40,209 nucleotides of DNA from an uncultured Acidipila sp. (GCA_937859835.1 CALMAN010000117.1:1-40209), one strand, 5' to 3'. Shown: positions 1-40,209, counted from the first letter of the stretch. The notes: generated by a model from the letters alone, not told the origin. Numbers and translations are program-made.

Positions 1-2
1 AG

Positions 3-368
3 TACGGGTACAGCATTGGGGGCGTGTGTTTGGAGTTTCCGCTGGGTGGGTGGGAGCAGGCGGAGGTGGATGTGCGCGAGCTGGCCGCGGGTGAGCTGCG
101 GGAGGAAACCGGCCTGCGCGCCGGGGCGCTTCAGTATCTCGGCCCCTTGTGGGTGGCCTACGGCTTTTGCAACCAGCAGCAACACGCCTTTCTCGCGACA
201 GAGCTTAGCCCGGGGGAGCCCGCGTTTGACCCCGAGGAGCATGACCTGACGCTGCACACGGTGCCCGTTGCACGTTTTGAGCAGATGTTGCGCGAAGGAT
301 TGATCCAGGACTGCTGCACCATCGCGGCCTGGGGGCTGTACAAGGTGTGGAAAGAAGCCCAGCAGTAA
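3..368 (+). CDS. Nudix hydrolase, 5'-truncated by the window edge
   Basis: The reading frame is open from base 3, so the true start lies outside the window; the GTG at 24 is internal. The visible part matches the second half of an ADP-ribose pyrophosphatase-type Nudix domain: a strand reading SIGGVCLEFPLGGWEQ, then the helix ELAAGELREETGL. This is the Nudix box G-x5-E-x7-REUxEExGU, with the metal-binding REET Glu residues kept. The Arg of the canonical REL is Gly here, which is unusual. Nudix enzymes hydrolyse nucleoside diphosphates linked to another moiety; the substrate cannot be told from this fragment. Stop TAA at 366-368 lies 14 bases before the next gene, so the two are probably co-transcribed. 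Confidence 0.8.
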   Translation, partial: YGYSIGGVCLEFPLGGWEQAEVDVRELAAGELREETGLRAGALQYLGPLWVAYGFCNQQQHAFLATELSPGEPAFDPEEHDLTLHTVPVARFEQMLREGLIQDCCTIAAWGLYKVWKEAQQ

Positions 369-382
369 AGGGGAGCAGGGAT

Positions 383-1312
383 ATGGCACAAGGCTGGACG
401 GCTGCACAGATACCAAGCCAGAGTGGCAAACGCGCGATTGTGACCGGCGCGAACGTGGGGCTCGGCTTCCAAACCGCGCGCGCCCTGGCGCGTGCCGGCG
501 CGCAGGTGGTGATGGCTTGCCGCTCGCTTGAGCGCGGCAACACTGCGGCCCAAACGATCCGGGCCGAGCAGCCCGGAGCAGAGATCTTTGTCGCGCAGCT
601 GGACCTGTCGTCGCTGGCCTCGGTACGCAGCTTCGCCGCTACCGTGCTTGATGCCAGGGAACCGGTCGACATGCTGATCAACAATGCGGGCATCATGGCC
701 TTGCCGCAGCGTGAGCGCAGCGTGGACGGCTTTGAAATGCAGCTGGCCACGAACTACCTGGGCCACTTCGCCCTGACCGGTCTGCTGCTGCCGGTCCTGC
801 TGCGCTCGGCCGCGCCGCGCGTGGTCAGCGTATCCAGCAACGCGCACAAGCGCGCACAGCTCGGGTTCAACGACTTTCAGCGGGAGCAGAAGTACGCAGC
901 CTTTGAAAGCTACTCGCAAACCAAGCTGGCCATGCTGGTCTTCGCCCGCGCCCTCCAGGCGCAAAGCGAGCTGCATCGCGCCAAGCTGCTTAGCCTGGCC
1001 GCCCACCCGGGGCTTTCCGCCACCTCCATCGCGCGCAAGCTTGCAGGGCCACCCAAGTTCATCATCCCCATCGTGTTCACGGTCCTGGGCCAGAGCGACG
1101 CAGCCGGTGCGCTGCCGCAGCTGTATGCGGCAACCGCGCCAGGTGTGACTCCGGGCGGCTACTACGGGCCAAGTGGCATTGCTGAGTTCAAAGGCTCACC
1201 GGCACCAGCCCGGGCTTCGGCGCAGGCTGTGGACGCGGCCAACGGCACCAGGCTTTGGGAGATATCCGAGCAGCTTACCGGGGTGACCTACGACTGGACG
1301 CCCCAGGGGTGA
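383..1312 (+). CDS. Short-chain dehydrogenase/reductase (retinol dehydrogenase-like)
   Basis: A 309-residue classical SDR with a Rossmann fold, expected to be a cytosolic NAD(P)-dependent oxidoreductase. Visible motifs are the cofactor loop TGANVGLG (residues 21-28), NNAGIM (100-105), the catalytic Ser in VSVSSNAHK (about 150-152) and the catalytic pair YSQTK (Tyr177, Lys181). The longer C-terminus and the SSNAHK motif resemble the retinol dehydrogenase/WW-domain oxidoreductase-like branch; the substrate is unknown. The ATG at 383 is preferred over an in-frame ATG at 347, because GGGGAGCAGGG lies just upstream of it and the earlier start would overlap the Nudix gene. It converges on the DUF4149 gene, 20 bases away. 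Confidence 0.9.
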   Translation: MAQGWTAAQIPSQSGKRAIVTGANVGLGFQTARALARAGAQVVMACRSLERGNTAAQTIRAEQPGAEIFVAQLDLSSLASVRSFAATVLDAREPVDMLINNAGIMALPQRERSVDGFEMQLATNYLGHFALTGLLLPVLLRSAAPRVVSVSSNAHKRAQLGFNDFQREQKYAAFESYSQTKLAMLVFARALQAQSELHRAKLLSLAAHPGLSATSIARKLAGPPKFIIPIVFTVLGQSDAAGALPQLYAATAPGVTPGGYYGPSGIAEFKGSPAPARASAQAVDAANGTRLWEISEQLTGVTYDWTPQG

Positions 1313-1332
1313 GAGGGCACCCGGTCATCGTG

Positions 1333-1827
1333 TCATCGGGAACGGGCCGGCATCTTCGGGGCGCGCGCCAGCAGCCCGACCATCCCCAGCCCGGCGAGGA
1401 GAACCCCCTCTTCCAGGCCTTCGCTTGAAGCGTGGAGCTGGTTGAAGTCCAGACGGTGCGGGTCGCTTGCGGGCGCCCGGTCGATGTCGCCGCCCACCGC
1501 CAGCCGGTCCCGCTCCATGCGCGGCATCACGCCCCACTGCGAAAACGCGGTAAGCAGCAGCATGGCGAGCGTGCACAGCAAGGGCCCAATCACGGTGCGT
1601 CCATACGCCCGTGTGCGCTCCGCGGCCACCATCAGCAGAAGCAAGAGCGTCCCGGCGATCAGCCCTTCGGTGTGCAGCCACTCCAGGCAGGCTCGCACGA
1701 CCAGCCCCGCGGTATGCCGGTCCGGGAGAACCTTGAAGGCAACTGCCGCGACCAGGGGGAAGAACATCACCGCCCCCAGCCACAGCACCACCAGAATGAG
1801 AATGAGTGTTCTGAGCAACGCCCTCAT
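1333..1827 (-). CDS. DUF4149 family integral membrane protein
   Basis: A 164-residue hydrophobic protein with four predicted membrane segments (about residues 8-32, 55-70, 80-98 and 138-155). The N-terminal run LWLGAVMFFPLVAAVAFKVLPDRHTAGLV fits DUF4149 (TMEM205-like): an early LWxGxxxFFP motif and a PDR-HTAG motif. Members are small inner-membrane proteins of unknown function. The ATG at 1827 is preceded by AAGGAG at good spacing (GGAAGGAGAACG before ATG). It is divergent from the TonB-dependent receptor gene and may share a regulatory interval of about 210 bases with it. No partner gene is evident. Confidence 0.75.
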   Translation of the reverse strand: MRALLRTLILILVVLWLGAVMFFPLVAAVAFKVLPDRHTAGLVVRACLEWLHTEGLIAGTLLLLLMVAAERTRAYGRTVIGPLLCTLAMLLLTAFSQWGVMPRMERDRLAVGGDIDRAPASDPHRLDFNQLHASSEGLEEGVLLAGLGMVGLLARAPKMPARSR

Positions 1828-2039
1828 CGTTCTCCTTCCACACCTGCCTTGCCGATCCTACCAGCCTACAGAAAATGCAAGATTGCTATGACAAAGTGTA
1901 TGAGGAGGGTGTTCGGCATGGCCAGCCCGCGATGCGGAAGATGGATTCCGTTCCGCGTGGCGCATACTTTGTTCCATGGCGAACCCTCACGCGGGAAGAA
2001 GAAGCGCGAAACGGCATCGTGATTGCAAAGCCTGAGGGG

Positions 2040-5000
2040 ATGAAGAACTGCTGTTTGATTCGCCTTTTCTCTCCAGAGCCGGTCGTTTATCTCACGCTTG
2101 GCCTGAGTGCCCTCAGTCTGAGCGCGGCGCTTACACCCGGGGCCTTTGCACAGGCCACCTCCGTCAACGGTGGATCCATCCAGGGCACCATCACCGACCC
2201 GAGTGGCGGGGTGCTTCCAGGAGCCACGGTGCTCATCCGGAGCGTTGGGACTGGATTGAGTCGCGAGGTAAAGACCGACTCCGCCGGTTTCTACAGTGAT
2301 GGACCGCTCAACCCAGGCCCGTACACGGTCACGGTGGCGCTGGCGGGCTTTCAATCCTTAAACGTCCAGACCGTTGTGCGCACAGGGACGGCGACGAGCG
2401 GGAACTTCAAGCTCACCGTGGGTGCCTCCTCGGAGACCATCCAGGTCAACGCCGGACAGCTCCAGGTCAACACTGACCAGCCCGGCGTTTCGGACGTAAT
2501 CACGCGGCAGCAGATTGAATCGCTGCCGATCAATGGGCGGAACTTTCTCGACATCGCCCAGTTGCAGCCCGGGGTTGTGCTTCAGAGTGGCTCCAGCTTT
2601 GATCCGACCAAGGCGGGCTACTCCGCGATTTCTGTCAGCGGTGTGTCAGGCCGCACGACGCGCATTCTGCTCGACGGGCAGGACATCACGGACGAGACGG
2701 TTGGCACGACCATCATGAACGTCGATGAAGGCGCGGTCGACGAATTTCAGCTGAACCGCTCGACGCAGGACGTTTCTGGTGAGGTGACCTCGACCGGCCA
2801 GGTGCTGGTAGCGACACGGTCCGGCACCAACGCCTTCCACGGGGAAACCTTCTATAACTTCCAAAACAACAGCGTGGGCTTTGCGCCGACCACAGGCGGC
2901 TTCAACACCCCTTTTGAGCGCAACCAGTTCGGCGGCTCGGTTGGCGGCCCGATCATCAAAGATAAGTTGTTTTTCTTCGGGAACTCGGAACGGATCAAAC
3001 AGGACGAGCAGACCGCAGCAACCACCAGCCCTACCTTCGCCCAGATCCAGCAGCAATTCCCTTTCATCCCAACGCCGTACCGCGAAACCTACAGCACCGC
3101 CCGTCTCGACTACGATGGCTCGAAGGGGATCCACTACTTCGTTCGCGGCGCCTACAATGTCAACCGCACGGACTCCAACTTCAGCGATCTGTACTCTCTC
3201 TACACGACCCGCAACAATGTGCCGGCGATCGTCGGTGGCGCGGACTTCACGACGGGACGCTTTACCCACTCCTTCCGCGGCGGGTACGAGAAGTTTCACA
3301 ACCTGCTGGTGGGCGGCACAAACGGCGTGACCTCGATCTATAACCCCACCTTTACCGGCGGGGGCAACGTCACTCTGTTTGACAGCTCTGACAACTTCTA
3401 CGCGGGGCCGAACTTCCTCGCACCCCAAGGTACGTACCAGTCGGACAAGCAGCTGCGCTATGACGGCACCTGGACGCGCGGTGCGCACACGGTGAAGTTC
3501 GGGGCGAGCTTGAATCGCATCCTTGGCGGCGGCTTCGCCGCGTTCTACGGACAGTCCCTCTTTACGCAGTTCAACAGTTCGACCGCGCTCGCCCAGTGCG
3601 GGCTGGCTTCAGTAAGCGGGCCTTGCCCCGACGATCCGGTCAACGGCTATAGTGCCTCGATCTATTTGCTGGGCAACGGCAACGGTTTATTTACAGAAAA
3701 GCCGGGGTTCGGCCTGACCGGCGGCGGCGAGGAAGACTGGCGAAGCGGTGCCTACGTTGCGGACACGTGGAAGGTCACGCCTTCCTTTACGGCGATTGCC
3801 GGGTTGCGCTGGAGCACAGACACGGACCGCGCGAACCAGGATCTGCCGACGCCGCTCTGCTCCTCTGTTTCCCCGGGCCTGCAGTTTCCGGGGTGCACGG
3901 GAGACACGCCGCTGTTCAACCAGTTCAGCCCTGGCCTGGGCGCGCGGACGCACCAGCCTTACGGAAACTTCGGGCCGCAGGCCGGCTTTGTTTTCAGTCC
4001 GGGGGATCACAAGACATCCGTCCGTGGTGGTGTCGGGATCTTTTACGAGAGCGACATCTTTAACAACACCTCCAACGCCCGCAGCCTTGCTGTCAATGCA
4101 AACGGCAACTTCTTCAATCTAACGACGGTATGCGGCGGCACGACCAGTGTGCCGCTCCCGAACGGCACAGTCGTCACGAGTGTCGATGGTGTCCCGCTGT
4201 CCACAATTTGCGGAGAGTCGATTGCGCAGGCCGCTCCGCAGATCAACATCCTCAAGGCCGAGTACCAGGCCGCGTCCGGCACTGGTGGGCCGAACCCCGG
4301 CTACATCGGCACAGGCGCCGGTTTAAGCACCGGTTTGAACGGTACGATCTATGGGGCGCCATATCTCTCGCCCTATTCGATTCAGTTCAACGGAGGGGTG
4401 CAGCATCAGCTGGCGAAGGGAACGATCCTCACCGTTGATTATGTACACAACGCCACGATGAAGATTCCGCTGGTCATTGACGAGAACCATGTCGGTGCGG
4501 CGCGCTTCTTGAACGTCGCAGCGGCGAAGGCTGCCATTGCGACCACGCTGGCGGGCTGCGGCGCTACTTCCATCTTCAACGCAACACAGCCGGGTGGCTG
4601 TCCTACTGCGGCGGATCCGACGCATGCGGCTTCCATCGTAGATTTCGCTGCAAACGGACTTGACTCAAGCGCACAGTACACCGGCGGCTATCCTGTCTCG
4701 TTCACGGGCCAGGCACCCGCGGCGTTTGCCGGCGCGAACCCAAATGTCGGTGTCGGCCGCTTTATTCTTCCGGTTGGCCGTTCCGGGTACGACGCGCTCC
4801 AGGCCGTGCTACGGCAGCAGTTGACAAGTCCGGCTCCTGGAATCAGAAACGCGAACTTCCAGATTTCCTACTCGCTGTCGCGTATCGTGAACCCGATCGC
4901 CACCGTGAACGGGAGCAGCAGCGCGGACCAGTTCTTCAGCTCCACTCCGTGGGACTATGACAACCCCAACCTGTACCTGGGTCGCTCCAGCCTCGACCAC

Positions 5001-5716
5001 ACCAACGAGGTGAGCTTCGGCGGAAGCCTCGATGTCAAGTACGGCGCGACCATCGGGCTGATTGGCCACTTTTATTCTGCGCCGCCAAGCAGCCTGACCC
5101 TGGATAACACCACGGGGAACCCAGGAGAAATCTTCCGCACGGACGTTGACGGGGATGGTCAGACGGGAGACCTTGTTCCGGGCACCGGTCCGGGCTTCTA
5201 CATGCATCAGGTTAAGGGTGCGGGGCTGAACCGGCTCATCAACTCGTACAACGGTTCTTCTGCAGGCAAACCGACGCCGGCAGGTCAGGCGCTGTGGACG
5301 CTGGCGTTCTTCAGCTTTCTGACCTGACAGCGCTGAACGCGGTGCAGCAGCCGCTTGCCCTGGCGCCGACGACACCGGTCAACAACTCAGCTTTCCGTGC
5401 GTTTGATCTGAACGTCGGCTACCCAATCCACCTCGATCGCTTTCGCGAGGGCCTGAGCCTGGAACCTAACGTCGTGATGTACAACGTCGCCAACATGAGC
5501 AACTTCACCAACACCAGCAACGGCACAGGCCTTACCGGGCAGCTGCTGAATGTCGCCGATGCAGGGGGAACCGTAGGGACCTCGGACGCGAACAACCGGT
5601 TGAACGGCCCAAACAACATCAGCGTGCAGAATGGGCTTCGCACACAACGTGGTGCGGGGACCTTTGATCAGGGTGCTCCGCGCTCAACGGAGTTTCAGCT
5701 TCGGTTGAACTTCTAA
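2040..5716 (+). pseudogene. Oar-like TonB-dependent receptor with carboxypeptidase-regulatory-like domain, frameshifted
   Basis: About 1225 residues when the two frames are joined; a typical acidobacterial outer-membrane receptor, probably for oligosaccharides or other large nutrients. The ATG at 2040 is chosen because a signal peptide starts there (hydrophobic stretch, likely cleavage after AFA near residue 38); the open frame extends upstream to 1875. Next come a carboxypeptidase-regulatory-like beta domain (IQGTITDPSGGVLPGATV), then a plug-like segment (ESLPINGRNFLDIAQLQPGV), then a long barrel rich in Gly, Asn and aromatics. The first frame stops at 5327, soon after PTPAGQAL. The frame beginning with the GTG at 5294 continues as DAGVLQLSDLTALNA and ends in LRLNF, the terminal-Phe signature of barrels. 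Restoring one G at about 5294 (CTGTGGAC to CTGGTGGAC) joins them. It may be a true mutation or a sequencing error. Confidence 0.85.
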
Positions 5717-5731
5717 AAGCAAGCAGAGAAC

Positions 5732-5766
5732 AGGGGGAGAGCCGAAAAGCTCTCCCCCTTTTTTTT
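5732..5766 (+). terminator. Intrinsic terminator after the TonB-dependent receptor
   Basis: A perfect 11-bp stem, AGGGGGAGAGC (5732-5742) and GCTCTCCCCCT (5749-5759), with loop CGAAAA, runs straight into a T tract (to 5766). It lies 16 bases after the receptor stop codon. On the other strand the stem is preceded by an A tract, so it acts mainly on the plus strand. uvrB ends 15 bases beyond, reading towards it. Confidence 0.93.
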
Positions 5767-5780
5767 GCGCCCGGACAAAC

Positions 5781-7758
<1,978 letters not shown>

Positions 7759-7769
<11 letters not shown>

Positions 7770-8487
7770 GGCTGGCTCCTTCCCGCTCCCTTGCGCCCAG
7801 CGCCTCGGCCCACTCACGGGCTTCATCAACGACAACATCGACCAGCTGTTGCGCCACCATGTCGGCCAGCGTGTGCGGGGAAAAGCCGTAGCGGCAGCCG
7901 AGGCTCCAGGCCCCGGCGGCGCGGGCGGTGCGGACGTCCACGTCGGAATCGCCGACCATGACGGTTTCGTCCGCGGCCGCACCGGCTTCGGCCATTATGT
8001 GGCGGAGCCCTTCGGGCGCAGGCTTCTTGGTCGCAAAGCTGTTGCCCCCGTAGATGGAAAAGAAAAACGGCGCGAGCTTGAGAGCCTGGCAGATCTCCAT
8101 GGAAGCGTGCACGGGTTTGTTCGTCAGCACTGCCATGCGAACGGGCAGGCTGTCGCGCAAGGTGGCGAGCTGTTCGAGCACGCCGGGGTACAGCCGCGTG
8201 TGATCGAGCTTGTGGTCGCGGTAGTACGCCAGAAACGCTTCAAGCGCAGCCGGAGCAAGTGCCGGATCGGCCCCACCCGAGGCAAGGGCACGAGCGACCA
8301 GCGTCCCGGCACCGTCACCAATGTAAGACGCGATCCGGTCCTCGTCCTGGCGGGCCAGCCCAAACTGCCCCAAGGCTGCGTTTACCGACTCAACCAGGTC
8401 CTGACGCGAATCGATCAGGGTGCCGTCCAGGTCGAAAACCAGCAAGCGTAGCTTTGGAGATGGGATGGGACGGTGCAGATGAACCAT
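7759..8487 (-). CDS. HAD-superfamily hydrolase, phosphoglycolate phosphatase-like
   Basis: A 242-residue HAD phosphatase. Motif I is [11 protein letters not shown] (nucleophile Asp19, acid Asp21), motif II AVLTNKP, motif III the Lys of ATKKPAPEG, and motif [14 protein letters not shown]. The helical cap between motifs I and II fits the Gph (phosphoglycolate phosphatase) subgroup. In that role it would remove 2-phosphoglycolate, which arises when DNA 3' ends damaged by oxidants are repaired; that would suit its overlap with uvrB, but the substrate is inferred. The ATG at 8487 has AAGGGG directly before it with little spacing, so an alternative start cannot be excluded. It lies 67 bases downstream of the DUF4097 gene. 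Confidence 0.88.
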
Positions 8488-8554
8488 CCCCTTATGCTAC
8501 TAGCCCCTGCGCCTGGCGGAGCGCGTCGGGTTGGCGGACGCATTGACGGACGTA

Positions 8555-9409
8555 CTAGCGGACATGGATGTCGCCGGACCCGGTGATGGCGTGTACCTGC
8601 GGGCCGCCTCCGTTCGCAGTGCCGACCAGGTGATGCTTGCTCTCGCTGCTGGCCTGCTGCAGCATGCCGCCCTGGTAAGCCAGATCGCCGGAACCGGTGC
8701 TGGCGTCGAGCGCGAGCGGCGCGCCGTGCGTGTCCAGCGTGATGTTGCCCGATCCGGTTTCTAGCTTCCAGGCGGCAAGCGGCCGGCCGGAAATGTTGAT
8801 GCTGCCTGAACCGGTGTGCGCCCACAGGCTGCTCTGGACGTTGCTGAGGGTGATGTCGCCCGAACCGGTTTGCGCCTTCACGTCGCGCGGCGAAAGCATG
8901 GTGGCCTGAATCGTGCCGGAGCCGCTTTCGAGCGACACGCGATCGCTGAGGCCGGAGCCCTGGATGCTGCCCGAGCCGGTTTTGAGCTCCACCGGCCCCC
9001 CATTGTCTTCAACGCGGATGTCGCCCGAGCCGGAGTTGGCGCGCAGGTCAGTGCCTCGCGGCGTGGTGATTTCGTAGTCGATGCTGACGTTATTCACATG
9101 CAAGTCGCGACCGATGCTGATGATGTTGCCGGCCTGGGTAACGGGCGGGCTCGCGACTACCTCCTTGACCCGGTCTTCACCCGAGCCCCCGCCAAAGAAC
9201 CCCCCACTGCTGTGCACATGGCCGACGATGTGCACGGTGTTTACCGCGCCCGGGGTGACATGGATACTGCCGGAGCCCGTATCGACGCCCAGCAGCACGG
9301 GGCCGCTGACCCGGAGCGTGCGCTCAAAGGTTTGATCGGCAGCCAGGGCAATGGCGGGCAGCAGGGTTGCGGCGCAAGCAAGCAAAAGCGAACAGCGGGC
9401 TGAGTTCAT
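8555..9409 (-). CDS. DUF4097-type secreted beta-repeat protein with GSG repeats
   Basis: A 284-residue exported protein. It has an N-terminal signal peptide (cleavage likely after AIALA at residue 23), then a beta-solenoid-like domain with the motif (T/S)GSG(S/D/N/T)(I/L) at about residues 44, 126, 144, 162, 181, 199, 218, 238 and 276. Most copies are 18-20 residues apart. This pattern is characteristic of DUF4097 / putative adhesin head-like domains; function is unknown, with a cell-envelope location likely. The ATG at 9409 is preceded by GGAGG nine bases upstream. It is the first gene of a minus-strand run leading to the HAD phosphatase and uvrB, and is divergent from the CBS transporter. 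The repeats are visible in DNA as recurring CCGGAGCC/CCGGTT blocks. Confidence 0.85.
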   Translation of the reverse strand: MNSARCSLLLACAATLLPAIALAADQTFERTLRVSGPVLLGVDTGSGSIHVTPGAVNTVHIVGHVHSSGGFFGGGSGEDRVKEVVASPPVTQAGNIISIGRDLHVNNVSIDYEITTPRGTDLRANSGSGDIRVEDNGGPVELKTGSGSIQGSGLSDRVSLESGSGTIQATMLSPRDVKAQTGSGDITLSNVQSSLWAHTGSGSINISGRPLAAWKLETGSGNITLDTHGAPLALDASTGSGDLAYQGGMLQQASSESKHHLVGTANGGGPQVHAITGSGDIHVR

Positions 9410-9554
9410 ACCGGGAGTCCTCCACGCGCCGCAGGGGGCGGGCGCTCACCGGTAGAGTACGCTTCCATCCGCGCAGCGGTTCCCCGAAATCGCGCCAGCT
9501 GGCCGCGGAATGCTTGGTGACGCGTATCACGTACACTCACAGGGAATGCTGGGT

Positions 9555-10949
9555 ATGCTTGTATTCCGGCTTGCGGCGATCGCGGCGCTTATCCTGGCGA
9601 ACGGCTTTTTTGTAGCGGCTGAATTTGCGCTGGTATCGCTCCGGCGCAGCCGGCTGGAGCAGCTGATCGCCGACGGAGTGCCCGGGGCACGTGCGGTGGA
9701 CCGGCTCCAGGCGCGCCTCGATGATTTTCTGCCGGCCGTGCAGTTCGGCGTGACCTTGTGTTCCCTGGCTCTGGGCTGGGTGGGCGAGCCGGCCATCGAA
9801 GGCGTTCTGCAGCCCTCGCTTCTGCGGCTTCCGCACGCATCGCTGTACGCGCACCTGCTGAGCGCGTTTCTGGCATTCTGCTGCATCACCTACTTCCATG
9901 TGCTGCTGGGCGAGCTGGTGCCCAAGTCGCTGGCCCTGCGCCGGGGCGAGCACCTGGCCATCTCAGTGGCGACCCCCATGCTGGTGTTCATGGCGATCAC
10001 CCGGCCCGTGGTGCTGCTTATGAATCGATCCGCCGCCAGCGTGCTCCGGGTGTTTCGCACGCCTCCATCGCATGGCGATGCGGTGCACTCCCCCGACGAG
10101 CTGAAGCTGATTGCCACGGCAGCGCGCAAGGGCGGCGTGCTGCCCGCCTTTCAAGAAGCGTTGATCCACCGCGCGGTCGAAGGCGTAGACATTCCAACGC
10201 GGGAGATCATGACGCCGCGGCAGCGCATCTTCTCTCTCCCGGCTTCCTTGCCGGTCGAGCAGGCCAGCGCACGCATCGTCGAGGAGATGCACTCGCGGAT
10301 CCCGGTCTACGACCCTTTGCGTGGGCCTGAAGCCATCATCGGCGTGGTGTATTCAAAGGATGTTTCGCGACTCATGCACTTCCACGCGATGGCGGGCGGC
10401 CGTGGAGAGCCGCAGGCGCCCACGGGCGTTCCAACGGCCGCATCCCTGGCCGGGCTGCAGATTCGCGCCATCATGCGCGAGGTGCTGGTGGTGCCGGAGA
10501 CCAAGCGCGTGTTCGACCTGCTGGTGGACTTTCAGCAGCGGCGGCGTCACCTGGCCATCGTGGTCGACGAGTTCGGTTCGACCGTGGGCCTGGTGACCGT
10601 CGAGGACGCCATTGAGCAGCTGATCGGCGAGGTGGAAGACGAGTTCGATGTGACGACCACCACCACGCCCTTGCTGCCGGCCCCCAGCGAAACGCTGGCG
10701 CTCGACGGCAGCGTGAGCCTGCGCGACCTGGAAACGCAGATGCGCTGGATGCTGCCCCGTGACAACGGGGTGGAAACGCTGGCCGGCTTTCTGCTCAGCC
10801 GCTTGGGCCACATCCCGGTGCTGGGCGAGCGCGTGGACTTCGACGGACATCGACTGACGGTGGTCGAGATGCAAGGGCGCCGCATCAGCAAAGTGCGGGT
10901 GGAAACCAGCCCGGAAGTGCAACGGAGCGCGGAGGAGGCGGCAAAGTAA
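9555..10949 (+). CDS. CNNM/CorC-type transporter: DUF21, CBS pair, CorC/HlyC C-terminal domain
   Basis: About 464 residues, annotated in related genomes as 'hemolysin family protein' but belonging to the CNNM/CorC ion-transport family (Mg2+/Co2+ efflux or Na+ exchange). Order of domains: DUF21 membrane domain (three or four helices within the first 170 residues, with ANGFFVAAEFALVSLRRSR and GELVPKSLALRRGE), two CBS motifs (MTPRQRIFSL onward; IMREVLVVPETKRVFDLL and IVVDEFGSTVGLVTVEDAIEQLIGEVEDE), then a CorC_HlyC domain. In-frame ATGs occur at 9510, 9546 and 9555. 9555 is favoured by AGGGA nine bases upstream and by the immediate hydrophobic helix. The downstream DppB-like gene starts 84 bases later. 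Confidence 0.9.
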   Translation: MLVFRLAAIAALILANGFFVAAEFALVSLRRSRLEQLIADGVPGARAVDRLQARLDDFLPAVQFGVTLCSLALGWVGEPAIEGVLQPSLLRLPHASLYAHLLSAFLAFCCITYFHVLLGELVPKSLALRRGEHLAISVATPMLVFMAITRPVVLLMNRSAASVLRVFRTPPSHGDAVHSPDELKLIATAARKGGVLPAFQEALIHRAVEGVDIPTREIMTPRQRIFSLPASLPVEQASARIVEEMHSRIPVYDPLRGPEAIIGVVYSKDVSRLMHFHAMAGGRGEPQAPTGVPTAASLAGLQIRAIMREVLVVPETKRVFDLLVDFQQRRRHLAIVVDEFGSTVGLVTVEDAIEQLIGEVEDEFDVTTTTTPLLPAPSETLALDGSVSLRDLETQMRWMLPRDNGVETLAGFLLSRLGHIPVLGERVDFDGHRLTVVEMQGRRISKVRVETSPEVQRSAEEAAK

Positions 10950-11033
10950 CGTGCGAAGATGGGGGCGCATGGTCCCGCAGCGTGGTCAGCAGATCCTTCC
11001 GGCTCGCGCCTTGCCTCTGCGCAGGGGTCGCTG

Positions 11034-11960
11034 ATGAGACGAGCTTTGCGCGCGCTCGGGGGGCGTCTGCTCTATACGGTTCCGGTGGTCTGGCTCGTCG
11101 TGTCGCTCGTGTTCCTGCTCATCCATCTGGTGCCCGGAGACCCGGTGCAGCAGATGTTGGGCGAAGGCGCGCGTGCCGGCGACATCGCTCTGCTGCGGCA
11201 CCAGTACGGCCTCGACCAGCCGCTCGGGACGCAGTACTGGCTGTACTGGCGCGGGGTCGTGCACGGCAACCTCGGCCAGTCGATTCGCTTGAATGATTCG
11301 GTGACGCACCTCCTGCTGCTGCGTTACCCATACACCTTTGTGCTCACGGCTGCGGCGCTGCTGTTTGCGCTCCTGCTGGCGTTGCCGGCCGGCATCACCG
11401 CCGCGCTGCATCGCAATCGCTGGCAAGACCAGGTGCTGGGCGTGGTCAGTTTGTTCGGGCTCTCGTTCCCGGCCTTTGCCCTGGGGCCGATGCTGATCCT
11501 GCTGGTGTCGATCCGGCTCGGCTGGCTGCCGGTTTCCGGCGCCGGCGGGCCCCAGTATCTGCTGCTGCCCGCCGTCACCATGGGCTCTGCGCTGGCTGCC
11601 ATCCTGACGCGCATGGTGCGCACCTCCATGCTGGAAGAGCTGGGGCAGGACTACATTCGCACGGCGCGCGCCAAAGGGCTGCCCGAGCATACGGTCGTTT
11701 ACCGGCACGCGCTGCGCAACGCCATGATCCCGATCCTGACGCTGCTTGGGCTGCAGTTCGGCGCACTGCTGGCTGGCGCGATCGTCACGGAGATGATCTT
11801 TTCCTGGCCGGGCGTTGGGCGTCTGACCGTGTCGGCAATTTCCAATCGTGACTACGCGCTGGTGCAAGGCTGCCTGCTGGCGATTGGACTGACGTATGTG
11901 CTGGTGAACCTGCTGACCGACGTGCTGTACCTGCTGGTAAACCCGCGCATCCGGGGTTGA
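11034..11960 (+). CDS. DppB-like ABC transporter permease (peptide/nickel family)
   Basis: A 308-residue inner-membrane permease of the dipeptide/oligopeptide importer type (BPD_transp_1). It begins with the family N-terminal helix (LLYTVPVVWLVVSLVFLLIHLVPGDP) and carries the EAA loop (YIRTARAKGLPEHTVVYRHALRNAMIPI), which contacts the ATPase. The ATG at 11034 is preceded by CAGGGG seven bases upstream; the open frame extends further up without a better start. A matching DppC-like permease lies 500 bases away on the opposite strand. No substrate-binding protein or ATPase lies in the window, so the rest of the importer must be elsewhere. It converges on the metallophosphoesterase gene. Confidence 0.9.
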   Translation: MRRALRALGGRLLYTVPVVWLVVSLVFLLIHLVPGDPVQQMLGEGARAGDIALLRHQYGLDQPLGTQYWLYWRGVVHGNLGQSIRLNDSVTHLLLLRYPYTFVLTAAALLFALLLALPAGITAALHRNRWQDQVLGVVSLFGLSFPAFALGPMLILLVSIRLGWLPVSGAGGPQYLLLPAVTMGSALAAILTRMVRTSMLEELGQDYIRTARAKGLPEHTVVYRHALRNAMIPILTLLGLQFGALLAGAIVTEMIFSWPGVGRLTVSAISNRDYALVQGCLLAIGLTYVLVNLLTDVLYLLVNPRIRG

Positions 11961-12009
11961 AGGGTGCCCGGGAACGCGCCGCCCTCCGCCACGGCACAGC
12001 GGCCACCCG

Positions 12010-12465
12010 CTAAAGCAGCGCGAGGTGCTCGGCCTCCAGCACACCGGCCTCGATATGGAGCAGCCCGGCGGTAATGGGCAGCGAAAAGCGACGCGGACCG
12101 GCAGCACCCGGATTAAAGAACAGCACGCCGCGGCGGTGTTCGAGCAGCGGCTTGTGCGAGTGGCCAAAGAGAATCACTTGCATCCCCGCTGCCCCAGGGT
12201 CAAGCGACAGGGCATGCAGATCGTGGAGCATATGGAGGCTCACACCGTCGAGCGTCAGGTACTCCTCCGCTGGCAGCGCCGCGCAGGGCCCGCTGCGGTC
12301 GATGTTGCCGCGGATCGCGGTCACGGGTGCCACGGCCGCGAGCCCGGCGAGCACCGCCGGGTTGCCCACGTCGCCGGCGTGCAAAATCCTGTCCACGCCG
12401 GCGAACGCCGACAGGAGCTCCGGGCGCAGCAGGCCGTGCGTGTCGGCAACGACCCCGATCTTCAC
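12010..12465 (-). CDS. YfcE/MJ0936-type metallophosphoesterase
   Basis: A 151-residue calcineurin-like phosphodiesterase of the small YfcE/MJ0936 type. Metal-binding motifs are all present: ADTHG (residues 7-11), HAGDVG, RGNID and GHSHKP, plus the late NPGAAGPRR common in this family. The physiological substrate is not known; relatives cleave model phosphodiesters with Mn2+. The start is GTG at 12465, inside the end of the DppC-like gene: the sequence GTGA gives a four-base overlap, which indicates translational coupling. There is no obvious functional link to peptide import. Confidence 0.9.
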   Translation of the reverse strand: MKIGVVADTHGLLRPELLSAFAGVDRILHAGDVGNPAVLAGLAAVAPVTAIRGNIDRSGPCAALPAEEYLTLDGVSLHMLHDLHALSLDPGAAGMQVILFGHSHKPLLEHRRGVLFFNPGAAGPRRFSLPITAGLLHIEAGVLEAEHLALL

Positions 12466-13382
12466 AGGCCGACTTCGATGCGCGTACGGGGGTCAAGGAA
12501 GTCGCGCAGAGCGTCGCCCAGGAAGTTAAACGAAAGCACGCACAACATCACCGCAACAGCAGGAAAAAACACCAGGTGGGGCGAGTCGAACAGGTGCGAG
12601 CGGGCGTCGTTGAGCATGCTGCCCCAGCTGGCTGCGGGCGGCGGCACCCCGAGCCCGAGAAAGCTGAGCGTGGCCTCGGCCAGAACCGCCCCGGCCATGC
12701 CGATCGCCGACTGCACAATGAGCGGCTGGAGGATGTTGGGCAGGATGTGCCGGATGAAGATGCGCGCATCGCTCGCACCCAGGGCGCGGGCGGCCTCCAC
12801 AAACTCGCGCTCGCGCACGGCCAGCACTTGTGCCCGCACCAGCCGCGCATAGCCCACCCAGCCGCCGATCGAAAGCGCCAGCACCAGGTTCAGAAGCCCT
12901 GGGCCAAGGAAAGCAACAAAAGCAATGGCCAGCAGAATACCCGGCAGCGCCAAAAACGCATTCATCACAAAAATGTTCAGAACCGTATCGAGCGCGCCTC
13001 CGTAGAAGCCGGCGAGGCCACCCAGCAGGAGGCCCAGCGATAACGAACACACGACGACGGACACGCCGACCAGCAGCGAGATGCGCGCTCCATACACGAT
13101 GCGCGAAAAGGTGTCGCGGCCCAGCTCGTCGGTGCCGAACAGGTGCGCCGCGCTGGGCGGGGCAAGGCGGTGGTCCAGGTCGAGCGCCGCGGGAGGGTGC
13201 GGTGCAATGAAAGGAGCAAACACAGCCATTACAGCGAACAAAAGAACTAGGCACATCCCTAGGGTCGCGAGCGGTTGCCTCCTTAGCAGGTGGGAGACGG
13301 TGCGCCCGCGCCGTGCGGCGGAGGAGAGTGCGGGGTGGGGACCGGCCAGTCCCGGCGAGGAAGAGGCAGCCATTGCCACCAT
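12462..13382 (-). CDS. DppC-like ABC transporter permease (peptide/nickel family)
   Basis: A 306-residue permease partner to DppB-like proteins. The N-terminal oligopeptide permease domain ends in APFIAPHPP and is followed by HLFGTDELGRDTFSRIVYGARISL, a strong DppC/OppC signature; the EAA loop reads EAARALGASDARIFIRHILPNI. About six membrane helices. ATG at 13382 (or ATG at 13373) starts the frame; no clear Shine-Dalgarno sequence lies outside the hairpin at 13394-13422, which ends 12 bases upstream. It is downstream of mqnD on the same strand and is overlapped by the metallophosphoesterase gene. The DppB-like partner lies on the other strand, which is not the usual dppBC order. Confidence 0.9.
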   Translation of the reverse strand: MVAMAASSSPGLAGPHPALSSAARRGRTVSHLLRRQPLATLGMCLVLLFAVMAVFAPFIAPHPPAALDLDHRLAPPSAAHLFGTDELGRDTFSRIVYGARISLLVGVSVVVCSLSLGLLLGGLAGFYGGALDTVLNIFVMNAFLALPGILLAIAFVAFLGPGLLNLVLALSIGGWVGYARLVRAQVLAVREREFVEAARALGASDARIFIRHILPNILQPLIVQSAIGMAGAVLAEATLSFLGLGVPPPAASWGSMLNDARSHLFDSPHLVFFPAVAVMLCVLSFNFLGDALRDFLDPRTRIEVGL

Positions 13383-13393
13383 TATGCGGCACG

Positions 13394-13422
13394 GGCCGGC
13401 TCTTCCGCCGGAAGAGCCGGCC
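13394..13422 (-). terminator. Perfect GC-rich hairpin between mqnD and the dppC-like gene
   Basis: GGCCGGCTCTTCC (13394-13406) and GGAAGAGCCGGCC (13410-13422) pair without mismatch around a three-base loop. One arm touches the mqnD stop codon and the other end lies 12 bases before the dppC-like start. There is no T tract on either side, so it is not a textbook intrinsic terminator. It may stop or attenuate transcription, protect the 3' end of mqnD mRNA, or hide the purine-rich GGAAGAG that would otherwise serve the dppC-like ribosome binding site. Confidence 0.65.
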
Positions 13423-14300
13423 TAGTCGATGAAATCCAGCTTGGCTACCTGCGGGATGATGCCCCGCTCGTGCCCCATGGCAAGCAGCCGGGCAATGGCT
13501 GCGCGGCCCTCGGCGCCATAATCCATGGTGCGTTCGTTGACATACATTCCCACAAACTTGTCTGCCAGGCTGGGGTCCAGGTCGCGGGCAAACTGCATGG
13601 CGTAGGTCAGCGCGGACTCGCGATGATCAAGCCCGTGCCGGATCGAATCCCGGAGCGCCTTGGTGGTCACCCGCATGGCCTCCGGTCCCAGGGAACGCTT
13701 GATCGCGTTGCCTCCGAGCGGCAAAGGCATACCGGTCTGCTCGCGCCACCACACTCCCAGGTCGAGGATCTTGTTCAATCCATTGACGCCGTACGTGAGC
13801 TGCCCTTCGTGGATGATGAGCCCGGCCTGGTACTTCCCGGCCAGCACCTGCGGAATGATCTGATCGAACGGGACGACCTCGGTCTCGATGTCCGGGGCGA
13901 ACAGCTTCAGGGTGAGGTAAGCGGTCGTCAGCTTGCCGGGAACGGCGATCTTCAGCTTCTTCACTTCCTCGTATGAATACCGGTGGGGCGCGATGATCAT
14001 GGGCCCATAATTTTCCCCGACCGAACCGCCGCAGCTCATCAAGGCGTAGGTGTCCTGCAGGTACGGGTAGGCGTGAAACGAGATGGCCGTCACATCGTAG
14101 AAAGGCTCGTCGATGGCCTTTTGGTTCAGGGTTTCGATGTCACACAGAACGTGGGTGAACTTATAACCCGGCACGCGCACTTTGTTGGTAGCCAGGCCGT
14201 AAAACATAAAGGCGTCGTCGGAATCGGGGCTGTGCGCGATCGAAATCTCGCGAACCGTCGAAGCTGCGTCGGTGCCTGTGATTGCAGAGGTGGAACTCAC
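13422..14300 (-). CDS. mqnD: 1,4-dihydroxy-6-naphthoate synthase (futalosine pathway)
   Basis: A 292-residue MqnD-family enzyme, which splits cyclic de-hypoxanthinyl futalosine to 1,4-dihydroxy-6-naphthoate during menaquinone synthesis. It is a periplasmic-binding-protein fold acting in the cytosol. Recognisable stretches are IAHSPDSDDAFMFYGLA (family: SPCPNDTFxFYAL), CDIETLNQKAI, KIAVPGKLTTAYLTLKLF, AGLIIHEGQLTY and LGVWWREQTGMPLPLGGNAIKR. The usual SPCPND near the N-terminus is SPDSDD, a sub-branch difference. The start is GTG at 14300, with AAGGA 11 bases upstream. It follows bioY by 93 bases. The rest of the mqn pathway is not in this window. Confidence 0.88.
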   Translation of the reverse strand: MSSTSAITGTDAASTVREISIAHSPDSDDAFMFYGLATNKVRVPGYKFTHVLCDIETLNQKAIDEPFYDVTAISFHAYPYLQDTYALMSCGGSVGENYGPMIIAPHRYSYEEVKKLKIAVPGKLTTAYLTLKLFAPDIETEVVPFDQIIPQVLAGKYQAGLIIHEGQLTYGVNGLNKILDLGVWWREQTGMPLPLGGNAIKRSLGPEAMRVTTKALRDSIRHGLDHRESALTYAMQFARDLDPSLADKFVGMYVNERTMDYGAEGRAAIARLLAMGHERGIIPQVAKLDFID

Positions 14301-14393
14301 TGGAAGGGTGATCCTTTCTTCGCCTCTGCGCGCACGGAGGTGCCAGCGGCTTTGTTCCTAAGTAAGAGTACGCCTGAGCGCTTCGGAGCGGCG

Positions 14394-14999
14394 TTAAGTC
14401 GCGTCGACAGAGTGAAAGCTGCGCCGGCGGCGGGACACGCCGCTGGCGATGGCCGCGGCAAGCAGCACCTTGACGGCGTCCCCGGCAAGAAAGGGAAGCA
14501 CTGCCAGGCGAAGCACAACCGCGGCATTGCCATGGGTCAGCGAAGCGATCCAGCCTGCGCCGCAGAGAAGAATCAGCCCGTCGCCCAGAGCCGCCGCCGC
14601 CGTGGCCCGCGCGAAGCCCCCTTCCCGGCGCCATAGCCAACCGGTCAGCGCCGCGGCCAGGGGGTACGAAAGCAGGTAGCCGGCGCTCGCTCCCAGGGGG
14701 AACAGGCCACCCAGGCCGGGCACCAGCACCGGCAGGCCCACGGCGCCCTCAAGGAGGTAGGCGACCAGAGCGGCTGCACCGAGCCCCGGACCCAGGAGCA
14801 GCCCAAGGAGCAGCACCGCAAACGGCTGCATGGTCATCGGCACCGGCGTCCACGGGAGCGGCACCGCCACCTGTGCGCACAAGGCGACAAAGGCTGAAGC
14901 AAGGAGCACGGCGAGGACGCGGCCCTGCACCGTGGACAGGGACTGTGCGCGGAAAAGCCGGGCATGCGCTGAAGCGTCGAGGGCGGCAGGCTTGTTCAT
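14394..14999 (-). CDS. bioY: BioY-family biotin transporter S-component
   Basis: A 201-residue membrane protein of the BioY family, the substrate-binding (S) component of ECF-type biotin importers. Visible features are the N-terminal VAVPLPWTPVPMTMQPFAVLLLGLLLGPGLGAAALVAYLLEG region (the PxTxQ-like biotin motif) and LFPLGASAGYLLSYPLAA, with about six helices. ATG at 14999 has AAGGAG 11 bases upstream; an in-frame extension to 15095 lacks family similarity. No EcfA or EcfT gene is nearby, so it either works alone or borrows a shared ECF module. It is the first gene of the minus-strand run bioY, mqnD. Confidence 0.9.
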   Translation of the reverse strand: MNKPAALDASAHARLFRAQSLSTVQGRVLAVLLASAFVALCAQVAVPLPWTPVPMTMQPFAVLLLGLLLGPGLGAAALVAYLLEGAVGLPVLVPGLGGLFPLGASAGYLLSYPLAAALTGWLWRREGGFARATAAAALGDGLILLCGAGWIASLTHGNAAVVLRLAVLPFLAGDAVKVLLAAAIASGVSRRRRSFHSVDAT

Positions 15000-15107
15000 C
15001 ACTTCATCTGCTCCTTGGAAGAGATCGCGTGCGGCATGACTACGATTGGGACCGGTCAGCATTGTGCGGCTACTGCCCGTGTCGCTGGCCCGCACCTGCC
15101 GGGCTGC

Positions 15108-15293
15108 TCAATGCTCTTCGGCGTCATCGGGATCCGCGTCCGCTCGCAGCGTCAGAGTGCCGCCGGGACCAGATGGCCGCTTGCCGTGCCTGCGAACCGC
15201 CCGTGCAATCGCCCACGCGGCCCAAAGCAGCGCCACGATGCTGACCGAAAACACCGCAAGGAGCACACGCATGAGAAGCCGAAGCCCCAGCAT
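15108..15293 (-). CDS. Possible small single-pass membrane protein
   Basis: A 61-residue open frame: one hydrophobic helix (about residues 8-29), then a basic stretch (RRHGKRP), then an acidic tail (DADPDDAEEH). An ATG at 15272 (MRVLLAVFS) is an alternative start. I see no good Shine-Dalgarno site for either and recognise no family. It sits in a 416-base interval between bioY (minus) and the phosphohexomutase (plus) that otherwise holds only the promoters of those genes. Confidence 0.4.
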   Translation of the reverse strand: MLGLRLLMRVLLAVFSVSIVALLWAAWAIARAVRRHGKRPSGPGGTLTLRADADPDDAEEH

Positions 15294-15415
15294 AGCAAAC
15301 CGGGGGAAGCGACGCCGCTGCGGTTCTTGCGTGGCTCGGGCTTTGGTCTCGACTCCCCGCGAACCGCATCCTAGGAGCGCAGGCGTTCCAGGCTGTTTCC
15401 GGGAAGGGAAGGGGA

Positions 15416-16819
15416 ATGATGGCGACTCCCATCAAGTTTGGTACCTCCGGCTGGCGAGCAATCGTCGCCGAAGAGTTTACGGCGGCAAATATTCGCCGCG
15501 CTGCCATGGGTATCGCACAGTATGTAGCCAGGCAGCCGGGTGGTCCGCATGTGGTTCTGGTAGGGCGGGATCCACGCTTCCTGGGCGAAACCTTTGTCGC
15601 CGAGGCGGCAGGGGTGCTTGCGGCGAACGGAGTGACCCCGCGGGTGATCCCTGAGCCGGCGCCAACGCCGGCGATCGCCTATGCGGTCCGGCAGCAGAAA
15701 ACGGCGGGCGCCATCAACTTCACCGCTTCGCACAATCCACCGGAATACAACGGCATCAAGTTTTCCACGCCGGACGGAGCGCCCGCCTTGCCAGAAACCA
15801 CGGGGCAGATCGAGGCTGCCATCGCCGCGCTTGGCGAAGAGGTGGTTCCCCAGGCCCCGGAGGGCAAGTACGAAGAAACCGACGTCAAGCCCGGGTACCT
15901 CAAGCGCATCGCCGAGCTAGTCGATCTCCGGGCCATCCAGAAGTCCGGGATCAAGGTTGTGTTTGACCCGATGTGGGGCGCCGCGCGCGGCTATAGCGAC
16001 CACATTCTCAGCGAGCACGGCGTCCCTGTGGAAGCGGTTCACGACTACCGCGACGTGCTGTTCGGCGGGCATGCGCCTGAACCGGATGGCGAACTGCTAG
16101 AGGATTGCCGGGTCAGGATGAAGCAGATCGGCGCCGGGATCGGGATTGCCACCGATGGCGATGCCGACCGCTTCGGCATCGTCGACGAGGATGGGACGTA
16201 TATCCAGCCCAACTACATCATCGCGCTCTTGTTCGACTACCTGGTGGAAACCCGCGGCTGGACCAACGGCGTTGCGAAATCGGTGGCAACCACAAACCTG
16301 ATTAACGCGCTGGCGGAGAAACATGATGTTCCACTTTATGAAACGCCTGTCGGCTTTAAGTACATCGGCGAGCTGATCAACCAGGACAAGATCGCAATCG
16401 GCGGGGAAGAAAGCGCCGGGTTGACGATCCGGGGTCATGTGCCGGAGAAGGATGGCGTACTCGCCGGCCTGCTCATCACCGAGATGGTGGCGCGGCGCGG
16501 CAAGAACCTGGGGGCGCAGCTTGAAGACCTGTTTGGCAAAGTAGGTTCCTTTTACCCGCATCGCGAGAACTTCCGCTTGACCCCGGAGGTCAAGGAGAAG
16601 TTCACTGAAAAGGTCAAAGGCGACCCGGCCGAGCTGGGTGGCCGCAAAGTTACCAGCATCGTGCGGACCGATGGGCTCAAGCTGATCCTGGACGATGGAT
16701 CCTGGGTGTGCTACCGGCTTTCGGGAACCGAACCGGTGGTGCGGGTCTATACCGAAGTACGCAGGCAGGAAGACAGCGGCAAGCTGAGCGAAGCTGCCAA
16801 GGCCTGGGTGCTGGCATAA
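15416..16819 (+). CDS. Phosphoglucomutase/phosphomannomutase family protein
   Basis: A 467-residue alpha-D-phosphohexomutase of the archaeal/bacterial GlmM-ManB-Pgm superfamily; it moves phosphate between C1 and C6 of a hexose phosphate. All four active-site elements are visible: the phosphoserine loop FTASHNPPEYNG (Ser105), the metal loop ATDGDADRFG (Asp247, Asp249, Asp251), the sugar-specificity loop GGEESAG and the phosphate-binding loop RLSGTEPVVRVY. The GEESAG loop with the Glu pair fits glucose/mannose rather than N-acetylglucosamine forms. The start is ATGATG at 15416/15419 after GGGAAGGGAAGGGG. The FtsB-like gene follows after 21 bases, probably in the same transcript. Confidence 0.92.
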   Translation: MMATPIKFGTSGWRAIVAEEFTAANIRRAAMGIAQYVARQPGGPHVVLVGRDPRFLGETFVAEAAGVLAANGVTPRVIPEPAPTPAIAYAVRQQKTAGAINFTASHNPPEYNGIKFSTPDGAPALPETTGQIEAAIAALGEEVVPQAPEGKYEETDVKPGYLKRIAELVDLRAIQKSGIKVVFDPMWGAARGYSDHILSEHGVPVEAVHDYRDVLFGGHAPEPDGELLEDCRVRMKQIGAGIGIATDGDADRFGIVDEDGTYIQPNYIIALLFDYLVETRGWTNGVAKSVATTNLINALAEKHDVPLYETPVGFKYIGELINQDKIAIGGEESAGLTIRGHVPEKDGVLAGLLITEMVARRGKNLGAQLEDLFGKVGSFYPHRENFRLTPEVKEKFTEKVKGDPAELGGRKVTSIVRTDGLKLILDDGSWVCYRLSGTEPVVRVYTEVRRQEDSGKLSEAAKAWVLA

Positions 16820-16840
16820 GGCGAGCAGGAGTGAGGCGTG

Positions 16841-17191
16841 ATGGCAGGACAGCAGGGTGATGCGCGGAGAAAAAGCCGTTGGCGTCAGCGCATCGCGACC
16901 GGGGTGGCACTTCTCGTGGCTCTGGTTTTTGGATGGCACGCGATCTTCGGTCAGAATGGCATCACGGCTTACGCCGCGAAGCGGAAAGAGGAGCGGGCGC
17001 TGCAGGTTGAGATCCGCAAGCTTGGGGAGGAAAACGCTAAGCTGAAAGACCATGTTGACCGCCTGCGCACCGATCCGGACACCATCGAGATGGAAGCGCG
17101 GCAGCGACTGCACTACGCCCGGCATGGCGAAGTGATCTACACGCTCACCGATCCGCAGCCGGAAGACCAGTCGGCTGCTGCCGGAAGGTAA
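16841..17191 (+). CDS. FtsB/DivIC-like septum formation initiator
   Basis: A 116-residue bitopic membrane protein. A basic N-terminus (RRKSRWRQR) is followed by one membrane helix (about residues 18-36), a periplasmic coiled coil (about 44-77: KRKEERALQVEIRKLGEEN) and the family signature DPDTIEMEARQRLHYARHGEVIY. FtsB/DivIC links FtsL and FtsQ in the divisome. The ATG at 16841 is directly preceded by an in-frame GTG at 16838; AGGAG lies upstream. It follows the phosphohexomutase, perhaps tying cell-wall precursor supply to division, and ends five bases from the convergent ada gene. Confidence 0.88.
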   Translation: MAGQQGDARRKSRWRQRIATGVALLVALVFGWHAIFGQNGITAYAAKRKEERALQVEIRKLGEENAKLKDHVDRLRTDPDTIEMEARQRLHYARHGEVIYTLTDPQPEDQSAAAGR

Positions 17192-17196
17192 CCCGG

Positions 17197-18276
17197 TTAG
17201 GGCGCGGCTTCCCGCGCCAGCAGTTTGCGCTTGCGCTCAACGCCCCAGCGATACCCACACAGGTCGCCATCCCTGCGCACGACGCGATGGCACGGGATGG
17301 CGACGGCCAGCCGGTTTGCAGCACAGGCCCGTGCGACGGCGCGTACCGCCCCGGGCATCCCGACGGCCTTGGCGATCGCTGTGTAGCTCGCGGTCGTGCC
17401 TGGGGGGAGCAAACGCAGTGCCTGCCAGACCCGCTGTTGGAAAGCGGTGCCCCGGATGTCGAGGGGAAGACTGATCCCGGTGGCCGGCGCTTCGACCAGG
17501 GCCACCACCATCGCCACCTGCTGCTCGAAGACCGGGTCCTGCCCCACCAGTTCGGCTTGTGGAAAGCGGTCCTTAAGTTCGCGCAGGAGCTGCTCAGGAT
17601 CATCGCCGAGCGAGATGGCACAGATGCCCGCCCCGCTTTGTGCCACCAGGATTGAACCCAGGCTGCACTTGCCCAGGGCGAAGCGAATCGATTCGCCGCT
17701 GCCGCCCTTGCGAAAGGCGGAAGGGGACATGCCGAGCACCTGTCGCGAGGCAGCGTAGAAGCGCCCCCCAGAGTTGTAGCCGGCCTCGTACAAGGCTTCC
17801 GTCACCGTAGGGCTGCTGCGCAAAGCCTGCTGCACCGCCTGCTTGCGGTGGGCCGCTACATACGCCTTTGGCGTAAGCCCGGTTGCAGCGCGGAAGACCC
17901 GGTGGAAGTGGGAGCTGCTCATGGCTGCGGCCGCTGCCAGTGCTGCAAGCCCCGGCTCTTCTTCAGCAGCCTCGATCCGGCGGCAAGCCTCGGCGACAAG
18001 GGCCGCGTGCCGCTGCGCCAAGGGAGGCCGGTTCGGGATGCAGCGCCGGCAGGGCCGGAACCCGGCGCGCTCTGCGTCGGCCGCGCTGGCATGGAAGCGG
18101 ACGTTTTCCGGACGCGGCCGCCGGGCCGCGCAGCTTGGCCGGCAGTACACGCCCGTGCTTTCTACCGAGAAAAAGAAGGCGTCGTCGGCCGCGGGATCGC
18201 GCGCCATGATCAAAGCCCAGCGGGGGTCGCCCGTGATGGAGATGGACGGCTGCTTGGGAGTGGTTGAGCGTTTCAT
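17197..18276 (-). CDS. ada: Bifunctional Ada: methylphosphotriester acceptor, AraC-type HTH, O6-methylguanine methyltransferase
   Basis: A 359-residue three-part Ada. The N-terminal zinc domain has Cys45, Cys49, Cys76 and Cys79. Their spacing (4, 27, 3) equals that of E. coli Ada C38/C42/C69/C72, where the first Cys takes methyl from phosphotriesters and turns Ada into an activator. Next is an AraC-type helix-turn-helix (about residues 90-190). The C-terminal methyltransferase domain ends with the active-site motif AIPCHRVVRRDG (Cys329) and GYRWGVERKRKLL. The ATG at 18276 follows GGGGA; the open frame extends to 18480 without similarity. It is divergent from the photolyase gene across 402 bases, in which I could not recognise an Ada box. 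Confidence 0.95.
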   Translation of the reverse strand: MKRSTTPKQPSISITGDPRWALIMARDPAADDAFFFSVESTGVYCRPSCAARRPRPENVRFHASAADAERAGFRPCRRCIPNRPPLAQRHAALVAEACRRIEAAEEEPGLAALAAAAAMSSSHFHRVFRAATGLTPKAYVAAHRKQAVQQALRSSPTVTEALYEAGYNSGGRFYAASRQVLGMSPSAFRKGGSGESIRFALGKCSLGSILVAQSGAGICAISLGDDPEQLLRELKDRFPQAELVGQDPVFEQQVAMVVALVEAPATGISLPLDIRGTAFQQRVWQALRLLPPGTTASYTAIAKAVGMPGAVRAVARACAANRLAVAIPCHRVVRRDGDLCGYRWGVERKRKLLAREAAP

Positions 18277-18678
18277 CTGGTTCCCCGTTTCGTTTCTACG
18301 CGTTCCCGTGTCCTGTGCGCGGCGGGCCGGTACACTTCTTCCAGCATTCCGCCAGGGTCTATATGGCCGCAGCTCCGGGCCGAGCCCGTGAAAGCGGCAG
18401 AAGCTCCTCAGCAGGGTCCACCCGGTTCTGCGCGTCCGCCCGGAGCAAGGATTCCTCCAGGTGCAGTGCACAATCCTCACCGCAAAGGCTAATGCCGATG
18501 GCGCCTTGGCCGGCCGGTTACCGAACGTCTGTGCATGGAAACAGACTGCACTGCCTGCCCGGGGGAGCGCGCTCCGTTTCTTGCTTTCAAACCAACGATC
18601 TTCAGTTCGATCAACAGAGGGTCGCGCCGGCCGGTAGGCAGCGAGCGACTCCGCCGGTAGTCTCAGAGAAGACCCACC
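18277..18678. other. Divergent intergenic region between ada and the photolyase gene
   Basis: 402 bases without a convincing gene. Open frames here run against family starts of both neighbours and have no recognisable similarity. It should hold the two divergent promoters; I could not pick either with confidence, nor a clear operator. Confidence 0.5.
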
Positions 18679-20373
18679 ATGTCCTCATTCGCACAGGAGA
18701 TTGCGCGCGCAGCCCCGTCGGTTGCGGACGCCAAGCAGCGGCGCTGGATCTATGTGCCCTACGATCGGCTGACCGATGCCGCCGGTCCGCTGAGCGAGAC
18801 CGCACCCGAGCAAGCCGGCATCGTCATGGTAGAAGCGCTTGCCAAGGCCCGGCGCCGGCCCTACCACAAGAAAAAGCTGGTACTCATCCTCGCAAGCCAG
18901 CGCCATTTCGCGCTTGAGCAGGCCGCGCGCGGAGTCAGCGTGGCCTACATGCTCACGCCCGGCATCTTTGCCGATGGCCTGGAGCTGGCACGGCAACGCT
19001 ACGGTTTGTCGCGCTTCACGATGATGGAGCCGGCCGAGCGGGAGATGCGGCTCGACATGGATGAGGCAGTGCGGCGAGGCGTGGCCATCGAGCAGGCGCC
19101 CGACCGCACCTGGCTGTCGACCGATGAGGATTGGGAGCGCGTGTTCGGCAAGCAAGGGCCGGAACCGGTGAGCAAGCACCACCTCATGGACCGTTTTTAC
19201 CGCTTTCTGCGCGAGAAGACCGGCTACCTGATGCGCGACGGCAAACCGGAGGGCGGCCAGTTTTCCTTTGACGCTGAAAACCGTCAGCCCTACAAAGGGG
19301 TGCCGCTGGTGCCGCGCCGCCCGGCCTACCCTCCGGACGAGATCACTGGGGAAGCAATCGAGCTTGTTGAGCGCGAGTTCCCGCGCCACTTTGGGAATAC
19401 AGCAGGTTGGAACCTGCCCGTGCGGCGCGAGGACATCGACGCCGCCTGGAAGTGGAGCCTCGAGAACCTGCTGCCGATCTTTGGGCCGTACGAAGACGCC
19501 ATGTGGACGCGCGAGCCGGACATGTTCCATAGCAAAATGTCCGCCTTTCTCAACATCAGCCGGTTGCTGCCTGGCCGCGTCGTCGCCGACCTGGTGGAAG
19601 CAGCCGGCAAGGGGTTGATCCCGCTCGCAAGCGCGGAAGGCTTTCTGCGGCAGATCCTGGGCTGGCGCGAGTTCATGCGCCACATGCACCGGATTACCGA
19701 TGGCTTTCGCAACATTGCTGCTCCGGTCGAGCCCCCGAGAGCGCCCGCATCTGGACCAGTGCAAACGCGAGCCATGGAGCAGCAGGAGGAGCTCACGGCG
19801 CCCGATGCCGGCGCGCGCCCGTCCGCCCTCGGAGCATCGCTGCCCCTGCCCGCGGCGTACTGGGGTACCCCTTCCGGGCTGAACTGTCTTGACACGGTGG
19901 TGCGCCAGGTGCTCGATGAGGGCTGGTCGCACCACATCAACCGCCTCATGGTTCTGAGCAACTTCGCCACGCTGTGCGGCTACTCGCCGCGCGAGCTGAC
20001 GGACTGGTTCTGGGTCGGCTACATCGATGCCTACGACTGGGTCGTTGAGCCAAATGTGTTGGGGATGAGCACCTATGCAGACGGCGGGCTGACCGCGACC
20101 AAGCCGTACGTGAGCGGCGCGGCCTATATCAACCGCATGAGCGATTACTGCGGCAGGTGCCAATACAACCCCAAGCTTGCAACCGGTCCGGAGTCATGCC
20201 CCTACACGGCCTTGTACTGGACCTTTCTTGAGCGCAACGAAGCTGCCCTGGCCCGCAACCCTCGCCTGCGAATGCCCTACAACACGCTCTACAAAAAAAG
20301 TGCTGCCGAGCGGCTTGCCTTGCGCGAGCGCGCGGATGCGTGTGTGACGGAGCTGGGCAAAGCTACGTACTAG
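18679..20373 (+). CDS. Iron-sulfur bacterial cryptochrome/photolyase, (6-4) photolyase-like
   Basis: A 564-residue member of the FeS-BCP/CryPro branch (prototype Agrobacterium PhrB, a (6-4) photolyase with FAD, a lumazine antenna and a [4Fe-4S] cluster). The four cluster Cys are Cys403, Cys491, Cys494 and Cys507; their spacing (88, 3, 13) is the same as PhrB C350/C438/C441/C454. Family landmarks include MDRFYRFLREKTGYLM, GWREFMRHMH, GWSHHINRLMVLSNFATLCGYSPRELTDWFW, and VEPNVLGMSTYADGG before the FAD/cluster region. A Pro/Ala/Gln-rich insertion at about residues 348-395 lies between GWREFMRH and the first cluster Cys, making the protein longer than PhrB. The ATG at 18679 is the chosen start. 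Pairing with ada suggests a DNA-damage reversal cluster. Confidence 0.92.
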   Translation: MSSFAQEIARAAPSVADAKQRRWIYVPYDRLTDAAGPLSETAPEQAGIVMVEALAKARRRPYHKKKLVLILASQRHFALEQAARGVSVAYMLTPGIFADGLELARQRYGLSRFTMMEPAEREMRLDMDEAVRRGVAIEQAPDRTWLSTDEDWERVFGKQGPEPVSKHHLMDRFYRFLREKTGYLMRDGKPEGGQFSFDAENRQPYKGVPLVPRRPAYPPDEITGEAIELVEREFPRHFGNTAGWNLPVRREDIDAAWKWSLENLLPIFGPYEDAMWTREPDMFHSKMSAFLNISRLLPGRVVADLVEAAGKGLIPLASAEGFLRQILGWREFMRHMHRITDGFRNIAAPVEPPRAPASGPVQTRAMEQQEELTAPDAGARPSALGASLPLPAAYWGTPSGLNCLDTVVRQVLDEGWSHHINRLMVLSNFATLCGYSPRELTDWFWVGYIDAYDWVVEPNVLGMSTYADGGLTATKPYVSGAAYINRMSDYCGRCQYNPKLATGPESCPYTALYWTFLERNEAALARNPRLRMPYNTLYKKSAAERLALRERADACVTELGKATY

Positions 20374-20432
20374 CTCGCCGGAGGCTTCGGGGGGACCGGC
20401 AGCCTGTACCGGGGAATGCTACAAAGGATTGC

Positions 20433-21731
20433 GTGGAAAAAGATATTGTGATCATCGGCGCGGGGCTGGCCGGCATGCGCTGTGCCGAGTTGCTGCAGCA
20501 GGCTGGCTTTGAAACGCTGGTTCTGGAGGCCGCGGACGCGCCGGGTGGCCGTGTGCGCACCGACCTGGTCGATGGTTTCCGGCTCGATCGCGGCTTTCAG
20601 ATCCTGTTGACGGCCTACCCGGAAACCAAAGCAGTGCTAAGCTACCGGGCCTTGAAGCTGCGGAAGTTCATACCCGGCGCGCTGGTCTGGTATGGCGGTC
20701 GCTTTCACCGCTTTTCTGACCCGCGTCGCGAGCCGCTGCGGGCAGGGCGCTTCTTGTTTGATGATGTCATCCGCTTCGGCGATAAGTGGCGGGTCGCGGC
20801 TTTGGCCGCACGCGTCAACCGCGGCGACCCCGCCATGCTCTTTCATCGTAAAGACGAGTCGACGCACGCGTTTCTGCGGCAGTTCGGCTTTTCTCCCAAG
20901 ATGATCAACCGGTTCTTTGCGCCTTTCTTCGGCGGTGTCTTTCTAGAAAGCGAGCTGCAAACCTCGGCGCGCTACTTCGAGTTTCTCTTCCGCATGTTCG
21001 CGGACGGTTCGGCAGCGGTCCCGGCCGAAGGCATGGAGCGCATCCCGCAGCAGATGGCTGCGAAGCTGGCGCCCGGCACGCTGCAACTGAACACCCGGGT
21101 TACCGAGGTGAGCCGCCGCCAGCAGCGCTTTCTGGTAAGCACCGACAGCAGCGGCACCATTGAAGCCAAACAGCTGGTTTTTGCCGTTGCCGAACATGCA
21201 CTCGGGCCTTTGCTGGCCGGCCTTCTACCCCACACCCGTACGCAGGCAAGGGAGCGGCGTTTGTGGAACCGCACCACCACGATCTACTATGCCGCGCCGC
21301 GTTCGCCGATCGCAGGACCCATCCTGGCCCTCAATGGCGAGGGGCCGGATGGGGGGCCCATCAACAATCTTGCCGTGATGAGCCAGGTTTCCAAACGCTA
21401 CGCGCCGCCGGGGCAGGAGCTGATCGCGGTCAGCATCGTGGGCGTGGCTCCCGGAGACGACGCAACCATGCAGGCGCTGGAAGAAAGGGTACGCGAGCAC
21501 GCGGAGCGCTGGTTCGGCGCCGAAGCCGTGGAGCAGTGGCGATTGGTGGGCGCTTACCCCATCGAGCATGCTTTGCCCCTGGCCCGCACCACGCAGTGGG
21601 AAAGCAGCGCGACGCGGGTGACCGACAATGTGTACATGTGTTCTGACGCGCAGGAAACGCCGTCTCTGCAGGGCGCCCTCGCGTCCGGCCGGCGCGCTGC
21701 CGAAGCCATTCTTGCGCAACGGGGCGCCTAG
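20433..21731 (+). CDS. FAD-dependent amine oxidase/phytoene desaturase-like oxidoreductase
   Basis: A 432-residue flavoprotein. The dinucleotide-binding motif IVIIGAGLAGMRCAELL is at the N-terminus, followed by LEAADAPGGRVRTD (the GGR motif of flavin amine oxidases and carotenoid desaturases) and a C-terminal FAD-binding stretch VYMCSDAQETPSLQGALASGRRAAEAI. The substrate cannot be deduced; relatives are usually annotated 'NAD(P)/FAD-dependent oxidoreductase'. The GTG at 20433 is chosen because AAAGGA lies five bases upstream and the binding fold starts at once; the frame is open up to 20340, overlapping the photolyase. The 59-base gap suggests co-transcription with the photolyase. Confidence 0.88.
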   Translation: MEKDIVIIGAGLAGMRCAELLQQAGFETLVLEAADAPGGRVRTDLVDGFRLDRGFQILLTAYPETKAVLSYRALKLRKFIPGALVWYGGRFHRFSDPRREPLRAGRFLFDDVIRFGDKWRVAALAARVNRGDPAMLFHRKDESTHAFLRQFGFSPKMINRFFAPFFGGVFLESELQTSARYFEFLFRMFADGSAAVPAEGMERIPQQMAAKLAPGTLQLNTRVTEVSRRQQRFLVSTDSSGTIEAKQLVFAVAEHALGPLLAGLLPHTRTQARERRLWNRTTTIYYAAPRSPIAGPILALNGEGPDGGPINNLAVMSQVSKRYAPPGQELIAVSIVGVAPGDDATMQALEERVREHAERWFGAEAVEQWRLVGAYPIEHALPLARTTQWESSATRVTDNVYMCSDAQETPSLQGALASGRRAAEAILAQRGA

Positions 21732-21738
21732 CTTTGCT

Positions 21739-21768
21739 TTGACGCCGGGGACCCTGCTTTGGTACAAA
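21739..21768 (+). promoter_or_regulatory. Candidate sigma70-type promoter for tRNA-Asn
   Basis: TTGACG (21739-21744) and TACAAA (21763-21768), spaced by 18 bases, resemble -35 and -10 boxes. The predicted start of transcription would be about 40 bases before the tRNA, inside the short gap after the oxidoreductase stop. Seen by eye only. Confidence 0.45.
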
Positions 21769-21815
21769 GGGTTGTCGGGCGCACCGCTTTTACCCCTCTG
21801 GCGCCCATGCGCACA

Positions 21816-21893
<78 letters not shown>

Positions 21894-21958
21894 CCCACCG
21901 AGCGCAGCATCCGGGCTGATCGCAGAAGCTCAGGGCAGCAGACCAGCCCTACTCAAGC

Positions 21959-23050
21959 CTACTCATACGAGAGTGCTTCAATGGCATCCTGTTTCGTGGC
22001 CTTGATCGCTGGCGCGGTCACCCCGAGCAACGCCCCAACGATCGCAATGCAGCCGGCAATCGGCCACCAGCGGTACACCGTCTCCTGGATCAGGCTGGCC
22101 GGGCCTGCGTGGCGCAGCAGCCACTGCGACCCGTATGTCAGCAGGATGCCGACTACGGTTCCAAGCGCGGCCAGCAGGAAAGTCTCCCGAAAAAGCAGGT
22201 TGATGATGTAACCCGAAGAGGCTCCCAGTGACTTCAGGATCCCTATCTCACGGGTTCGCTCCAGCACCGCGGTGTACATAGCCATAAAAACAACAAGGAA
22301 GCCGACAACAGTGGCCAGCCCAATGACCACGGCGATGAAGCTTCGCAGCAGGCCGACGCTGTTGATCGAGAGCAGGGAAGTAAACTCCTCGATGCTGTAG
22401 ACCGGGTAGCCGGGAAGCTTTGCGCGGATCGCACTCAGTACAGACTGGATCTGACTCTGGTTATCTACCTTGACGTAGATCTGGCTAAGATGGCGCGGAC
22501 TGCCGACTAACTCCTGCAAAACAGGAAGCGGAAGACAGATGCGGGCCAGCTTGCCGGACTCAAAAATCCCGGCCACGCGCCAGTCGTGATTGATCAGGTG
22601 TACCGACTGACCGACGCGCAAGTGCTTCTCACGGGCGTAGTATTCATCGATAAGGATGTCCTGGTCAGAGCGAAATGGACCGCCCGCGAGATAGTGGAAG
22701 CCCCCGCTCATCTTTGTAAACTGCGCAAGATCCATGCCGGTGATGGAGTCGAGGCCAGTGAGTGGCTGGACTACCGTGCCTGTGACGAGCGCGACATGCG
22801 GCTGCTTCATCAGTAAAGCCAGAAGCGATTCGGGCATAGGCGCTGTACTGAGTCCGATGATCGACGAACCTGGAGGCCGGATCATGATGTCGGCGCCGAC
22901 TCCCCGAGCGCGCCGCGCTGCTCCGTCCAGCGTGCCGTAGCTGAGACCCACGATCGTCAGGATCATGGTGACTTCGACAGCGATCGCGAGCACGCTTAGG
23001 ATGGTACGCACCGGCCGAAAGCCGATGTTCGAGAGAACGAGTTTATTCAT
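21959..23050 (-). CDS. FtsX-like ABC transporter permease (MacB/LolCE type)
   Basis: A 363-residue permease with the MacB/FtsX plan: one N-terminal helix (RTILSVLAIAVEVTMILTIVGLSYG), a large periplasmic domain (about residues 50-230), then three C-terminal helices with the family motif LERTREIGILKSLGAS. Such permeases work with a cytosolic ATPase to move lipids, lipoproteins or peptides; none is encoded beside it. The start is placed at ATG 23050 (MNKLVLSNIGFRPVRT), where family similarity begins; an ATG at 23107 adds 19 residues. Neither has a clear Shine-Dalgarno site. It lies 79 bases after the activase gene on the same strand, so it is probably the last gene of that operon. Confidence 0.85.
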   Translation of the reverse strand: MNKLVLSNIGFRPVRTILSVLAIAVEVTMILTIVGLSYGTLDGAARRARGVGADIMIRPPGSSIIGLSTAPMPESLLALLMKQPHVALVTGTVVQPLTGLDSITGMDLAQFTKMSGGFHYLAGGPFRSDQDILIDEYYAREKHLRVGQSVHLINHDWRVAGIFESGKLARICLPLPVLQELVGSPRHLSQIYVKVDNQSQIQSVLSAIRAKLPGYPVYSIEEFTSLLSINSVGLLRSFIAVVIGLATVVGFLVVFMAMYTAVLERTREIGILKSLGASSGYIINLLFRETFLLAALGTVVGILLTYGSQWLLRHAGPASLIQETVYRWWPIAGCIAIVGALLGVTAPAIKATKQDAIEALSYE

Positions 23051-23129
23051 GAGAGAAACAGAGAAGGGTGTGGGCAGGTGCGCTGCCCACACGGGCTTTT
23101 CGCTCATTCAGAACGCAACGGCAGCGCAC

Positions 23130-26100
23130 TTAGTCCCCGTAAGCTGCTTCGAGTGTCTGCTCCGGCAGAACGCCGGCTCGAAGCTGCTGCTCATAGGCGG
23201 CCAGCTCTTGCTCGATCCGCTCGGACGCAATCCTCCGCTGAATAATGTCTTCGCGGTAGCGCCGCAGGAAGTAGTCGATGGTCTCGACGCGGATGCGGAT
23301 CGAACCGGAAGGCTTGTTTTCGTCCAGGTCTTTAAACGAGAAGTAAGGGGTTCCGGAGCTTTCGATAATCCCTTCGATCACGCCATAGATAGGCGCGTCG
23401 TGTCCGCACTTAAAGCTCGACATCTCCAACGCAACAAGGTTCGGGTGGCGAGCCGTGAACTTTGCCGCCCACACCTTGTGGTTCGTGCTGGTCGAGTAGC
23501 GATTCTTCCACACGTCGGCGATGTCCAGCGGATGCTGGATCAGGCCGGCGCGTACATCATCGCCAAACAACCGCTCCAGCAGGTCCTCATCATAGGGCAA
23601 AGTGCTCTGCGAAAAGATGGGGTAGCCCAGCTTCTGAAACTCTTCCAGGATCTCATGGTTGAGACCAGGATCGTGGTGGTAAACGCGGCCCAGCATCACG
23701 ATGCCGATGCGATCTTCGCGTTCAAGCTGATCAAGCGTCCTTCGCGCATCCCCGCGTATCTTTGCTTCACACGCCCGCAGCGCTTTAAACGCGACCTCTA
23801 CAGCGCGGGCGTTCTCCTCGCGACCAAGCCCGAGCAGGGGCGACCAGGCTTCGTACATCTGATCGGCACAGATCCGCTCGTCGCGGAAGTTCATAATCGG
23901 GTCCAGATAGGCAATCCCGTTCTCGCTGAAAAGATCGCTTTCCTTGGTGAAGGCAGCCTTCACCGCATTCGGTGTCGCCGTCACGGTGGGGCAAGCATTC
24001 GATCCGGTAAGGTTTACGAGCGGCGTACTGAGAATGTCGTACATCGGAAAGAAGATCGCGTGGAGCGGCTTCTTGGCGTGCGCCACCGCAAGGAGGTTAT
24101 ACACGTGTGCGATGCCTATCTTCGAGGGATAACAAGGGTCGATCGCGCCGCGGCTTGCACCGGCGCGATACAGTTCCGGCGTCGTGTAATCGGAGTACAC
24201 GATGTTCTCCTGCGCAAGACCGAGCGAAGCAAAGTAGGCGTTGAAAAACGGTGCGTACTCGTAGGTATTCAAGAGGCGCGGCAGTCCTACGCGAAACTCC
24301 TTGCGCCGCGCATGGAGCGCGGCCCGTTCCTTGACGCTTCTGGATACAAAGATGCCCTTGACGCTTGGCGTCGGGTCGGCAACCACTTCGACCTTGCGAT
24401 ACCGGAACACGTCGCGCGCGGCGACGTCCACGTAGTTGGGGTTCTTCTCCATGACCGCGTCCAGGCCGGCCTTGATGTCTTTCATGTCTGCGACATCTTC
24501 GACCGTGCCCTTCTCACAAGTGGCGATGATCAGCCGCTGCTCGCCCATTCGTAGCGGAACCTTTGTTTTTTTCTCCTGGAAGTCGACCGGCTTTGGCAGG
24601 GACAGAAAAGCGCCCGACCCCGCTGCTTTGATCTGGATCAACGGCTCCACCTTTGCCTTCAGCGGCGATGCCGTTGAGCAGGAGCCGCCGTGTTCATGGG
24701 TGTGTTGGTCCAGGTGCGCCTCAATGGTTTCGAGGCTTGGCAGCGCCGCGGGCACGCTCGCCGCCACCGTAGCCACATGCTTATGGGTTCCATCCGCGTG
24801 CGCCGACTGCTCGACTGTTACTCTTTCCCCGTTGACGTCGACATCGATAAAGGTCCGGAGACAGTTGTTCTTGCAAAAGTAGCAGCGCGTGTCCTCATTG
24901 CGCGTAGTGCGATAGCGTATCTTCGCGACTGCGTCCGTGCCGATGAAGCTTGTCTGCCGCCCGTTGGTCCACAGCCGCAGCGCTTCCTGCGCCGCGCCGA
25001 TCGCGCCCGACTCGCCGCAGTGCTCGTGGATGATGATCTCAGGCTCTTTCCCTGACGCTTTAAAGCTTTGCCGGATGAAGTCGACCTCGGCTTTCACGAC
25101 AGCCAGATTGTTTTGCGTGCCTCCCTGCAGAACAAAGCGGGTGCCCAGCGCAGAAAGGTTTGGGATGCTGGCGACATAGAGAAAGACATTCTTCGGCAGC
25201 ACCGCGGCCAGACCCGCCAGGATCTCCTCCGCGCGCCAGCCCTGGCGCTGGAAGTTGACGATGTCCGACTGCATAAACACAGCGCAACCGTAACCAAAGA
25301 CCGGCATGGATTTGGCCGCAAAGGCCAGGTCGGAGTACTGCTCCACCTTAAGCCCGAACCCTTCAACCGTAGACTGCAGGAAATATCCGTTGCCCGCTGA
25401 GCATTGTGTATTGAGCTTGAAGTCTTTGACGCGACCATTCTTGAGCACGATGAGCTTGATGTCCTGGCCGCCCACATCCACGATCACGTGCGGGTCGTCG
25501 TAGAACTTCAACGCCGACTCAGTATGCGCGACCGTCTCGACCAGCGCCACATCCGCGCTTAGTACGTCACGCAGGATGTCCTTCGCATAGCCGGTGGTCC
25601 CGACCCCCAGCACTTCCATGCTGGCTCCGGCGCCCTCAATCTGCCCGCGCAGTTTTTCAAACATCTCGATCGTGTCCTGGATCGGGTTGCCATTTGAAAG
25701 CTGATAGGCCTTGCACAGGATGTCGCCTTGCTCATCGAGCAGTACGGCCTTTGTGGAAGTGGAGCCCCCATCAATGCCGACAAAGCCCCGCACCGTCGAC
25801 CCTGGTTGAAAGGTAGCCGGGACGAAGCGCTTCTTGCTGTACTCAAATTGAAACGTCGCGAGCTCGGTAGGGTTCTCGACCAGGCCCTTGCCGCCCGCTG
25901 CGGCCTTTTCCTCGCTCCGTCCAAAGTCGATGTAGTACTTCAGCTTTTCTGTGCCGGTGTACTGACCAATCTCCTCGTCCTCGTCGCGGCCGAACTCGAC
26001 TGCGCCGAGCGCAGCGAAATACTGCGAGTTTTCTGGGACCTTGATCAGCTCCTCAGCTTTCACTCCTTCGGGGAGCTCGACCTTGCGCTCCTTCCACATG

Positions 26101-26828
26101 CGCGGAATATTTGCCTGCCAGGCTTCGCGCATGCCGCGGATAAAGCCGTTTGGGCCGCCCAGCAGCAGGACGTGCGGGCGCAGCGTGTGCCCGCGCGTCA
26201 GCACGCTCAGGTTCTGGAGCACGATGGCCTCGAAGAGCGAGGCCATGAGTTCGTCGGGCGGGGTGCCGGTTTTTTGCAGGCCGTTGATGTCGGTCTCCGC
26301 GAAGACGCCGCACTTCCCAGCTACCTTGTGTAACTTGACGCCGTGATACGCGAGCGCGGATAACTCCTGCGCCGGGATGCGCAGCTTGGCATTGATCTTG
26401 TCGATCACCGCGCCGGTGCCGCCCGCGCACTTATCGTTCATGGACGGTATCTTCTTCTTGCGGCCGGTTTCTTCATCATCCTTGAAGACAATGATCTTCG
26501 CGTCCTGGCCGCCAAGCTCGATCACGGAGTACACCTCCGGATGCAGCTTCTCGACCGCGAGCGAAACAGCATGCACCTCCTGCACGAACTTCGCACCCAG
26601 CAGGTCGCACAGCGTGCCGCCGCCTGAGCCGGTAATAAACATCCTTGTGTTTCCCGCCGCCGCGCCGGCTTCCTCGCGCATGCGGTCGAGAAACTCGAGC
26701 ACCTTCTCCGGCTGACGCGTGTCATGTCGCTGGTAGTCCTGCCACACAACCTGATCCGTAGCCCGGTCCACCACGATCGCTTTCACCGTGGTGGAGCCGA
26801 CATCGAGCCCAACGAAAAACTTCTGCAT
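23130..26828 (-). CDS. Double BadF/HgdC-type activase fused to a DUF2229-like region (acyl-CoA dehydratase activase-related)
   Basis: A 1232-residue protein with two complete ASKHA ATPase modules of the BadFG/BcrAD/HgdC type. Module 1 (about 5-280) has GLDVGSTTVKAIVV, IELGGQDAKII and cluster Cys134 and Cys173. Module 2 (about 348-620) has GIDGGSTSTKAVLL, VDVGGQDIKLI and cluster Cys476 and Cys515. In both the Cys are 39 apart, as in HgdC (C127/C166), where two subunits share one [4Fe-4S] cluster. Then come CYFCKNNC (649-656), a His-rich linker (about 680-720) and a DUF2229-like/HgdB-related part (about 845 onward). HgdC-type activases push electrons at very low potential, at the cost of ATP, into dehydratases or reductases. 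The domain set resembles clostridial PlsA. ATG 26828 follows GGGAG at nine bases. Confidence 0.88.
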   Translation of the reverse strand: MQKFFVGLDVGSTTVKAIVVDRATDQVVWQDYQRHDTRQPEKVLEFLDRMREEAGAAAGNTRMFITGSGGGTLCDLLGAKFVQEVHAVSLAVEKLHPEVYSVIELGGQDAKIIVFKDDEETGRKKKIPSMNDKCAGGTGAVIDKINAKLRIPAQELSALAYHGVKLHKVAGKCGVFAETDINGLQKTGTPPDELMASLFEAIVLQNLSVLTRGHTLRPHVLLLGGPNGFIRGMREAWQANIPRMWKERKVELPEGVKAEELIKVPENSQYFAALGAVEFGRDEDEEIGQYTGTEKLKYYIDFGRSEEKAAAGGKGLVENPTELATFQFEYSKKRFVPATFQPGSTVRGFVGIDGGSTSTKAVLLDEQGDILCKAYQLSNGNPIQDTIEMFEKLRGQIEGAGASMEVLGVGTTGYAKDILRDVLSADVALVETVAHTESALKFYDDPHVIVDVGGQDIKLIVLKNGRVKDFKLNTQCSAGNGYFLQSTVEGFGLKVEQYSDLAFAAKSMPVFGYGCAVFMQSDIVNFQRQGWRAEEILAGLAAVLPKNVFLYVASIPNLSALGTRFVLQGGTQNNLAVVKAEVDFIRQSFKASGKEPEIIIHEHCGESGAIGAAQEALRLWTNGRQTSFIGTDAVAKIRYRTTRNEDTRCYFCKNNCLRTFIDVDVNGERVTVEQSAHADGTHKHVATVAASVPAALPSLETIEAHLDQHTHEHGGSCSTASPLKAKVEPLIQIKAAGSGAFLSLPKPVDFQEKKTKVPLRMGEQRLIIATCEKGTVEDVADMKDIKAGLDAVMEKNPNYVDVAARDVFRYRKVEVVADPTPSVKGIFVSRSVKERAALHARRKEFRVGLPRLLNTYEYAPFFNAYFASLGLAQENIVYSDYTTPELYRAGASRGAIDPCYPSKIGIAHVYNLLAVAHAKKPLHAIFFPMYDILSTPLVNLTGSNACPTVTATPNAVKAAFTKESDLFSENGIAYLDPIMNFRDERICADQMYEAWSPLLGLGREENARAVEVAFKALRACEAKIRGDARRTLDQLEREDRIGIVMLGRVYHHDPGLNHEILEEFQKLGYPIFSQSTLPYDEDLLERLFGDDVRAGLIQHPLDIADVWKNRYSTSTNHKVWAAKFTARHPNLVALEMSSFKCGHDAPIYGVIEGIIESSGTPYFSFKDLDENKPSGSIRIRVETIDYFLRRYREDIIQRRIASERIEQELAAYEQQLRAGVLPEQTLEAAYGD

Positions 26829-26893
26829 GAGGGGTGTCTCCCGGGTTATGTGTCCCGCTGTGCAGCGACTCTGGCGATCACGGCGCCGCCAAG

Positions 26894-28678
26894 TTACAGC
26901 ATGGCTGCGACGCGCGTCCGCGAACGCAGCCACCGGCGCTCGTCCTTGTGCATGCGGTCGTGCAGGTGCGAGGCAAACTGCGCCGCCGTTCCTGCCACGC
27001 CGGGCTTGTGGGGCACCTTGTAAAGCGCGCGCCGCGTTTCCGGGTGTGCAGCCACATACTCGCGCAGCTCTTCCAGGCTGCGACCGGTCTTCGCGAGCAC
27101 GCTTTCAAACTCCGAGCGGGCCCGGCTCTTGGCTTCTGCGAGCGACATCTGCACCCGGCTGTGCGCATTCACCTCGCCCTCGCCCGAGGTTTCGATGGGA
27201 AGAAAGATCATGTCTTTGTAGCGGTTCACCACGCGCGACTGCACGCCGTCGGACTGCGAACTCGGCATGCACCCAAACGGCTTGAGCGCAAGCACCATGT
27301 GGCACAGGTGATTGACGGTGTAGTAGATATTCTTTCCTACTTCCATGTGCCCTTCACCGCCCCGCGCTAACTGGTGGTAAAACGGGTGCGCCAGCTCGGC
27401 TATCTCTTCCTGAGGGATGAGTTGGTGAGTCAGTCCGCCCAGATGCTTGATAGTGCGGTGATAGAAGTACGTCCACATCGAACTGCCTACAGACAAGCCA
27501 GCCGTTTTCTTGAACAGGCCAAACTCGTTCGCCGCCAGCTTCCTGGCCTCGAACCACTTGACGTCCTTATTCAAGGTCTCCGCCTTATAGCGTGCGCGCG
27601 CTCCTTCGCGGGCCACATACATCATGTAATCGATCCAGGTCGCGATCGGCTCGATTAACACCTGTGCGCCTTCGCGCTCTAGAAAGGCGAACATGTTGAA
27701 GTTGCCGTCGCCCTCGGTGGTCTGCGCCCAGAATTCGCCCGTGATCTTGATCACCGGTTTAACACGCAGGCGGTCCACCTCGACCGCGTCGATCTGGTCG
27801 CGACAGGTGTGCAGCGCGTCCACATACTCCTTACCGTAAAGGTTGTGCGCCACCTTACCCAGCGTGCACAGGATGCCTGAAACCTTTGGCTTGCTGTCGA
27901 GCAAGGGGTGCAGCCACGCCGGCGAGGCATCCCGGATGTGCCAGCGCTTGCGCTCGCGCAAGGTACTGGTCATCAGCTTTACCGCATCGCCGATCACACG
28001 GTCCGTCTCGCCCTTGTTGATCTCGAAAGGCCGGACCTGGTACACCATGTCGTTGATCACGTCGCCCAGATTGAGTGCGTTCAGCATACCCATGCCGAAG
28101 TCGACCGAGAACTTGAGCCCCGGCTCGCCGCTTGCCGCCTTGATGCCGTCGGTCTGCTGAAACAGCAAGACGCGAAAGCCCTCGAAGCCGGCGTTGCCCA
28201 GCGCGAAGCGGTACTCGGCCTCATACATCCCGAACCGGCACGGTCCGCAGGAGCCCGCCGTAAAGAAGATGTAGTTGTCGATGATCTGCTGCCGCGTCAG
28301 CCCTTCGCGTTCCAGCTTCTGCAGGTACTGCACCAGGTTCCCGACCGTGAAGTAAGTCGGGTTACACTGCCCGTTGTTGCCAAACTCCTTGCCGGCCTGG
28401 AAGTCGGAAACGTTGGGCGTGGGGATGTTCTCGCACTTATACCCCGAGCCGTGGAAAACCGACTTGATCATCTCCTCATGCTTCCAGGTGAGCCCGCCGA
28501 AAAGGATCGTGACATAGTCGCGCTCCGATCCGACAAAGGTGCGCTCCACCGGCTTTTTGAACTCGCGCAGGCGTGCCAGCCCTGCTTCGGCCCGCAGCCG
28601 CGCGCGTTCTGCATCGATCCGGGCCTGGATCTCTAGGTCAAACTCCGCCTGTTTGCGATCTTGCTCCACCACCGGCAT
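26894..28678 (-). CDS. 2-hydroxyacyl-CoA dehydratase (HgdB/BcrC-like) component
   Basis: A 594-residue protein of the benzoyl-CoA reductase/2-hydroxyglutaryl-CoA dehydratase subunit type, the expected electron acceptor of the activase encoded next. A basic, coiled N-terminus (about 1-45) leads into the catalytic-type region with candidate cluster ligands: Cys105 in GNNGQCNPTYF and Cys144/Cys147 in FTAGSCGPCRFGMYEAEY. Further landmarks are LLFQQTDGI, FGMGMLNALNLGDV and MPSSQSDGVQS. The family takes one-electron radical chemistry to acyl-CoA or, in PlsA relatives, to lipid esters; the true substrate here is unknown. The ATG at 28678 has GGGAG seven bases upstream, preferred to the GTG at 28681. 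It lies 64 bases after the radical SAM gene and 65 before the activase gene. Confidence 0.85.
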   Translation of the reverse strand: MPVVEQDRKQAEFDLEIQARIDAERARLRAEAGLARLREFKKPVERTFVGSERDYVTILFGGLTWKHEEMIKSVFHGSGYKCENIPTPNVSDFQAGKEFGNNGQCNPTYFTVGNLVQYLQKLEREGLTRQQIIDNYIFFTAGSCGPCRFGMYEAEYRFALGNAGFEGFRVLLFQQTDGIKAASGEPGLKFSVDFGMGMLNALNLGDVINDMVYQVRPFEINKGETDRVIGDAVKLMTSTLRERKRWHIRDASPAWLHPLLDSKPKVSGILCTLGKVAHNLYGKEYVDALHTCRDQIDAVEVDRLRVKPVIKITGEFWAQTTEGDGNFNMFAFLEREGAQVLIEPIATWIDYMMYVAREGARARYKAETLNKDVKWFEARKLAANEFGLFKKTAGLSVGSSMWTYFYHRTIKHLGGLTHQLIPQEEIAELAHPFYHQLARGGEGHMEVGKNIYYTVNHLCHMVLALKPFGCMPSSQSDGVQSRVVNRYKDMIFLPIETSGEGEVNAHSRVQMSLAEAKSRARSEFESVLAKTGRSLEELREYVAAHPETRRALYKVPHKPGVAGTAAQFASHLHDRMHKDERRWLRSRTRVAAML

Positions 28679-28706
28679 CACGTGTCTCCCAAGTAAGAGT
28701 GGGTTG

Positions 28707-28722
28707 TGCCGGCTGCCCGGCA
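28707..28722 (-). other. Small hairpin between the radical SAM and HgdB-like genes
   Basis: TGCCGG and CCGGCA form a perfect six-base stem with a four-base loop, 20 bases after the radical SAM stop. No T tract follows. It could be an mRNA processing or stability element; a chance hairpin is possible at this GC content. Confidence 0.35.
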
Positions 28723-28742
28723 GGTTAGTCGCTGGGCTTGAC

Positions 28743-30035
28743 TTACATCTGACCCTTCATGCCCTGGAATCCATGTGCGAGCTGCTTGAAGAAGTACTTG
28801 ATGACGCGCTGGTCGTTGTAGCACCAGCCAAGGATGTGGTTGAGGGTCGAAAAGCAGTGGGTCTGGCAGGTCTGCTTCTGCGTATCCAGCTGCTTGGTAT
28901 CAAATTTATGGTCGCCCACGACGCCCCAGTCGTAGTTCGCCGTGTACATCGGGAAGCAGGGAGCCAGGGAGCCATCCACGCGGATGATCATCGAGTTCTG
29001 CCCGGCCCGGCAGTTCCAGGGGAAATGGTTTCCTTTCATAAAGTCCACCATCTGCCACAGCCGCGCGTTTGAGTTGACCATCTTATAACCGGAGTCCTGC
29101 TTTTCGGTCAACCATTGAATGGTTTCCTCGACGAGCGGCCAGTCCTGCCTGCGGATATAGGTCTCGTTTTCGTTTTCGTCGGCGTGCTTGAAGTGGTCAT
29201 CCTGCTCGAGCAGAGGCGACTCATTGATGTGGTAGTCAGTCGCGATCCCGTTGCTGTGCGCGATCTCGGTCAGCTCGCGCACGTCGTCCAGATTGTTGCG
29301 GCAGATGTTGATGTTCAAGAACACCGAGTAGCCGTAGCCGAACTGTTTCCGCACCAGGTAATCGAACTGCTTGCGGATGGGCGCCAGGGCCTTCGGGAGG
29401 CTCTTCTTGAGCTCCACCGTGTCGACCGCAATGTTGAAGGTGGACAGCCCTGCATCGGCCAGCTTGTCGATAACATCGGTCCGAAGCAGCCGCGCATTGG
29501 TCGGCAGATAGATCCAGAAGCCCTTCTTTGCAGCGTAGTGGGTGATGCGATGGATGAGGTCCGGACGCAGCAGCGGCTCGCCGCCCATGTAGGCCAGCAC
29601 CCGGCAACCCGTGCCGTGCAGCCAATCTATGGAACGCTTGGCCACGTCCTCGGTCATGCCTTTGACCTTGTTATCGAAAGCCCAGCAGTAATGGCAGTCG
29701 AGATTGCACTTGAACTCGGTAAACAGGTAAGCAATCAGCGGATGGAAATCCCCGGCTGTGACGCGCGACCGGATGTAGGGGAACAACCATCCGCGCATGG
29801 CGTGGTAGATCTGCGGCGGCGACCAGTGGCGCTTTTCGGGCGGCGACCAGGGCGCATCAAAGTCGACCGGGCCGAGCAAAGCAGGCTGCTCAGGGTAGAC
29901 GGGATCTGGGAATCGCTGCAGCTCACCAGCCGGCTGGTAGCGCGGAGCGGGACCAGGCTGCTGGGTCAGCAGCGTGTGAAGCGGGACATCGAGACGAAAC
30001 CGCTGCGGCTCGCCTGACTGTATTTCCTCAAGCAT
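28743..30035 (-). CDS. Radical SAM protein with Cys-rich SPASM-like C-terminus
   Basis: A 430-residue radical SAM enzyme. After an N-terminal extension of about 95 residues comes the cluster motif CNLDCHYCW (Cys110, Cys114, Cys117), then GGEPLLRPD (the SAM-binding GGE motif, 151-153), a TIM-barrel-like body, and a C-terminal Cys set: Cys342, Cys360, Cys390, Cys394 and Cys405. That set suggests one or more auxiliary iron-sulfur clusters, as in SPASM/twitch proteins. There is no B12-binding domain, and no small peptide substrate gene is evident nearby, which speaks against peptide maturation. Position ahead of the HgdB-like and activase genes suggests a shared pathway, perhaps lipid modification. 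The ATG at 30035 follows GGGAGG at about seven bases; the open frame reaches 30215 without similarity. Confidence 0.87.
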   Translation of the reverse strand: MLEEIQSGEPQRFRLDVPLHTLLTQQPGPAPRYQPAGELQRFPDPVYPEQPALLGPVDFDAPWSPPEKRHWSPPQIYHAMRGWLFPYIRSRVTAGDFHPLIAYLFTEFKCNLDCHYCWAFDNKVKGMTEDVAKRSIDWLHGTGCRVLAYMGGEPLLRPDLIHRITHYAAKKGFWIYLPTNARLLRTDVIDKLADAGLSTFNIAVDTVELKKSLPKALAPIRKQFDYLVRKQFGYGYSVFLNINICRNNLDDVRELTEIAHSNGIATDYHINESPLLEQDDHFKHADENENETYIRRQDWPLVEETIQWLTEKQDSGYKMVNSNARLWQMVDFMKGNHFPWNCRAGQNSMIIRVDGSLAPCFPMYTANYDWGVVGDHKFDTKQLDTQKQTCQTHCFSTLNHILGWCYNDQRVIKYFFKQLAHGFQGMKGQM

Positions 30036-30505
30036 CTTCAACCTCCCGAGGGGTTTGCGGGAAACTGTCCTCAAACGCGCGCGGGAGAAAGCCCCCGAAG
30101 AAACGCTGAGATCTGCCTGGCATGCATTTTTTCGTGCTTCGTGATCGAACCTGTCACGATTCCGCAACAACGTAACACACGAATTGGGCGTGTGTTGGTC
30201 AGGAAAGCAACACATTTACGGTTGTGACAGATTTTTCTAATTGCTCCTAAGTAAGCGGAGCGAGCGATGCAGAGCAGCGACGCGAAGTCGCAAAAGTATT
30301 TCCGGCAAGCGACCTTTGCGAAACGTTCTGCTCCCCCGAAACCCCGGCCACTTACTCGCGATTTGTTTGCGGCTTGTTCCACAGCAGCAGCGACGCCCGG
30401 GGAAGGCGAGCCTAAGGGAGCTGCGCCACCCCCATCCTCCCAGCAGGGGCGCTCTGCTACACTCGTCACGGTCAGCGCCCGGTGGCTTGGAGGAATGGAG
30501 ACAAA
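30036..30505. promoter_or_regulatory. Divergent regulatory region with nested inverted repeats
   Basis: 470 bases between the radical SAM and rsbR-like start codons, locally more AT-rich at 30115-30250. It holds two nested inverted repeats: inner AACACACG (30174-30181) and CGTGTGTT (30189-30196) with a seven-base spacer; outer CTGTCAC (30151-30157) and GTGACAG (30224-30230). These look like dimer-type operator sites shared by both divergent operons. I could not assign promoter boxes with confidence. Short open frames here show no protein similarity. Confidence 0.55.
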
Positions 30506-31384
30506 ATGACGAGCTTACTCGCATCCTTGCAGGAAAACCGCGACGCCATCCTGAAGGATTGGACCCAGCAGCTGCGAACCACCCTGCAGCGGCGCGACCT
30601 GCTCAACGTGGGTGAGCTGGAGTCGCAGGCCGCCGAGATGTTAGCGGCGATCCTGCAGGTGGGACCGGCTACCAAGCTCGAGGAGTTCGGCGCCCCGGCG
30701 TGGCGGCCTGTCAAGGATCTCGTGGCCAGCCTTTCCGCTTCCCGCGCCGCGCTGGGCTTTACGCCTTCCGAAACGGCGCTCTTCGTGCTTTCGCTCAAGC
30801 CCGCCATCTTTACACAGATCCGGGGTAAGTGGGGCAACGACGGCGACCGGCTGTTTTCTGAGATTTCGGCTGCGGACGGGTTTCTCGATAAGCTTGCCCT
30901 GCACACCACGGACAGCTACATCCATGGCCGTGACCAGTTGATTGCGCGCCAGCAGGAAGACATGCTCGAGCTGTCAACGCCTGTGGTCACCCTGTGGGAC
31001 GGGATCGTCGCCCTGCCGCTGATCGGCACCCTGGACAGCGCCCGCACGCAGGTCGTGATGGAATCGCTGCTGCAGGCGATCGTGCAAACCAGCTCACGCT
31101 ACGCCATCATCGACATCACCGGCGTCCCCACCGTCGACACGCTTGTCGCCCAGCACCTCTTGAAAACCATTACGGCGGCTCGGTTGATGGGAGCCGAGTG
31201 CATTCTGAGCGGGATTCGCCCGCAGATTGCGCAAACCATCGTGCACCTGGGCATCAACCTCCAGGACATTGTGACCAAGGCCAAGCTGGCCGACGCGTTT
31301 CGCATGGCGCTGGAAGCGAGCGGCCGCAAGGTGGTCCGGGCTGAGCGTTCCGCGCCCGCGGACAGCGCGCAGCGGGCGCTCTGA
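30506..31384 (+). CDS. rsbR: RsbR-like stressosome protein with STAS domain
   Basis: A 292-residue RsbR paralogue, the sensory scaffold of the stressosome. The all-helical N-terminal part (about 1-145) resembles the RsbRD-type sensor domain rather than the globin fold of Bacillus RsbRA. The C-terminal STAS domain (about 155-275) starts with LELSTPVVTLWDGIVALPLIGTLDSAR and includes IDITGVPTVDTLVAQHL. By the 34-residue spacing of the two phospho-Thr in B. subtilis RsbRA (T171/T205), the equivalents here look like Ser178 and Thr212. The ATG at 30506 is chosen for GGAG six bases upstream. Its stop overlaps the rsbS start by one base (ATGATGG-type junction TGATG). Confidence 0.9.
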   Translation: MTSLLASLQENRDAILKDWTQQLRTTLQRRDLLNVGELESQAAEMLAAILQVGPATKLEEFGAPAWRPVKDLVASLSASRAALGFTPSETALFVLSLKPAIFTQIRGKWGNDGDRLFSEISAADGFLDKLALHTTDSYIHGRDQLIARQQEDMLELSTPVVTLWDGIVALPLIGTLDSARTQVVMESLLQAIVQTSSRYAIIDITGVPTVDTLVAQHLLKTITAARLMGAECILSGIRPQIAQTIVHLGINLQDIVTKAKLADAFRMALEASGRKVVRAERSAPADSAQRAL

Positions 31385-31785
31385 TGGAACGCATCCCGAT
31401 CCTGCGCATCGGCACCTACCTGCTGGTCACCATTCAGGTAGATATGCACGATCAGCTCGCCTTGACCCTCCAAACGGACCTGACCGACCGCATCGCCGAG
31501 GTCGGCGCCCGCGGCGTGCTGATCGACATTTCCGCGCTTGAAATCGTTGACTCCTATATCGGGCGAACCCTGGCCAACATCGCCTCCATGGCGCGCGTCC
31601 TGGACGCGGCCACGGTGGTCGTCGGCATGCAACCGGCCGTGGCCATCACCCTGGTCGAGCTGGGCATGACGCTTCCGGGCATCCATACCGCCATGGACGT
31701 CGACTCCGGGATGCAGTTTCTCCGCCGCAGCGTGAGAGATGCGGAGGATCCTGATGATTGGCGCCGGAATAGTACTGAAGAGTGA
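31384..31785 (+). CDS. rsbS: RsbS-like STAS antagonist
   Basis: A 133-residue single STAS domain: PILRIGTYLLVTIQVDMHDQLA at the N-terminus, then GVLIDISALEIVDSYIGRTLANIA. The Ser in VDSYIGR (Ser57) matches the phosphorylated Ser59 of B. subtilis RsbS. RsbS holds RsbT in the stressosome until RsbT phosphorylates it. The gene starts at the stop of rsbR (one-base overlap), and its end overlaps the rsbT start by 32 bases, so the three products should be made in fixed ratio. The tail (EDPDDWRRNSTEE) is longer than usual and is partly dictated by that overlap. Confidence 0.93.
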   Translation: MERIPILRIGTYLLVTIQVDMHDQLALTLQTDLTDRIAEVGARGVLIDISALEIVDSYIGRTLANIASMARVLDAATVVVGMQPAVAITLVELGMTLPGIHTAMDVDSGMQFLRRSVRDAEDPDDWRRNSTEE

Positions 31786-32170
31786 AACTGTTCCCATCCA
31801 AACCTCCGGGGATGTGGTGCTGGTGCGCCAGCGAGTCAGGGCGTGTGCGGTCGAGCACCGGTTCACCATCGTGGAGCAGACCAAGATCGTGACGGCCGCG
31901 AGCGAGCTGGCACGGAACACGCTGGAGCACGGGTTGGGTGGCTCGGTCGACCTGGAGGTGCTCAAGGATGGCGGGCGCCTTGGCATCCGGCTCCGCTTTC
32001 AGGACCGGGGGCCCGGGATTGCCAACATCGCGCTTGCCCTGACCGACGGGTACAGTTCCGGCAAAGGGCTAGGGCTGGGGCTTGGAGGAAGCAAGCGCTT
32101 GGTGCACGAGTTTGAAATCGAGTCCAGCCCGAGCGCCGGCGCCACGGTCACGGTGGTGCGATGGAAGTGA
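31754..32170 (+). CDS. rsbT: RsbT-like serine/threonine kinase
   Basis: A 138-residue GHKL-type ATPase/kinase. The N-box is ASELARNTLEHG (Asn55), the G1 box DRGPGI (Asp84) and the G2 box GKGLGLGLGGSKRL, with VHEFEIES after it; all are typical of RsbT. It phosphorylates RsbS and RsbR and, once freed, activates a downstream partner (RsbU in Bacillus). No RsbU or sigma-B gene is present here; the partner is likely one of the next genes. The ATG at 31754 is preceded by GGAGG at six bases, preferred to the frame's earlier ATG at 31739. It overlaps the next gene by 10 bases. Confidence 0.93.
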   Translation: MIGAGIVLKSETVPIQTSGDVVLVRQRVRACAVEHRFTIVEQTKIVTAASELARNTLEHGLGGSVDLEVLKDGGRLGIRLRFQDRGPGIANIALALTDGYSSGKGLGLGLGGSKRLVHEFEIESSPSAGATVTVVRWK

Positions 32171-33174
32171 CCGGGATGGTAAGCCGCGTCATCCGCGCGA
32201 AAGCCGGGGACCAGAGCGAGGTGGGCAATGCGCGCCGCCAAGCGCTTTCGCTCGGATCGGCGCTCGACTTTACCGAGGTTCGCTGCGCCGAGCTCGGCAT
32301 CGTGGTGACCGAAGCAGCCCGGAACCTGGCAGCCCACGGCGGAGGCGGCGAGCTTCTGCTGACGCCCTGGAAGTTTCAGGACGCAGCCGGCGTGGATGTG
32401 CTCGCGCTCGATACCGGGGTCGGCATCCGCGATATGGCCAAGGTTCTTGAGGACGGCTACTCGACCGGCGGGACCCCGGGAACCGGCCTGGGCGCGATCG
32501 CAAGGCTGGCCGACTCGTTTGAGCTTTTCTCGCAGCCAGAAAAGGGAACGGCCTTGTTCGCGCGGCTGCTTCGGGCTGAAAAGGCCCGGGCTCCGCAGCC
32601 GCCACGATGGGGCTCGCTCGGGGTGCCGTTTGGAGGGGAAACTGTGTCCGGCGATGCGTGGGGCGTCAGCCTTGCCGAGGGCCGCGCTGTGTATGCGATG
32701 GCGGACGGTCTCGGCCACGGCTCGCTGGCCGAAGAAGCAGCCCGGGAAGCGATGCGCGCCTTTCACAGCAATGCTCATCTGCCGCCGACGCAGATCCTGC
32801 TGGCCATCCACGCCGCGCTCCAAAAGACCCGGGGAGCCGCGATCGGCATCGCGGAAGTCCCGAACGAGGGTAATCAGCTCATCTACACCGGTTCCGGTAA
32901 TATCACAGCATCTGTTTACTGCGCCGGACACATGAGGAGCATGGTGTCAATGAACGGTACGCCGGGCCACAACATAGGCCCACTGCAGGAGTTCACCTAC
33001 CCCTTGCGTGAAGGATCCACGTTGTTGATGCACAGCGACGGGCTCCAACCCCGGTGGAACCTGGCGGCCTACCCCAGCCTCGCTGCACGGCATCCTGGCT
33101 TGATTGCCGGCGTGTTGTACCGGGACTTCAGCAGAAGACGCGACGACTCCACCGTGCTCGTCGCCAGACTGTAG
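32161..33174 (+). CDS. RsbT-like ATPase domain fused to RsbX/SpoIIE-type PP2C phosphatase
   Basis: A 337-residue fusion. Residues 1-135 are a second GHKL domain of the RsbT kind: N-box EAARNLAAHG (Asn55), G1 DTGVGI (Asp84) and a shortened G2 GTPGTGLGAIARL. Residues 145-337 are a SpoIIE/PP2C phosphatase with metal-binding positions in SGDAWG (Asp165), MADGLGHG (Asp182), HSDGLQPRW (Asp293) and RRRDDSTVL (Asp328/Asp329). RsbX-type phosphatases reset the stressosome by removing phosphate from RsbS and RsbR. Joining it to a kinase-like domain could target it to RsbS or make a two-way switch. The start overlaps the rsbT stop (ATG at 32161; a second ATG at 32176). The stop is two bases before the next gene. 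Confidence 0.9.
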   Translation: MEVTGMVSRVIRAKAGDQSEVGNARRQALSLGSALDFTEVRCAELGIVVTEAARNLAAHGGGGELLLTPWKFQDAAGVDVLALDTGVGIRDMAKVLEDGYSTGGTPGTGLGAIARLADSFELFSQPEKGTALFARLLRAEKARAPQPPRWGSLGVPFGGETVSGDAWGVSLAEGRAVYAMADGLGHGSLAEEAAREAMRAFHSNAHLPPTQILLAIHAALQKTRGAAIGIAEVPNEGNQLIYTGSGNITASVYCAGHMRSMVSMNGTPGHNIGPLQEFTYPLREGSTLLMHSDGLQPRWNLAAYPSLAARHPGLIAGVLYRDFSRRRDDSTVLVARL

Positions 33175-33176
33175 CC

Positions 33177-35294
33177 GTGATCCCTCCAGCCACGTTCGTC
33201 CTCCTGAAGCTGCGCCTGCAGTTTGAACGAAACGTGGTGCACGCGCGGCAACGGGCGCGCGACATCGCCGCCCTGCTTGGCTTTGACCGGCAGGATCAGG
33301 TGCGCCTGGCTACCGCTACCTCCGAGCTGGCACGGAACGCGTTCCGCTACGCCCGCGGCGGCGCGGTGGAGTTTGCGGTGGCCGGAGCGAGGCCGCAAAG
33401 TCTGGTCGTCACGGTCACCGATGCCGGCCCGGGGATTGCCCATCTGCAGGACATCCTGGATGGGCGCTACGAGTCGAAGACAGGCCTGGGGAGGGGCCTG
33501 CTCGGGACCCGTCGCCTGATGGATGAGTTCACGATCACCAGTGCGGCTACCGGCACGACCGTGCAGGTTGCCAAGTGCCTGCCCCCGGCGATGCCGGCGA
33601 TCACCGCCGAGCGCGTCCGGGCGATCGCAGCCAGCCTCGCAAACACGGACACCGACCCGTTTGACGAGGTGGAGCGGCAAAATCAGGAGCTGCTGCGCAC
33701 CCTTGCCGATCTGCGCGAAAAGCAGGATCAGCTCGCCCAGGTCAACAGCGAACTGGAAGACACAAACCGGGGCGTCGTGGCCCTTTATGCCGAGCTCGAG
33801 CAGAATGCGAACGACCTCCGCCGCGTTTCCGACCTGAAGACAAGCTTTCTTTCGAACCTTTCCCATGAGTTTCGCACCCCCCTCAACGCCATTACTGCCC
33901 TGTGCCAGATCCTGGCGGACAAGGCCGACGGCGATCTTTCCGCAGAACAGGAAAAGCAGCTTTCCTATATCCGCCGCTCCGCGGCCGATCTTACCGAGCT
34001 CGTCAACGACCTGCTCGACATCGCCAAGGTGGAAGCAGGCAAGCTGGAGGTGCGCCCGCGAAGCTTTGCCGTTGCCGACCTGTTTGGTGCGCTGCGAGGC
34101 ATGCTGCGCTCGCTGCTCACCAGCACCGTGGTCGAGCTCACGTTCTGGGCGGCTGAGGACCTTCCGCCCCTCCTCACAGATGAGTCCAAGCTGTCTCAAA
34201 TCCTGCGCAACCTGACCTCGAACGCGCTCAAGTTCACGGAACGCGGCAGCGTGCGGGTCACTGCGGAGCGCGAAGGCGAAGACGTTGTGTTTCGCGTTCG
34301 CGACACCGGGATCGGGATCGCTGCCAAGGACCAGGAGCGCATCTTCGAGGAGTTTGAGCAGGTCCAGAACAGCATCCAGAGCACGGTGCGTGGCACCGGG
34401 CTGGGTTTGCCGCTGGCCCGAAAGCTCGCCGTCCTGCTTGGCGGATCGCTCACCCTGGAAAGCGTCCCGGGCCAGGGCTCCACCTTTTCAGCGCGACTGC
34501 CGCTTCACTACAGCGAAGCGCCTGCGCCCAAGCCGGTCACCGCGGTCCGCAGCCCCGGCAAGCCCACGGTCCTGGTGATCGAGGACAATCCCGAAACACG
34601 ATTTGTGCACCGGACGGCGCTTAAGGCAGGCGGCTACGCGCTCGAGTTTGCGCGCAACCTTGCGGAAGCCCGTGCGCTCCTAAGCACGGCCGCGCCCGAT
34701 GCCATCGTGCTGGATCGCGTCCTGGACGGCCAGGATTCACTCCCTTTTATCGAGGAGCTGAAGCGTTCCGGGTACCGCGGCTGCTTTGTCGTCGTCAGCG
34801 TGCTTGAAGACAGCATCATGCCTTTGCAGGCCGGGGCAAATGCGTTTTTCAAGAAGCCTGTCGAACCCGGGGCGCTGCGCGCGAAGCTCAATGAGCTGCT
34901 GGCAACCACCCCTGCGCACGCCGCTCTGCTTGTGGACGATGACGAGATCAACCGCTACCTGCTGCGGGAAGCGCTGGAACCCTTTCCTTTCCGCATTGTG
35001 GAAGCCCACAGCGGCCGCGAAGCCCTGGAAGCCGCCGCGCACGCTCCGCTTTCCGTCATCTTCCTGGACATCACGATGCCGGGCTTTACCGGGCTTGAAA
35101 CCCTGCGCGAGCTGAAGAACAGCCCCTTCGCCGCGCATGTTCCGGTCATTATCCACACCTCCAAAGACCTCAACCAGGAAGAGCTCGAAGTGATCAAGCG
35201 TTTCGGCGCTTCCTTGTACCCCAAGCAGAAGCTCGCGGAAGCAGACTCGTCGGCGAGCCTGCGCATGGCCCTTGCTGGCGCCGGGGTGCTATGA
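33177..35294 (+). CDS. Hybrid histidine kinase: RsbT-like ATPase, coiled coil, HisKA, HATPase, two receiver domains
   Basis: A 705-residue cytosolic multi-domain kinase with no membrane segment. An N-terminal RsbT-like GHKL domain (about 1-135: TSELARNAFRYARGG with Asn54, TDAGPGIAHL with Asp82, GLGRGLLGTRRLMDEF) is followed by a coiled coil (about 160-220). Next come HisKA (FLSNLSHEFRTPLNAI, His230), HATPase_c (NLTSNALKFTERG, RDTGIGI, GTGLGLPLA), receiver 1 (about 463-575, Asp513) and receiver 2 (about 582-690, Asp631). A GTG at 33177, two bases after the previous stop, is the likely start; no Shine-Dalgarno site is evident and coupling is probable. The RsbT-like domain may dock on the RsbR/RsbS complex, making stressosome release the input of the phosphorelay. 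Confidence 0.92.
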   Translation: MIPPATFVLLKLRLQFERNVVHARQRARDIAALLGFDRQDQVRLATATSELARNAFRYARGGAVEFAVAGARPQSLVVTVTDAGPGIAHLQDILDGRYESKTGLGRGLLGTRRLMDEFTITSAATGTTVQVAKCLPPAMPAITAERVRAIAASLANTDTDPFDEVERQNQELLRTLADLREKQDQLAQVNSELEDTNRGVVALYAELEQNANDLRRVSDLKTSFLSNLSHEFRTPLNAITALCQILADKADGDLSAEQEKQLSYIRRSAADLTELVNDLLDIAKVEAGKLEVRPRSFAVADLFGALRGMLRSLLTSTVVELTFWAAEDLPPLLTDESKLSQILRNLTSNALKFTERGSVRVTAEREGEDVVFRVRDTGIGIAAKDQERIFEEFEQVQNSIQSTVRGTGLGLPLARKLAVLLGGSLTLESVPGQGSTFSARLPLHYSEAPAPKPVTAVRSPGKPTVLVIEDNPETRFVHRTALKAGGYALEFARNLAEARALLSTAAPDAIVLDRVLDGQDSLPFIEELKRSGYRGCFVVVSVLEDSIMPLQAGANAFFKKPVEPGALRAKLNELLATTPAHAALLVDDDEINRYLLREALEPFPFRIVEAHSGREALEAAAHAPLSVIFLDITMPGFTGLETLRELKNSPFAAHVPVIIHTSKDLNQEELEVIKRFGASLYPKQKLAEADSSASLRMALAGAGVL

Positions 35295-36772
35295 GCGATC
35301 CGCAGCGAACCGTTCTGGTCGTCGACGATCGCGAAGAAAACCGCTACACACTTTGCCATGCCCTGTCGCGCGCGGGTTTCGAGACGCTCGAGGCCGCGAC
35401 CGGCAAGCAGGCCCTTGAGCTTTCCCGGATGCTGCCGGACGTCATCGTTCTCGACGTGCGCCTCCCGGACATCCTGGGATACGAGGTATGCCGCCGGCTC
35501 AAAAACAACCCACAAACCAGCCACATTCCGGTTCTTCAACTGTCCGCCGCCTTTCTTACCGCGGAAAGCAAGCTGTACGCGCTTGAGAGCGGAGCAGACA
35601 GCTACCTGATCCAGCCGGCGGACCCCCTGGTTCTGGTGGCCACGGTGCGTTCGCTGCTGCGGCTGCGGGAAGCGGAAAAGCAGGCCCACGCCGCGGCCAA
35701 GCAGTGGGCCGCCACCTTTGACGCGCTGAGCGAGGGCGTGGCCCTGGTGCAGGATGGAGTCGTACAGCGTTGCAACCGGGCCATGACCGAGCTTCTCGAG
35801 GCCTCCTACGGCCAGATCGAACAGCAGCCGTATGCGGCGCTCCTGCGGCTACGCTTCGCCGTGGAAGCGCACGCGCTCGAAGGCGGAGCCTCTTTGGACG
35901 TCCAGGTCAATGACCGCTTCTTCCGGATCTGCTCCGCTCCTTTGCCGGTCGATGGCGCCCTCGCAGGAACGGTGCTGCTGGTTGCCGAGACAACAGCCCA
36001 GAAGCAAGCCGAACAAGCGCTTCTGCTCACTGAGCGGCTCGCTGCTACCGGACGCATGGCCCACACCATCGCGCACGAAATCAACAATCCGCTCGAGGCG
36101 ATCACCAATCTTCTTTACCTTGCACAAACGGCCGCCGGGGTGAACGATCCGGTTCACGCTTTTCTTGCCGCGGCTGCCGAACAGGTGGAGCGTGTGTCGC
36201 AGATTACGCGCCAGGTCCTTTCCTTTCATCGGGAAACACGCGAAGCGGTCGACGTACCAATTGCTGAACTGGTCGAAGATGTCCTCGCACTCAGCTGCCG
36301 GACAGCCGGCTGCAAGCAGGTCGCCATGCAGTCGCATGTGGACGCCTCGCTGAGCGTCACCGGCTACCCGGCGCGGCTTCGGCAGGTTTTTTCAAACATC
36401 GTCCGCAACGCGATTGAAGCCTGTTCGGACACCGGAGGCCTTGCCGTCCGCGTCAGCCGCAGTTCCATGCGCTCCATGCAGGGCATGCTCCCTGCTGTCC
36501 GGATCACGATCTGCGATAGCGGCGCGGGCATCCCGAAAAGCCTGCGCAAGAAAGTGTTTGAGCCTTTCTTCACCACCAAGGGGCAGGCCGGCTCCGGGGT
36601 CGGGCTGTGGCTGGCGGCCACTATTGTGGAAGAGCACGGCGGCAAGCTCCAGTTGCGCAGCAGCACGGCCGCGGGCCGGTCAGGGACTCAGTTTTCCGTG
36701 CTGCTCCCCGCAGCGGCGGTCAAGGGGAGCCTTCCCGCCGGCAGCCTGTCGCGGGCGGCGGCGCAGCGTTGA
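35291..36772 (+). CDS. Receiver-histidine kinase with central PAS-like region
   Basis: A 493-residue cytosolic protein: receiver domain (about 6-120, VLVVDDREENR, phospho-acceptor Asp55), a PAS-like region (about 135-235, SEGVALVQDGVVQRCNRAM), HisKA (RMAHTIAHEINNPLEAI, His262) and HATPase_c (NIVRNAIEAC, CDSGAGIP, GSGVGLWLA). In the receiver, the usual invariant Lys near the end is Gln (SYLIQPADP), which should alter phosphorylation-driven signalling. ATG at 35291 overlaps the previous stop by four bases (ATGA). As the last gene of the operon it may take phosphate from, or pass it to, the preceding hybrid kinase. No DNA-binding output regulator is encoded here. Confidence 0.9.
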   Translation: MSDPQRTVLVVDDREENRYTLCHALSRAGFETLEAATGKQALELSRMLPDVIVLDVRLPDILGYEVCRRLKNNPQTSHIPVLQLSAAFLTAESKLYALESGADSYLIQPADPLVLVATVRSLLRLREAEKQAHAAAKQWAATFDALSEGVALVQDGVVQRCNRAMTELLEASYGQIEQQPYAALLRLRFAVEAHALEGGASLDVQVNDRFFRICSAPLPVDGALAGTVLLVAETTAQKQAEQALLLTERLAATGRMAHTIAHEINNPLEAITNLLYLAQTAAGVNDPVHAFLAAAAEQVERVSQITRQVLSFHRETREAVDVPIAELVEDVLALSCRTAGCKQVAMQSHVDASLSVTGYPARLRQVFSNIVRNAIEACSDTGGLAVRVSRSSMRSMQGMLPAVRITICDSGAGIPKSLRKKVFEPFFTTKGQAGSGVGLWLAATIVEEHGGKLQLRSSTAAGRSGTQFSVLLPAAAVKGSLPAGSLSRAAAQR

Positions 36773-36821
36773 GTGAGAGGTCCCGCCTTTCCGCCTCGTC
36801 AGGCGCCCTCTACCGGCCTTA

Positions 36822-38141
36822 CTAGATACGCGGCGCCCAGCCTTTCTCGTATTCCCGGCCCCACATCTTCATCGCTTCAGGGTCTTTCTGTATCTTGCCG
36901 TCGGCGGTATCGAGCAGCAGTTCCCGTTTCATCTCCCAGGCGATGTTTGAGAGTTGCAGCATCGTCACTGCGACGTTGCCGACTGCCACCGGAGCGTTCA
37001 GCTTTTCGCCCTTGCGAATGCCCGCGATGAGGTTGGCAAAGTGGAGTTCCGTCATCGAGTCGCTGCCCATCAGATCGGTCGATGAGGTTTGCTTGCCGGT
37101 TTTGAACTCGCCGGTCTTGTTGCCCTTCCAGTCATAAATCTCGTAGCCGTCGCGATCGACCAGAACCGTTCCGTTGGTGCCCAGAACCGTAGTGCCCCGG
37201 TCGCGGTTGTAGTACTTGGCGCCCTGGCAGCTCTTGCCTTCCCACGAGATCATGGTGTCCGGGTAGGTGAAGCTGGTCACCAGGGTGTCGTAGAACTGCC
37301 AGTCATCCTTGTACTGGTAGCGGCCGCCCGTTGCCGCGACACGCTGGGGATAGTCCACACCCAAAGCCCACCGGCATACATCGACCTCGTGGGTGCCGTT
37401 GTTCAAGGACTCGCCGGTCCCGTAGGTGCGGAACCAGTGCCAGTTATACGGGTGGAGGTTGTCCTGGTAAGGGCGCCGGGGAACCGGCCCCTGCCACAGG
37501 TCCCAATCCAGTGTCGCCGGCACGGGAACTTCCTTGCCGTACCCGATCGACTTGCGCACATTGCTGTACCAGGCCTTGGCAAAGTAGGCACGCCCGATCA
37601 GGCCGCCATGGATCTTTTCAACGATCTCGATGGTGTGGGGAGACGACCTTTGCTGGGTGCCCATCTGCACCAGCTTGCCGTACCTGCGCTGCGCCTCAAC
37701 CAGCAGCGCCCCTTCGGCAGGATTGTGGCTGCACGGCTTTTCCACGTACACGTGCTTGCCCGCCTGAAGGGCCGCAATCGCCATGTGCGTATGCCAAAAG
37801 TCGGGCGTGGCGATCGTCACCGCGTCCACCTCCTTGACGGCGAGCACCTGGCGAAAATCTTGCTCGGTCCTGGGCGCATCGCCCATGGCCTGCCCGGCGG
37901 TGGTCGCGAACTTCGCCAGGATGGCTGTGTCCACGTCGCATACATAGGCAACGCGCGCGGCGCTCTTGTTGGCTTTGAGCGCCGCCAGGTGCGCGTAGGC
38001 GCGGCTGTTCAGGCCGATGATGGCGAAGTGCAGCCGATCGTTCGAGCCAAGTATCTGGCCATAGCTTTTGGCCGTGGCGGCTGCCGCGACCGCTGCTGTC
38101 CCTTTCACCGACTTATCCAGAAAATCACGCCGTGTGATCAT
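36822..38141 (-). CDS. Tat-exported Gfo/Idh/MocA family oxidoreductase
   Basis: A 439-residue protein with a twin-arginine signal (MITRRDFLDKS, then an Ala-rich stretch), so it is probably exported folded with its cofactor. The Rossmann domain begins at about residue 37 (LHFAIIGLNSRAYAH). The catalytic-type motif is HVYVEKPCSHN (the Lys of EKP), with DFWHTHMAI before it and a C-terminal alpha/beta domain typical of glycoside- or inositol-type dehydrogenases. Tat-exported members are abundant in acidobacteria and planctomycetes, where they are linked to 3-keto-sugar or glycan breakdown. ATG at 38141 follows GGGAGGG at eight bases. It lies 63 bases after the isomerase-like gene and probably shares its transcript. 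Confidence 0.92.
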   Translation of the reverse strand: MITRRDFLDKSVKGTAAVAAAATAKSYGQILGSNDRLHFAIIGLNSRAYAHLAALKANKSAARVAYVCDVDTAILAKFATTAGQAMGDAPRTEQDFRQVLAVKEVDAVTIATPDFWHTHMAIAALQAGKHVYVEKPCSHNPAEGALLVEAQRRYGKLVQMGTQQRSSPHTIEIVEKIHGGLIGRAYFAKAWYSNVRKSIGYGKEVPVPATLDWDLWQGPVPRRPYQDNLHPYNWHWFRTYGTGESLNNGTHEVDVCRWALGVDYPQRVAATGGRYQYKDDWQFYDTLVTSFTYPDTMISWEGKSCQGAKYYNRDRGTTVLGTNGTVLVDRDGYEIYDWKGNKTGEFKTGKQTSSTDLMGSDSMTELHFANLIAGIRKGEKLNAPVAVGNVAVTMLQLSNIAWEMKRELLLDTADGKIQKDPEAMKMWGREYEKGWAPRI

Positions 38142-38204
38142 CGCGGCATCCCTCCCGCGGGGCAGCGGGGCTCCCTTTCTCTGGTTCGGTGACCCGAGCT
38201 GCGG

Positions 38205-39185
38205 CTACACAGCGATGCCTGCCGCGCCCAGATCTTTCTTGAGCCCGGCCATGCTGATGCGTGTCGAGGCTTCCGGCGACCCGGCACCACGCCAGTGTGT
38301 TTCCAGGCTCAGGCCGTAGCGGTAGCCGTCGCGCTTGAGCGCCCGCAGCTGCCCAACCCAGTCCACCACGCCAACATCCACCGGCTCCCACTTGTACTTG
38401 CCGTCAGGGCTGCGCTCCACGTTCTTCGCATGGCAATGGCCGATGCGCGTCTTCGGGAGCAGGGCAAACCCGTCCGGGTAGGGCGTGCTTCCAAGCGCGG
38501 CGGCGTTGCCCGGGTCCCAGTTCAGCATGAAGTTGGGGCTGGGGATAGCCCGGAACACTGCCGCCGCTTCCTCGCCTGTCGCCGTGTTGCACGACATTTC
38601 ATTTTCAAGCAGCAGGATGACCTTGCTTTTCGCGCATCGCTCCGCTGCCTCCTGCAGCTTGCGATTGATGGCTGCCCGGTACGGTTTCTGGTCGTCCAGC
38701 CTCCAGTAATCGAAGCAGCGGATGCGGTCTGCGCCAAAGGAGTGCGCCAGCCCGATGCAGGTTTCAAGCAGCCTGTCCTGCGCTTGTGCGTCAAAAGCCG
38801 CGCCAAACTGATCGCGCTTCTCGCTTTGCCGGGACAGGGGAGCGCCGGGCCAGTCGGTCTTGAACAGGGGGCTTGCGATGTCTGTTACCCGCAGTTTGTG
38901 TGCGGCCAGGATCCTGCGCGCGTCGTCCACTTCCTTTGCGCTCAGCTCGGTGACGTTCTTGTTCCACATCCCCCGCAGTTCAATCCACCGGAGGCCGAAC
39001 TCGTTGGCCGCGATCCCGCACGCCCGTTCAAAATCCTGGGAAATCTCATCATTGATGACAGCAAGGCGAAACGGGTCTGCGCTTTCGCCTTGGGAAGCGG
39101 CTGCTTCCCGGAGCAGCGGCGGGATCGCCGCGCCCAGGCCTGCCAGGCTGCACGCCGCCAGGATGTCGCGCCGGGTGTAAGCCAC
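38205..39185 (-). CDS. Tat-exported sugar phosphate isomerase/epimerase-like TIM-barrel protein
   Basis: A 326-residue protein of the xylose isomerase-like TIM-barrel family (AP_endonuc_2). The N-terminus has a Tat-type signal (MAYTRRDILAACSLAGLGAAIPPLL). Metal-ligand candidates fit the family pattern: Glu in LLLENEMSCN, Asp in MLNWDPGNAA, His in IGHCHAKNV and Glu in GLSLETHW. Such proteins isomerise or epimerise keto-sugars. The pairing with a Gfo/Idh/MocA oxidoreductase suggests oxidation plus rearrangement or elimination of glycosides in the periplasm. The start is GTG at 39185, directly after the TAG stop of the small upstream gene, with GGGAG six bases before it, so translation is probably coupled. 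Confidence 0.9.
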   Translation of the reverse strand: MAYTRRDILAACSLAGLGAAIPPLLREAAASQGESADPFRLAVINDEISQDFERACGIAANEFGLRWIELRGMWNKNVTELSAKEVDDARRILAAHKLRVTDIASPLFKTDWPGAPLSRQSEKRDQFGAAFDAQAQDRLLETCIGLAHSFGADRIRCFDYWRLDDQKPYRAAINRKLQEAAERCAKSKVILLLENEMSCNTATGEEAAAVFRAIPSPNFMLNWDPGNAAALGSTPYPDGFALLPKTRIGHCHAKNVERSPDGKYKWEPVDVGVVDWVGQLRALKRDGYRYGLSLETHWRGAGSPEASTRISMAGLKKDLGAAGIAV

Positions 39186-39446
39186 CTAGAACTCCCGCAG
39201 CCGTGCTGGAAACACGGCCGGGTTGCGCGGCAAAGCCAGGAGGTGGCCGGTTTCGAGCAGGGGTTTGAGCAGGGGTTTGAGCCGGGGTCCGAGCCCGGTC
39301 CCGAGCCCGGGCCCGAGCAGGGCGGGGAACAACCCGTGTTTGGGCCTGCGGTAGCCGTTTTCGCGGCGAAACGCGCCCTTTTCCAGGGTGGTGCGTGCGA
39401 AGGGTGGGTCCAGCTCGGCTTCGAGCCGGTGCGGGGAGGGTGTCAT
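39186..39446 (-). CDS. Small protein with tetrapeptide repeats, family unknown
   Basis: An 86-residue frame, ATG at 39446, ending in a TAG that abuts the isomerase-like GTG start. Third codon positions are almost all G or C, like its neighbours, which supports real coding. The middle part is six tetrapeptide units of the kind L-G/K/E-P/T-x, made by a 12-base tandem repeat. No signal peptide, membrane helix or known domain is visible, and no clear Shine-Dalgarno site precedes the ATG. The frame stays open to 40025, but that extension lies antisense to the peptidase gene and is not supported. It may be the first cistron of the isomerase/oxidoreductase operon. Confidence 0.5.
   Translation of the reverse strand: MTPSPHRLEAELDPPFARTTLEKGAFRRENGYRRPKHGLFPALLGPGLGTGLGPRLKPLLKPLLETGHLLALPRNPAVFPARLREF
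39254..39325. repeat. 12-base tandem repeat, six imperfect units
   Basis: Six consecutive 12-base units beginning with CGAGCAGGGGTT and TGAGCAGGGGTT, then drifting to CGAGCCCGGTCC, CGAGCCCGGGCC and CGAGCAGGGCGG. The period keeps the reading frame, so the copy number can change without breaking the small minus-strand gene. The frame on the plus strand is also open here but overlaps real genes in antisense. Confidence 0.9.
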
Positions 39447-39660
39447 GGCAGGTTCCGGAGAGTCGGTGAGAAACGGCGCAGCATGAGCATCCTGCTTTGC
39501 CAAAACGGTTGTCAACGCCCACGCCCCCAAGCGAAAACCGCGCCCGCTCCAGAGGCCAGGAAACAAGCGGCGCGCACGAAGCTCGCGGGGCAGGCGCCTG
39601 CCTGCATGACGGGTGCGGGCCCGGTTCTGTACTATCTCGGAGGCCGGAGGTTCCCCCTGT

Positions 39661-40209
39661 ATGCCGCACGATGCCGAGCGCCACGCCCGGGTTCTGGCTG
39701 CCATGGCCGCGGCCAAGCTCGACGCCATCCTTTCGAGCTCGGCGACCGAAGTGCTCCTGCTGACCGGGTACTGGCCGGTGATGGACGCAAGCCTGGCACT
39801 GGTCACCTCTGCGGGGGAGCGATGGGTGGTGCTGCCGGAAGATGAAAGCGAGCTGGCCGGCACGACCACCGACGCGTCGCTCGCCGTGTACCAGCCGAGC
39901 GAAAAAGATCGTCTGGTCAGCCCTTCCGACGCGCTGGAAGCCCCCTTGCGCGCGACGCTTGCGAGGTGCGGGCTTGGCCGCGCCACCGTCGGGGTACAGC
40001 TCGGGCATGGCGTACAGCCATCCACCTATGCGGTCTCGACCCGGTTCCGCTCGTCGCTCTTCGACCTGCTTCAGAAGATCCAGCCCGGGGCCAAGTACGT
40101 CGCCTGCGACGCGCTGCTGGCTGGTTTAGAGGCGGCAAAAACGGCGGGCGAGCTCCAGCGCATCCGGGAAGGGGTGGACCTGCTCGGGCGCGACCCTCGC
40201 GCAATGGAG
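39661..40209 (+). CDS. M24 (aminopeptidase P/creatinase-like) peptidase, N-terminal part
   Basis: 183 residues are visible; the frame runs off the window end without a stop. The start resembles the creatinase N-terminal domain of Xaa-Pro aminopeptidases: RHARVLAAMAAAKLDAILSSSATEVLLLTGYWPVMDASLALV, then GVQLGHGVQPSTYAVSTRFRSSLFDLL and AAKTAGELQRIREGVDL, which normally leads into the metal-binding M24 'pita-bread' domain (not reached). ATG at 39661 has GGAGG about ten bases upstream. The 214 bases between this gene and the divergent small gene hold no gene I can support; TTGTCA at about 39508 could be a -35 box. Confidence 0.8.
   Translation, partial: MPHDAERHARVLAAMAAAKLDAILSSSATEVLLLTGYWPVMDASLALVTSAGERWVVLPEDESELAGTTTDASLAVYQPSEKDRLVSPSDALEAPLRATLARCGLGRATVGVQLGHGVQPSTYAVSTRFRSSLFDLLQKIQPGAKYVACDALLAGLEAAKTAGELQRIREGVDLLGRDPRAME

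Follow-up and report, generated by a model that had tools for sequence, protein, structure and literature searches.

The origin of the ether and membrane-spanning lipids of soil acidobacteria, on which the brGDGT temperature record is based, is an unsettled question, and a three-gene locus from an uncultured Acidipila sp. raises it anew: does this locus reduce an ester-bound lipid to an ether, does it couple acyl tails, or does it act elsewhere? The window analysed here, a stretch of 40,209 nucleotides, is part of a 3.13 Mb draft genome (95.6% complete) of Acidobacteriaceae type, with Edaphobacter and Granulicella as nearest named relatives. The original prediction described three adjacent minus-strand genes separated by gaps of 64 and 65 bases; all the ORFs and both gaps were confirmed, encoding in reading order a radical SAM protein, an HgdB-like protein and a double activase with a DUF2229 domain (Table 1). 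All three score as coding under a codon model (in a partly circular way, the model being trained on the same family) and their orthologues in the closest genomes share 77-85% identity. Throughout a neighbourhood survey of 80 related loci, all from Acidobacteriota, the HgdB-like gene is present in 75 and the activase gene in 73, while the radical SAM gene adjoins the pair in 33 and the next most conserved neighbour is found in only 6. Given this coding signal, these orthologues and this conservation, the three genes are not a chance arrangement, and the locus is real and conserved. It had also been noted that no usual genes of 2-hydroxyacid fermentation or aromatic-ring reduction lie nearby, and domain searches together with the neighbour survey indeed revealed no such genes, nor CoA-ester genes, near the locus. 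A promoter scan gave nothing above chance and the sole Rfam match was a tRNA. An FtsX/MacB-like permease gene, absent from the original prediction, starts on the same strand 22 bases past the activase gene.

Table 1. Features of the three-gene locus and of the adjoining permease gene (positions counted from the first nucleotide of the window)
Feature	Coordinates	Strand	Evidence
Radical SAM protein, 430 aa, SPASM-like C-terminal cysteines	28743..30035	-	PF04055 6e-17
CNLDCHYC radical SAM cluster motif (C110, C114, C117)	29685..29708	-	Invariant in 30 homologues
HgdB/BcrC/DCCP-fold protein, 594 aa, PlsR equivalent (fold as modelled)	26894..28678	-	hhalign, AlphaFold2 + Foldseek
CGPC motif (C144, C147)	28238..28249	-	Invariant in 38 homologues
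Double activase + DUF2229, 1232 aa, PlsA equivalent	23130..26828	-	PF01869 twice, PF09989 once
First activase domain, about residues 6-250, C134 + C173	26079..26813	-	PF01869 second stretch, TIGR00241; limits approximate
Second activase domain, residues 350-614, C476 + C515	24987..25781	-	PF01869
DUF2229 domain, residues 846-1075	23604..24293	-	PF09989, 1e-43
FtsX/MacB-like permease, possible fourth operon gene	21959..23107	-	PF02687 + PF12704

The largest protein, proposed to combine two HgdC modules with a DUF2229-like part, shows exactly this composition in Pfam, with two BcrAD_BadFG domains (8e-70) followed by DUF2229; no other protein of the genome carries a DUF2229 domain. Its cysteine pairs (C134/C173 and C476/C515) are invariant in the alignment of the activase family, C476 and C515 aligning with two conserved cysteines of the HgdC-type activase structures 1hux and 4eht, and it shares 32% identity over 659 aa with Listeria PlsA (E 2e-89). 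The middle protein gave no HMMER match in Pfam, including the HGD-D family PF06050, in NCBIfam or in the PDB, where a sequence search returned nothing at E 10. Its proposed likeness to HgdB/BcrC was borne out by profile and fold comparisons. The profile of its family aligned by hhalign with 22 second reductase domains of PlsA/PlsR type (100%, E 6.5e-40, 403 columns), a homology that covers most of the protein and places C105, C147 and C470 opposite cysteines of both Listeria PlsA and Fusobacterium PlsR. In Foldseek, the top PDB matches of an AlphaFold2 model (pLDDT 83) were the double-cubane-cluster protein DCCP, BzdNO, MbdON and the 2-hydroxyisocaproyl-CoA dehydratase HadBC, with probabilities reaching 1.00 and E values around 2e-3. 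As modelled, the middle gene product has the HgdB/BcrC/DCCP fold and is the equivalent of PlsR, and C105, C144/C147 and C470 are likely the ligands of the reductase Fe-S cluster.

Taken together, the two proteins display the features of the PlsA/PlsR-Ger family in its broad sense, namely two activases with cysteine pairs, a DUF2229 domain and an HgdB-like domain with three cysteines, and the pair is a reductase of this family, presumably ATP-driven, belonging to a clade of its own that we call type B. The relationship to PlsA and to glycerol ester reductase (Ger) that was proposed is supported by hhalign, by the tree and by the activase identity to Listeria PlsA; an assignment to the 2-hydroxyacyl-CoA dehydratases of HgdABC type found no support in PF06050 matches or in CoA-ester neighbours. 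DUF2229 proteins of several types occur in 38 of 149 Acidobacteriota genomes. In type A, an activase-activase-DUF2229 protein of about 1020 aa comes first and an HgdB-like protein of about 435 aa second, unless the two form one fused chain of ~1400 aa; in type B, to which the window belongs, the HgdB-like gene leads and is longer, mostly 550-660 aa. Seven genomes hold both types. A tree of 48 activase/DUF2229 sequences, made by a quick method with long branches and a midpoint root, placed type B in a single clade whose stem measures 2.7 changes per site; judged by the genes around it, one fragment labelled A in this tree (A_L154) is of type B, and the PlsA references came from records labelled plasmid, some of them chromosome-sized (Listeria, Acetoanaerobium). 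The neighbouring clade contains Listeria PlsA, Acetoanaerobium, Fusobacterium PlsA-PlsR and some acidobacterial single-chain proteins, and type B, in this quick tree, stands separate from the PlsA of known plasmalogen makers though adjoining it. Plasmalogens and pls orthologues are documented in Listeria (PMC9702350).

The predicted split of PlsA-type domains over two polypeptides was observed, as an activase/DUF2229 gene and an HgdB-like gene, but is not new, since PlsA chemistry on two polypeptides has already been characterised for plsA-plsR of C. perfringens (PMC12838417, PMC8788747), and PlsAR together with the radical SAM enzyme Tes has already been proposed in the acidobacterium Solibacter usitatus (PMC10087280, section 4.4). 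What we add is the type-B clade, with its inverted gene order and dedicated radical SAM enzyme, of which the Mss/Ger literature may hold a prior mention. Like PlsA-PlsR of C. perfringens, which is a single chain in Listeria and Enterococcus, type B has two activases, a DUF2229 domain and an HgdB-like domain, here also divided between two genes, with the CxxCxNxC motif common to type B and the PlsA clade and three matching cysteines in the HgdB-like part. Unlike PlsA-PlsR, whose reductase gene comes last, type B has it first; its HgdB-like protein is about 160-190 aa longer, carries CGPCRFG where PlsA-PlsR has GGGCRATN, and comes with a radical SAM partner. Ger of Thermotogota and Desulfatibacillum alkenivorans also has two activases (of the BB type, which is linked to alkyl ethers), a DUF2229 domain and an HgdB-like part, a likeness of architecture only, known Ger being homologous to PlsA and containing both activation domains, and sequence alone cannot separate Ger from PlsA (PMC13274423). 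The acidobacterial split type A (L133, L134, L135, L138) has the same divided domains in the same phylum and sometimes in the same genome; unlike type B, it follows the plsA then plsR order of C. perfringens (PMC12838417) and co-occurs with true Tes, not with the radical SAM of the window.

With 2-hydroxyacyl-CoA dehydratase, benzoyl-CoA reductase and DCCP, type B shares the HgdB/BcrC fold and the HgdC-type activase. This raises the possibility, which we consider real though rather unlikely, that the substrate which type B reduces or dehydrates is not a lipid but, for example, a CoA thioester, a cofactor or a secondary metabolite, its kinship with PlsA being structural only. The long stem of the clade, the use of CoA esters by other superfamily members, the match of the activase domains to benzoyl-CoA reductase models (below cut-off) and the lack of a conserved lipid gene adjoining the 80 related loci all speak for it. 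The ensemble of two fused activases, DUF2229 and HgdB-like protein is, however, the architecture of PlsA and not that of HgdABC or BcrABCD; PF06050 is not matched, CoA ligase or oxidation genes are not found nearby, and the LolA-like and FtsX-like neighbours described below point to the envelope.

The first gene encodes a radical SAM protein with a SPASM-like domain: besides the CxxxCxxC motif of C110, C114 and C117 there is a C-terminal set of cysteines, in which C342-x12-G-x4-C360 fits the pattern C-x(9-15)-G-x4-C and is joined by C390, C394 and C405, conserved in 30 homologues, which we designate as SPASM-like and not as a full SPASM cluster set. In a structural model (pLDDT 76), the best fold matches are SuiB, SkfB and BlsE, Tes appearing at rank 30. 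The prediction that this enzyme belongs with the reductase reflects a real link, seen both in the phylogeny of the adjacent copies and in genome co-occurrence. Copies adjoining the pair nearly coincide with one clade (34 of its 35 rows), in three gene arrangements: they may precede, separate or follow the other two genes. Among 120 relatives from 104 genera of the same family, order and class, type B is present in 35 of 41 radical-SAM genomes versus 12 of 79 others (Fisher p 4e-14, uncorrected for phylogeny), and the 35 genomes with both comprise 22 with adjacent genes and 13 with the genes in trans. The phylum-wide sample gave 6/14 versus 9/135 (p 7e-4), a weaker link than among the 120 relatives. 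The radical SAM protein is therefore a specific but optional, dedicated partner of type B: 12 of the 47 type-B genomes among the 120 relatives lack it, and homologues are present without type B in G229, G243, G250, G256, G257 and G078. The surroundings of such stand-alone genes share no theme. These two sets of genomes also weigh against a role as a maturase modifying a residue of the reductase instead of its substrate, which the SPASM-type cysteines, the fold matches to the peptide-modifying SuiB and SkfB and the tight co-occurrence with the reductase would favour, and which we regard as quite improbable.

The original prediction went further in its full model, in which the pair makes ether lipids while the radical SAM of the window joins acyl tails into iso-diabolic acid. 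The latter activity is not supported by comparison with known enzymes. On the Tes model NF045702, where true Tes scores above the cut-off of 450 bits, the protein reached 34 bits, below the 57 bits of the genome's own MoaA, and on the HpnH model TIGR03470 it reached 44.6 bits against a cut-off of 225, the genuine HpnH of this genome being located at G000:C78. Like Tes/GDGT-MAS and Mss it is a radical SAM enzyme, and its best PDB sequence match is an archaeal Tes (E 5e-6, 124 residues); unlike Tes, it lacks conserved cysteines before the radical SAM motif, and RiPP and other SPASM enzymes outrank Tes in Foldseek. Its distribution likewise speaks against this role, since it is found in only 4 of the 16 Acidobacteriaceae of the phylum-wide sample, whereas a separate Tes homologue is present in 15 of the 16, mostly full-length at about 315 bits, a level that would correspond to that of the homologue reported in Edaphobacter aggregans (32% identity; PMC8941075). 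The window's genome itself contains a fragment of this separate homologue that stops at the edge of contig C65; an initial view of this genome as having no Tes homologue was rejected on finding this fragment. Iso-diabolic acid was found in all six Edaphobacter strains tested, at 12-30% of fatty acids (PMC11354219). True Tes and the window's radical SAM do overlap somewhat among the 120 relatives (12/41, p 0.002), which, with the PDB match, is what speaks for the full model. We nevertheless hold that model to be very improbable, and the radical SAM protein probably does not join lipid tails.

As for the formation of ethers, the two types differ in their association with true Tes (types and Tes being sorted by frame length and profile score, with counts uncorrected for phylogeny). 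Across the phylum-wide sample, 11 of the 12 genomes that carry split type A also encode true Tes (p 1e-9), as do none of the 8 that carry type B alone. Among the 120 relatives it shows no excess with type B alone (7/38 versus 11/82 others, p 0.32); there is one family (f63) where Tes is found with type B and the radical SAM but without type A. True Tes thus tracks type A and not type B alone, which makes type A the better candidate for the brGDGT-type ether pathway; type B may have a different lipid as its substrate or work elsewhere. The six Edaphobacter strains showed iso-diabolic acid but no glycerol ethers (PMC11354219), which would weigh against ether formation if they carry type B. Ester-to-ether reduction is a possible activity of type B, with a weaker case than originally proposed.

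Hints on the destination of the product come from the neighbours of the cluster. A LolA/RseB-like periplasmic family (weak PF17131) lies inside it in seven loci and at two positions, between the radical SAM and HgdB-like genes (L074, L082, L087) or directly behind the activase (L020, L022, L027, L028), the radical SAM being present every time. An FtsX/LolC-like permease follows the activase in four loci, those of the window, L019, L021 and L070, and may be functionally tied to the locus. FtsX permeases are common, and the LolA-like family, present in only 14 of the 149 genomes, is also found apart from type B, in surroundings that share no theme. Beyond these LolA-like and FtsX-like genes, the search for other conserved neighbours found none. 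Their presence is suggestive of an envelope product.

In HgdC/BcrAD activases and in PlsA, ATP hydrolysis drives single electrons to Fe-S clusters and a carbonyl is reduced through a ketyl radical. By analogy, both activase domains of the 1232-aa chain would bind ATP and hold a [4Fe-4S] cluster between them by means of their paired cysteines. Hydrolysis would push single low-potential electrons into Fe-S clusters of the DUF2229 domain and of the HgdB-like protein; these two parts would jointly hold the substrate and reduce its carbonyl by way of a ketyl-type radical. A membrane glycerolipid ester or another lipid-linked envelope molecule would be the likeliest substrate, and a lipid ester is favoured as the carbonyl since this is what the nearest characterised relatives reduce; as the stem of the clade is long, the substrate of type B may differ from that of PlsA. 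The product would be an ether or vinyl ether or some other reduced group of this kind. The radical SAM enzyme would add a second, optional modification to the same lipid, which may, in some genomes, be delivered to the outer membrane with the help of a LolA-like carrier or an FtsX-like permease. That type B acts on an envelope lipid or lipid-linked substrate, with the radical SAM enzyme in the same pathway, is our preferred reading, held tentatively and at slightly less than an even chance. A bolder form, unlikely at present, has one and the same envelope lipid modified in successive steps by a separate PlsA branch and by its dedicated radical SAM enzyme, yielding an undescribed lipid class that would be widespread in acidobacteria and delivered to the outer membrane by LolA/FtsX-type systems.

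These results bear on how ether-lipid genes are recognised in this phylum. With the usual cut-offs of homology screens (E below 1e-30 and over 30% identity; PMC13274423), the activase of the window would be counted as Ger/PlsA, even though type B alone does not track Tes. The distinction between type A, which tracks Tes, and type B, which tracks the radical SAM enzyme, offers a testable way to assign the ether-lipid genes of the Acidobacteriota, and type B marks an uncharacterised reductase in 47 of the 120 related genomes sampled.

The three genes of the window's triad (23130-30035) have a G+C content of 58.6-60.7%, under the window mean of 63.0%, and are directly followed by a perfect hairpin that falls within the beginning of the FtsX-like frame, whose true start may lie further inside. 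Divergently from the triad runs a set of genes resembling a stressosome or partner-switching module, and several DNA-damage repair genes lie near each other elsewhere in the window (see table).

Beyond the window, a distant variant of its own PlsA-family clade (type B) carries DUF2229 as a separate gene of ~400 aa behind the double activase, together with a shorter HgdB-like protein (~507-550 aa). Within type-B clusters that carry the radical SAM gene, a family of LolA/RseB-like periplasmic proteins was found repeatedly. At locus L144, a type-B activase lacks its first 500 residues, no HgdB-like gene lies near it, and the other sampled members of the genus are devoid of type B; this truncated gene looks like a remnant after loss.

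Coordinates of features in the window and in related genomes (L, locus; G, genome; C, contig; G000, the window's genome)
Feature	Location	Strand	Remark
Perfect ten-pair hairpin	window 23068-23092	-	directly behind activase gene
RsbR-like protein, STAS protein, SpoIIE-type phosphatase, two histidine kinases with receiver domains	window 30482-36772	+	
UvrB, Ada, photolyase-related protein, HpnE-like amine oxidase	window 5784-7769, 17200-18276, 18679-21731		
Type-B variant, separate DUF2229 gene	L154:2973-7899		also G194, G199, G200, G202, G232, G259
Truncated type-B activase	L144:6004-8235 (G143:C1)		
LolA/RseB-like members	L020:13808-14533, L022:13741-14544, L027:13666-14511, L028:8001-8753, L074:7063-7713, L082:7175-7888, L087:7237-7887		
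Tes homologue fragment	G000:C65:3906-4403 (L199)		at contig end

In the window's genome, the end of a contig appears to truncate the Tes homologue that is present in almost all related genomes. Among 149 Acidobacteriota genomes, sorted by frame length and profile score without phylogenetic correction, true Tes homologues (>450 bits on model NF045702) occurred in 11 of the 12 with split type-A PlsA genes (~1020 + 435 aa in PlsA-PlsR order, e.g. L133, L138, L134, L135, G111:C21 and G067:C24) versus 12 of the 137 others. This co-occurrence makes the split type-A PlsA genes the stronger candidates for forming the ether bonds of brGDGTs in Acidobacteriota.
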